Shown: one piece after another, positions 1-64,000 of the stretch
Numbering within the stretch: the stretch's first letter is position 1
How the letters are laid out: each line of letters opens with the position of its first letter
Assembly (NCBI RefSeq): GCF_020193655.1
Contig: NZ_JADYVE010000002.1
Span: 496,001-560,000, forward strand
DNA length: 64,000 nt
DNA from: Ensifer sp. IC3342
GTDB taxonomy: Bacteria > Pseudomonadota > Alphaproteobacteria > Rhizobiales > Rhizobiaceae
Direction of reading: 5' to 3'
Made by a program: the position numbers and the translations under genes
The notes under the pieces: generated by a model
Database searches by the model: none
Told to the model about the DNA's origin: nothing
Seen by the model: only the letters and a program-made list of their open reading frames with translations

Positions 1-26
1 GCATTCTCTCTGTACCATTTGGTCAT
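1..26 (-). CDS. Start of a downstream gene of the ABC operon (partial)
   Basis: An ATG on the minus strand at 26 opens a frame that reads MTKWYREN before leaving the window. It is preceded by a purine-rich AAGGGA about 8 bases upstream and lies 51 bp after the stop of the ABC ATPase gene on the same strand. By context it could be a permease or binding protein of the same transporter. Only eight codons are visible, so the product cannot be identified. Confidence 0.4.
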
Positions 27-77
27 GATGCTGTTCCCTTATCGTTGACGTGCAGTGATGGCAGCAGGTCCGGCGGT

Positions 78-1157
78 TCAGGCCGGAAAGACGTGAAGCG
101 CGTTGGGATCGAAGGAGAGCCCGACTCTTTCGCCGGGTTCCGCGAGATCGCTTTCGTTGAGGCTTCGGCGATCGGCGGTCACCAGAAAGTCGCCGAGGCC
201 GTCGACCTCGACCGAATATTCGACCGACGAGCCGAGGAAAATGCGGTGGGTAACCGTGCCTTGAAGCGTCGCCGCGCCGTCACGGACAAGGCTGATCGCC
301 TCCGGCCGGAGTGCGACCATTGCTGTCCCGACCGTGCCGTTGGCGTTTGCGGGCTTCGCAAGGCCGACCCCGTTCGCCAGCCGCAGCGAATTCGCCCCTG
401 CTTCGACGGTAGCAGGGATACGGTTGGTCTTGCCGACAAAATCGGCGACGAAGAGGCTCGCCGGGCGGTCGTAGATCTCCTGCGGCGGGCCGATCTGGAC
501 GATGCGGCCGGTGCTCATGACGCAGACGAGATCACTCATCGACAGCGCCTCTTCCTGGTCGTGGGTGACCAGCACGAAGGTGATGCCAAGCTCGCGCTGC
601 AGGCTCTGGAGCTCGATCTGCATGGCCGTCCGCAGCTTCTTGTCGAGAGCGGCCAGCGGTTCGTCGAGAAGCAGCACCTTCGGCTTGTTGACAATGGCGC
701 GGGCAAGCGCCACGCGCTGCTGCTGACCGCCGGACATTTCGTGGATGCGGCGCTTGCCGAAGCCGCCGAGGCGAACCATCTCCAGCGCCTCCTGCGCCCG
801 GCGGGTGATTTCCGCGGTGGCGATGCGCGGGCGCATCTGCTTCAGGCCATAGGCGACGTTCCGCTCGACATCGAGATGCGGGAACAGCGCATATTGCTGG
901 AACACCATGTTGACCGGCCGACGGTATGCGGGAACGCCGTTCATCGGCTGGCCGCCGATATAGACCGCGCCCTCGCTCGGCTGCTCAAAGCCGCCGATCA
1001 TCCGCAGGCAGGTGGTCTTGCCGCAGCCGGAAGGGCCAAGCAGCGCCACGAATGCGCCCTTGGGCACCGCGAGGTTGATGTCCGAGACTGCCGTCACGCT
1101 GCCATAGCGTTTGGCGACCGAACGGAATTCGATGTCGTTCGTCGAAGCGGATGTCAC
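78..1157 (-). CDS. ABC transporter ATP-binding protein, PotA/FbpC type
   Basis: This 359-residue ATPase would energise an importer of the spermidine/putrescine or iron(III) class at the cytoplasmic face of the inner membrane. Walker A GPSGCGKT lies at residues 41-48, the signature MSGGQQQ at about 141-147 and Walker B LLLDEP at about 162-167, followed by the H-loop THDQEEA. The C-terminal ~120 residues form a TOBE/OB regulatory domain (VALRPEAI). I chose the GTG at 1157 because GGGAA sits 6 bases upstream; an in-frame open stretch continues further but overlaps the divergent LuxR gene. It is probably first in an operon continuing left of the window. Substrate is not determinable here. Confidence 0.9.
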   Translation of the reverse strand: MTSASTNDIEFRSVAKRYGSVTAVSDINLAVPKGAFVALLGPSGCGKTTCLRMIGGFEQPSEGAVYIGGQPMNGVPAYRRPVNMVFQQYALFPHLDVERNVAYGLKQMRPRIATAEITRRAQEALEMVRLGGFGKRRIHEMSGGQQQRVALARAIVNKPKVLLLDEPLAALDKKLRTAMQIELQSLQRELGITFVLVTHDQEEALSMSDLVCVMSTGRIVQIGPPQEIYDRPASLFVADFVGKTNRIPATVEAGANSLRLANGVGLAKPANANGTVGTAMVALRPEAISLVRDGAATLQGTVTHRIFLGSSVEYSVEVDGLGDFLVTADRRSLNESDLAEPGERVGLSFDPNALHVFPA

Positions 1158-1251
1158 GTCTGTTCCCTGCGGTTGTTCTTCAAGGATGTGGCACTCCCGG
1201 GCCCACCTTCCACCGTCATTGCCAAATAGCCTAGTCAAATGCGGTGGCGCT

Positions 1252-1310
1252 GGTATATACCCCAAGAGAGGTATTTCAACGCGTATTGCCCTGTGGGAGG
1301 AGTATACCTC
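1252..1310. promoter_or_regulatory. Operator-like GGTATA cluster between divergent genes
   Basis: The gap between the ABC ATPase and the LuxR gene holds a perfect palindrome GGTATATACC (1252-1261), then GAGGTATTTC (from about 1268), then on the opposite strand GAGGTATACTCC (1299-1310). The shared core is GGTAT[AT]. The spacing and divergent position suggest binding sites for the adjacent LuxR-type protein, but the regulator is inferred only from proximity. Confidence 0.4.
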
Positions 1311-1340
1311 GAAGCGGGAAAATCGGGCGGGGAGCGTGGT

Positions 1341-2144
1341 TTGAGTATCGACTTCGATGGACTTTTTCAGGTGTTGGCACCCATGGTCGACGGTGTGCCG
1401 ATGGAGGATCAAGCCGTCGGTGGAGCATTTCGCCGGCTGATGTCGACGCTGATGAACTTCGATTACGTCGTCGCCTTCGCCTATCGCGGCAAGGAACGCC
1501 CGATCGATCTCTACAGCACCTTCAACGCGAAGGACCACGTCCTCTTCGTCAGCCTCTATCAGGCCGGGCCGTATCTGCTCGATCCCTTCTATCACGCCGC
1601 ATGCGCGCCGAAACCCGGCGTGTGGCGGATGCGGGAACTGGCGCCCGATCGTTTCTTTTCGAGCGAGTATTACCGCACCTATTATGTCCAGACGGGGCTT
1701 GCGGAGGAGGTCGGCTTTTTCGTGCCGATCAGCGGTGACATCACGGTCGTCCTCTCGCTGATGCGGCGCGAGGCGACCGGGACCTTCAGCGCGGCGGAAT
1801 TCGCTCTGCTCAAGAAGGTCGAGCCGCTGGTGGCGGCGCTGGTGCGCCATCACTGGGCAGATCTCGGCCGCCGCTTCGACGCGGCGCTGGCGAAGACAGG
1901 GCGGGGCCGGCGGAAGGCAGCGCATCCGCCCGCCGATGGCGTCTGGCAACATCTGAACCTGACCGAAAGGGAGGCGGCGATCATCGAACTGGTGCTTCAG
2001 GGGCATTCGTCGGAGTCGATCGGCCTCAAGCTCGGCATCTCGACAGGCACCGTCAAGGTTCACCGGCGCAACGTCTATCGCAAGCTTGGGATCTCCTCTC
2101 AGACTCAGCTTCTTTCGCTCTACCTCAAGAATCTCGGCCAGTAA
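1341..2144 (+). CDS. LuxR-family transcriptional regulator
   Basis: About 267 residues. The C-terminal ~65 residues are a GerE/LuxR helix-turn-helix: LTEREAAIIELVLQG, then SIGLKLGISTGTVKVHRRNVYRKL. The N-terminal ~190 residues do not match a receiver (no phosphoacceptor aspartate pattern), nor do I recognise a clear autoinducer-binding domain. The start is uncertain. The TTG at 1341 is favoured because GGGGAG precedes it at good spacing; an earlier ATG at 1239 would include an unlikely leader that overlaps the operator-like repeats. It is divergent from the ABC ATPase and probably controls that transporter, which is inference from position. Confidence 0.8.
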   Translation: MSIDFDGLFQVLAPMVDGVPMEDQAVGGAFRRLMSTLMNFDYVVAFAYRGKERPIDLYSTFNAKDHVLFVSLYQAGPYLLDPFYHAACAPKPGVWRMRELAPDRFFSSEYYRTYYVQTGLAEEVGFFVPISGDITVVLSLMRREATGTFSAAEFALLKKVEPLVAALVRHHWADLGRRFDAALAKTGRGRRKAAHPPADGVWQHLNLTEREAAIIELVLQGHSSESIGLKLGISTGTVKVHRRNVYRKLGISSQTQLLSLYLKNLGQ

Positions 2145-2224
2145 GGGGCGCGGCCTTGACTGGCTTTCAGTGAATATTTGAGATGGTCGTTCCCTAGACC
2201 CTGAGCCTAACGCCGGAGCGTTCA

Positions 2225-3502
2225 ATGTCCGAGACCCCTCCATCCAAGCCGCATTCGGTTGCTCATCATGTCGCCAGGATGAGCGGGCGGGATCCGCACG
2301 AGGGCCATCGCGCAGCGACACCACTGGAACTGCTCTTCGACCTGACCTTCGTCATCGCTTTCAGTCTCGCTGCCGCGCAGCTTGCGCATCTGCTCGCCGA
2401 GGGACACGTTAGGGCCGGGCTGATCGGCTTCGGCTTCGCGACCTTCGCGATCTGCTGGGCCTGGGTGAACTTTTCCTGGTTCGCTTCGGCCTACGACACC
2501 GACGACTGGGTGTTTCGCTGCGTGACGATGGTGCAGATGGCCGGCGTGCTCATTCTCGCCATCGGACTGCCGCCGATGTTCGAGTCAATCGACAAGGGCG
2601 AAAATCTGAACAACGGCGTCATGGTGCTTGGTTATGTCGTGATGCGGGTCGCCATGGTGTTCCAATGGCTGAGGGCGGCGCGCGAAGATCCGCTCCGCCG
2701 CAAGGCCTGCACAACCTACGCGGCGGCCGTCTCCGTCGCCCAGATCGGCTGGATCGTGCTGATTTTCATCGATTTCTCCCTACTCGTCACCTTCGTGTTC
2801 GTCTTCGTGCTGACCCTGGTCGAAATGGCCGGGCCAGTGATTGCGGAGTCGCTTCAGGGTGGTACACCCTGGCACGCGCACCATATCGCCGAGCGCTACG
2901 GCCTGCTTGCGATCATCGCACTTGGTGAAGGCGTGGTTGGAACGGTGGCCTCCGTGACAGCGGTCGTCGAGGGGCGCGGCTGGAACCTTGACGTGGTGCT
3001 TGTCTGCATCGCAGGCACGGGGCTGACCTTCGGCATGTGGTGGATCTACTTCACGCTCCCGAGCGCGGAAATCCTCCACAGGTTTCGCAAGCGCGCTTTC
3101 GTCTGGGGTTATGGGCACATGGTGATCTTCGCCGCCATCGTTGCGACGGGTGCGGGCCTGCACGTCGCTGCATACTACATCGAGCATAGGGCGCATATCT
3201 CGTCCGTCGCCGCGGTGCTGACCGTCGCCGTCCCCGTCGCGATCTATGTGGCCTCGATCTACGCCATGTACGTCTATCTGGTCAGGGCGATGGAGCGCCG
3301 TCACGTCTGGCAGTTCTGCGCCACGGTCCTGGTGCTGGCCGCGTCCGTTGGGGCGGCGATGGCGGGAATCGACATGGCGCTCTGCCTCATTATTCTGATG
3401 TTCGCGCCGGTCATCACCGTCATCGGTTACGAACGCGCCGGGCATCGCCACAAGGCGCGGTCGCTCGAACGCGCGCTCGGAGGCGAGCAGAGCGCGCATT
3501 GA
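2225..3502 (+). CDS. Low temperature requirement A (LtrA) family membrane protein
   Basis: A 425-residue polytopic inner-membrane protein. The N-terminal motif HRAATPLELLFDLTFVIAF at about residues 32-50 is the family hallmark, and roughly ten hydrophobic segments follow. A second conserved region HAHHIAERYGLLAIIALGE lies near residue 220. LtrA was named from a Listeria cold-growth mutant, and its biochemical role is not established. The ATG has GGAG 6 bases upstream. It stands 80 bp after the LuxR gene on the same strand and is convergent with the siderophore receptor gene, with no clear functional link to either. Confidence 0.85.
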   Translation: MSETPPSKPHSVAHHVARMSGRDPHEGHRAATPLELLFDLTFVIAFSLAAAQLAHLLAEGHVRAGLIGFGFATFAICWAWVNFSWFASAYDTDDWVFRCVTMVQMAGVLILAIGLPPMFESIDKGENLNNGVMVLGYVVMRVAMVFQWLRAAREDPLRRKACTTYAAAVSVAQIGWIVLIFIDFSLLVTFVFVFVLTLVEMAGPVIAESLQGGTPWHAHHIAERYGLLAIIALGEGVVGTVASVTAVVEGRGWNLDVVLVCIAGTGLTFGMWWIYFTLPSAEILHRFRKRAFVWGYGHMVIFAAIVATGAGLHVAAYYIEHRAHISSVAAVLTVAVPVAIYVASIYAMYVYLVRAMERRHVWQFCATVLVLAASVGAAMAGIDMALCLIILMFAPVITVIGYERAGHRHKARSLERALGGEQSAH

Positions 3503-3613
3503 ACTCTTGCTTAGGCGCGAGTCAAATCAAGGCTTTGCGTGAGGCGCCTGACGACCCGCTTCAGTCGCTTCATACAGTGATTCAATTGGCCGTCGCGTTG
3601 CGGGCATAACGGC

Positions 3614-5839
3614 TTACCAAGTCTTGCTGAGCTTCAGCGTGAAAGTCCGGCTTTCACCGTAGCCGCAGGTCAGGAGTCCCTGGCATCCCTTGACGTATTC
3701 CTTGTCGAAGAGGTTGGCGACATTGAGGGAGGCGGCCCAGTCGTTCTTCTCATAGCGGATCGCAGCATCAACGAGCGCAGCGTCCGGTACCTTCTTCGTG
3801 TTTTCCGCGTCGGCCCAGGACTCGCCCTGGTAACGGACGCCAGCGCCGAAGCTCACGCCTTCGAAGGTGCCGCTGGTCACCGTGTAGTCGAGCCACAGGG
3901 CGGCCTGCATCTCGGGTATGAGATAGGGCGACTTGCCGAGCAGCGACGGGTTGGTGTCTTCCGTGATCTCGAGATCGGTGTAGCCGAAAGCAGAGATGAC
4001 CTTCCAGTTTTCATCAAGGTTAACCTTGCCTTCAAGCTCGACCCCGCGGGAGCGCACCTCGCCGAGTTGGGTGGAGAGTCCGAGGATGGGCTCAGTCACC
4101 TGGACGTTCTGCTTCGTTATCTCGAAGATCGATGCGGTGAACAACCCGTCGATAAACGTCGGCTCGTATTTGATTCCCGCTTCGTACTGGTAGCCTTCTT
4201 CGGGCTTCAGAGGCACCAAGGTCGTGACCGCAGGATCAGCATTCGCGTCGCGTGAACCCACGAGAGGGTTGAAGAAGGTCGCGACGCTCACATAGGGCGT
4301 GAAGCCGTTGTCGAACTCGTAGGCGAGGCCAGCCCGGCCGCTGAGCGCGCCGTCATCATATGCGAAATTGGAAGCTCCGGCCCAGGCCGTAGCGCCGTTC
4401 TTGAGGTCGGTATCGACATGGTCGTAGCGGCCGTTGAGCGTTACGAGCCAACCGTCGCCGAAGCGCACCTGGTCCTGGGCATAGATGCCGATCTGCTGCT
4501 GTGTGAAGATCTGGTTGACATAGACGGCTGTCGGCCCCTGGGGCACACCATAGACCGGATCGGTGGGGCTGATCGGCGTGGCGCCTCCCGACGCCGCAAT
4601 ATGGTCGAGGCGGTAGTATTTGTAATCGAGGCCGGCGAGGAAAGTGTGATTCGTGGCACCGAGATCGAAATCCGTTTCCGCCCGGTTGTCGATCGAGAAG
4701 CTGTCGACCTTCGACGTCGCCTCGAAGCCGATGCGATTCAGAAGGTAGTCCGGACCGACGGGCTCGACATTGCCGAAGCCCGGGCCGACATAGCCGTAGG
4801 GGTATGGATACCGCTCGTGCTTGTGCAGATGGGCGTAGCGGGCGTTCTGGGTAAAGGTCCAGCCATTGTCGAAATCGTGCTCGAACTCGTAGCCGAGCAT
4901 CTGCTGGGCGTAGGTTCCCTCGTCGAAATCGGGTTCGCCGAAGTAGGCATCCCGGTCGATCTTGCCGAAGGGGGCGTCGACCACCGTTCCGACATAGGGC
5001 AGGAAGCCGTTGCCGACGTGGACCTGGTCGAGCCCTTGCAGCAGGCCGAATACCGTCAGGCTGGTCGCGTCGTCCGGGGTATAGGTTACTTGCGGCAGGA
5101 TGAAGCCCCGCAGGTCCTCGGAAAAATCCGAGTAGTTGTCGCCGCCGGCGATCTTGCCGGTCAGGCGGTAGCGAACGGTGCCGTCGTCGGTCAGCCGGTC
5201 GTTGAGGTCGAAGCCGGTGAAGGCGTTGCCATCGCTGTTGATGCCGATTTCCGTGTAGTAGAGCGGCTCGTCAAGCGGCCGCTTGCTGATCAGATTGATG
5301 ATGCCGCCCGGATTGGCGCCGCCATAGAGCACGGAGGCAGGCCCCTTCAGCACCTCGATCCGCTCCAGCATGAAGGGGTCGATCTGGAAATTGCCGAAGG
5401 CGTAGCTGAAGAGGGAGAGGCCATCGAGAAAAACGCCGGTCTGCGCCGCATCGAAGCCGCGGATGTAGAACCAGTCCGTATCGGCGTCGACGCCGAAAGG
5501 CGCGGCCATGACGCCGGGCGTATAGCGCAAGGCTTCATCGACCTTGTTGACCACTGCGCGATCATCCATCTCCTCGCGACCGACGACGGAGACTGACTGG
5601 GGGATTTCGGTCAGTGGTGTTGCCGTCTTCGATCCGGTTGTGGTCGCGTTGGCGACGTAGCCGTCGACCGGGCCGGTGGCGCTGCCATTCGCCGAGGCCC
5701 CGCCTTCGACCACGAGCCGGTCGAGCTGAGTAGCGCTGCCATCCTGCGCCTGCGCCGCTCCGGTGACCAGCAGCGCCGCAAAAGCCACCCCGCCTGCCAA
5801 TATGTCCTTCAAGCGCACCCCGTTGCCATTGCTCTGCAT
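3614..5839 (-). CDS. TonB-dependent siderophore receptor
   Basis: A 741-residue outer-membrane receptor of the FhuA/FoxA/FpvA superfamily that imports a ferric siderophore with TonB energy. A signal peptide ends at about AAQAQ. A TonB-box-like DRLVVEG follows, then the plug domain (IPQSVSVVGREEM ... YIRGF ... ERIEVLKGPASVLYGGANPGGIINLISKRP) and a 22-strand-type barrel. The protein ends in an aromatic residue (LKLSKTW), as expected for Bam-dependent insertion. I start at the ATG at 5839; a TTG six codons earlier is possible. The AraC regulator upstream and the TGA-N9-TCA box argue for iron-regulated expression. The exact siderophore cannot be told from sequence alone; ferrichrome or ferrioxamine types are plausible. 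Confidence 0.92.
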   Translation of the reverse strand: MQSNGNGVRLKDILAGGVAFAALLVTGAAQAQDGSATQLDRLVVEGGASANGSATGPVDGYVANATTTGSKTATPLTEIPQSVSVVGREEMDDRAVVNKVDEALRYTPGVMAAPFGVDADTDWFYIRGFDAAQTGVFLDGLSLFSYAFGNFQIDPFMLERIEVLKGPASVLYGGANPGGIINLISKRPLDEPLYYTEIGINSDGNAFTGFDLNDRLTDDGTVRYRLTGKIAGGDNYSDFSEDLRGFILPQVTYTPDDATSLTVFGLLQGLDQVHVGNGFLPYVGTVVDAPFGKIDRDAYFGEPDFDEGTYAQQMLGYEFEHDFDNGWTFTQNARYAHLHKHERYPYPYGYVGPGFGNVEPVGPDYLLNRIGFEATSKVDSFSIDNRAETDFDLGATNHTFLAGLDYKYYRLDHIAASGGATPISPTDPVYGVPQGPTAVYVNQIFTQQQIGIYAQDQVRFGDGWLVTLNGRYDHVDTDLKNGATAWAGASNFAYDDGALSGRAGLAYEFDNGFTPYVSVATFFNPLVGSRDANADPAVTTLVPLKPEEGYQYEAGIKYEPTFIDGLFTASIFEITKQNVQVTEPILGLSTQLGEVRSRGVELEGKVNLDENWKVISAFGYTDLEITEDTNPSLLGKSPYLIPEMQAALWLDYTVTSGTFEGVSFGAGVRYQGESWADAENTKKVPDAALVDAAIRYEKNDWAASLNVANLFDKEYVKGCQGLLTCGYGESRTFTLKLSKTW

Positions 5840-5911
5840 CGTATCTCTGTCCCGCAATCGGCCATGCTGCGCTCCATCCCCCCGGAGGACGCGACCTGGC
5901 CAGTCCTCATG

Positions 5912-5936
5912 TTGATAAGATGAATGTTTATCTCAA
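5912..5936. promoter_or_regulatory. Candidate iron-responsive operator (IRO-like)
   Basis: TGA-N9-TCA occurs at 5921-5935, embedded in a larger imperfect inverted repeat (TTGATAA ... TTATCTCAA, 5912-5936). It lies about 75-95 bp upstream of the siderophore receptor ATG. TGA-N9-TCA is the pattern described for RirA-controlled iron-responsive operators in Rhizobium and Sinorhizobium. The match is short, so function is inferred from it plus gene context. Confidence 0.5.
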
Positions 5937-6025
5937 GTATATCGGCCGAGCTTGTCCGGATCAGCGAAAATTGAACGATCCTGGGCAAATTTCCGCACTG
6001 CACCAAGGGGCTGGCGGAGCCGCTT

Positions 6026-6907
6026 TCAGGAGAGACGGCTCTTTTTCCAGAGTGCGGGCGTCGTGCCGACCGTCTTTCCAAAGACGCGGGTGAAGTGTGC
6101 CTGATCCGCGAAACCGGTTTCGGCCGCAATGCTGGTCAGCGATGCGTTGCTCAGCAGCATCTCCTTGGCGCGTTCTATCCGGGCATTTGTCTGCCATTGA
6201 TGCGGCGCCATGCCGGTCGATGCCTTGAAAGCGTGGCTGAAATGCGATTGCGACAGGCCGGTGAGGTTTGCCAACTCCTCGAGTCGGACGTTGCGGGCGA
6301 CGTTTTCCCCGATGTAGTCCACCGCACGGCGCAGTTGCCAGGCTGCCAACTGGCTGCGTTTACGGCTCACGCTTCGGTTGATCTTCATCAGATCAATGAA
6401 CAGCGCCAGTGTCAGTCCATCGCCGTAGAGGTCGTGCAGCGGCTGGGGATTGAGGCATTCGTCGGCGATCAATTGTGCAAGATGGAGAAAACGAGGGTCC
6501 TGAAACATCAGCCGAGGCGTCTCGATCGCCCTTCGGTCGAGATCGTCCATCAGGCGCCGGCTGAGCACATCGACGTTGAAGTGCAGATCGAGATGCCGCA
6601 GGTACTGGATATCGACGACATCGGTCCAAAGCTCCACGCCGGCCGGTATGTAGGAGAGGGCTTGCCGATAATAGTTCTGGACGGTACCCCTGCCGTTCGA
6701 AGCAAGCTTGACGCGGCAATTTCCTCCGCCCTTGGCGTCGAGGACGATGAACATGCGCGGGTCTTCCGCGACGTAGTAGCCGCCGGCGTGAGGAATGCAC
6801 TCAACGTCCCACACATCCGCAACAACACCGTTCCAATGACGCCGATGCAGTCCGCCTATGACAGAGAAACCGCTGATCTTGTTTTGCATACGCGGCTGAA
6901 ATGTCAT
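6026..6907 (-). CDS. AraC-family regulator, probably of the siderophore receptor
   Basis: A 293-residue regulator. Two helix-turn-helix motifs occupy the C-terminal ~100 residues: the first is RLEELANLTGLSQSHFSHAFKAS, the second SLTSIAAETGFADQAHFTRVF, followed by the family's closing GTTPALWKK. The N-terminal ~180 residues are a variable effector domain. The ATG at 6907 is chosen because AGGGA precedes it; an upstream GTG extension would add 37 unconvincing residues. The gene is upstream of and co-oriented with the TonB-dependent receptor, separated by about 190 bp containing the IRO-like box. By analogy with PchR and RhrA it may activate the receptor when the siderophore is present. Confidence 0.85.
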   Translation of the reverse strand: MTFQPRMQNKISGFSVIGGLHRRHWNGVVADVWDVECIPHAGGYYVAEDPRMFIVLDAKGGGNCRVKLASNGRGTVQNYYRQALSYIPAGVELWTDVVDIQYLRHLDLHFNVDVLSRRLMDDLDRRAIETPRLMFQDPRFLHLAQLIADECLNPQPLHDLYGDGLTLALFIDLMKINRSVSRKRSQLAAWQLRRAVDYIGENVARNVRLEELANLTGLSQSHFSHAFKASTGMAPHQWQTNARIERAKEMLLSNASLTSIAAETGFADQAHFTRVFGKTVGTTPALWKKSRLS

Positions 6908-7049
6908 TTCACGTCCCTGGTTCGTCGGGCCTTCCGGCCCGACGAAGTGCATAATCTTTCGTTTTAGAGTCAAGTTTTGATATCGCAGTGCATCGGGATT
7001 TTCAATTGCGCCGATCACGCAGCAGCCATTCGCGGTTTGCAGAAAAACA

Positions 7050-7082
7050 GAGGGGCACGAACCGGTACCGGTCGTGCCCCTC
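7050..7082 (-). terminator. Rho-independent terminator of ribH2
   Basis: An 11-bp perfect stem GAGGGGCACGA / TCGTGCCCCTC encloses a self-complementary CCGGTACCGG. Read on the minus strand it is followed by CTGTTTTTC, a U-rich tail. It starts 23 bp after the ribH2 stop codon. Confidence 0.85.
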
Positions 7083-7105
7083 GGCCTGTTTGTTCGAACG
7101 AACCC

Positions 7106-7857
<752 letters not shown>

Positions 7858-7987
7858 AACGCTCGCGACTATATATAGACCGGCGACGCGCGGTCAAACG
7901 CACACTGCGACGCAAAGACGGGAATTCGCGACAGATTTTTCCAACGCCGGCGTCTCGCAGGAACAAGCATTCCGACGATCAGAGCGC

Positions 7988-9049
7988 CTATTCGCGGATG
8001 ACGAGCAGGTCTTTGGCGGCGAAGCGCAATGTGACGTTTTCGCCGGAGACTGGCGGGGTGAGGCCCGGATCGTTGAACGTGTCGAAGGAGATGATGTCGC
8101 TGCCGACGCGCAGCTTGGTGCGGATGACGGAACCGAGAAAGCTTGTGGAGATGACTTCGCCCGCAAGCGCCGTGTCGCCCTTGGCACTTTCGACGATCGA
8201 GCCGGCCTCGGGGCGCAGGGCGAGCGAAATGCTGTCGCCGCCCTTCATGCCGGCGATTGGCGCTTTCAGCGAAATCCGCTGATCACCAATGGTGACGGCA
8301 CCGCTTGCCGGGTCCGCGACCTTGCCCTCGATGATGTTCAGCGTGCCGACGAAGGAGGCGACGAAACGGGTTGCCGGCGTGTTGTAGATCTCGAAGGGGG
8401 TGCCGATCTGGTCGGCGTGGCCGGCATTCATGACGACGATCCGGTCGGAGATCGACAGCGCCTCCTCCTGGTCGTGCGTCACGAAGACGGTGGTGATGCC
8501 GAGTTGCTGCTGGATCTGGCGGATCTCCTCGCGCAGGGACACGCGGATCTTCGCGTCGAGGGCGGAGAGGGGCTCATCGAGCAGCAGCACTTGCGGCTTG
8601 ACGGCGAGCGCGCGGGCGAGCGCCACGCGCTGCTGTTGGCCGCCGGACAATTGATAGGGAAAGCGGTCCGCCAGGTGCTCGAGCTTGATGAGCCCGAGCA
8701 TCTGCTTCACCCGTTGATCAATTTCCGCTTTTTGAGCCCCCGCGACCTTGAGGCCGAAGGCGACGTTGTCGTGCACGTTCATGTTCGGGAACAACGCATA
8801 GGCCTGGAACACCATGCCGATGTTGCGCTGGTTGGGCTTCAACGCGCCCTGGTCCTTGCCGTCGATGACGATGGAGCCGCCCGAGGGGGCTTCGAAGCCA
8901 GCGATCATGCGCAGGATGGTGGTCTTGCCGCAACCCGAAGGGCCGAGAAAGGAAACGAACTCACCCTTGTTGATGCCCATGTTGAAGTTGTGCACGACCT
9001 GAACCGGGCCGAAAGACTTCTGGATATTGGTCAGTGTCAGGAATGCCAT
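7988..9049 (-). CDS. ABC transporter ATP-binding protein
   Basis: A 353-residue ATPase, last gene of a four-gene importer operon. Walker A GPSGCGKT is at residues 36-43; the signature LSGGQQQRVALARAL and Walker B LLLDEPLSALD follow, then THDQEEALSISD and a C-terminal TOBE domain (SLALRPEAGSIVE). It resembles PotA/FbpC proteins, as does the ATPase at 78-1157, but they are distinct genes. The stop of the permease gene lies only 4 bp upstream, so translation is probably coupled. The substrate is unknown; the surrounding catabolic genes suggest an amine-type compound. Confidence 0.9.
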   Translation of the reverse strand: MAFLTLTNIQKSFGPVQVVHNFNMGINKGEFVSFLGPSGCGKTTILRMIAGFEAPSGGSIVIDGKDQGALKPNQRNIGMVFQAYALFPNMNVHDNVAFGLKVAGAQKAEIDQRVKQMLGLIKLEHLADRFPYQLSGGQQQRVALARALAVKPQVLLLDEPLSALDAKIRVSLREEIRQIQQQLGITTVFVTHDQEEALSISDRIVVMNAGHADQIGTPFEIYNTPATRFVASFVGTLNIIEGKVADPASGAVTIGDQRISLKAPIAGMKGGDSISLALRPEAGSIVESAKGDTALAGEVISTSFLGSVIRTKLRVGSDIISFDTFNDPGLTPPVSGENVTLRFAAKDLLVIRE

Positions 9050-9053
9050 GTGA

Positions 9054-9842
9054 TCAAGCCTTGGCCGGAGCGGATTTCTGGAATCGGGATACGAGCTGGA
9101 TCAGACCCATGCTGAGCCAGGTGATGGCGAACGCGATGACGGCGAGCGCCGAAGGTTCATAGGCCTTGTTGGCGCCGACGAGCTGCAGGTAGGGGCCGAA
9201 GGCCGGCCGGTTGAGCAGCGCTGCCATCGTGAATTCGCCCATCACGATCGCGAAGGTGATGAAGGAACCCGACAGCACGCCGCTCATCACATTCGGGAAG
9301 ATGCAGCGGAAGAGGATCGTCGGCCATTTGGCGCCGAGGCTCTCGGCCGCTTCCGTCAGCGTCCTGACGTCGATCGCCCGCATGGCGGTGTCGACGGCGC
9401 GGTACATGTAGGGGAGCGACAGTGTCATATAGGAGAACATCAGGAGCGCGTTCGTTCCGGAGGTCGAGCCGGTCAACGGCAGGATCGATGAGGAGTTGTA
9501 GAGGCGCAGGTAGCCGAAGACGATGACGATCGCCGGGATGACGAGCGGCAGCAGCGTGATGAATTCCACGACCGGTCGCACCTGCGGCAGCCGCAGCCGC
9601 ACCCAGTAGGCGGTCGGCACGACGAGCAACATGCCGAAGATGATGGTCAGGAGCGCCATCAACATCGAATAGCCGAAGGTTTCGCGGAACTGGATGTCGG
9701 AGAAGACCGACTGGTACGCATCAAAGGAATATTGGCCGCGCCGCATGCGCAGCGAGAACTCCAGCGTGCCGAGCAGCGGAATGACGAAGTAACCCGCCCC
9801 GATGGCGATCGCGATCCAGGCGCCGAGGCGTTGTGCTTTCAT
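9054..9842 (-). CDS. ABC transporter permease (second)
   Basis: A 262-residue inner-membrane permease with about six hydrophobic segments and the EAA-loop typical of binding-protein-dependent importers (TEAAESLGAKWPTILFRCIFPNVMSG). The ATG at 9842 overlaps the TGA of the preceding permease as ATGA, which favours it over the GTG three codons upstream. It forms the channel with the product of 9839-10720. Confidence 0.9.
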   Translation of the reverse strand: MKAQRLGAWIAIAIGAGYFVIPLLGTLEFSLRMRRGQYSFDAYQSVFSDIQFRETFGYSMLMALLTIIFGMLLVVPTAYWVRLRLPQVRPVVEFITLLPLVIPAIVIVFGYLRLYNSSSILPLTGSTSGTNALLMFSYMTLSLPYMYRAVDTAMRAIDVRTLTEAAESLGAKWPTILFRCIFPNVMSGVLSGSFITFAIVMGEFTMAALLNRPAFGPYLQLVGANKAYEPSALAVIAFAITWLSMGLIQLVSRFQKSAPAKA

Positions 9843-10720
9843 TTCTGCCACCGTTCGGCGCGCATCCGCAGCCAGATATAAAGAATGTTGGAAATGCCGG
9901 TGATGACGATCATGCCGAGCGCCAGTGCATAACCGAGGTTCGGGTTATGCAGCACGTCGCCGCGGATCTGCGCATAGAGCAGGATCGGCACGATGTTGAG
10001 CGAACTGCCGGTGAGCGCGTAGGCCGTGGCGATTGCGCCGAAGGCGTTGGCGAAAAGCAGGAGTGTCGTGCCGAGCAGGCTCGGCCAGAGGATCGGCAGC
10101 GCCACCATGCGCCAGTATTGCCAAGTCGAGGCGCCAAGGATCTCGGATGCCTCGCGCCATTCCTTCTTCATGCCGTCGAGCGCCGGCGTCAGGATCAGCA
10201 CCATCAGCGGGATCTGGAAATACATGTAGGTGATGGTGAGGCCGAAGAAGCTCAGGAGGTTGAAGCCGGTCGAGTAGAGATTGAACCCGAACCAGTCGCG
10301 CAGGAAAACCGTCACGAGGCCGGTGCGGCCGAGCGTCGCCAGAAAGGCGAAGGCGAGCGGCACGCCGGCAAAGTTCGAGGCGACGCCGGAAAAGGTGAGA
10401 AGGCCGGAGCGGACCCAGGCAGGCACACCGCCGAGCACGATCGCCCAGGCGAGAAAGAAACCGATCAGCGCGCCGCCGAGCGAGGAGGCGACCGAGACCC
10501 GGATAGAGATCCAGTAGGCGGAGAGAATCGAGGGCGTGAAGAGATCGGCGATGTTCTTGAAAGTGAGTTCGCCCTCCGGCGTCAGAAAGGCGCCGGTCAC
10601 GAGATAGAGGGTCGGGACGATCAGGAACATCAGCGCGAAAATCATGAACGGCGCGATGCCGAGCCAATCGATAATCGCCCGCTTGCTGATCAGAGGTGCT
10701 GCGGCTGTTGTCGTGGTCAT
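9839..10720 (-). CDS. ABC transporter permease (first)
   Basis: A 293-residue PotB-like permease. It has an N-terminal transmembrane helix (WLGIAPFMIFALMFLIVPTL) and five further hydrophobic segments, with the conserved cytoplasmic loop REASEILGASTWQYWRMVALPILWPSL. I start at ATG 10720, which begins MTTTTAAAP just before the first helix; the open frame continues upstream but encodes an implausible Arg/Ser-rich leader overlapping the hairpin behind the binding-protein gene. It overlaps the next permease by 4 bp. Confidence 0.9.
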   Translation of the reverse strand: MTTTTAAAPLISKRAIIDWLGIAPFMIFALMFLIVPTLYLVTGAFLTPEGELTFKNIADLFTPSILSAYWISIRVSVASSLGGALIGFFLAWAIVLGGVPAWVRSGLLTFSGVASNFAGVPLAFAFLATLGRTGLVTVFLRDWFGFNLYSTGFNLLSFFGLTITYMYFQIPLMVLILTPALDGMKKEWREASEILGASTWQYWRMVALPILWPSLLGTTLLLFANAFGAIATAYALTGSSLNIVPILLYAQIRGDVLHNPNLGYALALGMIVITGISNILYIWLRMRAERWQK

Positions 10721-10749
10721 TGCGTTTCGGTCGTCCGCCGTCAAGGGAA

Positions 10750-10779
10750 GCCTCCCCGCCACGCGTGCGGAGGGGAGGC
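10750..10779. terminator. Intercistronic hairpin after binding-protein gene
   Basis: An 8-bp GC-rich stem (GCCTCCCC / GGGGAGGC) with an extendable inner stem lies in the 70-bp gap between the binding-protein stop and the first permease start. There is no U-run, so it is more likely an mRNA-stabilising or attenuating structure that keeps the binding protein in excess than a full terminator. Confidence 0.55.
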
Positions 10780-10790
10780 CGATCTTCTGA

Positions 10791-11894
10791 TTACTGCACG
10801 TTGGCGCCGACGACGCTATCCCACTTGGTGGTGATTGCCGTCTTGCCGGCCTCCTGCTCTTCGAGCGTCGGGAAGACGGCCTTTTCATAGGCCGCTGCCG
10901 GCGGCAGCTTGTCGAGCATCTCCTGCGGGATCTTGCCGTTCTTGGCGAGATCGTTGAAGCGGATCGGGTGGCAATAGCCCTTCAGCCAACCGAGCTGACC
11001 TTCGTCGGAATAGAGGTATTCCATCCAAAGCTTGGCGGCATTCGGATGGGGTGCGAAGGCCGAGATTGCCTGGACGTAGACGCCGGCGACGACGCCCGAA
11101 GCCGGAACGACGACCTCGACCGGCGGGTTGCCGTTCAGGCTGTCGCGCCAGGAGAGGCCGTTATAGTCCCAGGCGATGATGATCGGGGTGGAGCCTTGCG
11201 CGAGCGAGGCGGACTTGCCGATCACCGGAACGAAGTTGCCGGCCTTGTTGACCTCGGCGAAGAAAGCGAGGCCAGCCTCGCCGGCCTTGGCTGCGTCCTT
11301 CTCACCGGCGGAAAGGCCGGCGGCGTAGACGGCCTGGACGGCCTGGTTGGACGCGCGCGGATCGCCGGCGAGCGCGACCGCATTCGCATAGTCCGGCTTC
11401 TTAAGGTCGGCCCAGTCCTTCGGCACGTCCTTGACGATGTCGGTGTTCACCACGAACGAGAGAACGCCGTAATAGTCGCCATACCAGTAGCCTTCGGCGT
11501 CCTTGGCGCTATCCGGGATCGTGTCCCAGGTCGAGACCTTGTAAGGCTGGATCAGGCCTTCGGCCTTCGCCGACGGACCGAAGGACAGCCCGACGTCGAT
11601 CACGTCCGGTGCCTGCGGGCCGGTGTTGCCCTTGTTGGCCTTGATGGCTTCGATTTCGTCACCCGAACCGGCGTCCGGGTTCAGTTCGTTGACTTCGATG
11701 CCGTACTTGGCCTTGAAGCCCGCAATAACGTCGCCGTAACCGCACCAGGTGTGCGGAAGCGCGATCGTGGTCAGCGTGCCTTCCTTCTTGGCGGCGGCGA
11801 TAAGCTCCTCGCTCGGCTCGGCGACGGCGATGGCCGACGTTGCGAGCAGCATGGCAGTGGAAAGCGAGAGCAGGCGTTGAGTCTTTGAAATCAC
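10791..11894 (-). CDS. Periplasmic substrate-binding protein of ABC importer
   Basis: A 367-residue precursor. A signal peptide of about 25 residues (KTQRLLSLSTAMLLATSAIAVA) is followed by a family-1 solute-binding fold (EGTLTTIALPHTWCGYGDVIAGF, then APDVIDVGLSFGPSAKAEGLI, and FAPHPNAAKLWMEYLYSDEGQ near the end). The last feature is common in PotD, iron-binding and phosphonate-binding proteins. The GTG at 11894 is chosen because a strong AAGGAG lies 8 bases upstream. It is first in the operon with two permeases and an ATPase. The ligand cannot be deduced; an amine or amino-alcohol-related compound is suggested only by the neighbouring enzymes. Confidence 0.88.
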   Translation of the reverse strand: MISKTQRLLSLSTAMLLATSAIAVAEPSEELIAAAKKEGTLTTIALPHTWCGYGDVIAGFKAKYGIEVNELNPDAGSGDEIEAIKANKGNTGPQAPDVIDVGLSFGPSAKAEGLIQPYKVSTWDTIPDSAKDAEGYWYGDYYGVLSFVVNTDIVKDVPKDWADLKKPDYANAVALAGDPRASNQAVQAVYAAGLSAGEKDAAKAGEAGLAFFAEVNKAGNFVPVIGKSASLAQGSTPIIIAWDYNGLSWRDSLNGNPPVEVVVPASGVVAGVYVQAISAFAPHPNAAKLWMEYLYSDEGQLGWLKGYCHPIRFNDLAKNGKIPQEMLDKLPPAAAYEKAVFPTLEEQEAGKTAITTKWDSVVGANVQ

Positions 11895-12087
11895 TGACGT
11901 TCTCCTTATGTGCTTTCGTTCGTTGTAATTTTCGGCGATGCTGTTAATGAGACGCGATGAAACCTGTGTGACAGGCTCTGTCCCGTTCGCGCCATACGTG
12001 TCGGTCGCTGGACGGCGGTCGCCCCGGTTTGCACAGCAGCCGCTGGTACCTTGTGAAGCTTGGTTCATAAGCACAGCCGGTTCCTCC

Positions 12088-12945
12088 CTAGACCGGCCTG
12101 CGGAAGATGCGCGTCGAATCGAACAGGCCTTCAAGCATCTTCATCCGGTCCCGTGTCTCGTCCCAGGTCATGTTCTGCACGGCTTCGATCAGCGCCTCGA
12201 CGAGAAAGAGCAGCATGACCGAACTATCCCAGGCCGAGGGCGCTTCGATCTGCGCGCGGAAGACCTTGGAAGAGGACTTGGCGACCGGCGAACCCCACTG
12301 GTCGGTGAAGAGGACGATTTCGACGCCCCGATCACGGGCGAAGCGGGCAAGCGTTTCCATTTCCTGTTCGTACCGGCGGATATCGAACAGGATCAGAACG
12401 TCGCCCTGCCTCATGTCCAAGACGTAGTGCGGCCAGGAACTCGGGTTCGCGGCGATCTGAGTAACGCCGGTGCGGATGACCTGGAGATGGGTGAAGAAGT
12501 AGTCCGCAATCGACCGAGTGATGCGCCCGCCGGCGAGATAGATATTGCGCTTGCGATCGGCGATCAGGGTGGCGGTTTGGTCGAATTCGCGCGGTTCTAT
12601 CTGGGACAGCGTCTGGCGCATGTTTCCCATGACCGCGTCGGCGAACCGGTTGAGTGTGTGCGTGCCGGGGGCGCTGGCGGCCCAGCGATCATGCTTGGCG
12701 ATCGGATTGGAAATCGTCGCCTCGAGCTCCTGGTGGAGCCTTGACTGAAAGTCCGGAAATCCGCGGAAGCCCAGCTTCTGGACCATGCGCGCCACGGTTG
12801 GCGTCGAAACGCCGGCGTTCTCGGCGACCGTCGTAATCGAACCGAGTCCGGAGACGGGATAGTTGTCGAGAAGTGTTTCCGCCAATCGCTTTTCGGCGCG
12901 CGTCAGCGCCGCGAAATGTGCGTTGATCACATCCGACACCGTCAT
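12088..12945 (-). CDS. RpiR-family transcriptional regulator (HTH plus SIS)
   Basis: About 285 residues. The N-terminal HTH_6 domain reads FAALTRAEKRLAETLLDNYPVSGLGSITTVAENAGVSTPTVARMVQKLGF, the standard RpiR pattern. The C-terminal half is a SIS domain (NIYLAGGRITRSIADYFFTHLQ, GDVLILFDIRRYEQEMETLARFARDRGVEIVLFTD), which normally senses a sugar phosphate or other small ligand. The start is uncertain: ATG 12945 begins at the domain boundary, whereas a TTG at 12966 has AGGGGC upstream. It lies between the ABC operon and the divergent catabolic genes, so it probably controls both. Confidence 0.87.
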   Translation of the reverse strand: MTVSDVINAHFAALTRAEKRLAETLLDNYPVSGLGSITTVAENAGVSTPTVARMVQKLGFRGFPDFQSRLHQELEATISNPIAKHDRWAASAPGTHTLNRFADAVMGNMRQTLSQIEPREFDQTATLIADRKRNIYLAGGRITRSIADYFFTHLQVIRTGVTQIAANPSSWPHYVLDMRQGDVLILFDIRRYEQEMETLARFARDRGVEIVLFTDQWGSPVAKSSSKVFRAQIEAPSAWDSSVMLLFLVEALIEAVQNMTWDETRDRMKMLEGLFDSTRIFRRPV

Positions 12946-13068
12946 GGATGCCGCTTTGCTGGTCAATGTCGTGCCCCTGAACTGGTCTGCGCCAGCTTGT
13001 GACGAATTAAACATCGCTGTGACAATCGGAGTCAATGAGCTTTTTGAAGAGATCGTTTCAGATTCTCG

Positions 13069-13102
13069 TTGACACTCCCCGATTCGTGAAGAATTCTCTT
13101 CA
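13069..13102 (+). promoter_or_regulatory. Candidate promoter and RpiR operator
   Basis: TTGACA at 13069-13074 could be a -35 element for the plus-strand genes. An inverted repeat TGAAGA-ATTC-TCTTCA (13087-13102) overlaps the expected -10 position. GAA...TTC symmetry fits operators of RpiR-type regulators. The assignment rests on position and symmetry only. Confidence 0.4.
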
Positions 13103-13125
13103 TTAAGAGCGTCTGACGAGGCAAT

Positions 13126-13914
13126 TTGGGGGTGCCGGTTTTGACGGGACTTTTGACGCAGGCAGAGGGCCATCCGGTCGCCATCGACAATGCGGACGGG
13201 AAGGGAGACTTCCTCTTCGTCTGCGAGCACGCGTCGCGCCTCCTGCCAGAGCGCCTGGGGACGCTGGGCCTTTCAAAAGATGCACTGGAGAGCCACATCG
13301 CCTGGGACCCCGGCGCGCTGGCGGTCGCCAGGCATCTTGCCGAGAGGCTCGATGGCACGCTCATCCATCAACGTTTTTCTCGCCTTGCCTATGACTGCAA
13401 TCGGCCGCCCGAGTCCGACGCGGCGATGCCGGCCGTCAGCGAAATCTACGAGGTGCCGGGCAACAGGGCGATGTCTGCCGCAGAACGGCAGGCGAGGGTG
13501 GAGGAGATCTATCTGCCGTTTCGTGATGCCGTGGCGCGGTTCGTGTCCGAACGCAAGGCCGCCGGGCGGCGCCTCGTCCTTGTCACCATGCACAGTTTCA
13601 CGCCCATCTATTTCGGCAACCCGCGCACCGTCGAAATCGGGATCCTGCACGATGCCGACAGCCGGCTTGCCGACCGCATGCTCGCGATCGCTACGGACGG
13701 AGAGGTCGCCTACGACATTCGCCGGAATGAGCCCTACGGGCCGGCGGACGGCGTTACGCACAGTCTGGTGGAATACGGCGTACGAAACGGCCTGCCGAAC
13801 GTGATGATCGAGATCAGAAACGATCTCATTCGAGACGAGATCAGCCAGAGGGTCATGGCTGATTATCTGGAGGGGCTGCTCGCAAAGAGCGCGGCCACCC
13901 TTCCGGCACGATAA
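13126..13914 (+). CDS. N-formylglutamate amidohydrolase family protein
   Basis: About 262 residues of the FGase (HutG-type) family, zinc-dependent amidohydrolases that release glutamate from N-formylglutamate. Family features visible: FLFVCEHASRLLPERLG near the N-terminus, DPGALAVARHLAERLDGTLIHQRFSRLAYDCNRPP, and LVTMHSFTPIYFG. No other histidine-utilisation gene is nearby. Instead it heads a plus-strand array with a permease, a glutamine-synthetase-like ligase and two dehydrogenases, so it might hydrolyse a gamma-glutamyl or other N-acyl amide in that pathway; this is inference. The start is uncertain among TTG 13126, GTG 13132 and TTG 13141. Confidence 0.85.
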   Translation: MGVPVLTGLLTQAEGHPVAIDNADGKGDFLFVCEHASRLLPERLGTLGLSKDALESHIAWDPGALAVARHLAERLDGTLIHQRFSRLAYDCNRPPESDAAMPAVSEIYEVPGNRAMSAAERQARVEEIYLPFRDAVARFVSERKAAGRRLVLVTMHSFTPIYFGNPRTVEIGILHDADSRLADRMLAIATDGEVAYDIRRNEPYGPADGVTHSLVEYGVRNGLPNVMIEIRNDLIRDEISQRVMADYLEGLLAKSAATLPAR

Positions 13915-14018
13915 GAAGACCCTGGGGAGCGGCAAAGCCGCGGTTCCGTTCCGATGGGAACGGTGTGATGGGGCCTCCTGCAATGTCGCGCGAGGTCATG
14001 GAGAAACAGGGGAAGAAG

Positions 14019-15566
14019 ATGTCAGACTATACCGATATCGATAAGAAGCAGGACATGCAGGTCCTGCATTCGATGGGCTACGCTCAGGAGCTCGAGCGGC
14101 GCATGAGCCAGTTCTCGAACTTCGCCGTGTCGTTCTCAATCATCTGCATTCTGTCGGGCGGCATCAACTCGCTGGCGCAAGCGACTTCCGGCGCCGGCGG
14201 CGCCTCGATCGGCATCGGCTGGCCGCTCGGATGCTTCATTTCGCTCGTCTTCGCCGTTGCCATGGCGCAGATCGGTTCGGCCTATCCGACCGCCGGCGGC
14301 CTCTATCACTGGGGCTCGATCCTCGGCAACCGCTTCACCGGCTGGCTGACCGCCTGGTTCAACCTGCTCGGCCTCGTCACGGTTCTCGGTGCTATCAACG
14401 TCGGCACCTATTACTTCTTCATGGGTTCGTTCGGGACGCCCTATCTCGGCCTCGAAGACACCACGACGACGCGCATTGTCTTCCTCGCGATCATCACCGG
14501 CCTGCAGGCGCTCGTGAACCACATGGGGATCGGGCTGACGGCGAAGCTCACCGACTTCTCGGGCTATCTGATCTTCGCGACCTCGATTCTGCTGGGCGTC
14601 GTCTGCCTTGCGGCGGCCGATACCTACGAGATCGGCAGGCTCTTCACCTTCTCAAACTATTCGGGCGAAGCGGGCGGCAATGTCTGGCCACAGACATCCG
14701 GAACCTGGGTGTTCCTGCTCGCACTGCTGCTTCCGATCTACACCATCACCGGTTATGATGCCTCGGCGCACACGTCGGAGGAGACGATTAAGGCCGCCCA
14801 TTCCGTTCCGCGCGGCATGGTCTCCTCCGTGCTCTGGTCGGCACTCTTCGGCTACATCATGCTGTGCGCCTTCGTGCTGATGATCCCGAACATGGACGAA
14901 GCGGCGAAGCAGGGCTGGAACGTGTTCTTCTGGGCGATGGACGCTCAGGTGAACCCGGTCATCAAGGACATCCTCTATCTCGCCATCTTCGTCAGCCAGT
15001 GGCTGTGCGGCCTGGCAACGGTAACTTCGGTCTCGCGCATGATTTTCGCCTTCTCGCGTGATGGCGGCCTGCCGGCCTCCAAGCCGCTTTCGAAGGTGAG
15101 CCCTACCTACCGCACGCCGGTTGCGGCGATCTGGACGGGTTCGATCCTCTCTGTGCTCTTCGTCTGGGGATCGTCGCTCGTCTCGATCGGCGAAACGCCA
15201 GTCTACACCATCGTCGTCTCCTGCACGGTTATCTTCCTGTTCTTCTCCTTCGTGATCCCGATCACGCTCGGCCTTTTCGCTTGGGGAACATCGAAGTGGG
15301 ACAAGATGGGTCCCTGGAATCTCGGCGAGGGCATGTTCAAGCTCTTCGCGATCCTGTCGATCATCGCGATGGTGCTGATCTTCGTCATCGGCATTCAACC
15401 GCCGAACGATTGGGCGCTCTACATCACTGTCGGCTTCCTGATCGTGACCGGCATCGTCTGGTTCGGTTTCGAGAGCCGCCGGTTCCGTGGGCCGCCGATC
15501 GGCGAGGAAGTTGCGCGCCGCCAGGCAGAAATCGCCGCAGCCGAAAAGGCCGTCGGGGAAGCTTGA
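14019..15566 (+). CDS. APC-superfamily amino acid/amine permease
   Basis: A 515-residue inner-membrane transporter with about twelve hydrophobic segments. The start of helix 1 (SNFAVSFSIICILSGGINSLAQATSGAGG) and the YPTAGGLYHWGSILG region resemble the amino acid/choline (ACT) branch of the APC superfamily, which includes GABA and choline permeases. The ATG at 14019 has AGGGGAAG just upstream and is preferred over ATGs at 13965 and 13998. It precedes the glutamine-synthetase-like gene by 93 bp and probably delivers that enzyme's amine substrate. Confidence 0.88.
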   Translation: MSDYTDIDKKQDMQVLHSMGYAQELERRMSQFSNFAVSFSIICILSGGINSLAQATSGAGGASIGIGWPLGCFISLVFAVAMAQIGSAYPTAGGLYHWGSILGNRFTGWLTAWFNLLGLVTVLGAINVGTYYFFMGSFGTPYLGLEDTTTTRIVFLAIITGLQALVNHMGIGLTAKLTDFSGYLIFATSILLGVVCLAAADTYEIGRLFTFSNYSGEAGGNVWPQTSGTWVFLLALLLPIYTITGYDASAHTSEETIKAAHSVPRGMVSSVLWSALFGYIMLCAFVLMIPNMDEAAKQGWNVFFWAMDAQVNPVIKDILYLAIFVSQWLCGLATVTSVSRMIFAFSRDGGLPASKPLSKVSPTYRTPVAAIWTGSILSVLFVWGSSLVSIGETPVYTIVVSCTVIFLFFSFVIPITLGLFAWGTSKWDKMGPWNLGEGMFKLFAILSIIAMVLIFVIGIQPPNDWALYITVGFLIVTGIVWFGFESRRFRGPPIGEEVARRQAEIAAAEKAVGEA

Positions 15567-15659
15567 TCAAACAACAAGAGGGCGGGCCGCGACTGCGGCT
15601 TCCGCCTCATTTTTTGCGGCCACGGGAACGGCCGTACCGAAACATGGGATGACACTTTC

Positions 15660-17024
15660 ATGAGCTATTCGTTCGAGGAACTGAAAGAGGATGTGGCCGA
15701 AGGCCACATCGACACGGTGCTCGCCTGCCAGGTGGACATGCAGGGGCGCCTGATGGGCAAGCGCTTCCATGCGGAATATTTCGTCGAAAGCGCATGGAAG
15801 GAAACGCATAGCTGCAACTATCTGCTTGCGACCGACCTCGAGATGGAGACGGTCTCCGGCTACAAGGCGACGAGCTGGGAGAAGGGTTACGGCGACTATA
15901 CGATGAGGCCGGATCTTGCGACGCTCCGGCGCATTCCGTGGCTCGAAGGTACGGCGCTGGTGCTCTGCGACGTGCTCGACCACCACACGCACGAAGAGGT
16001 GCCGCATTCGCCCCGGGCGATCCTCAAGAAGCAGATCGCGCGCCTCGAGGCGATGGGTCTCAAGGCCTTCATGGCGAGCGAGCTCGAATTCTTCCTCTTC
16101 GACCAATCCTACGACGATGCGCGCCAGTCCGGCTATCGCGACCTGCAGCTCGCCAGCGGCTACAACGAGGACTACCACATCTTCCAGACGACCAAGGAAG
16201 AGGACGTGATGCGGGCGATCCGCAATGGTCTTCAGGGGGCCGGCATCCCGGTCGAAAATTCCAAGGGCGAGGCCTCGGCCGGCCAGGAGGAAATCAACGT
16301 CCGCTATGCCGATGCTCTGACCATGGCCGACCGCCATGCGATCATCAAGAACGGCTGCAAGGAAATCGCCTGGCAGCGCGGCAAGGCCATCACCTTCCTC
16401 GCCAAGTGGAACTATTCGGCCGCCGGCTCCTCCTCGCATATCCACCAATCGCTCTGGAGCACCGACGGGGAGACGCCGCTCTTCTTCGATAAGAGCGCGC
16501 GCTACGGCATGTCCGAGCTGATGCGGCACTATGTGGCCGGTCTTCTGACCCATGCGAGCGAGATCACTTATTTCCTCGCGCCTTACATCAACTCCTACAA
16601 ACGCTTCATGGCGGGCACCTTCGCGCCCACCAAGGCGATCTGGAGCAAGGACAATCGCACCGCCGGCTATCGCCTCTGCGGCGAGGACACCAAGGCGATC
16701 CGCATCGAATGCCGCGTCGGCGGTTCCGACCTCAACCCGTACCTGGCCTTTGCCGCTTTGATCGCCGCCGGCATTTCCGGCATTGAAGGCAAGATGGAAC
16801 TCGAAGCGCCGTTCGTCGGCGATGCCTATCACGGCAAGGACATACGCGAGATCCCGCATACGCTGAGGGATGCGACCGAGGCGCTGACCAGTTCGAAGAT
16901 GTTACGCGCCGCCTTCGGCGATGACGTCATCGACCACTATACCCGCGCGGCACGCTGGGAGCAGGAGGAATATGACCGGCGCGTGACCGACTGGGAGGTC
17001 GCGCGCGGTTTCGAAAGGGCGTAA
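15660..17024 (+). CDS. Glutamine-synthetase-like gamma-glutamyl-amine ligase
   Basis: A 454-residue member of the glutamine synthetase superfamily. It shows an N-terminal beta-grasp region (TVLACQVDMQGRLMGKRF), the metal-binding ELEFFLF, SKGEASAGQEEINVRYADAL, the ATP-site AAGSSSHIHQSLW, NSYKRFMAGTFAPTKAIW, and CRVGGSDLNPYLAFAALIAAG. Length and motifs fit PuuA/GlnA4-type ligases that join glutamate to putrescine, ethanolamine or other amines rather than to ammonia; there is no adenylylation-site Tyr motif like that of GlnA. Flanking permease, aldehyde dehydrogenase and alcohol dehydrogenase genes support a catabolic role. The amine substrate is unknown. Confidence 0.85.
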   Translation: MSYSFEELKEDVAEGHIDTVLACQVDMQGRLMGKRFHAEYFVESAWKETHSCNYLLATDLEMETVSGYKATSWEKGYGDYTMRPDLATLRRIPWLEGTALVLCDVLDHHTHEEVPHSPRAILKKQIARLEAMGLKAFMASELEFFLFDQSYDDARQSGYRDLQLASGYNEDYHIFQTTKEEDVMRAIRNGLQGAGIPVENSKGEASAGQEEINVRYADALTMADRHAIIKNGCKEIAWQRGKAITFLAKWNYSAAGSSSHIHQSLWSTDGETPLFFDKSARYGMSELMRHYVAGLLTHASEITYFLAPYINSYKRFMAGTFAPTKAIWSKDNRTAGYRLCGEDTKAIRIECRVGGSDLNPYLAFAALIAAGISGIEGKMELEAPFVGDAYHGKDIREIPHTLRDATEALTSSKMLRAAFGDDVIDHYTRAARWEQEEYDRRVTDWEVARGFERA

Positions 17025-17033
17025 GAATTTCCC

Positions 17034-17063
17034 TCCCACCCCCTCTCCACAAGGGGGAGGGGC
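17034..17063. repeat. C/G-rich hairpin repeat
   Basis: The 190-bp gap between the ligase and aldehyde dehydrogenase genes begins with a C-tract then G-tract hairpin (CCCCCTC ... AAGGGGGAGGGG). This type of short repeat is common between rhizobial genes. Another C-rich then G-rich pair follows at about 17140-17179. It could stall transcription, but there is no U-tail. Confidence 0.45.
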
Positions 17064-17214
17064 TTCCCTGGCGCGGCGCCTCGCCTGAGCCGTCGCCACT
17101 TGCGGAGACATCGGGTTGGACGAGGCTATGCCATCCGCACCCCCTCCTTCTTGTGCCGCGGGGAAAAAACGGGGAGGGGAAAATTCAATTGAAAGCAAAA
17201 GCAGGATGACGATC

Positions 17215-18600
17215 ATGACGATGATCAAATGCATTTCCCCGGTGAACGGCGAAGTCTATGCCGAGCGCCCCGCAATGCCGCTGGAACTCGCCAGACAGGC
17301 CGTGGCCCATGCGCGTCTGGCGCAGAAAAACTGGGCAAAGCGCCCGATCGAGGAGCGCGTCAAGCTCGTGCTCGCGGGCGTCGCGCGGCTGAACGAGATG
17401 GTCGACGAGGTCGTGCCCGAGCTTGCCTGGCAGATGGGCCGGCCGGTGCGCTATGGCGGCGAGTTCAAGGGCTTCAACGAGCGTTCCAACTATGTCGCCT
17501 CGATCGCCGCCGATGCGCTGAAGCCGATCATTGTCGAAGAGAGCGACCGCTTCGAGCGGCGCATCGAGCGCGAGCCGCATGGCGTCGTCTTCGTCATCGC
17601 ACCGTGGAACTACCCTTACATGACCGCGATCAATACGGTCGCCCCGGCGCTGATGGCCGGCAACACGGTCATCATCAAGCATGCGAGCCAGACGATCCTT
17701 GTCGGCGAACGCATGGTGCGCGCCTTCATCGAGGCGGGCGTTCCGGCGGATGTGTTCCAGAACCTTTTCCTCGATCACGACACGACGGCGGCGCTGATTG
17801 CCTCCAAGAGCTTCGACTTCATCAATTTCACCGGCTCGGTCGAAGGGGGGCGCTCGATCGAACGAGCCGCAGCCGGAACCTTCACCGGCCTTGGCCTCGA
17901 GCTTGGCGGCAAGGACCCCGGCTATGTGATGGAGGACGCGGATCCCGACGCCGCTGTCGACACGCTGATGGACGGCGCAACCTACAATTCCGGCCAGTGC
18001 TGCTGCGGCATCGAGCGCATCTATGTGCACGAATCGCTCTACGACGCATTTGTCGAGAAATCGGTTGCCTGGGTTTCCAACTACAAGCTCGGCAATCCGC
18101 TCGATCCGGAGACGACGCTGGGGCCCATGGCCAACAAGCGCTTTGCCGCAACAGTGCGCCGCCAGATCGCCGATGCCGTTTCGAAGGGCGCCAAGGCGCT
18201 GATCGATCCCAAGCTTTTCCCGCAGGATGACGGCGGCGCCTATCTCGCGCCGCAGATCCTCGTCGATGTCGATCATTCGATGGAATTCATGCGCGAGGAA
18301 ACCTTCGGGCCGGCGGTCGGCATCATGAAGGTGAAGAACGACGCCGAGGCGATCGAACTGATGAACGATTGCCAGTATGGCTTGACCGTTTCGCTCTGGA
18401 CGAAAGACGCCGAACGCGCGTCCCGCATCGGCCGTGATCTCGAAACCGGTACCGTCTTCATGAACCGCGCCGACTATCTCGACCCGGCGCTTTGCTGGAC
18501 GGGGGTCAAAGAAACGGGCCGCGGCGGTTCTCTTTCGATCCTCGGCTTCCACAATCTCACCCGCCCGAAATCCTATCACCTGAAGAAAGTAACCGCATGA
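17215..18600 (+). CDS. NAD(P)-dependent aldehyde dehydrogenase
   Basis: A 461-residue aldehyde dehydrogenase that oxidises an aldehyde to the acid. The nucleotide-binding APWNYP is near residue 130, the general base Glu is in LELGGKDPGYV (about 229), and the catalytic Cys is in NSGQCCCGIER (GQxC, about 263), followed by EETFGPAVG. Start choice is among clustered ATGs at 17206, 17215 and 17221; 17215 has the best spacing from AGGA. It overlaps the alcohol dehydrogenase gene by 4 bp (ATGA), so the two are translationally coupled. Paired with an alcohol dehydrogenase it could convert a hydroxyl group to a carboxylate via the aldehyde. Confidence 0.92.
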   Translation: MTMIKCISPVNGEVYAERPAMPLELARQAVAHARLAQKNWAKRPIEERVKLVLAGVARLNEMVDEVVPELAWQMGRPVRYGGEFKGFNERSNYVASIAADALKPIIVEESDRFERRIEREPHGVVFVIAPWNYPYMTAINTVAPALMAGNTVIIKHASQTILVGERMVRAFIEAGVPADVFQNLFLDHDTTAALIASKSFDFINFTGSVEGGRSIERAAAGTFTGLGLELGGKDPGYVMEDADPDAAVDTLMDGATYNSGQCCCGIERIYVHESLYDAFVEKSVAWVSNYKLGNPLDPETTLGPMANKRFAATVRRQIADAVSKGAKALIDPKLFPQDDGGAYLAPQILVDVDHSMEFMREETFGPAVGIMKVKNDAEAIELMNDCQYGLTVSLWTKDAERASRIGRDLETGTVFMNRADYLDPALCWTGVKETGRGGSLSILGFHNLTRPKSYHLKKVTA

Positions 18601-19742
18601 CGATTACCGCCAACTGGAGCTATCCGACCGCCGTCAAGTTCGGCGCGGGCCGGATCATGGAGCTTGCCGACCACTGCAAGGCTCTCGGCATGAAAAAGCC
18701 GCTGCTCGTGACCGACCGTGGCCTTGCGCCGATGGCAATCACCCAGCACGCGCTCGACACTTTGGAGGCGGGCGGCCTCGGACGCGCCATCTTCGCCGAC
18801 GTTGACCCGAACCCGAACGACAGAAACCTGGAAGCCGGCGTGAAGGCGTTCAGGGACGGCGGCCATGACGGCGTCGTCGCCTTCGGCGGTGGTTCCGGTC
18901 TCGATCTCGGCAAATGCGTCGCCTTCATGGTCGGCCAGACGCGGCCGGTCTGGGACTTCGAGGATATCGGCGACTGGTGGACACGCGCGAGCGTGGAAGG
19001 CATTGCGCCGATCGTGGCTGTGCCGACGACCGCCGGCACCGGCTCGGAGGTGGGGCGTGCCAGCGTCATCACCAATTCGGCAAGCCACGTGAAGAAGGTG
19101 ATCTTCCACCCGAAATTCCTGCCGGGGGTAACGATCTGTGATCCGGAGCTGACGGTCGGCATGCCCAAGGTCATCACCGCCGGTACGGGCATGGATGCCT
19201 TCGCCCATTGCCTGGAGGCTTACTCCTCGCCCTTCTACCATCCGATGTCGGCGGGTATTGCGCTCGAAGGCATGCGTCTCGTCAAGGAATACCTGCCGCG
19301 CGCATACAAGGACGGCGCGGATATCGAAGCGCGTGCGAACATGATGAGTGCCGCGGCGATGGGTGCGGTCGCGTTCCAGAAGGGGCTCGGCGCGATCCAT
19401 TCGCTCTCTCATCCAGTTGGTGCGATCTACAACACGCATCACGGCATGACCAATGCCGTCGTGATGCCGCCGGTGCTGCGCTTCAACCGGCCGGCAATCG
19501 AGGACAAGATCGCGCGCGCTGCTGCCTATCTCGGCATCGCCGGCGGGTTCGACGGTTTCTATGACTACGTGTTGAAGCTGCGTGAGGAGCTTGGCGTGCC
19601 GGACAAACTTTCCGCGCTCGGCGTCGGCACCGATCGCATCGATGAAATGGCGGAAATGGCGATCGTCGATCCGACGGCTGGCGGCAACCCGGTTGAACTG
19701 ACCCTCGACGCGGCGAAAAAACTGTTCAGAGAAAGCATCTGA
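18597..19742 (+). CDS. Iron-containing (type III) alcohol dehydrogenase
   Basis: A 381-residue group III alcohol dehydrogenase. The NAD-binding GGGSGLDLGK lies at about residues 97-106 and PTTAGTGSEVG at 143-153. Metal ligands are expected at Asp200 and His204 (GTGMDAFAHCLEAY), His268 (IHSLSHPVGA) and His282 (NTHHG), all present. It shares ATGA with the upstream aldehyde dehydrogenase and is followed by a terminator, so it closes the operon. It would oxidise an alcohol, plausibly a gamma-glutamylated amino alcohol, to the aldehyde used by its neighbour; the substrate is inferred. Confidence 0.92.
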   Translation: MTITANWSYPTAVKFGAGRIMELADHCKALGMKKPLLVTDRGLAPMAITQHALDTLEAGGLGRAIFADVDPNPNDRNLEAGVKAFRDGGHDGVVAFGGGSGLDLGKCVAFMVGQTRPVWDFEDIGDWWTRASVEGIAPIVAVPTTAGTGSEVGRASVITNSASHVKKVIFHPKFLPGVTICDPELTVGMPKVITAGTGMDAFAHCLEAYSSPFYHPMSAGIALEGMRLVKEYLPRAYKDGADIEARANMMSAAAMGAVAFQKGLGAIHSLSHPVGAIYNTHHGMTNAVVMPPVLRFNRPAIEDKIARAAAYLGIAGGFDGFYDYVLKLREELGVPDKLSALGVGTDRIDEMAEMAIVDPTAGGNPVELTLDAAKKLFRESI

Positions 19743-19767
19743 GCCGGAAGCGCGTTAATTTTTCCTA

Positions 19768-19800
19768 AGCCCGGAGAGCCTGGTTCTCGGGGCTTTTTTG
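19768..19800 (+). terminator. Rho-independent terminator of the catabolic operon
   Basis: A stem AGCCCGGAGA / TCTCGGGGCT (one G-G mismatch) followed by TTTTTTG, 25 bp after the alcohol dehydrogenase stop. Confidence 0.85.
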
Positions 19801-19944
19801 TTTCTCTGCGGTCGGTAGCCAGATCGGCGGTTAATCTTTGCCCGCCAAAATTTCCATTTCGTTAACCATGTTCTGAAAGGCTTTGTTAAGGGCGCCGCCG
19901 ATGCTTCGGCCGGGCCTCGAAACAATGACGGAATGAGGTGGAAG

Positions 19945-20664
19945 ATGGCGGTCATCACATTTGCCAACGCAAAAGGCGGCGCCGGCAAGACGACGGCGGC
20001 ATTGATCCTGTCGACGGAACTGGCGAGACAGGGCAACAGGGTGGTGGTGCTCGACGCGGATCCACAGCGTTGGATCACACGCTGGTCGGAAGTTTCCGGC
20101 CACGTCGCCAATCTCGAAGTGATCTCGCACATCACGCCGGCGTCGCTGCCCTGTCATATTCGCGAACTGAAAGACGAGGCCGATTTCATCGTGATCGATC
20201 TCGCTGGCGCCAAGGATGCGATCGTCGCGCTGGCGCTCGGCCTGTCCGATCAGGTGCTGATTCCGGTCCAGGGGTGCGCGATGGACGCGCAGGGCGCCGT
20301 CCAGATCCTGGAACTGATCCGCCATATCGAACAAAGGGCGACGGTGCGCATCAAGCATTCCGTGGTGCTTACGCGCGTCAATTCGCTGGTGACTACGCGT
20401 GCACTTCAGACGATCAAAACGCTGCTCGCGTCGCGCGGTGTTGCAATGCTCGAAACGCCGATCGTCGAACGCGCCGCCTATCGCGAGATTTTCGAATGCG
20501 GCGGAACGCTGCAGACGATGGATGCGGGCCGTGTCAGCAATCTCGACAAGGCGCGCGAGAATGCACTTGCGCTTGCTCAAGAGGTCCAGGCGCTTTTGCC
20601 CGCTCGCCCGCAACGCTCCTGGGCTTCGCGGGTGCCGTCCTGGGCGCAACTGCGCGCCGCGTAG
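19945..20664 (+). CDS. Orphan ParA/VirC1-like ATPase
   Basis: A 239-residue deviant-Walker ATPase. The P-loop KGGAGKTT is at about residues 10-17 with the signature lysine, then VVVLDADPQR and VIDLAGAKD as switch and Walker B regions. It begins directly at the P-loop, with no N-terminal helix-turn-helix, as in VirC1 and ParA-like orphans rather than plasmid SopA types. No parB or centromere-like repeat is adjacent. The ATG at 19945 is preceded by GAGG. Possible roles are positioning of a polar or chemosensory complex, the next gene being a chemoreceptor, or DNA partitioning; neither is shown. Confidence 0.85.
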   Translation: MAVITFANAKGGAGKTTAALILSTELARQGNRVVVLDADPQRWITRWSEVSGHVANLEVISHITPASLPCHIRELKDEADFIVIDLAGAKDAIVALALGLSDQVLIPVQGCAMDAQGAVQILELIRHIEQRATVRIKHSVVLTRVNSLVTTRALQTIKTLLASRGVAMLETPIVERAAYREIFECGGTLQTMDAGRVSNLDKARENALALAQEVQALLPARPQRSWASRVPSWAQLRAA

Positions 20665-20940
20665 TCACGTCGCGGCCAACGCGATCATCACCTTTCTGCG
20701 GACCAGAATTGATGTTCGTCAGTTCCGGTTGAATCTTTTGTCGTCGCTGCATCGAATGGCTGTCGCGCGTAAGGCTTCCTTTACCATGGTCTTTTAACCC
20801 TGCCGATGGAAAGTGAATACGCCTCAATGTCTTATTGGCGCGGCCGCCATGAACGCGGCGACGGGTTCCCGATGCACTGCGCAGCATCCGCGGTTCCGAC
20901 CTTCCATGACCCATCGAGCTCTATGCAGGGAAGTTCACGG

Positions 20941-22458
20941 ATGAAGACGGAACCCTCCACAGGCGGCCAGGATATCGCCGGCCGTCTCAATTTCATGGCA
21001 CTGGATGAAGCCGCCAAGACAAATTTACGGGCGCTGAAGCCGATCCTGCAGAAGGAGCTCGGACCTGCGCTCGACCGCTTCTATGCAAAAGTGAAGCAGA
21101 CGCCGGACACCAACGTCTTCTTCTCGTCCGACGGACACATCAACCGTGCCAAGAACGCGCAGCTCGGTCATTGGAGCAATATCGTCGACGCGAATTTCAA
21201 CGCCGAATATGGCGCCAAGGTACGCACGATCGGCCAGGTTCACGCCAGGATCGGCCTCGAGCCCCGCTGGTATATCGGCGGCTATGCGCTGATTGCGGAG
21301 CACCTGATCGGTGCAGTTGTGAAGGCGCATTGGCCGAAGGGTGGCGTCTTCTCCCGCCAGACGACCTCGGCGGAAGAGATGGGCGCGATGCTGGCGAGCC
21401 TGATCAAGGGCGTCTTCCTCGACATGGACCTCTCCATCTCGGTTTATATGGACGCCTCCGACGTGACGAAGCAGCGCGCCGTGCAGGAGGAGGTGCTTGC
21501 CGGCGAGCGGGAACTCGTCAGCCACACGTTCGGCGCGGCATTGAAACAGATTTCCGATGGCGATCTGACTGCGCGCATAACGTCCGACCTGCCGGAGGCT
21601 TACGGCGAGCTTCGCGAAAACTTCAATCACGCCATCAGCGAACTGGCTCGGGTCATCGGCGGGATCGGTGCCGGCGCCAGCCAGATTCACCTGAACGCCA
21701 AGGAAATCGCCGATGCTGCCGACGATCTCGCAAAACGCACCGAACGACAGGCGGCCAATCTCGAGGAAACTGCAGCCGCGGTGGAACAGGTGACGCGCAC
21801 GGTGCGTCAGACGGCCGAGGGCGCCGACCAGGCCAATTCGACTGTCATTGCCGCACGCGCCAATGCCGAGCAAGGCGGCGAAGTCGTCAGCTACGCCATC
21901 GGCGTCATGCAGGAAATCCAGGCGTCCTCGGCGAGCATCGCCCGCATTGTCGATGTGATCGACGAGATCGCCTTCCAGACCAATCTGCTGGCGCTCAATG
22001 CCGGCATCGAGGCGGCGCGCGCCGGCGAGGCGGGCAGGGGCTTTGCGGTCGTCGCCTCCGAGGTGCGCGCGCTCGCGCAGCGCTGTGCCGAGGCGGCCAA
22101 GGATATCCAGTCGTTGATCGCGAAATCGCGTGAGCAGGTCGAGGACGGCGTCAACTCGGTCAACAAGGTGGCCCAATCGCTGCAGCAGATCGTGGCGCAG
22201 GTGGTGGAGGTAAGCTCGGTCTTCGGTGCGATCCGCGCGAGCACAGCCGAGCAGGCGACCGGCCTGCAGGAAGTCAACAGTGCCATCAGCCAGATGGACC
22301 AGATCACCCAGCAGAACGCGGCGATGGTGGAGCAGGCGAACGCCTCGAGCCAGGCGCTGACGGCGGAAGCCGAGCAGATTGCACGACGTCTCCGCGCATT
22401 CAGGACCTCCGGCAGTGCCAGTGCCAGTGGTGCACCGGGCTACCTAGCGGCGGCTTAG
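20941..22458 (+). CDS. Globin-coupled, soluble methyl-accepting chemotaxis protein
   Basis: About 505 residues and no transmembrane segment. Residues ~15-190 are a protoglobin sensor domain: QLGHWSNIV carries the likely proximal haem ligand His77, followed by [23 protein letters not shown] short HAMP-like segment ([23 protein letters not shown]) precedes a long coiled-coil signalling domain whose tip [41 protein letters not shown] is unmistakable. It likely senses oxygen or another haem ligand and signals through CheA. It has no obvious C-terminal CheR/CheB-binding pentapeptide. The layout matches the IcpA-type cytosolic receptor of S. meliloti. The start has AGGGAAG upstream. Confidence 0.93.
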
Positions 22459-22486
22459 GTTGCTGGGCGGAGCACAGCCTCACACG

Positions 22487-22515
22487 CTCGTCATCCCTGA
22501 GCACAGGATGACGAG
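22487..22515. terminator. Bidirectional terminator-like hairpin
   Basis: A perfect 10-bp stem CTCGTCATCC / GGATGACGAG with a 9-base loop sits between the convergent chemoreceptor and FAD oxidase genes. The T-run is weak on either side. Confidence 0.55.
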
Positions 22516-22559
22516 AGCTTAGAGGTTCATTGTGCTCGGTGAGGCGCGGGAAGAATGGC

Positions 22560-23849
22560 TCAGAAGCGCCGGTCGACGAAGTGCTTTGCCTGCGCGCCGG
22601 CGTGATAGAAGGCCGATTTTACGGTCCGCCACGGATCCGGCGTGATCGGCGTTTCAGCGAGCGGAACTGCGGATGCATCGCCCATGACGTGATGGGCGAG
22701 CGCGCGCCCGAAGACGGTTCCGGGCGCAATGCCGCGGCCATTGTAGCCGCTCACGGAGATGACATTCGGCGCGAGCACGTGCATGGCGGGCAGGTTATTG
22801 GTCGTCATGCCGATGCTGCCGTCCCACCAGTACTCGAAACGAAAATCGTCGATATAGGGGAAGAGCTTGCGCAGCGAGCGGGCCGCGAAGGCGCGATGCG
22901 TGCCCTCGGCTATGGCGTCGAGGCGGCCGATCGAACCGAAGATCAGCCGGTTCTGCTGGTCCATTCGGAACGAGGTCATCACGAGCCCGGTATCCCAAGT
23001 GCCCTGACGCTCAGGCAGGATTCGCGTTGCGACCTTTTCAGGAAGCGGATTGGTGGCGAACTGGAAATAGGGGAGGATCGTCAGTTCCTGGGTGTAGGCC
23101 TTCCACGGCGCGTCGGGAACGAGGTCACCATAGGCGTTGGTCGCCAGAATGACGTGCCGGGCGGTAATGCTGCCCCGGCCGGCCTTAAGCTTCCAAAGAT
23201 CACCCTGGCGCTCGGCGGCAAACAGAGGTGTGTCGGTGAAGATCCTGGCGCCGGCGGCGAGGGCGGCGCGCGCCAACCCTCTTGCGTAGGCGAGTGGCTG
23301 GATCGTTCCAGCGCGACGGTCAAGCAACGCACCGGCAAAACCCTCGGCGCCGGACAACGCGTGAGTCTTGTCGGCCGACAGCAATTCGACCGGTGCGCCG
23401 CGCTTCTTCCACTGCGCCTCGCGGTCCTGGATGTCCTTAAGGCCGTCGGCGCCGACAGCCATATGGAGCGTGCCGTTGCGCACGGCTTCGCACTGCATAC
23501 CGTGTTTCGCGACGAGATCGTAGACAAGCGACGGACCGTCGCCGAGCTCCTTCAACAAGCGGTTTCCAGCGTCTGCGCCAAGGGTTGCCACGAGATCGTC
23601 CGGCTTCACCCACATGCCGGCGTTGACGAGACCGACATTGCGCCCGGAGCCGCCGAAGCCGATCATCCGCGCTTCGACCAAGGTTGCCTTCACGCCGTTT
23701 TCCGCAAGGTGCAGCGCGGCGGACAGGCCGGTAAAACCGCCGCCGATGATGGCTACATCGGTGGCGAGCTCGCCTGTGAGCGGACCGGTTTCAGGCGCGG
23801 CCGGTGCCGTCGCATGCCAGAGGTTGGGGAGAGCACGCTCCGTTGCCAT
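22560..23849 (-). CDS. FAD-dependent amine oxidase, PuuB/OrdL type (DAO family)
   Basis: A 429-residue flavoprotein. The N-terminal dinucleotide-binding motif is DVAIIGGGFTGLSAALHLAENG, with the acidic VEARMIGFGGSGRNVGLVNAG downstream, and the C-terminal FAD contact is SVSGYNGRGIAPGTVFGRALA. This pattern is that of gamma-glutamylputrescine oxidase and other D-amino-acid-oxidase-fold enzymes that oxidise secondary amines to an aldehyde, ammonia or amine and H2O2. ATG 23849 is preferred over 23858 because AAAGGA lies at proper spacing only from the inner ATG. It lies 3 kb from the glutamine-synthetase-like ligase, suggesting a shared pathway. Confidence 0.88.
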   Translation of the reverse strand: MATERALPNLWHATAPAAPETGPLTGELATDVAIIGGGFTGLSAALHLAENGVKATLVEARMIGFGGSGRNVGLVNAGMWVKPDDLVATLGADAGNRLLKELGDGPSLVYDLVAKHGMQCEAVRNGTLHMAVGADGLKDIQDREAQWKKRGAPVELLSADKTHALSGAEGFAGALLDRRAGTIQPLAYARGLARAALAAGARIFTDTPLFAAERQGDLWKLKAGRGSITARHVILATNAYGDLVPDAPWKAYTQELTILPYFQFATNPLPEKVATRILPERQGTWDTGLVMTSFRMDQQNRLIFGSIGRLDAIAEGTHRAFAARSLRKLFPYIDDFRFEYWWDGSIGMTTNNLPAMHVLAPNVISVSGYNGRGIAPGTVFGRALAHHVMGDASAVPLAETPITPDPWRTVKSAFYHAGAQAKHFVDRRF

Positions 23850-23953
23850 TGCGGACATTCCTTTGTCTTCAGTGCGGGAGAAGAATGCCGGAAACGCCCA
23901 ACTTTATCCTGCACCGATTGATCGTGATGGAAAACTTTCGCCAGTGATAGAAC

Positions 23954-23998
23954 CATTGTCACAAAGTTTTTCATGACAATGTTTCATGAGGTCATGAA
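23954..23998. promoter_or_regulatory. Paired palindromic operators upstream of FAD oxidase
   Basis: Two inverted repeats lie about 105-150 bp upstream of the FAD oxidase ATG: CATTGTCA-N12-TGACAATG (23954-23981) and TTCATGA-GG-TCATGAA (23983-23998). The octamer TTTCATGA also occurs as a direct repeat at 13-bp spacing. They look like sites for a dedicated but unidentified regulator. Confidence 0.5.
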
Positions 23999-24094
23999 GA
24001 CGTGCAATGCCGGGTGGCCGCCACAAGATGCGGCCACGAAACCGCCTGCGCACGTCCTTCAAAAGAGCCGGGTCCTGGCGGGATCACGGGGGAT

Positions 24095-24118
24095 GAGCGC
24101 GCTTCGCCGGGCGCGCTC
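24095..24118 (-). terminator. Hairpin downstream of the L,D-transpeptidase gene
   Basis: A perfect 8-bp stem GAGCGCGC / GCGCGCTC with an 8-base loop begins 6 bp after the stop of the minus-strand gene. No U-tract follows, so termination strength is doubtful. Confidence 0.45.
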
Positions 24119-24123
24119 CAGGA

Positions 24124-25521
24124 TCAATCGACGAACTCGACCGTCACGCCCTTGCTCACCATCTTGCCGAGCTCGGTAGCGTCCCAGTTCGTAAGGCGGA
24201 TGCAGCCGTGGCTTTGGGTCTTGCCGATCTTCGACGGATCGGGGGTGCCGTGAATGCCGTAAGTCGGCTTCGACAGTGCGATCCAGACCGTGCCGACAGG
24301 CCCGTTCGGTCCGGGCTGCAGGGTCAGGATCTTGTCGTTCGCGCCCTGCTGGAAGTTGATCTTCGGATTGTAGGTGTAGCCCGGATCGAATGCGATACGC
24401 TCGACCGACACGATGCCGGACGGGGAGGGCGTGTCCGACGAGCCGATCGTCGAAGGATAAGCGGCAATGAGCTTGTCGGCCGCATCGTAGGCGAGCACCT
24501 GCTTGCGACCCTTGTCGGCCACGATCCGCGCGACCTTTCCCGCCTTGTTCGGGCCCGGATTGATGACCTTGATGATTGTGCCCGGAATGGAAAAATCGAC
24601 GCCCGGATTGAGTTCGCGCAGGTAGTTCTCATCCATGTGGAACTTCTCGCCGAGCATCTCGACCGTGGACGTGAAGGAGAGATGCGGAAGCATCGCCTTG
24701 TGGGCATAGTCTTCCGGGATCGCCGCGACGTAGGGCCCGGCCGCGTCGGCAGCGGTGATCGTGTAGGTGGTGATCGGCAGGCCACCGTTGAAACGCAACC
24801 GTTCGAGAATGTCTTCGGTGTTGTTCGGATCGAGCGTCTCGCCGGTCGCCTGCTGCCAGGCTTCGATGGCCTTGGTAACGTTCGAACCCATCTTGCCGTC
24901 GATCACGCCTGGGGAGAAACCCTCGCGGTCAAGAAACACCTGTAGTGCGGCGATTTCCGCACGCGATTTGCCCTTCACCGTGATCGCCGGCGGCATCGGC
25001 TGCCTAAATGGCTCGTCATATTGGGGATCGTAGGCCGCCTGCTCGCTGCCATCGATCAGGCCCGGCAGGTTGTCCCGCAGTTCCTCGCGCTCGACGGGGG
25101 CCGGCTCGCGGTAGTCCGGCACCGTGCCCGTAAACTCGCCGGGCTCGGAATAGCCGTAGCCGCGGTCGCGGTAGCCATCGTCGCGGTATCCATAGCCGTC
25201 GTTCGAATAGACGTCGACGTCGCTTTGCCGGCGCCGCGCCCTGCCGTAACCGTCCGACGGCATCACTGTCGCGACGATATTGCCCCAGGGATCGACGAGA
25301 ACAGTGCGGCCGCGGTGGTCACGCATGGCGCGCACCTCGTCCCGTCCCGGCATGTAGTCGAGAATTTCGCCGTTCGGGGTAACCAGGATGACATCGCCGC
25401 CGCCGCGGTAATAGCCTTCCTGCGCGGAAGCAGGTGTAAGCTCCACGATCAAGAGGCCGGCTGCGGCCAGAAGCGAGAGACCGGTACGGGTCGCAGTCGT
25501 CACGATAGAACCTGTTTTCAT
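24124..25521 (-). CDS. L,D-transpeptidase (YkuD) with peptidoglycan-binding domain
   Basis: A 465-residue exported protein. A signal peptide (SLLAAAGLLIVELTPASAQ) precedes a low-complexity Tyr/Asp/Arg-rich segment at about residues 85-130 (DGYGYRDDGYRDRGYGY). A PG_binding_1-like repeat follows (LQVFLDREGFSPGVIDGKMGSNVTKAIEAWQ), then a C-terminal YkuD catalytic domain with HGTPDPSKIGKTQSHGCIRL containing the nucleophilic Cys. Such enzymes form 3-3 cross-links or attach proteins to peptidoglycan; LDT-rich walls are typical of Rhizobiales, which use them for polar growth. The region near residue 290 (LGEKFHMDENYLRELNPG) resembles a LysM-like spacer. Confidence 0.9.
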   Translation of the reverse strand: MKTGSIVTTATRTGLSLLAAAGLLIVELTPASAQEGYYRGGGDVILVTPNGEILDYMPGRDEVRAMRDHRGRTVLVDPWGNIVATVMPSDGYGRARRRQSDVDVYSNDGYGYRDDGYRDRGYGYSEPGEFTGTVPDYREPAPVEREELRDNLPGLIDGSEQAAYDPQYDEPFRQPMPPAITVKGKSRAEIAALQVFLDREGFSPGVIDGKMGSNVTKAIEAWQQATGETLDPNNTEDILERLRFNGGLPITTYTITAADAAGPYVAAIPEDYAHKAMLPHLSFTSTVEMLGEKFHMDENYLRELNPGVDFSIPGTIIKVINPGPNKAGKVARIVADKGRKQVLAYDAADKLIAAYPSTIGSSDTPSPSGIVSVERIAFDPGYTYNPKINFQQGANDKILTLQPGPNGPVGTVWIALSKPTYGIHGTPDPSKIGKTQSHGCIRLTNWDATELGKMVSKGVTVEFVD

Positions 25522-25837
25522 GATGATAGATCCGGGCGGTACATGCCGATTTGGACGTTAATGTGAAAAAAGTGAATCCATCGTGAACGGTTGGTTAAAA
25601 TTCATCCTGACCGTTCCGTTAACCGTACTAGATCGGTCTGGCGTCGGTTTCAACGGGGAAGAATGAGGCGGACAGGGCGCCTGAGATGTTCCTCGCCCTT
25701 ATTCCTCCTCCGTCTATGGCGGTAACGCTCTAAAGGCCGGATTGTTCAGCCGGAATTATCATGCTCGCAGCGTTTTGCTTTGCCTTATCATGCATTTGCA
25801 CCCGCGCGTGATTCGCAAGCGCCAGCCGGAGCAACTT
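25522..25837. other. Intergenic region without a convincing gene
   Basis: This 316-bp divergent gap should hold promoters for the L,D-transpeptidase gene and the DUF4432 gene. A-rich stretches at about 25560-25610 look promoter-like, with GGTTAA and TTAACC half-sites. A 20-codon frame from ATG 25663 has GGGGAAG upstream, but its peptide is unremarkable. I identify no RNA gene or repeat. Confidence 0.4.
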
Positions 25838-26680
25838 ATGGAAACGACCTTGAGCAGCACGCCTGACAGCGTCTCTCGCCACCTCCTGTTCGATCGCTCG
25901 TCGGCGCTCGACATTGCCGCCTTCGTGGTCGATGGTGTGGACCTTTCTCCCGGTTCGGCAATCCCGTCCGATGGCGACCCGCGGATCGATCATGCGCTCG
26001 CCGGCTTTCTCTTTACCTGCGGTCCCGATCACATCCGCCATCCCGAACCCATCGAAGGCCGCGACTACGGGAGGCGCTACCCTCTGCACGGTTCGCTTGC
26101 GGGCACATCCGTCATCCGGGCAGAGATGTCCGCCGACGGCACTCGTTGCGAGGCTCTGACTGAGGTGGATCTTGCTTGTGGCGGCAAGGCGGCCGTCGAG
26201 CGTCGGTGGCATGTGAGCGAAAACGGGCAAAGCGTGATGCTTGAGGATCGGGTAACGAACATCGGCGACTCGGCCTTCGCGCCGATGATGATGTACCACG
26301 TGAATATCGGTGGCCGGCTGCTCGGACCCGAAACGCATATAGTCAGTTCCTCTTTCGAAAGCGGATCGCGCGGCTGGCAGTTCGGCGAGGGCGAAAGCGC
26401 CCATTTCTGTATTCCGGCACATCACGAGGACGGTTGGTCGGAGGTTTCGCTGACGCCGTTGCCAGGGCTTGGCGGGCGGCGGCTTGCCGTTTGGTTTCGT
26501 GCGGACACGCTGCCGTTCCTGCAGATGTGGCGATGCCAACGCGCCGGCGCCAATGTCATCAGCATCGAACCGGCGTCGCATCGCCTGGCAAAGCGGGTGG
26601 AACTGGCGGCATCGGGCGAACTCGGCGTCATCGAGCCCGGCCAGTCGTGCGGCTATGCGCTCGCCTTCACGGTGTCCTGA
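25838..26680 (+). CDS. Aldose-1-epimerase-like protein (DUF4432 family)
   Basis: A 280-residue cytoplasmic protein with the galactose-mutarotase-like beta-supersandwich pattern: LHGSLAGTSVIRAEMSADG, then LEDRVTNIGDSAFAPMMMYHVNIGGRLLG with a His where epimerases carry a catalytic His, then ISIEPASHRLAKRVELAASGELGVIEPGQS. Members are thought to act on sugars or sugar acids, but most are uncharacterised. The ATG at 25838 is chosen for CCGGAG 7 bases upstream, excluding a hydrophobic leader that would start at 25742. No sugar transport or kinase gene is adjacent. Confidence 0.8.
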   Translation: METTLSSTPDSVSRHLLFDRSSALDIAAFVVDGVDLSPGSAIPSDGDPRIDHALAGFLFTCGPDHIRHPEPIEGRDYGRRYPLHGSLAGTSVIRAEMSADGTRCEALTEVDLACGGKAAVERRWHVSENGQSVMLEDRVTNIGDSAFAPMMMYHVNIGGRLLGPETHIVSSSFESGSRGWQFGEGESAHFCIPAHHEDGWSEVSLTPLPGLGGRRLAVWFRADTLPFLQMWRCQRAGANVISIEPASHRLAKRVELAASGELGVIEPGQSCGYALAFTVS

Positions 26681-26797
26681 CCCTAGGGCGAGCCGTGTGC
26701 GGAAAACCGCCTCCACCTTTATCACACCGCTCTTGTGATTGACGCCGCCTGACGCCAGGCCTAAATCAGGGCAACGCCGTTCAGAGGAAGCATCATC

Positions 26798-27136
26798 ATG
26801 GACATTCGCCAGATCAACGATGAATACTCGGTCTCCGGCCAGATCACGGTCGAGGACCTCGACGAGATCAAGGCGCTCGGGTTCAAGTCCATCGTTTGCC
26901 ACCGCCCGGATTTCGAGACCCCCGATCAGCCGACCTTCGATGCGATCGCCGCGCGCGCCGCCGAGCTGGGCCTGGAAATCACGCATATCCCCGTGGGTCC
27001 GATGGGCGTGACCGCCGATGCGGTGACCCGCATGGTCGATGCATTGGACGAGTTCCAGCGCCCGATGCTCGGCTATTGCCGTTCCGGCGCCCGCTCCACC
27101 GCAGTTTATCAGCAGACGCAGCACATCCGCAGCTGA
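26798..27136 (+). CDS. BLH-type phosphatase-like domain protein (DUF442/TIGR01244)
   Basis: A 112-residue stand-alone domain resembling the N-terminal part of the beta-lactamase hydrolase-like protein Blh. The segment YCRSGARS near residue 93 is the CX5R-type phosphatase loop of tyrosine/dual-specificity phosphatases. Many rhizobial Blh proteins are fused to a metallo-beta-lactamase sulfur dioxygenase domain tied to sulfide metabolism; no such domain follows here. GAGGAAG lies before the ATG. The enzymatic substrate is unknown. Confidence 0.85.
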   Translation: MDIRQINDEYSVSGQITVEDLDEIKALGFKSIVCHRPDFETPDQPTFDAIAARAAELGLEITHIPVGPMGVTADAVTRMVDALDEFQRPMLGYCRSGARSTAVYQQTQHIRS

Positions 27137-27263
27137 CGGGATCGGTTGCCGCCTGCCGAGCGAACCGCTACGGCACCCCTCTGCGCGGCAGGGCACAGGG
27201 GTAAAGAAGAGTACCTCAATTGAGATTGTAAGGGCTGGCGTCGGAGTTCGGCTCTTGTCTCCC

Positions 27264-28910
27264 TCAACCGTTGCGAATTTCGGTGAGCGTTCGCGTGGGC
27301 GTGATCGCTTCCGGGTCGAGCTTGATCTCGATAATGGCCGGTTTGCCGCTGGCGCGTGCTCTGAGGAACGCATCGGCGAATTCTTCGGTCCGCACCACGG
27401 TTTCCCCGTGGCCGCCATAGGCGCGCGCAAGTGCTGCAAAATCCGGGTTGGTGAGGTCCGTGGCGCTGACGCGGCCGGGATATTCGCGCTCCTGGTGCAT
27501 GCGGATCGTGCCGTAGATGCCGTTGTTGATGACGAGCACGATGATCGGCAGCTGATAGCGGATGGCGGTCGCGAACTCCTGCCCGTGCATGAGGAAGCAG
27601 CCGTCGCCGGCAAAGCAGACGACTTCGCGCTCTGGGTGGAGTTGCTTGGCCGCGACTGCCGCCGGCAGGCCGTAGCCCATCGAGCCTGAAGCGGGGGCGG
27701 CCTGGGTTCCATAACGGCGGAAGCGGTGGAAACGGTGCAGCCAGGTGGCGTAGTTACCGGCGCCGTTGGTGAAGATCGTGTCCGGCGCGGTATTCGCCTC
27801 GATCCAGTTCATGATCGGCCCCATCTGCACGTCGCCGGGCCCTGTCTCGGGAGGCGTCGACCATTTGAGATAGGCTTCGTGCATTGCGGCGGTGCGAGCG
27901 GACCACGCGGGTTCGCCTGCGGACCGGACATCGCCGAGCGCCGCCACGAAATCGCGCGGGCTCGCGGCGATTGCCAGATCCGGGCGGTAGACGCGGCCAA
28001 GCTCGCCGGGATCGGGATGGACATGAACCAGCGTCTGCCTGGGGTAGGGGACGTCGAGCAGCGTGTAGCTGGAAGAAGGCATCTCGGAAAAACGGCCGCC
28101 GACGAGCAGCACGAGATCGGCCTCCTTGATTTCCTTGGCCAGCGCGGGGTTGATGCCGATGCCGACATCGCCGGCATAGACCGGATTCAGGTGGTCGAAG
28201 AGCATCTGGCGGCGGAATGAGCAGCCGACCGGCAATCTCCAGCGTTCGGCAAAGCGCTGGAACTCGGCGACGCTTTCGGCAGACCAGCGCGTGCCGCCAA
28301 CAATGGCAATCGGCCGTTTCGCTGCGGAGAGCATTTCCTCGAGCCGGGCGATCTGGCTCTGCCCTGGATGGCTTTCGACCGGCTGGTAGGGGCGGGCCAG
28401 GGGGGCCTCGGTGCTCTCTGTCAGCATGTCCTCCGGGAGTGTCAGCACCACCGGGCCGGGCCGGCCGGACGTCGCGACGGCAAAGGCGCGGGTCACGAAT
28501 TCGGGGATACGGGCCGGATCGTCTATCTCTCCCACCCATTTCGCAACCTCGGTGAAGGCGCGGCGATATTCGATTTCCTGGAAGGCCTCGCGCTCGCGCG
28601 CGTCGCGCTGCACCTGGCCGATGAAGAGGATCATCGGGATCGAATCCTGCCTGGCCACATGAAGGCCGGCGGAGGCGTTGGTGGCGCCGGGTCCGCGGGT
28701 TACCATGCAGACACCCGGCTCGCCTGTGAGCCGTCCCCAGCAATCCGCCATCATCGCCGCGCCGCCTTCCTGGCGGCAGACGATGACGCCGATGTCGGTG
28801 TCGTGGAGTGCGTCCAGGACCGCCAGATAGCTCTCTCCCGGCACGCACGAGATCCGCCTGACGCCGTTTGCGACCAGCGCCTCGACAACCAGCTGACCAC
28901 CCGTTTTCAT
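27264..28910 (-). CDS. Thiamine-diphosphate enzyme, acetolactate-synthase-like
   Basis: A 548-residue ThDP-dependent enzyme. The activating Glu is in SCVPGESYLA (about residue 26), TRGPGATNASAGLHVARQDSIPMILFIGQV marks the pyrimidine domain, a central FAD/DHS-like domain follows, and GDGCFLMHGQEFATAIRYQLPIIVLVINN is the ThDP-Mg motif. Lengths match acetolactate synthase, oxalyl-CoA decarboxylase and benzoylformate decarboxylase relatives. No regulatory small subunit (ilvH) is adjacent, so a catabolic role is likelier than branched-chain amino acid synthesis. ATG 28910 follows GGGAGGA. It ends a probable operon behind an alpha/beta hydrolase and an EamA transporter. Confidence 0.85.
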   Translation of the reverse strand: MKTGGQLVVEALVANGVRRISCVPGESYLAVLDALHDTDIGVIVCRQEGGAAMMADCWGRLTGEPGVCMVTRGPGATNASAGLHVARQDSIPMILFIGQVQRDAREREAFQEIEYRRAFTEVAKWVGEIDDPARIPEFVTRAFAVATSGRPGPVVLTLPEDMLTESTEAPLARPYQPVESHPGQSQIARLEEMLSAAKRPIAIVGGTRWSAESVAEFQRFAERWRLPVGCSFRRQMLFDHLNPVYAGDVGIGINPALAKEIKEADLVLLVGGRFSEMPSSSYTLLDVPYPRQTLVHVHPDPGELGRVYRPDLAIAASPRDFVAALGDVRSAGEPAWSARTAAMHEAYLKWSTPPETGPGDVQMGPIMNWIEANTAPDTIFTNGAGNYATWLHRFHRFRRYGTQAAPASGSMGYGLPAAVAAKQLHPEREVVCFAGDGCFLMHGQEFATAIRYQLPIIVLVINNGIYGTIRMHQEREYPGRVSATDLTNPDFAALARAYGGHGETVVRTEEFADAFLRARASGKPAIIEIKLDPEAITPTRTLTEIRNG

Positions 28911-28957
28911 CCGAATTCCTCCCAATGCTCTTTCATTCTTATCCGGTTGCAGGCACC

Positions 28958-29911
28958 TCAGATCGCCGGCGAGACCGGTGCGATGCTTGCCGTCTTCTCG
29001 ACCCTACGCTCGCGCCAGATAATATAGAGACCTGAGCCGATGATGATTGCGATGCCCAGCCACTTCAGCGCGTCCGGCAGATCGCCGAAGACCAGCCAGC
29101 CGAAGATCGTCGCCGAGACGATTTCGAGATATTGCAGCGGCGCGAGCACCGAGGCCGGGGCGGCGCGATAGGCGTAGACACCAAGCACGCCCGAGATCGT
29201 CGCGCTGACGCCGACGCCGAGCAGATAGAGCCAGGCGTTGCCCTCCGGCCAAACGGGATCGAAGACGCTCGAGCCGCTGCCTTCGCCGAACGAGAGCAGG
29301 ACGAGGCAGAAGAGGCCGCCCCAGATTCCCGCATGGAACTGCATCGACCAGGGATCCTCGTTCTGCGCAACCATGCGCGTGACGAGCAGGAAGACGGCGA
29401 GCCCGAAGGCCGAGACTATTGGCAGAAGCGCGATCAGGCCGACCTCATGCATGCTCGGCTGGATGACGAGGAGCGCACCGAAGAAGCCGACAGCGCAGGC
29501 TGTGTAACGCCGCCAGCCAATCGTTTCCTTGAGGAAGATGCTGCCGAGAATGGTGAGGATGATCGGCTCGACGAAGAAGATGGCGATCGCGTCGGCCACT
29601 TCCATCACCTTCAGCGTGGTGATGAAGGAGAGCATGGTCAGCACCAGCAGCCCGCCTCGCAGCGCATGCAGCGCGCTCTTGCGCCAGGTGAGGTGGAAAA
29701 GGCTGCGGCGGATAATCACGACCGGCAGGATGAAGACGACCTGCAGCAGGAAGCGGACGGCGGTGATCTCGGCCGACGGGACCGTGGCGATCGCGAGCTT
29801 GGCGAAAATGTCGATCAGCGGCGAAATCAGAACGGCGATGACCATCAGCGTCAGGCCATAGGAAACGCGGTCGTGACCGGCGGCGATTCTGGGCAGGGGT
29901 AGGTCGGTCAT
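28958..29911 (-). CDS. EamA/DMT-family transporter
   Basis: A 317-residue inner-membrane protein with ten hydrophobic segments in two EamA repeats, each with the typical helix-ending pattern (VEPIILTILGSIFLKETIGWRRY in repeat one, LQYLEIVSATIFGWLVFGDLPDALKWLGIAIIIGSGLYI in repeat two). Such carriers usually export metabolites or amino acids. GGAAG precedes the ATG at 29911. It is 14 bp after the alpha/beta hydrolase gene and 47 bp before the ThDP-enzyme gene. The substrate is unknown. Confidence 0.87.
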   Translation of the reverse strand: MTDLPLPRIAAGHDRVSYGLTLMVIAVLISPLIDIFAKLAIATVPSAEITAVRFLLQVVFILPVVIIRRSLFHLTWRKSALHALRGGLLVLTMLSFITTLKVMEVADAIAIFFVEPIILTILGSIFLKETIGWRRYTACAVGFFGALLVIQPSMHEVGLIALLPIVSAFGLAVFLLVTRMVAQNEDPWSMQFHAGIWGGLFCLVLLSFGEGSGSSVFDPVWPEGNAWLYLLGVGVSATISGVLGVYAYRAAPASVLAPLQYLEIVSATIFGWLVFGDLPDALKWLGIAIIIGSGLYIIWRERRVEKTASIAPVSPAI

Positions 29912-29925
29912 GGTCTTCCGTCTCG

Positions 29926-30861
29926 TCAGCGCTTCCTGTCGACCGCCTTCAGGCACCAGGTGGCGAAGTCTTCGGTTGCCTTCTCCCGGCCGATCTCGTT
30001 GAGCGTCTCGTGGCGCATGCCGTCATGGATGGTAATAGTCACGTCGGTCATACCGCGTGCCTTCATTCGCTCGGCGAGCCAGCGAATGGCGGCACCGTTG
30101 ACCGTCGAAGGATCCGCGCTGCCGCCGACCAGATGGACCGGCAGTTTGGCGGCCAACCGCGCCAGCCGGTCCGCGCGGGCGCCCGCGAAGGCGAATTTGA
30201 ACACGTCGATCCAAAGCGACACCGTCGCATCGAAACCGCAGAGCGGATCGGCCACGTATTTGGCGACTTCGCTTTCGTCGCGCGACAGCCAGTCGAAATC
30301 GGTCTTCCGATCGACGATCGCCTTGCTCCAGGCGCCGAAGGTGAGCTTCGTCAGCAGCAGGCTTGGCACATCCGAACCCTTAAACATCCTCTCGATCGCC
30401 AGTATCGCCTGGCCACCCCTGCCGGCAATGCCGGGGCGGAAATTGGAGTTCCAGACCGCAACCGCGTCGTAAAGCCCGGGATCGGTTTCGGCGGCGTTGA
30501 GCGCGATGAGACCGCCCATCGAATGACCGAAGAGAACAACAGGCAGGCCGGGGTGGTTGGCGACCGCCATTTCGCGCATCGCCCGTACGTCGGCTATGAC
30601 CTTCGCCGCCCCGTCGCGGTGCGCGAAGGTCGCAAGCGGGGCATCCGGCGCCCGGCTCTCGCCATGGCCACGATGGTCATGCGCATAGACATGGAAGCCA
30701 TGTTTCGCCATCGCCTCGGCGAAGCGCGCATAGCGGCCGGAATGCTCCGCAAGCCCATGGCTTACAATTAGGATGCCCCGCGGTTCGATCGAGGCGGTAA
30801 AATGGCGCCAGCCGAGCGCAGCACCCGTCGGGCTCTGATGCGTCCTCACCTGCCCGAACAT
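29926..30861 (-). CDS. Alpha/beta hydrolase, monoacylglycerol lipase-like
   Basis: A 311-residue serine hydrolase. The oxyanion region is VSHGLAEHSGRYARFAEAMAKHGFHVYAHDHRGHGES, the nucleophile elbow GHSMG holds the catalytic Ser, the acid is in GGSADPSTV, and the His in HDGMRHETLNE. The motif order is that of the lysophospholipase/monoglyceride lipase (PldB-like) group. ATG 30861 follows GGGAG; a TTG six codons upstream is less likely. First gene of the unit with the EamA transporter. The natural substrate is unknown. Confidence 0.87.
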   Translation of the reverse strand: MFGQVRTHQSPTGAALGWRHFTASIEPRGILIVSHGLAEHSGRYARFAEAMAKHGFHVYAHDHRGHGESRAPDAPLATFAHRDGAAKVIADVRAMREMAVANHPGLPVVLFGHSMGGLIALNAAETDPGLYDAVAVWNSNFRPGIAGRGGQAILAIERMFKGSDVPSLLLTKLTFGAWSKAIVDRKTDFDWLSRDESEVAKYVADPLCGFDATVSLWIDVFKFAFAGARADRLARLAAKLPVHLVGGSADPSTVNGAAIRWLAERMKARGMTDVTITIHDGMRHETLNEIGREKATEDFATWCLKAVDRKR

Positions 30862-31156
30862 GCCATGCTCCCGGAACAATCGTCAGACTCTCGCGTGCGG
30901 GTCGCCAACGGAGCGTCCGTTGCGCGAACCGGAAGCACTTTCCAGCGGAAAATGCGCTTCTCAGCGGAAATGCACTCCGGCCGATATCAAATCGATTTGT
31001 GCCGCAAAGGCAATCGCCGCTTGTTGCTTGTTATGCATGAGGTCACAACGAATCCGGAAAAGATGATTAGGGGTTGCAATTTTCGCGCTTTTGTCGATAT
31101 CTGTTCTCGTTTTGTTTTCTTGTTGGAGGCTATTTGAAATGCGGGCGAGGGTGAAA

Positions 31157-31912
31157 ATGAATCTGGCGAGAGTTGCAACGCTCATTCTGGGGCTGGGACT
31201 GTCCTCCTTTGCCGCAGCCGAGGAAGTGCCGACGGACGAAGCGACGGGCGCGGTAGACTCCGGCAAGACGCAGTATGTGCTGGCGGTAAGCTGGCAGCCG
31301 GGATTTTGCGAAACGCGGCCGAACCGCAGCGAATGCGCGGATCAGACGGCAGAGCGCTTCGATGCCACGCACTTCTCGCTTCACGGCCTCTGGCCGCTGA
31401 AGAAAAGCTATTGCGGCGTCGAGGCGGAACTCAAGGCGCGCGATCGGAAGGGCGACTGGCTGGAATTGCCGAAGCTTGCGATGGCCGACGAGACCGCTGC
31501 GCGCCTGCTTGTCGCCATGCCGGGTGTCAAGTCCGGCCTCGATCGCCACCAATGGCTCCAAAGTGGCACGTGCCAGACGGCAAAAGCGGAGGATTACTTC
31601 AAGCTGCAGCTGCGTCTTCTCGATGAATTGAACAATTCGGCCGTGCAGGCTCTCTTTGCCGACAAACTCGGTTCAGAGATTGACGAAAAAGGGATCAAGC
31701 ACGCCTTTAACCAGAGCTTCGGGGCAGGGGCCGGCGACCGGGTGCGCATGCGTTGCCAGACGGTCAATGGCCGCAGCGTCATAACCGGTCTCACCATCGG
31801 ACTTTCCGGCGACCTCTCGGGGAAGGCCGATCTTAAGAGCCTGATCCAGGCGGCCGGGACGACCGAGTTCAAATGCGCCAAAGGGATCGCCGACGCCGCC
31901 GGGCGCAGTTGA
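31157..31912 (+). CDS. Ribonuclease T2 family protein with degenerate CAS II motif
   Basis: A 251-residue exported protein (signal peptide of about 21 residues ending FAAAEE). The first active-site motif FSLHGLWP is intact with His76. The second, normally of the form hEW.KHGtC, reads HQWLQSGTC at 131-139: the catalytic Glu is Gln132, and the Lys-His pair is Gln135-Ser136. E. coli RNase I keeps Glu, Lys and His at these places. Cysteines for the conserved disulfides are present. The protein may therefore be a weak or inactive RNase, an inhibitor- or substrate-binding paralogue, or may use other residues. ATG 31157 has GAGGGTG upstream. Confidence 0.88.
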   Translation: MNLARVATLILGLGLSSFAAAEEVPTDEATGAVDSGKTQYVLAVSWQPGFCETRPNRSECADQTAERFDATHFSLHGLWPLKKSYCGVEAELKARDRKGDWLELPKLAMADETAARLLVAMPGVKSGLDRHQWLQSGTCQTAKAEDYFKLQLRLLDELNNSAVQALFADKLGSEIDEKGIKHAFNQSFGAGAGDRVRMRCQTVNGRSVITGLTIGLSGDLSGKADLKSLIQAAGTTEFKCAKGIADAAGRS

Positions 31913-32030
31913 TCCGCGACGGTTGCTTGTCGGAAGGGATTGGCGCGGGCAGGCCTTTGGCGGATTGCCCCGCCACCATAATTCGCCTACATAGCGGGCA
32001 AATTTCCCTTCCGATGCGGAGCATTCCCTT

Positions 32031-33680
32031 ATGGCACGTCAGTTCATCTATCACATGGCCGGGCTCAACAAGGCCTATGGCAACAAGAAGGTCCTGGAGA
32101 ACATCCATCTTTCGTTCTACCCGGACGCGAAGATCGGTATTCTCGGCCCCAACGGCGCCGGTAAGTCGACCGTTCTCCGGATCATGGCCGGCCTCGACCA
32201 CGAGTACACCGGCGAGGCCTGGGTCGCCGAAGGCGCAACCGTCGGCTTTCTGCCGCAGGAGCCGCAGCTCGATCCCGCAAAGACTGTGCTCGGGAACGTC
32301 ATGGAGGGCGTCGCCGCCAAGAAGGCGATCCTCGACCGCTACAACGAACTCATGATGAACTATTCCGACGAGACGGCGGAAGAGGGCGCAAAGCTCCAGG
32401 ACATCATCGATAGCCAGAACCTCTGGGATCTCGACAGCCAGGTGGAAATGGCGATGGATGCGCTGCGCTGCCCGCCCGGCGACGCCGACGTCAACAATCT
32501 CTCGGGCGGTGAGAAGCGCCGCGTCGCGCTCTGCAAGCTGCTGCTGTCGCAGCCGGATCTCCTGCTCCTCGACGAACCGACGAACCATCTCGACGCGGAG
32601 ACGATCGCCTGGCTCGAAAAGCACCTGCGTGAATATCCGGGTGCCGTGCTGATGGTCACCCACGACCGCTACTTCCTCGATAACGTCACCGGCTGGATCC
32701 TCGAGCTCGACCGCGGCCGTGGCATTCCCTACGAGGGCAATTATTCCGCCTATCTGCAGGCGAAAGCCAAGCGCATGGCACAGGAAGGACGCGAGGAGGC
32801 TGCCCGCCAGAAGGCCATCAGCCGCGAGCAGGAGTGGATCGCCTCGAGCCCGAAAGCCCGACAGGCGAAGTCCAAGGCGCGTGTCCGCGCCTATGACGAA
32901 CTGGTTAAAGCAGCCGCCGATCGGCGTCCCGGCGACGCCCAGATCATCATTCCCGTCGGCGAACGCTTGGGCCAGGTGGTCATCGAGGCAGAGAACATTT
33001 CCAAAGGCTATGACGACCAGCTATTGATCGATGGCCTGAGCTTTAAGCTGCCGCCCGGCGGCATCGTCGGCGTCATCGGTCCGAACGGCGCCGGTAAGAC
33101 GACGCTCTTCCGCATGATCACCGGCCAGGAACAGCCGAACGATGGTTCGTTCCGGATCGGCGAGAGTGTGCAGCTTGCCTATGTCGACCAGAGCCGCGAC
33201 GCGCTCGACCCCAACAAGACCGTCTGGGAGGAGATCTCCGGCGGCAATGACATCATCAAGCTCGGCAAGCACGAGGTCAACTCGCGCGCCTATTGCTCGT
33301 CCTTCAACTTCAAGGGCGGCGACCAGCAGCAGAAGGTCGGCACGCTTTCGGGCGGCCAACGCAACCGCGTGCACCTCGCGAAAATGCTGAAGTCCGGCGG
33401 CAACGTGGTTCTTCTCGACGAACCGACGAACGACCTCGATACCGAAACGCTTGCGGCACTCGAGGACGCGCTCGAAAACTTCGCTGGTTGCGCGGTCATC
33501 ATCAGCCACGACCGCATGTTCCTCGACCGTCTGGCGACCCATATCCTTGCGTTTGAGGGCGACAGCCATGTCGAGTGGTTCGAAGGCAACTTCGAGGACT
33601 ACGAAAAGGACAAGATCCGCCGCCTCGGACCCGATTCGGTTAATCCGAAGCGTGTCACCTACAAGCGCCTGACGCGCTAA
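32031..33680 (+). CDS. ettA: Energy-dependent translational throttle protein EttA (ABC-F)
   Basis: A 549-residue soluble ABC-F protein with two ATPase cassettes and no membrane segment. Walker A motifs lie at 39-46 and 350-357 (GPNGAGKS/T), signatures LSGGE (157-161) and LSGGQ in the second domain, and Walker [13 protein letters not shown] and [11 protein letters not shown]. The inter-domain linker (about 240-300, [27 protein letters not shown]) is the P-site tRNA-interacting part characteristic of EttA. It binds the ribosomal E site and gates the first peptide-bond step according to energy state. Length matches E. coli EttA closely. Confidence 0.95.
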
Positions 33681-33689
33681 TGCATCTCG

Positions 33690-33828
33690 CCAAAGACGTG
33701 CAGCAGTTTGGGACGGCTATGCGCATGAAGATTAGGACGTAAAGCGCGTCGCGAGTGCGGCTGAACCCGATGCGCTTTGGCCGGCGATGGCTTAGGCGAC
33801 GCGGTCCAAAGCCATAAGTGTTGCGGGC
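33690..33828. repeat. Mosaic intergenic repeat, hairpin-rich part
   Basis: Directly after ettA the sequence is rhizobial mosaic-type repeat. It includes a 10-bp stem AAAGCGCGTC / GATGCGCTTT (33741-33778, one G-T position). It joins the copy of the repeat at 33829-33922. A 19-codon frame starting as TAATG at the ettA stop lies wholly within this repeat and is probably not a gene. Confidence 0.5.
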
Positions 33829-33922
33829 CTGCATGTTTCTTAAATCGAAGCCGATCTAAGGACAGAAGCATGCAGCAGTTGAAAATGCTGCAGCGTCCTT
33901 GCGCGTCGGGTTAGACGCGCGG
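33829..33922 (-). repeat. Palindromic intergenic repeat, copy A
   Basis: Read on the minus strand this matches copies B (37751-37850) and C (43844-43945). Shared blocks in order are GTCT..ACG, CAAAGG/CAAGGA, GCTG, TTTGAA-like, GCTGCATG, and ATCGG-N3-CGATT, then GAAAC[AG]TGCAG in A and B. It resembles the Rhizobium-specific intergenic mosaic elements; the exact family name is not assigned. Confidence 0.65.
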
Positions 33923-33957
33923 AACTGTCGTCGCGCAGTGGCGCAGGGAATCCACGG

Positions 33958-33985
33958 ATGGGGCGGGCCCTTCAGCCCGCCCCAT
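33958..33985. terminator. Strong GC-rich hairpin
   Basis: A perfect 11-bp stem ATGGGGCGGGC / GCCCGCCCCAT with a 6-base loop lies between ettA and the ArsR-methyltransferase gene. No U-run follows, so termination or mRNA end protection are both possible. Confidence 0.5.
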
Positions 33986-34059
33986 CTCATTAATATCTGT
34001 CCTCCCAACGCCATTCCATTGTCTTTGCGCGCAAATTCGCTTGCGTGCGGCTCCCAAAT

Positions 34060-34081
34060 CACATAAAGACATCTTTATGTG
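34060..34081 (+). promoter_or_regulatory. Perfect operator palindrome upstream of ArsR-methyltransferase/metF
   Basis: A 22-bp site with 10-bp perfect arms (CACATAAAGA and TCTTTATGTG) separated by CA ends 14 bp before the ATG of the ArsR-type gene. Winged-helix ArsR dimers bind such imperfect or perfect 12-2-12-like repeats. Position at the start codon suggests autorepression of the metF operon. Confidence 0.7.
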
Positions 34082-34095
34082 TTGATGAGGAGACG

Positions 34096-35118
34096 ATGGT
34101 GAGCCGAGGAACGCTTGGGTTGGACGCGTTGGTCGACGTGCTGAAGGCGGCGGGTGAGCCGACGCGGATGCGCCTTCTCGCGCTGCTTTCCGCGGGCGAC
34201 CTCACCGTCACCGATCTTACGGAAATTCTCGGACAATCGCAGCCTCGTATCTCGCGGCATCTGAAGCTGCTTGCCGAAGTGGCGCTCATTGATCGCTACC
34301 AGGAAGGAGCCTGGGCCTATTTCCGCCTGCGGCAGGAGGGGGGACGCGTCGCTCTGGTGCGCGAACTGCTCGCGGCGGCTGCGGCCGAAGACGCCATCCT
34401 CGCCAAGGATGCCACGCGGCTCGCCGTCTTGAAACGGCAGCGTGCCGAGAAGGCGCAGGCCTATTTCAGCCGCAATGCCGCCGAATGGGATGAGCTGAGA
34501 CGGCTTCATGTCAGCGAAGGCGACGTCGAAGCCACGTTGAAGGTGATGGTCGGCGAGGAGCCGGTCGAAAGCCTGCTCGATCTCGGCACGGGCACCGGTC
34601 GCATCCTGCAACTTTTCGAAGGCATCTACCGGCGCGGCATCGGCGTCGACGCCAGCCGCGACATGCTTGCCGTGGCGCGCTCCAACCTCGACAAGGCCGG
34701 GATCACGAAAGCCTCCATCCGCCATGGCGATATCTTCAACCTGCCGCTCGACGGGCAGGCGTTCGATCTCGTGACCATCCATCAGGTGCTGCATTTCCTG
34801 GAGGAACCGGAAGCGGCGATTGCCGAGGCCGCGCGCATGCTCGCCCCTGGAGGCCGGCTCGTCATCATCGATTTCGCACCGCACGGGCTCGAATACCTGC
34901 GCGACGAGCATGCCCATGCGCGCCTCGGCTTCTCCCATCAGGCGATGGCCGATTGGCTGCAGAAGGCTGGCCTTGCGCTCGAGAAGACAACCGACCTCGC
35001 GCCGGAAGGCGCGGACGAGGGCAAACTGACAGTGACGATCTGGCTGGCGCGCGATCAGCGCGTCGCCGATCACATCGCCGATATGCCGCGTCAGCGCGTT
35101 CAGGCAGGGGGAGTTTGA
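34096..35118 (+). CDS. ArsR-family regulator fused to SAM-dependent methyltransferase domain
   Basis: A 340-residue fusion. Residues ~10-85 are an ArsR winged helix (EPTRMRLLALLSAGDLTVTDLTEILGQSQPRISRHLKLLAEVALI) without the usual metal-binding cysteines. Residues ~130-310 are a class I methyltransferase fold with the SAM site LLDLGTGTGRI (161-170). This architecture is that of SahR-type regulators, which sense S-adenosylhomocysteine or SAM and control the methionine cycle. It lies 2 bp upstream of metF in one operon, with an operator palindrome at its start. That makes ligand sensing of SAM metabolites likely; methyltransferase activity may be vestigial. GAGGAG precedes the ATG. Confidence 0.92.
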   Translation: MVSRGTLGLDALVDVLKAAGEPTRMRLLALLSAGDLTVTDLTEILGQSQPRISRHLKLLAEVALIDRYQEGAWAYFRLRQEGGRVALVRELLAAAAAEDAILAKDATRLAVLKRQRAEKAQAYFSRNAAEWDELRRLHVSEGDVEATLKVMVGEEPVESLLDLGTGTGRILQLFEGIYRRGIGVDASRDMLAVARSNLDKAGITKASIRHGDIFNLPLDGQAFDLVTIHQVLHFLEEPEAAIAEAARMLAPGGRLVIIDFAPHGLEYLRDEHAHARLGFSHQAMADWLQKAGLALEKTTDLAPEGADEGKLTVTIWLARDQRVADHIADMPRQRVQAGGV

Positions 35119-35120
35119 GA

Positions 35121-36056
35121 ATGGCGACACGCACGCTTTATCCGGCCGAGCGCGGTAATCTCCGGCTGTCATTCGAGTATTTTCCTCCGAAGACCGACGA
35201 GATGGAAGTACAGCTCTTCCAGACGGTCGCCGATCTCTCCGTTTTCAACCCGGCCTTCGTCACCATGACCTATGGCGCCGGCGGCTCGACGAAGGCCCGT
35301 TCGCTGACGGCGGTTAGGCGGATGATTGGGGAGATGGGCCTTGGAAACACGGCGGCGCATCTGACCTGCGTCGGCGCCCCGAAGGCCGAAGTCGATGCGG
35401 TGATCGACGAGTTCCTGGCCTTCGGCGTCCGGCATTTCGTGGCCCTTCGGGGCGACCCGCAGGGCGGCATCGGCAGCGCGTATCAACCGTTTCCGGGCGG
35501 TTATGAGAACGCCGCGGCTCTGGTGAAGGCGTTGCGCGCCCGTGGCGACTTTGAAATCTCGGTTTCGGCCTATCCGGAAAAGCATCCGGAGAGCCCGGAT
35601 GTTGCCGCCGACATCGACATGCTGAAGCGCAAGGTCGACAACGGCGCGACGCGGGCGATCACCCAGTTCTTCTTCGATAACGATGATTTCGAGCGCTATC
35701 TGGAGCGCGTGCGTAGGGCTGGCGTCCGGGTTCCGATCGTGCCGGGGATCCTGCCGATCAACAATCTCGCTCAGGTGCAGAGGTTCGCCGGATTGTGTGG
35801 CGCGCGGGTTCCCGAGGCGATCCATTCGCGGCTCTCCCACCTTGAAGACCAGCCCGCGGAGCGGTTCAAGGAAGCGACCCATATCGCCGCCGAACAGATT
35901 GTCGATCTCGCCCGGCGCGGCGTGCGCGATTTCCATCTCTACACGATGAACCGCTCGCCGCTTATTGCCGCCGTTTGCGATCTCGTCGGCTACGCGCGCG
36001 TGCCGGCACAGGAGACTGCTGCCGACCGTCCGATGAGGGCGGTCGCGAGCGCGTAG
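35121..36056 (+). CDS. metF: 5,10-methylenetetrahydrofolate reductase
   Basis: A 311-residue flavoenzyme producing 5-methyl-THF for methionine synthesis. Diagnostic segments: LSFEYFPPKTDEME with the conserved catalytic Glu, FVTMTYGAGGSTKARSL, HLTCVGAPKAEVD, VALRGDPQGG, AITQFFFDNDDFERY, and the C-terminal GVRDFHLYTMNRS. The TIM-barrel length is typical for bacterial MetF. It starts 2 bp after the stop of the ArsR-methyltransferase gene, so translation is coupled and both respond to the same operator. Confidence 0.96.
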   Translation: MATRTLYPAERGNLRLSFEYFPPKTDEMEVQLFQTVADLSVFNPAFVTMTYGAGGSTKARSLTAVRRMIGEMGLGNTAAHLTCVGAPKAEVDAVIDEFLAFGVRHFVALRGDPQGGIGSAYQPFPGGYENAAALVKALRARGDFEISVSAYPEKHPESPDVAADIDMLKRKVDNGATRAITQFFFDNDDFERYLERVRRAGVRVPIVPGILPINNLAQVQRFAGLCGARVPEAIHSRLSHLEDQPAERFKEATHIAAEQIVDLARRGVRDFHLYTMNRSPLIAAVCDLVGYARVPAQETAADRPMRAVASA

Positions 36057-36210
36057 ACGTCGCGGTTCGGGCCGACGCGGCACTGCTCACATTCTTGCGA
36101 CAAGCACAGGGATGAAGGTGAAAAGAGCATCCGCGAAAGCCAATTGCATTACTGCCGTGTTAGTGGCGTCCGACTGGACGCGCAAGGTCGTGGCAGGTTT
36201 CACGCAAAGA

Positions 36211-36246
36211 CAAAGCCCATGAACGGATCGACGTTCATGGGCTTTG
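36211..36246. other. Very strong 15-bp hairpin in a gene-free region
   Basis: CAAAGCCCATGAACG pairs perfectly with CGTTCATGGGCTTTG around a 6-base loop, 155 bp beyond metF. Read on the minus strand it is followed by TCTTTGC, moderately U-rich. It could terminate the metF operon or a small RNA on either strand. Confidence 0.5.
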
Positions 36247-36327
36247 GTTGGTATCGCAGCCTGTTGACCGGGTACTCTCTGAGTGGCCTGCCTACAATTC
36301 TTGCTGCAAATGGCTTTTCCGGAAATT

Positions 36328-36353
36328 AAAGTCCTTGTCTCGGTTTGGACTTT
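36328..36353 (-). terminator. Terminator-like hairpin after the micro-ORF
   Basis: AAAGTCC pairs with GGACTTT around a 12-base loop, starting about 14 bases after the stop of the 25-codon minus-strand gene. On that strand AATTT follows the stem. On the plus strand TTTC follows. Confidence 0.5.
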
Positions 36354-36367
36354 TCAGTGACCTTGCT

Positions 36368-36445
36368 TCAAACAAAAAGCATCACGGCCACAAATGCGAA
36401 CGCTGCACTGATCATGAGGACATTCAACGAATGTGTAAGTCCCAT
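36368..36445 (-). CDS. Micro-ORF: 25-residue single-span membrane peptide
   Basis: Twenty-five codons start with MGLTHSL and are then almost wholly hydrophobic (NVLMISAAFAFVAVMLFV), ending TGA. This is one transmembrane helix with no cytoplasmic domain. An excellent ribosome site GGGAGG lies 8 bases before the ATG, and a terminator-like hairpin follows the stop. There is no overlap with any annotated gene in the ~620-bp gap between metF and the next gene. Such tiny membrane proteins usually modulate a larger complex, but the partner is unknown. Too short for standard gene finders. Confidence 0.7.
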   Translation of the reverse strand: MGLTHSLNVLMISAAFAFVAVMLFV

Positions 36446-36681
36446 AAGATGATCCTCCCTGCGTTGACCGGTAAAACATAGGGCGAAAAAACGGCGCGTG
36501 AAAGCGAAACTTGTGCTGCGCTGCGAAAGATGGAATGTCAAAAAACGGTGTTCACAGGCATAAGCGGCGGGAATTATTAGATATTCGCGGGCGCCACATT
36601 TTTTTCACAATTGCTTCGCGCTGATTAATGTAACCGTTTGCAATGCTCCGTGAACCTCGCCGAAGCCGTTTCGATTCGGTT
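36446..36681. other. Intergenic region with no recognised feature
   Basis: This stretch separates the micro-ORF from the EamA gene's 3' end. It should contain the micro-ORF promoter. I see A/T-rich patches near 36530-36620 but no clear sigma-70 pair, repeat or RNA. Confidence 0.4.
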
Positions 36682-37620
36682 TCAGGTCGAATAGCGAAGC
36701 CTCAGGATACGTCCGTCGAGGACCGCGAGGCCGGCTGCGATGAGCGCCATGCCGGCGATATCCACCGCCTGCAGTGTCTCGCCGAGAAAGAGATAGCCAA
36801 GCAATATGGCACTCGGCGGCACGAGCAGAGTGACGAGTGAAGTGTTGGTCGCCCCGGCCTCTGCCATGATCCGGAAATAGAGAATGTAACCGTAAGAGGT
36901 GGAGACGAGAGCGAGGCCAATGACAGCGAACACGGTGGTCATCGGCGGCGCGGGCAGCATCCATGGCGTATCGGCGAGGGCCGCGATCGGCAACATCATT
37001 AGCGTCGATGCCGTCAATTGTCCGGCTGCCGTCACCGGCGGCGCCAGACTGCGGAAGCGCTTGCCGTAAGTTGCCGCCAGGCCGTAGCTGACGGCGGCCA
37101 GCACGGGCAGGACCAGTGCCCAAAGCGGGATCGTTGTGGAACTGCCGCCAAGGCCCGCAAGCGCACTCGGGCCGATGAGCACGATGGTGCCTGCCAAGCC
37201 CAGCAGACAGCCGCTGATCTTGGCCGCGCTCAGCTTCTCGTCCTCCGTTGCCATGTTGGCGATCAACACAGTCCAGATCGGGGTTGTCGCGTTCAGGATT
37301 GCGGCGAGCCCTGCGCCGATATGGGTCTGGCCGACGAAGATGAAGGCGTGTGGAATGGCGTTGTTGATCAAACCCATCAACAGGAATTCTGGCCAGTGTT
37401 CCTTGACTGCCGGATAGATGCCGTAGCGGCCGCGGATGTAGATGTGGAGAGCAAGCGCCGCGAGCCCGAGACGCAGGAGAACCAGCGTGAAGGGCGGCAC
37501 ATGGGCAACTGCAACCCGCGCGAAGAAGAAGGAGCCACCCCAGATAAGGCCGAGCAGGGTCAGGAGCGCCCAATTGCGCATCGTCATCTGTGTGTTGATC
37601 GCCTTTGCCGGTGAACTCAT
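36682..37620 (-). CDS. EamA/DMT-family transporter
   Basis: A 312-residue inner-membrane carrier with ten hydrophobic segments in two EamA domains (LLTLLGLIWGGSFFFARVAVAHVPPFTLVLLRLGLAALAL, and SYGYILYFRIMAEAGATNTSLVTLLVPPSAILLGYLFLGETL). The second repeat's ending GETLQAVDIAGMALIAAGLAVLDGR is typical. Likely a metabolite or amino acid exporter, substrate unknown. Start ATG 37620 begins MSSPAKAIN; an ATG 11 codons later is possible. It is not closely related to the EamA gene at 28958-29911. Confidence 0.86.
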   Translation of the reverse strand: MSSPAKAINTQMTMRNWALLTLLGLIWGGSFFFARVAVAHVPPFTLVLLRLGLAALALHIYIRGRYGIYPAVKEHWPEFLLMGLINNAIPHAFIFVGQTHIGAGLAAILNATTPIWTVLIANMATEDEKLSAAKISGCLLGLAGTIVLIGPSALAGLGGSSTTIPLWALVLPVLAAVSYGLAATYGKRFRSLAPPVTAAGQLTASTLMMLPIAALADTPWMLPAPPMTTVFAVIGLALVSTSYGYILYFRIMAEAGATNTSLVTLLVPPSAILLGYLFLGETLQAVDIAGMALIAAGLAVLDGRILRLRYST

Positions 37621-37750
37621 GATCGTGCCCGTGCCAATCTGCAAGTAATGCGCAAGCCCTAATACAGAGAAGCGGGCGTTGCCACCCGCTCCTTGCTTCG
37701 TTCGAACGTTTTTATGCCCGTCACGGTTGTCCGATGACAACCGGAATTCA

Positions 37751-37850
37751 ACAGCGCGCTGGGTCTTTTCAGACGCACAAAGGTTGCTGTAGCACTTTGA
37801 ATTGCTGCATGTTTTAATCCTTAAATCGGGTCCGATTAGGAAACGTGCAG
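37751..37850 (+). repeat. Palindromic intergenic repeat, copy B
   Basis: Shares with copy A (reverse) and copy C the ordered blocks GTCTTTT, GACG, ACAAAGG, GCTGTA, CTTTGAAT, GCTGCATG and ATCGGGTCCGATT. It lies at the 3' end of the MltB-like gene, in the gap behind the EamA gene's promoter. Confidence 0.65.
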
Positions 37851-37854
37851 TGGA

Positions 37855-39072
37855 TCAGAGCGCGCCCAGGAGGTCCGGCGTTGCCCAGCCATCGGCGGGC
37901 AATCCGAGCTTTAGCTGTTCCTTCTGCAGTGCCGTGCGAGTTCCGGAGCCGAGAATGCCGTCGATCTTGCCGACATCGTGGCCGAGGGCCTGGAGTCGTG
38001 TCTGCAGCGCCTTCATCTCGACGTCACCGAGGCCCGGCTCCGGATTACCGGCCTGATAGGGCGGGGCGCCGGCAAGGCGAGTCGCGAAGTAGGCGGCGGA
38101 CGTCGTGTAGATGAACGACTGGTTCCACTCGAGATAGATCTTGAAATTCGGATAGGTCAGGAAGGCGACGCCCTTGCGGCCCTGCGGCAGCACAAGTGAT
38201 GCCTCAAGCGCGCTGTTGGCGGTGTTACCGTCACGCGGCGCGACGCCGAGCGCGAACCAGTCTCCAGCCGTCATGCCGGATTGCAGCCCGGTCTTCTCCC
38301 AGGGCAGGCTTTCCGGGACGCTCACTTCCTGGATCCAGGGCTGGCCGGCCTTGAAGCCGAGGCTCTGGATGAACTTTGCCGCCGTGAGAATGGCATCGGG
38401 CGAGCTCTTCTTCAGATTGACGTGACCGTCGCCGTCGCCGTCAACGCCATAGGCGATGATGTCTTCGGGCAGCATCTGTACCTGGCCGATCTCGCCGGCC
38501 CAGGCGCCGGTGGTCGTTGCCGGGTCGAGGTCACCGTGCTGGACCATTTCAATCGCAGCAAGGAGCTGCGGCCGGAACATTTCCGGGCGGCGGCAATCAT
38601 GCGCCAGCGTCACCAGCGCATTGCGCGTGTTGAAGTCGCCCTGGACCGCGCCGAAGTCCGTCTCCATCGCCCAGAAGGCAGTGATGACCGGCGCCGGCAC
38701 GCCGAATTCGCTTTCCGCCCGGGCGAAGACGTCGGCATATTCCCTCATCTTCTGCGCGCCGATATCGAGGCGCGCCTTGCTGACGGTGCGCTTGGAAAAC
38801 TCGGTGAACGTCTGCTTGAACACGCCCTGGGCGCGGTCGCGGCTCAGCACCTTCTTGTCGATTGCGGCACCGGCGAGCGCACGGTTGGCAACATCGGCCG
38901 GAATACCCTTGGCAACGGCCTCGGCCTTGACGCCCTCGAGGAACGTGGCGAGATCACCGCCGCAGGCCACGGGCGGCGTCGTTTGCGGTTGGGTTTGCGC
39001 CAGAGCCGACGTGCCGGCGAGCGCCAGCAGTCCGAGGGTGAGAAGAGCTTTGCGGGCTGTGCCAGTCATCAT
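37855..39072 (-). CDS. Lytic murein transglycosylase, MltB family (SLT_2 + PG-binding)
   Basis: A 405-residue periplasmic enzyme. A signal peptide (LLTLGLLALAGTSALAQ) precedes an SLT_2 domain with the catalytic Glu137 in PVITAFWAMETDFGAVQGDFN and the conserved GEIGQVQMLPEDI and DGDGHVNLKKS. A C-terminal PG_binding_1 repeat is LQTRLQALGHDVGKIDGILGSGTRTALQKEQLKLGL. It cleaves the MurNAc-GlcNAc bond with 1,6-anhydro formation. There is no lipobox, so it is a soluble family-3 form. AAGGAATT precedes the two adjacent ATGs. Confidence 0.92.
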   Translation of the reverse strand: MMTGTARKALLTLGLLALAGTSALAQTQPQTTPPVACGGDLATFLEGVKAEAVAKGIPADVANRALAGAAIDKKVLSRDRAQGVFKQTFTEFSKRTVSKARLDIGAQKMREYADVFARAESEFGVPAPVITAFWAMETDFGAVQGDFNTRNALVTLAHDCRRPEMFRPQLLAAIEMVQHGDLDPATTTGAWAGEIGQVQMLPEDIIAYGVDGDGDGHVNLKKSSPDAILTAAKFIQSLGFKAGQPWIQEVSVPESLPWEKTGLQSGMTAGDWFALGVAPRDGNTANSALEASLVLPQGRKGVAFLTYPNFKIYLEWNQSFIYTTSAAYFATRLAGAPPYQAGNPEPGLGDVEMKALQTRLQALGHDVGKIDGILGSGTRTALQKEQLKLGLPADGWATPDLLGAL

Positions 39073-39302
39073 AATTCCTTTCCATCGCCGCGCGGCCCGT
39101 AGGCCGGCGAGCGTGCAATCTGTCTCACGCCTGTTTTCTCAGACCCGCATCGATTTGAGAAAACAGGCAACCATTCGAAATGCCCCAGCGTGCGTCGGAG
39201 AGACGCCGGCGCTGTTAGAAGTCTGCCGAAGCTCTCTCAGAGCATTATGACCGAATGAAGAAACGCCGGATTTGTGCGGGCAATCTGACCGACAATTCCC
39301 GT

Positions 39303-40088
39303 CTATCTGCCCCGGGAAACCGCCGCGACCCACTTCTGCCAGTTTTTCGCCGAACCGGCGAAGGCATTGATGTCCGTGCTTCCCTGGATGCCTGGGATGA
39401 CACCGGTGCTGGTGTACTGCCAGAAGGCCCAGCGGCGCTCGACATAGACCTCGCCCGGATGCTTGGCGGTAGAGCGCACCCAGAAGTGATAGTCCTTGAA
39501 TTGGTCGACGAGATTGTCGCGATGGAAGTCAACGGACGTGTAGATGATCGGCCGCTTGCCGTAATGCGCCTCAAGCCGGTCCATGAAGCGCTTCATCTCG
39601 GCGCGCACGGTTTCGGGCGGGGGGCGATAGCGGCAGGTCTTCGACTCGCCGTTCCATTCGACATCCAGAACCGGCGGCAGATACACGGCGCTCTTCGGCA
39701 CATTGGCGATGAACCAATCGGCCTGGGCGTCGGCGGTCGAGCAGAAATAGTAGAAGTGGTAGGGCGCATAGGGAATTCCGGCGGCGCGCGCCTGCTGCCA
39801 GTATTCGTTGAAGCGCGTGTCGACCCTGTCCTTGCCCTCCGTCGCCTTGATGAAGGCGAAGGAGACGCCTGAATTCTTGACGCGCGCCCAGTCGATATCG
39901 CCGTTCCACTTGGAAACGTCGATGCCGTGGATGTTGTGACGATGCGGCGTTCGGCCGCCAAAATCCTGCGGGTCCGTATCGTGGAACCGCGGTGATATCG
40001 AAGCGGTCTGTACCAGGTCGTAGTCGGTTGAGGTGCAGGCGGAAAGAAGGGTTGCAACAGGCAGCAAAGCCAGGAGAAGCCGGCGCAT
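39303..40088 (-). CDS. GH25 muramidase, lipoprotein
   Basis: A 261-residue GH25 (Chalaropsis-type) lysozyme. The N-terminus MRRLLLALLPVATLLSAC holds a lipobox with lipidated Cys18. Catalytic acids are expected in HGIDVSKWNGDIDW and in VYLPPVLDVEWNG; FAFIKATEGKDRVDTRFNEYW and the closing RRWAFWQYTSTGVIPGIQGSTDINAF complete the family pattern. It hydrolyses beta-1,4 bonds between MurNAc and GlcNAc, at the outer or inner membrane face of the periplasm. GGGAAC precedes the ATG. It is one of several wall hydrolases in this part of the window. Confidence 0.92.
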   Translation of the reverse strand: MRRLLLALLPVATLLSACTSTDYDLVQTASISPRFHDTDPQDFGGRTPHRHNIHGIDVSKWNGDIDWARVKNSGVSFAFIKATEGKDRVDTRFNEYWQQARAAGIPYAPYHFYYFCSTADAQADWFIANVPKSAVYLPPVLDVEWNGESKTCRYRPPPETVRAEMKRFMDRLEAHYGKRPIIYTSVDFHRDNLVDQFKDYHFWVRSTAKHPGEVYVERRWAFWQYTSTGVIPGIQGSTDINAFAGSAKNWQKWVAAVSRGR

Positions 40089-40288
40089 GGGGTTCCCGTT
40101 TCGAGACGATCGACGATCCTGCCTCACGCGATGGCTTCCATGATGATGATTTTCCCCTCGGAGGCGTGCCCCATTTTCACCATATCATCGTAAAAATTGG
40201 GTTAGCTCAAGCGGGAATTGCGGCGGCGCGAACAGCCCGGTATCGCTGGCGCGAGCGGCGTGCCCGCCAGCGAGATCGCCGAGCGTCA

Positions 40289-40963
40289 TCAGGCCGCGTT
40301 CCGATCCGGGCGGCGGTAGACGGCGAGCCAGGCATATCCCCGGCCGATCGATTTGAGTTCGAGCACCGCCCCGTTTTGATTCGCCTTGTCGCGCATCATG
40401 TCGAAAAGCGTCTCGCGCGGCGTCACGTGAAAGCGTTTCAGCCATGCCTGGAGCAGGCGGCGGAAGCCGCCGGGCCATCCCTCCTGCTGGCCGAAATCGG
40501 CAATGTGAAGCGAACCGCCCGGATTGAGCGCGGCGATCGCGGCGTCGAGCGACTTCTCCCATTCGGGAATCATCGACAGCGCATAGGAGATGACGATGCG
40601 GTCGAAGCCCGGTTGGCCAAAGGCTACGGGCGTGAAATTTGTCGCATCGGCGACGCGCAGGATTACGCTCGACAGGCCGTGACGCCGAAGCTTTGCCGTC
40701 GCGGTCGCGAGCATCTCCGCGGAAATATCGAGACCGAACAGGCGCGTACCGGGATAGAGGTCGCCGATCAATGCGAGGTTGCGGCCGGTGCCGCAGCCGA
40801 CTTCGAGCACCGAGGCGCCGCGCGCCGGATTGAGCTCCCGGATCAGCGTGTCGCGTCCGAAGAGGTAATATTTCCGAGTGAAGTCATAGATGTATCGCTG
40901 GTAGCGGTACATCTGGTCCATCAGGCGGGCGTGGTTGTTTTCCAAGGGCTTGGCGGCGTTCAT
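40289..40963 (-). CDS. btaB: Betaine lipid synthesis N-methyltransferase BtaB
   Basis: A 224-residue SAM-dependent methyltransferase (SAM motif VLEVGCGTGRN at 52-62, acidic GLDIS following) that trimethylates diacylglycerylhomoserine to diacylglyceryl-N,N,N-trimethylhomoserine (DGTS). The start ATG overlaps the btaA stop as ATGA, as expected for the operon. The N-terminus RLMDQMYRYQRYIYDFTRKYYLFGRD matches the BtaB family. In S. meliloti DGTS replaces phospholipids under phosphate limitation. Confidence 0.93.
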   Translation of the reverse strand: MNAAKPLENNHARLMDQMYRYQRYIYDFTRKYYLFGRDTLIRELNPARGASVLEVGCGTGRNLALIGDLYPGTRLFGLDISAEMLATATAKLRRHGLSSVILRVADATNFTPVAFGQPGFDRIVISYALSMIPEWEKSLDAAIAALNPGGSLHIADFGQQEGWPGGFRRLLQAWLKRFHVTPRETLFDMMRDKANQNGAVLELKSIGRGYAWLAVYRRPDRNAA

Positions 40964-42210
40964 GCTTTCTTCCGGTAGACGTGGAAGCCGCCGTAGATGG
41001 CCGAACGATCCTCTGCGCCGAGTTTGACGGACGTCTCGACATCGTAGTGCCACTGGTCGAGGAGTGCCGCGGAAACGCGGCCCGGCAGAATGCTCGCTTC
41101 CGCGGCCGTGCGGAAAATCACCACGGCGCCGCTGTCGGCGGTGCGCGTGATCTCCGTCCAAAGGTCGTTCAGCTGCCGATCGGTCATCCAGTCCTGTGCG
41201 TCGAGCAGGACGTAACGATCGACGGACGAAGCCGCCTTGCGGGCAAGCAATTCAGTGAAGCTTGCGTGGTGGACCTCGACGCGGTCCGCATGCATGCGGA
41301 TCGCTTCGTGATTCTCGACCTGCAGATAGGCCGGCAGTTCGCCTTCGTGCGGCAGCGGATAACGCCGCGCGAAAGCCTGCCAGGCGAAATAGTTCTCGCG
41401 GAGCGGGAAATGGCAGGTGAGCTTTTCAAGACGGTGGCGCAGCACCGCGGCAAGTGACTTCTCCGCGCTGAGACTGGCGAGCTCATCAAACTGCTGCGGC
41501 GGGATGCCGAGGCCGAAAAGCGAGCTCTTGCGGCTGGTGATCCACCGGATAACCGGACGGTCGAACAGCGGCGCGAGCTTGTCATCGAAGAACTGGCGCT
41601 GTTCGCGCATTGAGCGCGCCTGGACGAACTCCCCCGGGTTGATGCCGTGGAGACGGGCAAGCAGGTGACTGGCGGCAATGAAGCGGCCGAGAAGGCCGGT
41701 GCGATAGATGTTGCGGCCGAAGACACCGATGCGGCGGCGTCCGTCGAGCGCGCGGCCGTTCCAGTAGGCGCGGGTCGCCGCGTCGAGCTTCGGGGCAAGG
41801 AAAAGATCGAAGGCTTGCACGTTCGACCGCGTGCCGGCTTCGGCGAGAAACCGCACGACGTCCTTGTGGTTCGGCAGGTGGCGGAAGGCGGCGAGTTTCA
41901 GCCGGTTCAGTGCGATATGGTGCGGATTGAGGTCGACGACATCGATATGGGCGGGGCCGGCGGAGAGATAGGTCAGCATGTTGCAGCCCCCGGAGCCGAT
42001 CGTCACGATGCGGTGTGCGGGACGGATCTGCATTGCCGCCATGTCGACGATCGGGTCTTCCCAGATCTGCGGATAGACGAGACCGGAGAAGAGCAGCCCG
42101 AACAGGCGTTCCGACAGGCCGGCGAGCGAGAGGGGCTTGTGCTGCAGCAGCGCGCTTTTTAGCTTCGGATTCTTCCTGCTAAAGCCGGCATCGGGTGCGA
42201 GTTCGGTCAT
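40960..42210 (-). CDS. btaA: SAM:diacylglycerol 3-amino-3-carboxypropyltransferase BtaA
   Basis: A 416-residue protein transferring the 3-amino-3-carboxypropyl group of SAM to diacylglycerol, the first step of DGTS synthesis. Family hallmarks: FGLLFSGLVYPQIWEDPIVDMAAMQI near the N-terminus, the SAM-binding IVTIGSGGCNMLTYLSAGPAHIDVVDLNPHHIALNRLKLAA, and a second conserved block GVFGRNIYRTGLLGRFIAASHLLAR. It is translationally coupled to btaB. A CTGTCAT half-PHO-box occurs upstream at 42217, consistent with but not proving PhoB control. Confidence 0.95.
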   Translation of the reverse strand: MTELAPDAGFSRKNPKLKSALLQHKPLSLAGLSERLFGLLFSGLVYPQIWEDPIVDMAAMQIRPAHRIVTIGSGGCNMLTYLSAGPAHIDVVDLNPHHIALNRLKLAAFRHLPNHKDVVRFLAEAGTRSNVQAFDLFLAPKLDAATRAYWNGRALDGRRRIGVFGRNIYRTGLLGRFIAASHLLARLHGINPGEFVQARSMREQRQFFDDKLAPLFDRPVIRWITSRKSSLFGLGIPPQQFDELASLSAEKSLAAVLRHRLEKLTCHFPLRENYFAWQAFARRYPLPHEGELPAYLQVENHEAIRMHADRVEVHHASFTELLARKAASSVDRYVLLDAQDWMTDRQLNDLWTEITRTADSGAVVIFRTAAEASILPGRVSAALLDQWHYDVETSVKLGAEDRSAIYGGFHVYRKKA

Positions 42211-42386
42211 CGTTGCCTGTCATCCAGTTGAAACTTAGCCGCTTCTAAAGTGACTCCGCTACACTTTGATGACGGGATTTCGCACAGGTGCGGGGCTCCC
42301 AAGGGCTTTTCCTTTTGCTGGAAACCTGTTTCTCTCGAGACTGGCGCACCGCGGAGACGTGGCAGTGCGGAGCCGGGAGGACGCGC

Positions 42387-43754
42387 ATGAAACGTTTGCT
42401 GAAGACGATCGCCGGAGCGGTGGTTGTCGGTCTTGCGGGCATCGGCGGCTGGCTGACGCTGTTTCCGCCGGAGCTTCTGAAGGTTGGCGACGGCTATGCC
42501 GCCAAGATCGTCTGCTCCAATGTCTTCATTGCCAAGCGCAATCCACAAGCGGTTCTTGCGGAAGACGTCCAGGCGCCCGGCCATCCGCTCTTGAAGTTCG
42601 TCCGCGTCTCGGTAGATCGGGAAAAGAAGAGCGTGACGGCACGGATATTCGGCTTTGCCGCTCCCGGCCGAGCGGTCCACAGACCGGGATTTGGCTGCAC
42701 CAACGTCGACGACAGCGGCGCGCAGGCGCTTGCGGGTTCGGCGCGGGAGGCAGAGGCCGAGCCCGGAGCATCCCGGGCGCACGATGCGGCCATCGGCTGG
42801 CCCGACGGCAGCAAGGCCGACATCGATCCGGCGATTCAGGGCGTCATCGAGGATGCCGGTCTGGCCGGTCCCGGCATTCGGGCGATCGCCGTCGTGCGGG
42901 ACGGCCGGCTGGTGGCGGAGACCTACGGTCCCGGGTTTGATCGAGATACGCCTCTGCTCGGCTGGTCGATGACGAAGTCGGTGACGGCGGCGCTGATCGG
43001 CCTGCGGATCGGTGAGGGAAAGATGGATCTCTCTCGCGGCGACCTGCTGCCCGCCTGGAGCGGCGATGACCGGTCGCGGATCAAGCTCGCCGATCTCCTG
43101 GCGATGCAGAGCGGGCTCGCGTTCAACGAGGACTATGGCGACGTCACCGACGTGACGCGCATGCTCTATCTTGAAAGCGACATGGCCGGGTTCGTGGCAT
43201 CAAAGCAGCTAGACACGCAGCCGGGCGCGAAATTCCGCTATTCGAGCGGCACCAGCAATCTTCTGGCGCACCTGTGGATGCGGACGTTCGACGACCCGGC
43301 CGAAGCGCTCGCCTATCCGCGCAGGGCGCTCTTCGCCCCGCTAGGCATGACGAGCGCCGTGATGGAAACGGACGGGAGCGGCACCTTCGTCGGTTCCTCT
43401 TACATGTATGCGACGGCGCAAGACTGGGCGCGCTTCGCGCAGCTTCTGCTTGATGATGGAAGCTGGAAGGGCAGGCGGATTTTGCCTGAGGGTTATGTTT
43501 CCTTCATGCGCAGGCCATCGGCGGCATCCGGCGGCGATTATGGCTCCGGCCAGGTGTGGCTGCAGGAGAATGGCGTTCGAGCCGGCACCGGCAACTTCCC
43601 GCCGGACACGTTCTGGATGCTCGGGCACGACGGACAGGCGATCATGCTCGTTCCGTCGTTGCGGTTGGCCGTCGTCCGCCTCGGCCTCACGCCGTCGCGG
43701 ACCGGCTATGACGTGCAGAAGCTGAATGCGAAAATAATAGAGGCGCTCGACTGA
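42387..43754 (+). CDS. Serine hydrolase, beta-lactamase (class C-like) fold
   Basis: A 455-residue membrane-anchored protein. It has an N-terminal helix (LLKTIAGAVVVGLAGIGGWLTLF), then an extra ~120-residue region, then a class C beta-lactamase/D,D-peptidase-like domain. The SxxK nucleophile motif is in GWSMTKSVTAA, the tyrosine motif region is KFRYSSGTSN, and the third motif position appears as LGHDGQA. It is more like esterase/6-aminohexanoate-dimer hydrolase relatives than resistance enzymes, so antibiotic resistance should not be assumed. GGGAGG precedes the ATG. It is divergent from btaA, and the two share a 176-bp promoter region. Confidence 0.85.
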   Translation: MKRLLKTIAGAVVVGLAGIGGWLTLFPPELLKVGDGYAAKIVCSNVFIAKRNPQAVLAEDVQAPGHPLLKFVRVSVDREKKSVTARIFGFAAPGRAVHRPGFGCTNVDDSGAQALAGSAREAEAEPGASRAHDAAIGWPDGSKADIDPAIQGVIEDAGLAGPGIRAIAVVRDGRLVAETYGPGFDRDTPLLGWSMTKSVTAALIGLRIGEGKMDLSRGDLLPAWSGDDRSRIKLADLLAMQSGLAFNEDYGDVTDVTRMLYLESDMAGFVASKQLDTQPGAKFRYSSGTSNLLAHLWMRTFDDPAEALAYPRRALFAPLGMTSAVMETDGSGTFVGSSYMYATAQDWARFAQLLLDDGSWKGRRILPEGYVSFMRRPSAASGGDYGSGQVWLQENGVRAGTGNFPPDTFWMLGHDGQAIMLVPSLRLAVVRLGLTPSRTGYDVQKLNAKIIEALD

Positions 43755-43843
43755 GCGCCTCGGACTTCCATTTCCCGCTATTTGCCGGACCACGTCCCGG
43801 CGATTGAACTCACGCAACCCCGGACGCCTTTCCTCATCCCGCT

Positions 43844-43945
43844 CAACAGCGCCGTGCGTCTTTTAGGACGACAAAGGTCGCTGTAACTCTTTGAATCTAC
43901 GCATCGTGCTTTCCGAAAATCGGGTCCGATTTTCGGGCCGATGCG
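43844..43945 (+). repeat. Palindromic intergenic repeat, copy C
   Basis: Third copy of the family, with GTCTTTTAGGACG, ACAAAGG, GCTGTAA, CTTTGAAT and a longer terminal palindrome AAAATCGGGTCCGATTTT followed by a CGATGCGCTAGCGCAT inverted repeat. It abuts the stop codon of the transglycosylase gene at 43946. Confidence 0.65.
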
Positions 43946-45007
43946 CTAGCGCATGTCGAGTGTGTCAAGCAGGCCCTTGCGCTTGGCGTGATAATAGTAG
44001 CCGCTGGCGTAGAGCTTCACCGCGCCGTCATGCTGGTTGTCGGCCACCATCCAGGCGCCTCGCAGGTATTTGGTCGCGTATTTGAGATTGGTTTCCGCGT
44101 CGAAAAGGCCCTCGGCCGGTCCTTCATAACCGAGCCCCTTGGCGGTGTTGTAGCGGATCTGCATCAGGCCGTAGTTGCCCTTGCTGTAAGCGCGGGGATT
44201 GTAGTTGCTCTCGCGCTTGACGACCCGGTGCACGAGCTCCACCGGAATACCGTTCAACTCGGCGTAATATTTGATCAGCCGGTCGAGTTCGGGACGCGAA
44301 CTGGTCGGCGTCTTGGAAAACTTCATCGAGTCAGGAATGACGCTTGCAACGGCGCCGACGGCCGAGCCGATCACGCCGGTGTTCGGCCGTGCCGTCGGGA
44401 CGATCATCCGCTTGGCGACCAGCGTTTCGAGGCCGACCGGCTCGCCCGTGTCGAAATCCGATTCCATCGCGGCGGCGACCCCCAGAAAGGGCACGGCCGT
44501 GGGTTCGGCGCCGGTCGGCTTCTCTGCAAGCTCGGCGGATGTGGTCGAGGGGAGTGCGGTAGCGGCTGGTGCTGCCATCGCCACTTCGAACGGCTGACCG
44601 GGTTTGGCCGTGGGAATCGCAACCCTCTCAGGCGCGGCATAGGCCAGCGTCGCATCGCTGGCCGGCATTGTTGCGGTCGCGGGCGCCGCGGTGGCCGCCA
44701 TCGGAGCGATCTCCGTTGCCACTGCGATTGTCGTTGATGCGGCTTCCGTCGCGGCTGCAGCGGTCGCGCCGGGCGTCGTTTGAGAAGCAAGGGCGGTCGA
44801 AGCTACGGTTGCCGCCCCGTCCGGTGTCGGCAGGGCATAGGCCGTCATTTCCGTTCCGGGCTTCGGGATGGGGGTGACCGTCTGTATCGCGGTCAGTTCT
44901 TCAAGCGACGTATGCTCGACCGTGGAGCACCCCGAGGCAATGGCCACCGATGCCAGGGCAGCGGCAGTAAATGCCTGTTTTGAAAGGGAGATACGGAATA
45001 CAGCCAT
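43946..45007 (-). CDS. Lipoprotein with SLT transglycosylase domain
   Basis: A 353-residue protein. A lipobox (AIASGC, Cys27) anchors it. About 170 residues of Ala/Thr/Pro-rich low-complexity linker follow. The C-terminal ~130 residues are an SLT domain with catalytic Glu in HRVVKRESNYNPRAYSKGNYGLMQIRYNTAKGLGY and the NLKYATKYLRGAW motif. Such tethered lytic transglycosylases reshape or open peptidoglycan; the extended flexible linker would let the catalytic domain reach the wall from the membrane. Confidence 0.9.
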   Translation of the reverse strand: MAVFRISLSKQAFTAAALASVAIASGCSTVEHTSLEELTAIQTVTPIPKPGTEMTAYALPTPDGAATVASTALASQTTPGATAAAATEAASTTIAVATEIAPMAATAAPATATMPASDATLAYAAPERVAIPTAKPGQPFEVAMAAPAATALPSTTSAELAEKPTGAEPTAVPFLGVAAAMESDFDTGEPVGLETLVAKRMIVPTARPNTGVIGSAVGAVASVIPDSMKFSKTPTSSRPELDRLIKYYAELNGIPVELVHRVVKRESNYNPRAYSKGNYGLMQIRYNTAKGLGYEGPAEGLFDAETNLKYATKYLRGAWMVADNQHDGAVKLYASGYYYHAKRKGLLDTLDMR

Positions 45008-45123
45008 CGTGTCACTTTCGTGCTTCTGGGCCCCGTAGCCCCTGCAAATCAGTGGATGCCAACCACCGCGCTTGAATCTCCATTAACCCATGCCGTCGGT
45101 TGCGGCAAGCACGGGGGTGATTT

Positions 45124-45759
45124 TCACGAGGCAGCCCGTTTCAGACCGGCCGTCAGCAGGCCAGCACCGATCAGCAGCGAGCCGCCGGTGCGGTTGACGA
45201 CGCGGCGAATATTCGGCCTGCGGATCGTGTTTCGGGCGGCCGAGGCGAGAAAGGCATAGAGCGCTGCATTGAATGTCGCGAGGATGAGGAACGTCGCCTC
45301 GAAAATCGCCATCTGGGCAAAGAGCGGTTGCGACAAATCGAGGAACTGAGGCAGGAAGGCGACGAAGAAGATGATGCTCTTCGGATTTAGCGCGGTGACG
45401 GCATAGGCGTGCAGGAAGATACGCCACGGCCTTTCCGCCGAGGCTGTGCCGTCGGCATCCTGATCTACGTCGCCAACCGGTGCCTTCCAGAGCTTGATGC
45501 CGAGCCAGACGAGGTAAACGGCGCCGACCCATTTCAACACGGTGAAGATGGCGGCCGACGTCGCGAGCAAGGCGCCGAGGCCGAGCATCGAGGCGGTCAT
45601 GGCGGTGAAGTCGCCAAGCGCGACGCCAGCGACGGTCGCGCCGGCGGTCTTGCGGCCGTGGCCAAGGGAATAGGAGATCACGAGGAGAATGGTCGGGCCG
45701 GGGATGGCGAGCAGCACCGCCGAGGCGGCGGCAAAGGCAAACCAGTGTTCGAAGGACAT
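45124..45759 (-). CDS. LysE/RhtB-family amino acid exporter
   Basis: A 211-residue inner-membrane protein with about six hydrophobic segments. The hallmark AIPGPTILLVISYSLGHGRKTAGATVAGVALGDF near the N-terminus and LNPKSIIFFVAFLPQF in the middle define the family, which exports basic or hydrophobic amino acids and homoserine lactone. GGAG lies 7 bases before ATG 45759; an in-frame extension to 45813 is unnecessary. It is 91 bp downstream of the pfp gene on the same strand. Confidence 0.9.
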   Translation of the reverse strand: MSFEHWFAFAAASAVLLAIPGPTILLVISYSLGHGRKTAGATVAGVALGDFTAMTASMLGLGALLATSAAIFTVLKWVGAVYLVWLGIKLWKAPVGDVDQDADGTASAERPWRIFLHAYAVTALNPKSIIFFVAFLPQFLDLSQPLFAQMAIFEATFLILATFNAALYAFLASAARNTIRRPNIRRVVNRTGGSLLIGAGLLTAGLKRAAS

Positions 45760-45850
45760 GAAAAGGCTCCGCGCTAGAATGGTTTTCCTGGAAGGAACCG
45801 GGGAGGGAGCCATGCAAGCGCGGAGCCGTCAACTGCAGTTATGGGCGCAG

Positions 45851-47065
45851 CTAGTCCGCCGCCTGCCACTTCTGGCCGATGACGTCCATGACCTCGCCGA
45901 ACCACTTGGTCGATGTGTCGAAATGCTTGCCGCCCTTGATGCGCGGGAACTCGATCGTGCGCAGTTTGCCGCCTTGGTCCTCGTCATGGCCGGTAACACC
46001 GGAGACCTTGTTGAGCGCGCTTTCGACCGCGAGATCGACCATGCCCTGGATCAGGCGCAGGTCGTCGCCATTGGCGGGCGCGGAGCGCGCATAGTAGCCG
46101 GACTTCTGCACCATCGAGCGTTCGGCGCCGAGAAGTGCGGCGAACTGCTTCGAAAACCAGTTGCCGACGTTGATCGTGTCGATCTTCACGTGGCCGAACG
46201 CATCGCGCTTGACCGTCTCGCCGGCCGCCTCGCGTTCGGCGACGATCGCGTCGAGGCAGGCGCCTTCGCTGACGAACAGGGTGACGAAGCCGGCGCGGTT
46301 CATGACTTCGCGCAGGCGCTCGGCCTCGGCTTCGAGATCGAACTTCATCTCCGGCAGGTATAGGCCGTCGATGTTCTTCATCTGCGCGTTCATCATGAAG
46401 CCGTCGACATATTCCTTGCCATTGGCCATCTGGATATAGGCGCGTGCGGTTGCCGCCGTCAGCCAGCCGCAGTGGCGGCCCATCACTTCGTGGACGACGA
46501 GGGTGCGCGGCGCAGCGCTCTGCTCGTTGCTGACATTGTCGAAGAAGCGCGCGCCGTATTCGGCCGCCGTCCAGGCGCCGAGCGTCTGGCGGATCGGCAC
46601 CACATCGTTGTCGACCGTCTTCGGCAAGCCGACCACCGTCAGGTCGTAGCCGTTCGCACCGAGATAGGCAGCAAGATCGGCCGCGGTCGTATTGGTGTCG
46701 TCACCACCGATCGTATGCAGGATCGTAACACCGTCCGACGCCAGCCTTTCGGCGGCGACCCGAAGCGGGTTTTGGCCCTCCTTGACGAGCCCGCGCTTCA
46801 CGCAGTCGGCGGTGTTGGTAAGCTTGACGCGGCTGTTGCCGATCGGCGAACCGCCGTGGCGATGGAGGATATGCGCTTTCTCGCGCATGTCCTTGGTGAT
46901 CTCGATGCGGTCGGCGAGAAGCAGACCCTGATAGCCGGAACGGTAGGCAATAAGTTCGTAGTCGGGCGCGATGTCCGTATACCGTTCGATCAGGCCGCCG
47001 ACAGCGGATGAAAGGCAGGGGGCAAGCCCGCCCGCCGTCAGCATTGCGACTTTCTTCTTGGCCAT
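45851..47065 (-). CDS. pfp: Pyrophosphate-dependent 6-phosphofructokinase
   Basis: A 404-residue phosphofructokinase. The phosphoryl-donor motif is GGDDTN (residues 120-125); an Asp at the fourth position (GGDD rather than GGDG) is the known mark of PPi- rather than ATP-dependence. PKTVDND (148-154) and MGRHCGWLTAATARAY are the substrate-site motifs. It interconverts fructose-6-phosphate and fructose-1,6-bisphosphate reversibly. Strong ribosome site AGGAGG before ATG 47065. Rhizobia mainly use Entner-Doudoroff glycolysis, so it may serve gluconeogenic flux. Confidence 0.93.
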   Translation of the reverse strand: MAKKKVAMLTAGGLAPCLSSAVGGLIERYTDIAPDYELIAYRSGYQGLLLADRIEITKDMREKAHILHRHGGSPIGNSRVKLTNTADCVKRGLVKEGQNPLRVAAERLASDGVTILHTIGGDDTNTTAADLAAYLGANGYDLTVVGLPKTVDNDVVPIRQTLGAWTAAEYGARFFDNVSNEQSAAPRTLVVHEVMGRHCGWLTAATARAYIQMANGKEYVDGFMMNAQMKNIDGLYLPEMKFDLEAEAERLREVMNRAGFVTLFVSEGACLDAIVAEREAAGETVKRDAFGHVKIDTINVGNWFSKQFAALLGAERSMVQKSGYYARSAPANGDDLRLIQGMVDLAVESALNKVSGVTGHDEDQGGKLRTIEFPRIKGGKHFDTSTKWFGEVMDVIGQKWQAAD

Positions 47066-47388
47066 GGTTCCTCCTCGGCGATTCGGCACTGGCAACGGCT
47101 CAGCGGAGCCGGTCATGTTCATGATCCTTGCTCATTCAAGGACACCGTGGTCTAGCGCAAATCCGATGGAAGTTAAATGACAGGCCTGTGGATGCTTCAA
47201 TGTTCGGGCCGCCAGACGTCGAATCGTTCGACGCGCATATACTTCGAAATAGGTTGAGATTTAGGGCGATATGATTTATTGAGGGGCCATCACAAATCCG
47301 TCATCCGTGACGTTTCCGGCGATCGGCCGCTTGCAATTTGCCACCACTTCAGGTCATGCTGCATGGTGGACAGGGAAAAATCGCACAT
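47066..47388. other. Intergenic region with one perfect palindrome
   Basis: A 323-bp divergent gap between pfp and the TerB/DnaJ gene. The only notable structure is CGTCGAA-TCG-TTCGACG (47217-47233), a possible operator or transcription pause. No coding, RNA or repeat element was recognised. Confidence 0.4.
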
Positions 47389-48093
47389 ATGTCATTCTGG
47401 GACAGCTTGCTGAAAATTGTCACAGCCACCGGCAATGCGCTTGCGGGCGTGGTCGAGGCCGTTCGGACCCTCTTTGAAGGGGACCCGGAAACGCGGCGCA
47501 AGGTCGCATTCTCGGTCGCCATGATCGCGCTCTCGGCGAAGATGGCGAAGGCCGACGGCATCGTCAGCGAGACCGAGGTTGCCGCCTTCCGCGATATCTT
47601 CAAATTTCCCGCGGATCAGGCGCAGAACGTTGCGCGTCTCTACAACCTCGCGCGTCAGGACGTCGCGGGCTACGAGGCCTATGCCGAGAAGATGGCGTCG
47701 CTGTGCTCTTCCTGCGAAAAGAACTGCCCGATCCTCGAGGACATAATCGACGGGCTCTTCCACATCGCGAAGTCCGATGGCGCCGTGCATGAGAAGGAAC
47801 TCGCTTTTCTCATGCGGGTCGCGGAGATCTTCAAGATGGACGAGGAGCACTTCCAGCGCATCATGGCGCGCCATGTCCACCTCATGGGTGATCCCTATGA
47901 GGTGCTGGGCGTGTCGCCGAAGGACGATTTCGCCAAGATCCGCAGGCGCTATCGCGTGCTCGTGTCCGAGAACCATCCGGACATGCTGCTGGCGCGGGGC
48001 GTGCCGCAGGAATTTCACGCGATCGCGAACGATCGCATGGCGGCGCTCAACGCAGCCTATGAGGCGATCGAGAAAGAACGCCGCGCCGCATGA
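47389..48093 (+). CDS. TerB-like/J-domain protein (DjlA family)
   Basis: A 234-residue protein. Residues ~45-150 form a TerB-like helical domain (VAFSVAMIALSAKMAKADGIVSETEVAAFRDIF, IIDGLFHIAKSDGAVHEKELAFLMRVAEIF). The C-terminal ~65 residues are a J domain, DPYEVLGVSPKDDFAKIRRRYRVLVSENHPD, with the HPD tripeptide that stimulates DnaK. Unlike E. coli DjlA the N-terminus shows no strong transmembrane helix. Start choice is uncertain (47359 or 47389). It overlaps the amidase gene by 4 bp. Confidence 0.88.
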   Translation: MSFWDSLLKIVTATGNALAGVVEAVRTLFEGDPETRRKVAFSVAMIALSAKMAKADGIVSETEVAAFRDIFKFPADQAQNVARLYNLARQDVAGYEAYAEKMASLCSSCEKNCPILEDIIDGLFHIAKSDGAVHEKELAFLMRVAEIFKMDEEHFQRIMARHVHLMGDPYEVLGVSPKDDFAKIRRRYRVLVSENHPDMLLARGVPQEFHAIANDRMAALNAAYEAIEKERRAA

Positions 48094-48854
48094 CAGCGAA
48101 GACATGCGATTTTCCCGGTGCGCGCCTGGTGCCGTCGCCCAATCATGGCGAGCGAGCGGGCGGGCGCAATCCGGATATGATCCTGCTGCACTATACCGGC
48201 ATGGAGACGGCCGCTTCGGCGCTCGACTGGCTTTGCCGCGAGGAAAGTCAGGTCTCGTGCCACTATTTCGTCCATGAGGACGGCCGCGTCGACCAGCTCG
48301 TTGCCGAGGAGCGCCGCGCCTGGCACGCCGGCAAGAGCTTCTGGAAGGGTGAGGCGGATATCAACTCCTGTTCGATCGGCATCGAGATCGCCAATGCTGG
48401 CCATCCGGGCGGACTGCCGGACTTCCCTGAAGCACAGATCGAGGCGGTCGTCGAATTGTGTCGGGACTGTGGCCAGCGCTGGTGCATCGCCCCGGAAAGA
48501 GTGCTTGCACACAGCGATGTCGCGCCAATTCGCAAGGTCGATCCTGGAGAAAAATTTCCCTGGCATGTGCTGCACGCCAAGGGGGTCGGCCACTGGGTAG
48601 AACCGACGCCGGTCGGCGGTGGCCGGTTTTTCCAGCGCGGTGACCGCGGGCAGCCGGTCGAGGCGATCCAGTCGCTCTTGTCGCTTTACGGCTATGGTAT
48701 TGAAGTAACAGGCGATTTCTGTGAAAAGACGGAAGGCGCGGTGGCTGCGTTCCAGCGGCATTTCCGTCAGGCGAGAGTGGACGGAATCGCCGATGTTTCA
48801 ACCATCGACACGCTTCACCGCCTGCTTTCCGCACTTCCGAATCTCAGCCTTTAG
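48090..48854 (+). CDS. N-acetylmuramoyl-L-alanine amidase (AmpD/Amidase_2) with PG-binding domain
   Basis: A 254-residue zinc amidase. Amidase_2 signatures: MILLHYTGM with the first zinc His, CHYFVHEDGRVDQLVAEERRAWHAGKS, NSCSIGIEIANAG, and VLAHSDVAPIRKVDPGEKFPW carrying the second zinc His. The C-terminus is a PG_binding_1 repeat (VEAIQSLLSLYGYGIEVTGDFCEKTEGAVAAFQRHF). No signal peptide is apparent, matching cytoplasmic AmpD-like recycling of anhydro-muropeptides. It is translationally coupled to the TerB/DnaJ gene (ATGA). Confidence 0.92.
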   Translation: MTAKTCDFPGARLVPSPNHGERAGGRNPDMILLHYTGMETAASALDWLCREESQVSCHYFVHEDGRVDQLVAEERRAWHAGKSFWKGEADINSCSIGIEIANAGHPGGLPDFPEAQIEAVVELCRDCGQRWCIAPERVLAHSDVAPIRKVDPGEKFPWHVLHAKGVGHWVEPTPVGGGRFFQRGDRGQPVEAIQSLLSLYGYGIEVTGDFCEKTEGAVAAFQRHFRQARVDGIADVSTIDTLHRLLSALPNLSL

Positions 48855-49083
48855 GCGGCGATTTTTGGGGGCGCTAATTTAGCGCGCTCACCACTTTTCT
48901 GCGCGATTTTTTTGTGTTGCCACATGTTTACCATGATGGCCCCTTCATTTTCCCTGCCATCAACTGCAGGGGATGCAGCGCGACCGCGCCGCTCTTTTGT
49001 CAATAAAAACGATCGGGAAATTCGGTCGTGGCGGCGGGGTGCGCCGGCGCGAACGGTTCCCCAGACCGGAGACTTCAAACTAC

Positions 49084-49617
49084 ATGAGAATATCGTCTGT
49101 TGCTGCGGTGGCGGCATGCTTTGGCATGTTCTTCGCCGGGATGGGTATGTCGTATGCAGGGGATGTCGACAAAACCATCAAGACCTCTTCCCTCCCGTCG
49201 GTTACCAGAACCACGGGCTATCCGAAACCGGATCTAAGGCTGACAAACGGTTCCCAGTACACGATTCTCATCCAATCCTACGCCAAGCAATATGGCGTCC
49301 CCGCCGGCCTCGCCCACGCCGTCGTTCAAATCGAAAGCAACTTCAATCCGAATGCGCGCGGCAGCGCCGGTGAGATCGGCCTGATGCAGATCAAGCCCGC
49401 CACGGCTCGCATGATGGGCTATTCCGGTTCCGCCAAGGGCCTCTACGACCCGGAAACCAACATCAAGTTCGGCATGATGTATCTAGCGAAGGCGCAGGAG
49501 CTTTCGGACGGCACGACCTGCGGCACCATCCTGAAATACAATGCCGGCCACGCTGCCAAGCGCATGAATCCAGTGTCGAAGCGTTATTGCGGCAAGGTCC
49601 AGAGCATTCTGAACTGA
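49084..49617 (+). CDS. Small lytic transglycosylase (SLT domain)
   Basis: A 177-residue exported protein. A signal peptide of about 26 residues (VAAVAACFGMFFAGMGMSYAG) is followed by a compact SLT fold with catalytic Glu84 in GLAHAVVQIESNFNPNARGSAGEIGLMQIKPATARMMGY and the closing GTILKYNAGHAAKRMNPVSKRYCGKV. It looks like an export-apparatus or T4SS-type specialised transglycosylase rather than a full Slt70. No secretion genes are adjacent. Confidence 0.87.
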   Translation: MRISSVAAVAACFGMFFAGMGMSYAGDVDKTIKTSSLPSVTRTTGYPKPDLRLTNGSQYTILIQSYAKQYGVPAGLAHAVVQIESNFNPNARGSAGEIGLMQIKPATARMMGYSGSAKGLYDPETNIKFGMMYLAKAQELSDGTTCGTILKYNAGHAAKRMNPVSKRYCGKVQSILN

Positions 49618-49807
49618 GGGCTGAATCGTCGGTTCCGTGGTGGCGGCTTCGTCCCCGAACCGACATGACTTGCCTTGGATCGGTCCCGGTCCAAGGAGGT
49701 GGCCGGACAGGTCTCGCGTTCCGGCATACCGTTAATTTCCGAAGGAATTCGGTGCCATTGCTTTTGCGGTATGTTATCCCCGGCGAAGCGAACCATCGGG
49801 GACTGGT

Positions 49808-50995
49808 ATGTCGGAAGGGTTTGATTTCGCCGTCGTTGGCAAGGGAATGATGGGTGCGGCGGCAGCACGGCATTTGAGCATGGCTGGCGCGAGCGTTGCG
49901 CTCATCGGCCCGGACGAGCCGGACGATTGGGCCAACCACGGCGGCGTTTTCGCCAGCCACTACGACAACGCCCGTATTACCCGCACGATCGACCCGGACC
50001 CGGTTTGGGCCCGTCTCGCCCGCCGCTCGATCGATCGCTACCCAGAGATTGCCGGCGAGAGCGGCATCGACTTCTACGCCGAGGTCGGCTGCCTGATCGC
50101 CGCGCCGGCGCCAGGCGGCGAGTTCGACTATCTGAAGAACGTCGCGCACGCCCGCGACAGGCTAGGCGTCGACGCGCCGCTGATTTCGGACGATGACCTC
50201 GCTCAGCGCTTTCCCTGGTTCCGTTTTCCCAAGGGGTATGGCGGTATCCATGAGGTGCGCGGCGCGGGCTACATCAATCCCCGGGCGCTGGTGCTGGCGC
50301 AGACGCTCCTCGCCGAAAGATCGGGTGCACGGGTCATCCGTTCCGAGGTGATTTCCGTCGGCGAACATTCGGATCATGTCCGTGTCGCGACCGTCGACGG
50401 CCAAACGGTTTGCGCAGGGCGTGTCCTTGTCGCCGCCGGCGGCTTCTCGCTGTCGAACGCACTGCTGCCGCGGCCGATGGATCTTACGGTGAAGGCACGC
50501 ACGGTGCTTTTCGCCGAGGTCGGTGCCGAGGATCTCGCCGGCTTCGAGGGCATGCCGTCGCTGATTGGCGCGGCTGCAGAGCAAGAGCGAAGCTACTATT
50601 TGCTGCCGCCGGTTGTTTATGCGGACGGCAAACACTACATCAAGATTGGCGGCGACCCGACCGACCGGGTGCTTGCGAGCGAACCGGCGGTGAGGGAATG
50701 GTTCCGCGGTGGCGGCAACAAGGCGGCAGCCGATCATATGCATGGCCTGCTGGCCGAAGTGATGCCGGGCTTCCAGCCTGCTTCGACGCATTTTGCGCCT
50801 TGCGTCACTTCGTTCACGCGGCACGGTTACCCCTATATCGGCTTTGCCAGCGATCGCCTCGCTGTCGTCACCGGCGGCAACGGACAGGCCGCCAAGTGTT
50901 CCGACGAGATCGGCCGGCTCGGTGCCGTGCTCGTCTTGAACGGGCACCTTGATGCCCCTGAATACGAGACCGATTTTGCGGTTTCGTACCGCTGA
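49808..50995 (+). CDS. FAD-dependent oxidoreductase, DAO family (SolA-like)
   Basis: A 395-residue flavoprotein. N-terminal FDFAVVGKGMMGAAAARHLSMAGASVALIGPDEP is the Rossmann FAD site, GGVFASHYDNARITRTIDPDPVWARLARRSI follows, and VVTGGNGQAAKCSDEIGRL near the C-terminus contacts FAD. It resembles N-methyltryptophan/sarcosine oxidases that demethylate or deaminate secondary amines. A Cys (PCVTSFTR) sits near where some relatives hold covalent flavin, but covalent attachment cannot be judged here. It stands alone, convergent with nothing, upstream of rnpB. Confidence 0.85.
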   Translation: MSEGFDFAVVGKGMMGAAAARHLSMAGASVALIGPDEPDDWANHGGVFASHYDNARITRTIDPDPVWARLARRSIDRYPEIAGESGIDFYAEVGCLIAAPAPGGEFDYLKNVAHARDRLGVDAPLISDDDLAQRFPWFRFPKGYGGIHEVRGAGYINPRALVLAQTLLAERSGARVIRSEVISVGEHSDHVRVATVDGQTVCAGRVLVAAGGFSLSNALLPRPMDLTVKARTVLFAEVGAEDLAGFEGMPSLIGAAAEQERSYYLLPPVVYADGKHYIKIGGDPTDRVLASEPAVREWFRGGGNKAAADHMHGLLAEVMPGFQPASTHFAPCVTSFTRHGYPYIGFASDRLAVVTGGNGQAAKCSDEIGRLGAVLVLNGHLDAPEYETDFAVSYR

Positions 50996-51065
50996 CCGAT
51001 CCGCGTGAGCGAAGATGAGATATTCGATTTCTCTGGCGCTTGCCGCTTCGGTCGGCTAATGACCC

Positions 51066-51470
51066 CTCTGCCAGTTGGCCGGGCAGCCGCGCTCCGCAAG
51101 TGCCGAAAGGCCGCGGGGCGAGGAAAGTCCGGGCTCCACGGAAACACGGTGCCGGATAACGTCCGGCGGGGGTGACCCCAGGGAAAGTGCCACAGAAAGC
51201 AAACCGCTCCGCTTCGCGGAGTAAGGGTGAAAGGGTGGGGTAAGAGCCCACCGCGGACATGGCAACATGGACGGCACGGCAAACCCCACCGGGAGCAAGA
51301 CCGAATAGGGATGACACGGGCGCGCAAGCGTCCAGCCGGTTTCCAGGCGCGTCATCCGGGTGGGTTGCAAGAGGCTGCGCGCAAGCGCAGTCCCAGATGA
51401 ATGGCTGCCACGTCCTGTTCCTCCGGGAGCGGGGCCATACAGAACCCGGCTTACAGGCCAACTGGCTATT
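51066..51470 (+). ncRNA. rnpB: RNase P RNA
   Basis: Conserved bacterial class A features are visible. The first strand of P4 with GAGGAAAGTCCGGGCTCC is near 51118-51136, GGGAAAGTGCCACAGAAA at about 51180-51198, AAGGGTGAAAGGGTGGGGTAAGAG, and the 3' ACAGAACCCGGCTTACAG. An 11-bp closing helix P1 pairs GCCAGTTGGCC (51070-51080) with GGCCAACTGGC (51456-51466), and a U-run TATTTTTCTT follows. It processes tRNA 5' ends. Ends are approximate by a few bases. Confidence 0.95.
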
Positions 51471-51610
51471 TTTCTTCTTTGCTGCGCGCAGCCGCATTTC
51501 AAGCGGAACCACCCTTTTTCGAATCAACAGCCGAAAGTTCCCGCGACCATTGCTGCCGCAGGGCGGTTTCGCGCGGGATTCCAAGGGATTAGGGTCCCGG
51601 TCGTAACTCT

Positions 51611-51642
51611 TTGTTAAACTTAACAACCTATCAATATTTGAT
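51611..51642. promoter_or_regulatory. Two stacked palindromes between rnpB and mraZ
   Basis: TTGTTAA-AC-TTAACAA (51611-51626) and ATCAA-TAT-TTGAT (51630-51642) lie 30 to 100 bp before the TGGG repeats upstream of mraZ. Their symmetry suggests operators of an unidentified regulator of the dcw cluster. The TTAA half-sites are too close for the TTAA-N7-TTAA CtrA pattern. Confidence 0.4.
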
Positions 51643-51668
51643 CATCCGCGAGGCTTATTGCGAGCTTC

Positions 51669-51704
51669 TCCCATTGACGCCCATATGGTCCCATGTTATC
51701 CCAT
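51669..51704 (-). promoter_or_regulatory. MraZ-box operator: four TGGG repeats at 10-bp spacing
   Basis: On the minus strand, TGGGA/TGGGC units begin exactly every 10 bp (plus-strand CCCA at 51670, 51680, 51690 and 51700), i.e. TGGGN separated by 5 bases. This equals the operator format described for MraZ in E. coli. A TTGACG at 51674 with a TTATCC-like element about 17 bases on would place the promoter inside the repeats, so MraZ binding should repress its own cluster. It is about 175-210 bp before the mraZ ATG. Confidence 0.75.
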
Positions 51705-51879
51705 AATGGTACTGCGCAAGGGCCGCGTCGTGGCCCGCTATCGCAAAATTCCAAGGTTCCTTCCTCGGAAGGGTCGGGCGGACGCGCTTGTGTCCGGCGG
51801 GGGTCTTTTGCGCGCGCAGACATGTGTTCGCGCGGGCCAATGATCGTGGCCCGTCAGTCGGAGGCGGCCGTTTCGCGTC

Positions 51880-52320
51880 ATGAACCGCTTCTTGTCACAT
51901 GCTACGAACCGGATCGATGCAAAGGGGCGGGTGTCCGTGCCTTCGGCGTTCCGCGCCGTGCTTTCGGATGGGGGCGTCCGGGAGTTATACTGCTTTCAGG
52001 ACTTCGTCTTTCCGGCGATCAGCGTCGGTGGGCCGGAGCTTCTAGACCGGTTCGAGAAGCAGATGGCGGCAGAGGATCCGTTTTCGGATGCTGCGAACCA
52101 GATGTCGCTCCTCGTTCATGGGGGCGGCGTCTTTGTGAAGCTCGACCCGGAGGGCCGGTTGATGGTGACGGATTTCATTCGCGACTTCACCGGCATCTCG
52201 ACCGACGTGACTTTCGTCGGACGGGGCGATCATTTTCAGCTCTGGGAGCCGCAGGCGTTTGCGAGGGCGCAGGCGGAGGCCCGGGAAGGGCGCAAGCAAC
52301 GGGGGTTGCGTCCGGAATAG
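51880..52320 (+). CDS. mraZ: Transcriptional regulator MraZ
   Basis: A 146-residue protein of two SpoVT/AbrB-like DNA-binding repeats ([19 protein letters not shown] and [20 protein letters not shown]), first gene of the dcw cluster. MraZ forms ring oligomers that bind repeated boxes before its own gene and repress the operon; four such boxes are upstream. It is followed by rsmH after 14 bp. The ATG begins [13 protein letters not shown], the common alphaproteobacterial N-terminus. Confidence 0.95.
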
Positions 52321-52334
52321 AATGGAGAGGCGGA

Positions 52335-53360
52335 ATGGTGACGGATCAAGGCGGCGGAGATTCTGAAGCCGACGGCGGACCGGTTCGTCACATTCCCGTC
52401 CTCTTGAGCGAAGTGCTCGCGGCCCTCGATCCCGCACCAGGCAAGGTCATTCTCGACGGCACGTTTGGTGCCGGCGGCTATACGTCCGCTGTCCTGAGAG
52501 CTGGTGCCGACGTGATCGCGCTCGACCGCGATCCGACGGCGATTGCCGCCGGTCAACCTCTTGCCGCTGCCTCCGAAGGGCGGCTCAAGCTCGTTCATTC
52601 CCGTTTCTCCGAACTCGCCGAACATGCGCCGGCAGGTGGCCTCGATGGCGTCGTGCTCGACATCGGCGTTTCCTCGATGCAGATCGACGAGGCCGAGCGG
52701 GGCTTTTCTTTTCAGAAGAAAGGTCCTCTCGACATGCGCATGTCGGCCGCCGGTGTCTCTGCCGCCGATGTCGTCAACCGCGCCAAGGTCTCCGATCTCA
52801 TCCGCATCTTCGGCTTCCTCGGCGAGGAGAAGCAGGCGGGCCGCATTGCCCGTGCCATCGAGAAGCGCCGTGCCGAGGCGCCGTTCGAAACGACGCGTGA
52901 CCTCGCGGGCCTCATCGAGACCGTGACGCCGCGGAAGGCCAAGGACAAGATCCATCCCGCGACCCGCGTCTTTCAGGCGCTGCGCATCTTCGTCAATGAC
53001 GAACTCGGGGAACTCGCCAATGCGCTTTTTGCCGCCGAGCAGGTGCTGAAGCCCGGCGGGCGCCTTGTCGTCGTTACCTTCCATTCTCTCGAAGACAGGA
53101 TCGTCAAGACGTTCTTCCAGGACCGATCCGGCAAGGCCGCCGGATCCCGCCATCTGCCGATGGTCGCCGCCCGCGCCGCAACCTTCACGCCAGTTGGCAA
53201 GCCTATGATCGCGGCCAGCGAGGAAGAAGCGTCCCGCAATCCGCGCGCCCGGTCCGCGAAGCTCAGGGCCGGCATCCGCACGGATGCCCCATCGCCGGGA
53301 AACGATCTGTCCATTTTCAATCTGCCGGAACTGGCGAGCCTTGCGAAATTGGGGGGCTAA
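52335..53360 (+). CDS. rsmH: 16S rRNA (cytosine(1402)-N4)-methyltransferase RsmH (MraW)
   Basis: A 341-residue SAM methyltransferase. [14 protein letters not shown] and [15 protein letters not shown] (SAM site), [30 protein letters not shown], and [18 protein letters not shown] with [14 protein letters not shown] are the family signatures. The protein modifies C1402 in the ribosomal P site. GGAGAGG precedes ATG 52335. The open frame runs further upstream through mraZ in another phase, but it is not part of this gene. ftsL starts 6 bp after its stop. Confidence 0.95.
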
Positions 53361-53366
53361 GAGAAG

Positions 53367-53750
53367 ATGCTGCGAACGCTCGACATTGTCCTGATCGTCG
53401 TCATGACGGCAGCCGCTACGGTCACCTACACGATCAAGCATCAGGCCGAGAACAAGCGCGAAGAAGTTCGCCGGCTCGACGCCGCCATCAAGCTCGAGGA
53501 AGACACGATCGATCTCCTGAGGGCGGACTGGGCACTGCTGACCCAGCCGAACCGGCTAGAGCGCCTCGTGGCCGCTTTCGCCGCAGACCTGCAGCTCGCG
53601 CCGACACCCTCGACGCAACTCGCGCGGCCCGAGGAGCTTCCGATGCTGAAGGCCGATCTGCCGCAGCCGGAAGAGGACAAGGCGGCTGAAGACGGCATCG
53701 CCGCCGTCATCAAGACAGATGGTATCGCAACAGGATCGGTGGCGCGCTGA
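53367..53750 (+). CDS. ftsL: Cell division protein FtsL
   Basis: A 127-residue single-pass inner-membrane protein. An N-terminal helix (LDIVLIVVMTAAATVTYTI) is followed by a periplasmic coiled coil (KREEVRRLDAAIKLEEDTIDLLRADWALLTQPNRLERL), then an acidic Pro-rich tail. Sequence conservation is low in this family, so the call rests on length, topology and its place between rsmH and ftsI. It links FtsQ/FtsB to FtsWI in the divisome. It shares one base with ftsI. Confidence 0.88.
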   Translation: MLRTLDIVLIVVMTAAATVTYTIKHQAENKREEVRRLDAAIKLEEDTIDLLRADWALLTQPNRLERLVAAFAADLQLAPTPSTQLARPEELPMLKADLPQPEEDKAAEDGIAAVIKTDGIATGSVAR

Positions 53751-55495
53751 TGTCGTTTCTCTCCCGTATCATGGTGCTGAAGAGCAAGGCGCATTTCTCG
53801 GCAGGCGGCAACAACCGCCCATCCGATGGGGTTAACGTCACGATTCAGGGAGCCCGCAAGAGGAGCGCCAGCCAGGCCAAGAACCGGGTGGCGATCGTCA
53901 TTGCCAGCTTCGGCATCGTCTATGCGGTGATCGGCGGGCGACTGGTGCAATACGGCATGGCGCAGCCGGAAACCGTTTCCTCGATTGGGCCCGCCGACAG
54001 TTTGATGGCTTCCCGCCCCGACATTCTCGATCGCAACGGCGAAATCCTCGCAACCGATATCCGCACCGTGTCGCTCTATGCCGAGCCGCACAAGATCGTC
54101 GATGCCGACGAGGCGGTCGAGCGTCTGGCGACGGTTCTGCCCGATCTCAACGCCCGCGAGATCTACAACAAGCTGAAGTCGAAATCGCGCTTCCAATGGC
54201 TGCGCCGGCAACTGACGCCGAAGCAGCAGAGTGAAATCCTGGCGCTCGGGATTCCCGGCGTCGGCTTCCGCCCGGAAAAACGGCGCTTCTATCCCGGTGG
54301 TCCGACCGCCGCCCATATCCTCGGTCACGTCAACATCGACAACCGCGGCGTTGCCGGCATGGAGCGCTACATCGACAGCCAGGGCCTTGCCGATCTGGCG
54401 GCGATTGGCATGACCAGCGATGCGAAACTCGAGCCGGTCAGGCTTTCGATCGATGTGCGCGTCCAGAACATCGTGCGCGACGTCATCGAAGCCGCCATGA
54501 CGAATTACCAGGCAATTGCCGCCGGCGCGGTCGTACTCGACGTTAATACCGGCGAGGTGCTGGCGATGGCCTCGGTTCCGGACTACGACCCGAACAAACC
54601 GGCGGAAGGCGCCGAGGAAGGCTGGATGAACCGCATGTCGAACGGCACGTTCGAGATGGGGTCCACCTTCAAGACCTTCACGATCGCGATGGGCCTCGAC
54701 TCCGGCAAGGTAACGCTCAACGACAGCTTCGATGCGTCGGCTCCGATCCGCATCGGTGGCTTCACCATCAAGGATTTTCACGGCAAGCGCCGCGTGCTGA
54801 CGGTTCCGGAGATCTTCCAGTATTCCTCGAACATCGGCACGGCCAAGATCGCCGACCTCATCGGCATTCCCGGCCACAAGGAATTCCTCACGCGCATCGG
54901 ACTTCTTTCGAAGCTGCCGACGGAGCTTCCGGAGGTCAAGACACCGACTCAGCCGCGCGAATGGAAGAAGATCAATTCGATCACCATCTCCTTCGGTCAC
55001 GGCGTCTCCACGACGCCGTTGCAGACGGCGGTTGCCGGGGCGGCGCTGGTCAATGGCGGCAAGCTCATCCCGCCGACCTTCCTGCCACGCACTGAGGAGC
55101 AGGCAAACGAGCTCGCGACGGCGGTCGTCAAGAAGAGCACCAGCGAAGACATGCGCTACCTGCTTCGCTGGAACGGCATTGCCGGCTCCGGCAAGCGGGC
55201 ACTCGTCCCCGGCTTCAACGTCGGCGGCAAAACCGGCACGGCTGACAAGGTGGTCAACGGCCGTTACGCCAATGACCTGAACTTCAACGCCTTCCTCGCC
55301 GCGTTCCCGATCGACAATCCCAAATACATCGTGCTGACCTTCATCGATGCGCCGAAGACCGGCGAAGGCGGCGGGCGGACCGCGGGTTCCAACGCAGCGC
55401 CCATGGTGCGCGACATCATCAGCCGCTCCGCGCCGCTTCTCGGCGTCGAACCGAAATTTGGAGAAGACGGTTCTGCCTTGCTTGTGTCTTATTGA
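53750..55495 (+). CDS. ftsI: Peptidoglycan D,D-transpeptidase FtsI (PBP3)
   Basis: A 581-residue class B penicillin-binding protein. One N-terminal membrane helix (VAIVIASFGIVYAVIGGRLV), a pedestal domain beginning SRPDILDRNGEILATDI, and a transpeptidase domain with S305 in STFK, SSN (in YSSNIGTAK) and KTGT at about 494. It makes septal cross-links and pairs with FtsW in the same cluster. The ~40-residue cytoplasmic N-terminus is longer than E. coli's, common in Rhizobiales. Confidence 0.95.
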   Translation: MSFLSRIMVLKSKAHFSAGGNNRPSDGVNVTIQGARKRSASQAKNRVAIVIASFGIVYAVIGGRLVQYGMAQPETVSSIGPADSLMASRPDILDRNGEILATDIRTVSLYAEPHKIVDADEAVERLATVLPDLNAREIYNKLKSKSRFQWLRRQLTPKQQSEILALGIPGVGFRPEKRRFYPGGPTAAHILGHVNIDNRGVAGMERYIDSQGLADLAAIGMTSDAKLEPVRLSIDVRVQNIVRDVIEAAMTNYQAIAAGAVVLDVNTGEVLAMASVPDYDPNKPAEGAEEGWMNRMSNGTFEMGSTFKTFTIAMGLDSGKVTLNDSFDASAPIRIGGFTIKDFHGKRRVLTVPEIFQYSSNIGTAKIADLIGIPGHKEFLTRIGLLSKLPTELPEVKTPTQPREWKKINSITISFGHGVSTTPLQTAVAGAALVNGGKLIPPTFLPRTEEQANELATAVVKKSTSEDMRYLLRWNGIAGSGKRALVPGFNVGGKTGTADKVVNGRYANDLNFNAFLAAFPIDNPKYIVLTFIDAPKTGEGGGRTAGSNAAPMVRDIISRSAPLLGVEPKFGEDGSALLVSY

Positions 55496-55561
55496 CCGTG
55501 AAATGAGAATGCGAACGATTCGCGATCCGGCGGATCGATATCGATGCGAGACATGCAGTTC

Positions 55562-57022
55562 ATGAAGATCAAGGACCTGGTGGGAGCAGCTTTCCCGGAA
55601 CTTTCGGCGCAACTGAAGGGCGGTTCCCCGGAAATCGAGATCGCCGGCATTACGGCCGATAGCCGGCAGGTCAAACCAGGCGATCTTTTCGTCGCTGTCG
55701 CCGGGACAAAGGCGAATGGTGCCGCCTATGTCGCCGACGCCCTTTCGCGTGGCGCCGCGGCCGTGGTGACAGCGGCTGGCGCGGTTGCTGAAGCTGGCGT
55801 GCCGGTATTCGGGCTTTCGGAGCCGCGCCGTTTCCTGGCGAAGGCTGCAGCCGCCTTCTACGGCCGCCAGCCGGAGACCATGGTGGCGGTGACCGGCACG
55901 GCAGGAAAGACCTCCGTCGCTTCCTTCACCCGTCAGATCTGGGCGCATTCGGGCCTTGCCGCCGCGATGATCGGAACGACCGGCGTCGTGGCGCCGGGCC
56001 GCAACGACTATGGCTCGCTGACCACGCCGGACCCGGTCTCGCTGCACAAGCTGCTTAAAGAGCTCGCCGACGCCGGTGTGACCCATGCGGCGATGGAAGC
56101 CTCCAGCCATGGCCTCGACCAGAGCCGTCTCGACGGCGTCTGGCTTGCCGCCGCCGCCTTCACCAATCTCGGCCGCGACCACATGGACTATCATCCGACG
56201 GTCGAACACTACATGACCTCGAAGATGCGCCTCTTCTCCGACCTCTTGCCCAAGGGCTCGCCGGCGGTGATCTTCGCCGACGACCAATGGTCGGACCAGG
56301 CGATCGCCGCCGCCTGCAAGGCCGGCCATGATGTGCGCACCGTCGGGCGCAAGGGCGAATTCATCACGTTGAAGCGCGTCGAGCACTTCCGCCACAAGCA
56401 GTCGGCCGAGGTGCATATCGGCGACGATATCTTTGAAATCCACGTGCCGCTTGCCGGCGACTTCCAGATCGCCAACGCGCTGGTTGCTGCCGGCCTTGCC
56501 ATGTCCACCGGCATCTCTGCCAAGGCGACCTTTTCGGCGCTCGAGAAATTGCAGGGCGCCTCCGGGCGCCTGGAACTCGTCGGGCACACGAACGATGGCG
56601 CGCTCGCCTATGTGGACTATGCCCACAAGCCGGATGCGCTGGAGAAAGTCCTGACCTCGGTTCGTCCTTTCACGACCGGCCGGATCATTATCGTGTTCGG
56701 CTGCGGTGGCGATCGCGACAAGGGTAAGCGGCCGATCATGGGCGAGATCGCCACGCGGCTTGCCGATGTGGTGATCGTTACCGACGACAACCCGCGTTCG
56801 GAGGTACCGGAGGTCATCCGCGCCGAGATCATGGCCGCGGCCAAGGGCGCGACGGAAATCGGCGACCGCGCGGAGGCGATCCGCACGGCGGTCGGGATGC
56901 TGAAAAGCGGCGACACGCTGATCGTCGCCGGCAAGGGACATGAGGAAGGGCAGACGATCGGTTCGGTGACGCTGCCGTTCTCGGACCATGAGGAAGTACG
57001 CAAGGCATTGGGAGGGCTATGA
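55562..57022 (+). CDS. murE: UDP-MurNAc-L-Ala-D-Glu:meso-diaminopimelate ligase MurE
   Basis: A 486-residue Mur ligase. [19 protein letters not shown] is the N-terminal uridyl-binding domain, [10 protein letters not shown] the ATP P-loop, and DNPRSE the motif specifying meso-diaminopimelate rather than lysine. The start is uncertain among ATGs at 55544, 55553 and 55562; the last begins MKIKDLVGA, the usual family start. It adds the third amino acid to the stem peptide in the cytoplasm. The frame continues almost to the murF start. Confidence 0.94.
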
Positions 57023-57023
57023 C

Positions 57024-58457
57024 TTGAACTGGCTCTGGATAAGCAGCGATCTTCTGGCTGCGATGAACGGCCGTCCGGTCGGAAATCTGCCAGAGGGCAT
57101 TGTCGGCATCTCGATCGACAGCCGAACGATCAACAAAGGCGAGGCGTTTTTCGCGATCAAGGGCGATCGCGTCGATGGCCATGACTATGCCGGGATCGCG
57201 CTTGCCAGCGGAGCTTCCCTTCTTGTCGTCAGTGAGGGCAAGATTCCCGCTCTCGGCCGGCTGATCGCGCCGATGATCGTCGTCGATGACGTGCTGGAGG
57301 CGTTGATCCGCCTCGGCTGCGCCGCGCGCGACCGCAGTGCGGCAAAGGTTATCGCCGTCACGGGGTCGGTCGGAAAGACCACGACGAAGGAAATGCTGAG
57401 ACACGTGCTATCCCCGCTCGGCCGGGTGCACGCCTCCGTTGCGTCCTTCAATAATCACTGGGGCGTGCCGTTGACCCTAGCGCGGATGCCCGAAGCGACG
57501 GACTTCGGCATTTTCGAGATCGGCATGAATCACCCGGGTGAGATCCGGCCGCTGACGAAGATGGTTCGCCCGCACGTGGCGGTCGTCACCAGCATCGCTC
57601 CGGCCCATCTCGGCAATTTCGAGAGCCTCGACGAGATCGCAGCGGCGAAGGCCGAGATCTTTGAGGGTGTCGTCAAGGGCGGCCACGCCGTTCTCAACCT
57701 CGACAGCCCGCAATACACTCTCCTGGAGCGCGCCGCCGGTGCCGCCGGCGTGAGTTACATCCATTCTTTCGGCGCCAACCCGAAAGCCGAGTTCCGGCTG
57801 GTCGAATTCGCCGGTCGATCGGAAGGATCGGTGCTTTGGGCAGGGATCGGCGGCAGGACGCTTGAAGTCGCTATTGGCGCTCCAGGGCGCCATATTGCCG
57901 AGAACGCTCTGGCTGTCATCGCGGCGGCGAAGCTTGCAGGCGCTGATCTCGATCAGGTCTTGGTTTCGCTCGCGACGATGCGGCCGGAAAAGGGTCGGGG
58001 ACTGCAGCACCAGCTGAAAGTCGGCGCGGGTCGGCTGACGCTCATCGACGAGAGCTACAATGCCAACCCGGCTTCGATGCGCGCCGCGATCTCGCTGCTG
58101 CGCGACGCCGAGCCGCCCGTCGGCGGACGCCGGATCGCGATCCTCGGCGACATGCTGGAGATGGGCGAGCACGCGGCCGATGTTCATGCCGCTCTTGCGG
58201 ATCCGATCGTGGAGGCCGGCATTGCCGACGTCTGGCTCGCCGGGCCCGAGATGGCGCATCTGCGCGACGCTCTGCCGCCGGAGGTTTCGGTCGTCTATCG
58301 CGAGTCGGTCGACGATCTCACGGACTATGCACTCGCAGCGGTTGCCGCCGGCGACGTGGTGATGGTCAAGTCGTCCAAGGGAACCGGCTGCGCGCGGATC
58401 GTCCAGGCGCTTCTCAACGCCTATCCGGAAGAGGCGGCGAGGGGCAGGGAAGTATAA
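57024..58457 (+). CDS. murF: UDP-MurNAc-tripeptide:D-Ala-D-Ala ligase MurF
   Basis: A 477-residue Mur ligase. ISIDSRTINKGEAFFAIKGDRVDGHDY is the N-terminal domain, VTGSVGKTTTKEML the ATP loop, FEIGMNHPGEI and IDESYNANPASMRAAI the later conserved motifs. The preferred start is TTG at 57024, one base after the murE TGA, because GGGAGGG lies just upstream within the murE end; the unusual codon and overlap suggest coupled translation. It completes the pentapeptide. A gap of 139 bp with a hairpin separates it from mraY. Confidence 0.93.
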   Translation: MNWLWISSDLLAAMNGRPVGNLPEGIVGISIDSRTINKGEAFFAIKGDRVDGHDYAGIALASGASLLVVSEGKIPALGRLIAPMIVVDDVLEALIRLGCAARDRSAAKVIAVTGSVGKTTTKEMLRHVLSPLGRVHASVASFNNHWGVPLTLARMPEATDFGIFEIGMNHPGEIRPLTKMVRPHVAVVTSIAPAHLGNFESLDEIAAAKAEIFEGVVKGGHAVLNLDSPQYTLLERAAGAAGVSYIHSFGANPKAEFRLVEFAGRSEGSVLWAGIGGRTLEVAIGAPGRHIAENALAVIAAAKLAGADLDQVLVSLATMRPEKGRGLQHQLKVGAGRLTLIDESYNANPASMRAAISLLRDAEPPVGGRRIAILGDMLEMGEHAADVHAALADPIVEAGIADVWLAGPEMAHLRDALPPEVSVVYRESVDDLTDYALAAVAAGDVVMVKSSKGTGCARIVQALLNAYPEEAARGREV

Positions 58458-58463
58458 CGTTGC

Positions 58464-58480
58464 CACCACTGCATGTGGTG
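58464..58480. other. Small hairpin in the murF-mraY gap
   Basis: CACCAC-TGCAT-GTGGTG forms a 6-bp stem within the longest gap of the dcw cluster. It may mark a partial terminator or internal promoter region for mraY; no clear promoter could be read. Confidence 0.35.
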
Positions 58481-58596
58481 CATACCGCGCTCGGCCAGGG
58501 GATATGGCCTAACATAGTCGACCACAAGTGGGTAACGTCTATCAGATGATTCTGTTGGACGATGTCCGATTCTAAACCTTTGGGGAAAGGTCCCTT

Positions 58597-59697
58597 ATGC
58601 TGATCTGGCTCGTGGAACTGGCGGACCACTTTCAATTTTTCAATCTCTTTCGCTACATCACTTTCCGCACGGGTGCAGCTCTCTTCACTTCCGCCCTGAT
58701 CGTCTTCCTGTTCGGCCCGGCGATGATCGCATCGCTTCGCATCCGCCAGGGCAAGGGCCAGCCGATCCGCGCCGATGGTCCGCAGACCCACTTCAAGAAA
58801 GCTGGCACGCCGACCATGGGCGGCTTGATGATCCTTGCCGGTATCGTCGTCTCGTCGCTGCTGTGGGCCGATCTTTCGAGCGTCTATGTCGTTTCGACCC
58901 TCCTGGTGACGCTGGGCTTCGGCGCGATCGGCTTCTACGACGACTACCTCAAGGTGACCAAGCAGTCGGACAAGGGCTTTTCCGGCAAGGCGCGTCTCGG
59001 CATCGAATTCGTGATCGCGGCGATCGCCGTCTTCTTCATGATGCAGGCGTCGCTTTCGGCGGGAACCGCCGGCTCCACTTTCGGCTCCTCGGTGACTTTC
59101 CCCTTCTTCAAGGATCTGATGCTCAATCTCGGCTATTTCTTCGTGCTTTTCGGCGGTTTCGTCATCGTCGGCGCGGGCAATGCCGTGAACCTGACCGACG
59201 GCCTCGACGGCCTTGCCATCGTACCCGTGATGATCGCGTCGGCTGCCTTCGGGCTCATCGCCTATCTCGCCGGCAACGCCGTTTTTGCCAACTATCTGCA
59301 GATCCATTTCGTGCCCGGCACCGGCGAACTCGCCGTGATCCTCGGCGCCGTTATCGGCGCGGGCCTCGGCTTTCTCTGGTTCAACGCGCCGCCCGCCGCA
59401 ATCTTCATGGGCGACACGGGCTCGCTGGCGCTCGGCGGCCTCATCGGCACGGTTGCCGTCGCCACGAAGCATGAAGTTGTTATGATCATCATCGGCGGTC
59501 TCTTCGTCATGGAGACGCTCTCCGTGATCATCCAGGTCTTCTGGTTCAAGCGTACCGGCCGCCGGGTGTTCCTCATGGCGCCGATCCACCATCACTTCGA
59601 AAAGAAGGGCTGGACGGAAAGCCAGGTGGTGATCCGCTTCTGGATCATCGCCGTTATCCTCGCGATGATCGGCCTTTCGACGCTGAAGCTCAGGTAA
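58597..59697 (+). CDS. mraY: Phospho-MurNAc-pentapeptide translocase MraY
   Basis: A 366-residue inner-membrane enzyme transferring phospho-MurNAc-pentapeptide to undecaprenyl phosphate (lipid I). The catalytic aspartates are in GFYDDYLKV and [11 protein letters not shown], and the [19 protein letters not shown] and [13 protein letters not shown] loops are intact, with about ten transmembrane helices. An N-terminal extension ([28 protein letters not shown]) is the usual one. Confidence 0.96.
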
Positions 59698-59704
59698 TTG
59701 CGCG

Positions 59705-61096
59705 ATGATCCCGGTCACCACATTCAAGGATAAGAAAGTCGCACTCTTCGGGCTCGGCGGTTCCGGCCTCGCGACGGCGCAAGCGCTGGTCGCGGGCGGA
59801 GCGGAGGTCGTCGCATGGGACGACAACCCGGACAGCGTCGCCAAGGCCGCAACTGCGCGGCTTTCGACGGCCGATCTGCGCGGCGTCGACTGGTCTGGCT
59901 TTGCCGCCTTCGTGCTTTCTCCCGGCGTGCCGCTGACGCATCCGAAGCCGCATTGGACGGTCGATCTCGCCCGCCAGGCTGGCGTCGAGATCATCGGCGA
60001 CGTGGAACTTTTCGTTCGTGAGCGCCGGGCGCATGCCCCCGATTGCCCGTTCATCGCCATCACCGGCACCAACGGCAAGTCGACCACGACGGCGCTGATC
60101 GCCCATATCCTGAGAGAAAGCGGGCGGGACACCCAGCTTGGCGGCAATATCGGCACCGCGGTGCTGACGCTCGATCCGCCAAAGGCCGGGCGCTTCTACG
60201 TGGTGGAATGCTCCTCTTATCAGATCGATCTTGCGCCGACGCTTGAGCCGACGGCCGGCGTCCTGCTCAACCTGACCCCGGACCATTTGGACCGGCACGG
60301 CACGATGCAGCATTATGCCAATATCAAGGAGCGGCTGGTGGCCGGAAGCGGCACCGCGATCGTCGGCACCGACGACAGCTTCTCAAGCCTGATTGCCGAC
60401 CGGGTGGAACGCGCCGGAACCAGGGTCGTGCGCATTTCGCGTCGGAATGTGCTTGCCGATGGATTTTACGCCGAAGGCACGCAGTTAATGCGCGCCAACG
60501 GCGGCACGTCTTCGCTGTTTACCGACCTTGAAGGCATCCAGACGCTGCGCGGCGGGCATAATGCCCAGAATGCCGCTGCCGCAATTGCCGCCTGTCTCGC
60601 GGTCGGTGTCGCCGAGAAGGACATCGTAGTCGGGATTCGCAGCTTCCCGGGGCTGAAACACCGGATGCAGCCGGTCGGGAAAAGGGGCGATGTCGTGTTC
60701 GTCAACGACAGCAAGGCGACCAATGCGGATGCGGCGGCGCCGGCGCTATCGAGCTACGACCGGATTTACTGGATCGCCGGCGGTCTGCCGAAGGAGGGCG
60801 GCATCACGTCGCTGGCGCCGTTCTTCCCAAAGATCCTCAAGGCCTATCTGATCGGTGAGGCCGCACCGGCCTTTGCAGCGACGCTCGGCGAGGCCGTGCC
60901 CTACGAGATTTCCGGAACGCTGGAGAAGGCGGTCGCCCATGCGGCGGCGGATGCGGCACGGGACGAGGGCGGGGCCTCGGCCGTGATGCTCTCCCCGGCT
61001 TGCGCAAGCTTTGACCAGTACAGGAATTTCGAAGTGCGTGGAGATGCCTTTGTCGGGCATGTGGCGGCGCTCGAAGGCGTGACCATGCTCGTCTGA
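59705..61096 (+). CDS. murD: UDP-MurNAc-L-Ala:D-Glu ligase MurD
   Basis: A 463-residue Mur ligase adding D-glutamate. Key segments are [16 protein letters not shown] (uridyl domain), [18 protein letters not shown] (P-loop), [24 protein letters not shown], and [17 protein letters not shown]. It starts 7 bp after mraY. Length and order match the family. Confidence 0.96.
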
Positions 61097-61161
61097 CAAG
61101 CGGAGTCGAGCCTGAACGATAGACGTTGGCGCAGATTTGCGCCGGAAAAGGGGACAGACAG

Positions 61162-62316
61162 ATGGTAAGCCGAGCCGAACGTGGCCCCGTGGCCGACTGG
61201 TTCTGGACGATCGACAGGTTTTTTCTGGCGACCTTCATCCTCCTGATGGGCGTCGGCTTCATGCTCTCCTTCGCGGCGAGCCCGCCGGTTGCCGAACGGC
61301 TCGGCCTCGACAGCTTCCATTTCGTCAAGCGTCATGCTCTCTTCCTCCTGCCGTCGCTCGCGGTGATGGTCGGCATCTCCTTCCTTTCGCCACGCCAGGT
61401 CAGGCGCACAGCGATCATCCTGCTCGGCATCTCGCTCGGGATGATGGTGCTGGTTCTCTTCGTCGGTCAGGAGGTCAAGGGTTCATTGCGCTGGATATCG
61501 ATCGCCGGCATTTCGATTCAGCCCTCGGAATTCATGAAGCCGGCCTTCGTGGTCGTCTGTGCCTGGCTTTTCTCCGAGCACGCACGGCAGCCGGAAATCC
61601 CAGGCAATCTTTTCGCCATTCTGCTGTTCGGCATCGTCGGCGCGCTCCTTGTCGCCCAGCCGGACCTTGGCCAGACCATTCTGACCACGGCGGTCTGGGG
61701 CGGCATGTTCTTCATGGCCGGCATGCCGTGGCTCTGGATCATCGTTCTTGCGGGCGCCGCGGTCGGCGGTTTCTTCGTCGCCTATACCATGCTGCCGCAC
61801 GTCGCCGGCCGCATCGACCGGTTCCTGACCGGCGAGGGCGATACCTTCCAGGTGGACACGGCCCGCGAAGCGATCATTCGCGGCGACTGGTTCGGTCGCG
61901 GTCCAGGCGAGGGGGTCGTCAAGCGCATCATTCCGGACAGCCACACCGACTTCGTCTTTTCCGTCGCGGCGGAAGAGTTCGGCATCGTTTTCTGCATGGC
62001 GATCGTGCTGATCTTTTCCTTCCTCGTCATGCGCGGTCTCAGCCATGCTTTCCGCGAGCGGAACGATTTCAATCGCTTTGCCGTCGCCGGTCTTGTGCTT
62101 CAACTTGGCATCCAGTCGATGATCAATATCGGCGTAAACCTCGAGCTGCTTCCGGCCAAGGGCATGACCCTGCCGCTGATTTCCTATGGCGGCTCCTCGA
62201 TGGTGGCGATCTGCGTGACGGCCGGCTTCATCCTGGCGTTGACCCGCCACCGGCCGGAGAAGCGCGCCGTGGAGCGCAGTCTCTTTCGATCCGGTGTCGG
62301 AATGCCGGCGGAGTAA
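61162..62316 (+). CDS. ftsW: Septal peptidoglycan polymerase FtsW (SEDS)
   Basis: A 384-residue SEDS glycosyltransferase with about ten transmembrane helices. It shows IAGISIQPSEFMKPAFV, DLGQTILTTAVWGGMFFMAG with the conserved QPDLGQ, and the catalytic region WFGRGPGEGVVKRIIPDSHTDFVFSVAAEEFG, then LPLISYGGSSMVAICVTAGF. It partners with FtsI for septal synthesis. ATG 61162 follows GGGGACAGAC; an upstream extension to 61126 lacks a ribosome site. Confidence 0.95.
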   Translation: MVSRAERGPVADWFWTIDRFFLATFILLMGVGFMLSFAASPPVAERLGLDSFHFVKRHALFLLPSLAVMVGISFLSPRQVRRTAIILLGISLGMMVLVLFVGQEVKGSLRWISIAGISIQPSEFMKPAFVVVCAWLFSEHARQPEIPGNLFAILLFGIVGALLVAQPDLGQTILTTAVWGGMFFMAGMPWLWIIVLAGAAVGGFFVAYTMLPHVAGRIDRFLTGEGDTFQVDTAREAIIRGDWFGRGPGEGVVKRIIPDSHTDFVFSVAAEEFGIVFCMAIVLIFSFLVMRGLSHAFRERNDFNRFAVAGLVLQLGIQSMINIGVNLELLPAKGMTLPLISYGGSSMVAICVTAGFILALTRHRPEKRAVERSLFRSGVGMPAE

Positions 62317-62319
62317 GTC

Positions 62320-63444
62320 ATGAGCAAAGGCATCGTTCTTCTTGCCGCCGGCGGCACCGGCGGCCACCTCTTTCCCGCCGAAGCGCTGGCGCACGAGCTG
62401 AAGGAATCCGGCTACGCCGTGCATCTGGTGACGGACAGCCGCGCCGAACGCTTTGCCAGCCGGTTTCCGGCCGACGAGATCCACATCGTTCCTTCGGCGA
62501 CGATCGGCTCGAAGAATCCGATCAAGCTGGCGCGATCGATCTGGAAGCTCTGGACCGGCTTGCGCGCGGCGCGGCGGCTAATCACGCGGCTGAAGCCGAA
62601 GGCGGTGATCGGCTTCGGGGGCTACCCTACAGTGCCGCCGCTGCTCGCGGCGACCCAAATGGGCGTGCCGTCGATGATCCACGAGCAGAATGCCGTTATG
62701 GGACGGGCCAACAAGATGCTGGCCTCACGCGTACAGGCAATCGCCGGCGGCTTTCTTCCCGAAGGTACCGGGGCTTTCGCGACGAAAACCGTGACGACCG
62801 GCAATCCTGTTCGTCCGGCCGTGCTCGAAGCCGCGGGCGCGCCCTATGCGGTTTCCGCGGGCGACGCGCCGTTCCATCTGGTGGTCTTCGGCGGCAGCCA
62901 GGGCGCGCAATATTTCTCGCAGGCGATCCCGCAGGCGATCTGCCGTCTCGACGACGCCGCGCGCCAGCGCGTGCGGGTCACGCAGCAGGCACGCCCCGAG
63001 GACCGGGAAGGCGTTATCGCTGCCTATGACAAACTCGGCGTCCCGGCGGAAGTCTCTCCCTTCTTCAACGACATGGCGGCGCGGATAGCAGGCGCCCAGC
63101 TCGTCGTCTGCCGCTCGGGCGCATCGACGGTGTCCGAGCTCGCGGTGATCGGCAGGCCGGCGATCCTCGTGCCCTATCCCTATGCGCTCGATCACGATCA
63201 GGCGGCGAATGCGGCCGCACTCGCGGCCAAGGGCGGTGCCCGCGTGATCGCGCAGGCCGAGCTCAGTTCCGAACGGCTCGCAGGCATCCTCGCCGATGCC
63301 ATGAACAATCCACAGTCCCTGGCGCAGATGGCCGCCAGTGCCCGCGAAACCGGCAAACCGGACGCCGCGCGCTTGCTTGCGTCTCTCGTAGAGGCTATTG
63401 CCAGCGGTTTGACAATCGAGAAATTCAAGGAAACACGCTCATGA
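62320..63444 (+). CDS. murG: Undecaprenyl-PP-MurNAc-pentapeptide GlcNAc transferase MurG
   Basis: A 374-residue GT28 enzyme making lipid II at the cytoplasmic membrane face. [65 protein letters not shown] and the UDP-GlcNAc site [24 protein letters not shown] with [10 protein letters not shown] are intact. It starts 4 bp after ftsW and overlaps murC by 4 bp (ATGA). Confidence 0.96.
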
Positions 63445-64000
63445 AAATGCCGAAGACGATCGGGCTCGTACATTTCATCGGTATCGGCGGCATCGGCATG
63501 AGCGGCATTGCAGAGGTGCTGCACAATCTTGGGCACCGGGTGCAGGGGTCGGATCAGTCGGACAGCGCCAACGTGCAGCGCCTTCGCGAGAAGGGCATCA
63601 AGATCTCCGTTGGTCACAAGGCCGAAAACCTCGGCGATGCCGAGGTTGTCGTCGTCTCGACGGCGATCAAGAAAGACAATCCCGAACTGATCGCCGCGCG
63701 CGAAAAGTTCCTGCCTGTGGTGCGGCGCGCCGAAATGTTGGCCGAGCTCATGCGCTTCCGCAATGCGATCGCCATTGGCGGCACGCACGGCAAGACGACG
63801 ACGACCTCGATGATCGCGGCGCTGCTCGATGCGGGCGGGCTCGATCCGACGGTCATCAATGGCGGCATCATCAATGCTTACGGCACGAATGCGCGCATGG
63901 GTGCCGGCGAATGGATGGTGGTCGAGGCGGACGAGTCGGATGGCACCTTCCTGAAGCTCCCCGCCGACATCGCGGTCGTCACCAATATCGACCCCGAACA
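63441..64000 (+). CDS. murC: UDP-N-acetylmuramate:L-alanine ligase MurC (partial)
   Basis: The first 186 codons of a Mur ligase. [28 protein letters not shown] is the N-terminal UDP-MurNAc-binding domain, [19 protein letters not shown] the ATP P-loop, and [11 protein letters not shown] and ITNID-type TNIDPEH the following motifs. The rest, and presumably murB, ddl and ftsQAZ, lie beyond the window. The first step of peptide addition is catalysed by this enzyme, so the dcw order here is not pathway order. Confidence 0.94.

Follow-up and report, generated by a model that had tools for sequence, protein, structure and literature searches.

The window, the whole stretch of 64,000 nucleotides analyzed here, carries two gene sets that diverge from a short spacer (Table 1). 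On one side lies the gene of an RpiR-family regulator, followed in the same direction by a four-gene ABC importer. On the other side, a hydrolase of the N-formylglutamate amidohydrolase (FGase) family, an APC permease, a glutamine synthetase (GS)-like ligase, an aldehyde dehydrogenase (ALDH) and an iron-type alcohol dehydrogenase (ADH) are encoded in one direction. The genes, families and divergent RpiR/ABC arrangement named in the original prediction were all recovered as open frames with the stated Pfam families (ORF list and Pfam scan of the window), one of the two ABC permeases scoring just under the Pfam cut-off. The span originally delimited, from 12946, omits nearly all of the RpiR gene and the entire ABC importer, though both were named in its text. 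The ATGA overlap of the ALDH and ADH genes is seen at their junction. As to the terminator thought to close the operon, a hairpin and T run are indeed present, but they constitute weak evidence, since the 17 terminator-like sites between 11000 and 28000 hardly exceed the 14.9 expected, and the segment 19743-19815 folds no more stably than is usual (z -1.03), with 29 of 200 shuffles doing as well. The annotated S. meliloti record gives generic names only, such as 'glutamine synthetase family protein' and 'N-formylglutamate amidohydrolase', and the reported absence of histidine-degradation neighbours holds there too: about 9.5 kb around the orthologue (ligase LZK74_28110) carry no such annotation.

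Table 1. Features of the cluster and its surroundings, in positions of the window
Feature	Position	Strand	Remarks
Four-gene ABC importer	7988..11891	-	Pfam: ATPase, SBP_bac_6 binding protein, two permeases; same direction as RpiR
RpiR-family regulator	12088..12951	-	Pfam HTH_6 and SIS; transcribed away from the catabolic genes
Candidate RpiR operator, copy 1	13045..13060	.	Imperfect palindrome with TGAA-type half sites
Candidate RpiR operator, copy 2	13087..13102	.	6-4-6 palindrome without mismatch; a TTGACA hexamer at 13069 lies shortly upstream
FGase-family hydrolase, predicted gamma-glutamylglycine amidohydrolase	13141..13914	+	PF05013, 150.8 bits; start picked so that the length agrees with the S. 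meliloti annotation (774 nt), alternative starts possible
APC-family permease, predicted ethanolamine importer	14019..15566	+	AA_permease_2 (Pfam); sits in the importer slot
GS-like ligase, predicted gamma-glutamylethanolamide synthetase	15660..17024	+	Gln-synt_C; PDB 5dm3 match
Aldehyde dehydrogenase, predicted to convert gamma-glutamyl aminoacetaldehyde to gamma-glutamylglycine	17206..18600	+	Aldedh, 402 bits; first codon uncertain
Iron-type alcohol dehydrogenase, predicted gamma-glutamylethanolamide dehydrogenase	18597..19742	+	Fe-ADH (Pfam)
Terminator-like hairpin and T run	19773..19798	+	3' of ADH; number and folding energy not beyond chance
FAD oxidase (DAO family)	22560-23858		Best NCBIfam L-pipecolate oxidase, 444 bits, cut-off 600

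The cluster was compared with 120 loci of relatives, 80 named and 40 wider ones, by direct search. The co-directional core of FGase, GS, ALDH and ADH genes was found in 78 of the 80 named and 30 of the 40 wider loci, the full core being missing in the other 10; the cluster is thus co-conserved across relatives, a check for which the original prediction had called. An ALDH gene lies downstream of the ligase in all named and 33 wider loci, and an ADH gene is present in 79 named loci (the one miss is a 4.9 kb contig) and in 35 wider ones. A divergent RpiR gene adjoins the FGase gene in 78 named loci, the two exceptions (L063 and L094) lying on a 4.9 kb contig and at a contig end, and in 24 wider loci; these counts, like those of the oxidase below, cover the fetched stretch of about 10 kb on each side. 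The ligase was found in 14 of 15 sampled genomes of the same family.

Among solved structures, the ligase matches PDB 5dm3, which we take to be a C. salexigens protein (E 2e-202; 295 of 450 aligned query residues identical), and PDB 11zs similarly well; the single solved relative found for the hydrolase is 2odf (Atu2144, E 7e-94). A ligase close to 5dm3 thus stands beside ALDH, ADH and FGase-type hydrolase genes, with RpiR divergent from the hydrolase gene, and the locus is very likely the Sinorhizobium version of a published route of ethanolamine gamma-glutamylation. Ethanolamine would enter through the APC permease, perhaps also through the ABC importer, and would be joined by the ligase to the gamma-carboxyl group of glutamate in an ATP-driven reaction. 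The ADH would first oxidize the hydroxyl arm, and the ALDH would complete the second step to gamma-glutamylglycine, which the hydrolase may cleave to glutamate, thereby recycled, and glycine, the latter passing to glycine cleavage or other C2 metabolism. Homology and gene order support this sequence, much as first proposed: gamma-glutamylation, oxidation of the alcohol and then of the aldehyde to give a gamma-glutamyl amino acid, and glutamate release by the FGase-like enzyme. Of the amines and amino alcohols then listed as substrates, ethanolamine, merely one of several, appears best supported, and glycine is the predicted product. The core lies directly before the bhc (beta-hydroxyaspartate-cycle) genes on three plasmids, an adjacency that fits glycine as the product, and GcvP is present in the genome. 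The large subunit EutB has no match in the genome itself; among the 14 control genomes, E. coli has one. The literature searched yielded no assay of this cluster's genes in Sinorhizobium.

The same pathway logic might serve another small amino alcohol (serinol, 1-amino-2-propanol or 3-aminopropanol), ethanolamine then being a secondary substrate. Two beta-rhizobial relatives of the ligase (about 62% identity) lie in rhizobitoxine-type clusters of Paraburkholderia phymatum and P. sabiae, and serinol is described as the amino-alcohol intermediate of such clusters in PMC3222319; serinol-like amino alcohols are therefore possible as far as the sequence tells. A 52% identical paralogue of the ligase, moreover, has FGase, aminotransferase, APC and ALDH genes as neighbours and lacks an alcohol dehydrogenase. 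This alternative is nevertheless improbable, as some colinear close relatives carry a TIGR00908-like permease or a TRAP importer resembling the one that binds ethanolamine, and the cassette adjacent to bhc fits glycine, not longer or branched amino acids. A Puu-type putrescine pathway, with the nearby FAD oxidase as PuuB, is far less probable still. It would account for the APC permease, GS-like ligase and ALDH, which belong to the Puu set, and for a DAO-family oxidase starting 2.8 kb beyond the ADH gene, but the ligase reaches only 203.6 bits on the gamma-glutamylputrescine synthetase model (cut-off 650), which speaks against the putrescine model, and the alcohol dehydrogenase would have no role. 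The oxidase, originally seen as a PuuB/OrdL-like partner, lies outside the operon, behind ParA-like and protoglobin-MCP genes; an orthologue of more than 60% identity occurs in the fetched stretch of 24 of the 80 named and none of the 40 wider loci, and this poor co-conservation and its likeness to pipecolate oxidase led to its rejection as a pathway step. A role of the GS-like protein as one more glutamine synthetase using ammonia, with unrelated neighbours, is hardly credible: the protein keeps the Gln-synt_C domain, but scores 0.6 and 0.5 of the cut-offs on the GlnA and type III GS models, the genome holds six further Gln-synt_C matches, two of which score far higher, and the gene order is kept across families.

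For the ethanolamine route, the gene between hydrolase and ligase deserves attention, as this importer slot is exchangeable, holding an APC, a TRAP or a TIGR00908-like importer in the same place. In the named loci it contains 67 APC, 8 TRAP and 4 TIGR00908-like importers and once none; in the wider loci 5, 20 and 3, respectively, and in 12 cases none of these, at least two of which (L125, L141) have a gap of about 3 kb in the slot. For the TIGR00908-like permeases and the TRAP systems, family models were scanned with the permease of locus L080 and with the TRAP genes of loci L040 and L049; the remaining ones were assigned by similarity to these. The L080 permease reaches 365 bits on the 'ethanolamine permease' model TIGR00908 (cut-off 382). 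The TRAP binding protein of L040 matches PDB 4uab, presumably a C. salexigens binding protein with ethanolamine, at E 2e-161 (next best 2e-20). The permease of the window has TIGR00907 as its best NCBIfam model (198.8 of 598.3 bits), far from any ethanolamine-named model, and is predicted from its place in the operon to import ethanolamine.

The ABC importer is linked to the cluster in this family alone, within the sample. In each of the 14 same-family genomes holding both, no more than about 6 kb separates it from the ligase; in the 33 other-family genomes holding both, the two are never found within 60 kb on one contig. Without this cluster, the importer occurs among differing neighbours in all four annotated plasmid records opened, and it also stands alone in all 10 regions opened from genomes outside the family. 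Across 297 genomes, the ABC binding protein and the ligase (here 122 genomes with a listed match at least 60% identical, one of them partial) occur together in 47, the ligase only in 75, the binding protein only in 26 and neither in 149 (Fisher p 5e-6). Leaving out the 15 same-family genomes gives 33, 75, 26 and 148 (p 0.0025); the co-occurrence is weak evidence, as the Fisher test ignores relatedness. The ABC system is perhaps an accessory importer of the pathway.

The RpiR protein is likely the repressor or sensor of the operon, and a pair of palindromes 42 bp apart in the RpiR-FGase spacer of the window is its candidate operator, through which it would act on both divergent promoters. The pattern was derived from the window and then sought in the spacers of relatives, 18 of the 120 loci having no RpiR beside FGase and not being entered. 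Of the 78 named spacers, 74 contain a pair at 41-43 bp, as do 2 of 4 wider loci of the same family; shuffling (exact dinucleotide shuffle, which ignores relatedness) would put at least two sites into 0.76 of the 78. The 20 spacers of other families contain no pair at this distance; at least one site is present in 8 of them (2.2 expected) and at least two in 4 (0.24 expected), and no paired palindrome was seen in the spacers of Ruegeria, Paracoccus pantotrophus and P. denitrificans. Taken alone, the window is not significant, with 2 matches at up to two mismatches against 1.43 expected, a number reached in 41 of 100 shuffles. The exact degenerate pattern of copy 2 occurs at two places in the whole genome, the other on contig C18, and the reversed-pattern control at 0.

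A wider, tentative reading, to which we give somewhat less than an even chance, is that of a modular operon in which the APC permease would be an uncharacterized ethanolamine importer replacing TRAP, the ABC system a second, family-specific uptake route for ethanolamine or a phospholipid-headgroup precursor, and RpiR the regulator of both divergent operons through the paired operator. The pathway itself is not new, and the window is a transporter variant of a known route; what it adds are the exchangeable importer slot, the candidate paired operator and the family-linked ABC importer. A generically annotated cluster thereby gains a likely substrate (ethanolamine, a phospholipid headgroup), likely products (glycine and recycled glutamate), two candidate importers (APC and ABC) and a defined candidate RpiR site, which suggests that ethanolamine use may be possible in a genome without ethanolamine ammonia-lyase.

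Several known systems resemble the cluster. The Puu pathway of E. coli likewise combines an APC permease, a GS-like ligase, an ALDH and gamma-glutamyl hydrolysis; it employs an FAD oxidase, acting on an amine arm, and its hydrolase is of the class I amidotransferase type; it has no alcohol dehydrogenase. The rhizobitoxine-type clusters share the related ligase and an amino-alcohol context, but are biosynthetic, with a gamma-Glu-GABA-hydrolase-family gene and no alcohol or aldehyde dehydrogenase annotated. In Streptomyces coelicolor, GlnA4 is a characterized gamma-glutamylethanolamide synthetase, and the same chemistry via gamma-glutamylethanolamide, the aldehyde and gamma-glutamylglycine has been proposed (PMC6529630). 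According to a figure legend of that paper, the cluster has a short-chain dehydrogenase and a glutamine amidotransferase in place of Fe-ADH and FGase, although its discussion places SCO1615 in the formylglutamate amidohydrolase family.

The closest counterpart is found in Phaeobacter MED193. The original prediction knew of no described route with this combination, but the same gene set and order are in print, in the order RpiR, gamma-glutamylglycine amidohydrolase (FGase-like), TRAP importer, ethanolamine gamma-glutamylase (GS-like), aldehyde dehydrogenase and alcohol dehydrogenase (PMC10132767). In that account, growth on phosphorylethanolamine raises four of the operon's enzymes together with the TRAP binding protein, and the TRAP protein binds ethanolamine with a Kd of 7.9 uM; the pathway is labelled predicted in the figure, and in the passages on it the enzymes appear without an assay. 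Chromohalobacter salexigens and Agrobacterium (A. tumefaciens) C58 are cited as precedents, the C. salexigens pathway being 'demonstrated' according to this source and 'predicted in silico' according to PMC6529630. Records of Ruegeria sp. B32 and Paracoccus denitrificans follow the same plan with a TRAP importer, including RpiR divergent from the hydrolase gene. Compared with the Phaeobacter operon, the window carries an APC permease in place of three TRAP genes and adds the ABC importer behind RpiR and the paired palindrome in the RpiR-FGase spacer, a pair absent from the Ruegeria and P. denitrificans spacers.

The hydrolase-family gene (FGase), the GS-like ligase, the aldehyde dehydrogenase (ALDH) and the iron-type alcohol dehydrogenase (ADH), together with a divergent RpiR gene, form a conserved unit. 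Every gene named in the original prediction is present as an open frame in the window, whose host genome comprises 7.4 Mb in 115 contigs. Neighbourhood conservation, which had been proposed as a check, was found in two sets of loci. Among the named loci, which are the 80 best among 594 confirmed relatives of the ligase and all carry rhizobial record titles (80/80), order and direction of the four core genes are kept in 78, and RpiR is divergent to the FGase gene in 78; the two exceptions are L063, a contig of 4.9 kb, and L094, which lies at the end of its contig. The 40 wider loci were hand-picked from an order-wide search of 297 genomes, 39 of them from the 122 genomes with a match at least 60% identical and one at 53%, and include four from the window's own family (L118, L119, L150, L151). 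Here, the full core occurs in 30/40 and RpiR in 24/40. In some rhizobial loci an extra insert separates ligase and ALDH; in one (L075) the encoded PIN-domain protein belongs to a 10-member similarity cluster and could be one half of a toxin-antitoxin pair within the operon. The record CP090106.1 (L163), titled S. meliloti 'plasmid pSymB', is 3.72 Mb long, chromosome-sized by the usual replicon sizes, and may be mislabelled.

Coordinates of the features discussed (window positions unless a locus is given)
Feature	Position	Strand	Remark
Four-gene ABC importer	7988-11891		left of RpiR, same direction
RpiR gene	12088-12951	minus	divergent from catabolic genes
Palindrome 1, candidate RpiR operator	13045-13060		RpiR-FGase spacer
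Palindrome 2, candidate RpiR operator	13087-13102		same spacer, 42 bp from palindrome 1
FGase-family hydrolase	13141-13914		right of RpiR, divergent from it; start set by comparison
APC permease	14019-15566		between hydrolase and ligase
GS-like ligase	15660-17024		downstream of permease
ALDH	17206-18600		downstream of ligase
Iron-type ADH	18597-19742		ATGA overlap with ALDH
Terminator-like hairpin	19773 onward		after ADH
Chemotaxis protein	20806-22458		adjoins operon
FAD oxidase	22560-23858		
PIN-domain insert	L075 11909-12331		between ligase and ALDH
Cassette, A. aminovorans pAA03	L164 7678-18857		
Cassette, Aminobacter sp. NyZ550 pMET3	L185 7648-18882		
Cassette, Paracoccus pantotrophus plasmid	L178 6395-16625		
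Rhizobitoxine-type cluster, Paraburkholderia sabiae	L179 3380-10859		
Rhizobitoxine-type cluster, P. phymatum	L186 1880-9359		
Ligase paralogue cluster, Rhizobium sp. CB3171 plasmid	L180 3990-13319		

The slot between hydrolase and ligase is exchangeable and the remaining genes stay colinear. It holds an APC permease (at least 49% identity to the window's) in 67 of the named loci (best 80 of 594), a TRAP system in 8, another APC-superfamily permease in 4 and none in 1; the wider loci (n=40) gave 5, 20, 3 and, with none of these, 12. The window's permease is only distantly similar to named family models. The other permease of Neorhizobium huautlense (L080) scores 365 bits on the NCBIfam 'ethanolamine permease' model, slightly below the cut-off of 382. 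The TRAP binding protein of Sinorhizobium sp. 8-89 (L040) matches PDB 4uab, which we take to be the C. salexigens TRAP protein, with E 2e-161, against 2e-20 for the runner-up solved relative. The window's ligase and its counterpart in Sinorhizobium psoraleae are 98% identical. Aligned with PDB 5dm3, presumably the product of the neighbouring C. salexigens gene, the window's protein has 295 identical residues out of 450, and on the models for glutamine synthetase and for gamma-glutamylputrescine synthetase it scores far under the cut-offs. For the FGase, the sole solved relative found is Atu2144 (PDB 2odf), by its locus tag presumably an Agrobacterium protein. PMC10132767 states that ethanolamine is bound by the TRAP protein of C. 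salexigens. The simplest reading of these similarities is that the various importers would deliver one compound, ethanolamine, to the same enzymes; we infer all reactions from homology and context.

Two palindromes in the RpiR-FGase spacer are candidate operators. A pair 41-43 bp apart occurs in 74 of 78 named-locus spacers (best 80 of 594 loci), with 69 pairs at exactly 42; by shuffling, 0.76 of 78 spacers would be expected to carry at least two sites. No other words of the spacer are as well conserved (mean 3.3 mismatches versus a median of 6.4, 102 loci). Against an operator role, the pattern is no commoner than chance when the window is taken by itself, the shuffles leave relatedness unaccounted for, and the spaced pair occurs in 0/20 spacers from other families. 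Both sites are found in S. meliloti and one site in each of the two Aminobacter plasmids. Palindrome 2 lies shortly after a TTGACA hexamer at 13069, placed as a repressor site might be. Of the terminator predicted to close the operon, the hairpin is there, but its folding energy is not beyond chance, nor does the region hold more hairpins of this kind than chance would give.

In all 14 same-family genomes holding both, no more than about 6 kb separates the ABC importer from the ligase; the importer is either behind RpiR or downstream of ADH (L150, L151, L177). Both within 60 kb on one contig were found in 0/33 other-family genomes holding both, a count limited by drafts; ten regions examined outside the family contain the complete four-gene importer with no RpiR, hydrolase or ligase adjoining. 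The FAD oxidase, originally noted as PuuB/OrdL-like, was rejected as a pathway member: it is closest to L-pipecolate oxidase, and orthologues above 60% identity occur in the fetched stretch of 24/80 named (best 80 of 594) and 0/40 wider loci. A protoglobin-coupled methyl-accepting chemotaxis protein, likely an oxygen sensor, is encoded beside some relatives only.

On three plasmids (Aminobacter aminovorans, Aminobacter sp. NyZ550, Paracoccus pantotrophus) RpiR-FGase-ligase-ALDH-ADH is followed directly by bhc genes of the beta-hydroxyaspartate cycle, with ligases 81-82% and ADH 89% identical. The Paracoccus record has an insertion sequence between RpiR and FGase and lists no bhcA. Two of the plasmids are conjugative and one mobilizable, and their slot lacks an importer. 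Glyoxylate is assimilated by this cycle, whose aldolase takes glycine as a substrate; the position of the cassette beside these genes fits glycine as end product. Cassette and cycle genes together may be a mobile module that leads from ethanolamine into central metabolism. In the window's genome EutB had no match and glycine-cleavage GcvP is present.

Related ligases occur in other contexts. One about 62% identical is the last gene of a seven-gene, rhizobitoxine-type cluster in P. sabiae and P. phymatum, the latter presumably the putative seven-gene rhizobitoxine operon mentioned for P. phymatum in PMC5789663. The cluster also includes a gamma-Glu-GABA-hydrolase-family gene, a content which suggests that serinol, an amino alcohol, carries a protecting gamma-glutamyl group in the course of the biosynthesis. 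The predicted substrate range within amino alcohols is therefore less certain. Beside a 52% identical paralogue on the Rhizobium plasmid are FGase, APC permease, aminotransferase, ALDH and a dimethylformamidase-like gene; an alcohol dehydrogenase is lacking there, and the set probably handles a different amine by a sister route.

The original prediction had the alcohol arm of a gamma-glutamyl amino alcohol oxidized and glutamate then released, which is essentially the published chemistry (PMC10132767, PMC6529630); its remark that the combination was not known as a described route is wrong, since these sources and PMC9397018 give the same scheme. Westermann et al. (PMC10132767, 2023) describe an operon of RpiR, gamma-glutamylglycine amidohydrolase, EtoVWX (TRAP), ethanolamine gamma-glutamylase and two dehydrogenases, for gamma-glutamylacetaldehyde-amide and gamma-glutamylethanolamide. 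On phosphorylethanolamine, the TRAP binding protein increases together with all four enzymes; a figure labels the pathway predicted, and the text, citing Vetting et al., speaks of related genes of C. salexigens and A. tumefaciens C58 as demonstrated to form a pathway for ethanolamine. Krysenko et al. (PMC6529630, 2019) propose the same steps for Streptomyces and call the C. salexigens pathway an in silico prediction; the 2022 review PMC9397018 presents it for that species, again as a proposal. Searches for ethanolamine, RpiR and glutamyl operons returned, apart from PMC10132767, a single modelling paper on Vibrio cholerae; no rhizobial paper on this locus was found, most subscription papers lying outside the search, so that absence is not claimed. 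Compared with the known pathway, the exchangeable importer slot and, in same-family genomes, the linkage of the ABC importer to the cluster are additions, and the operator palindromes are a candidate third.
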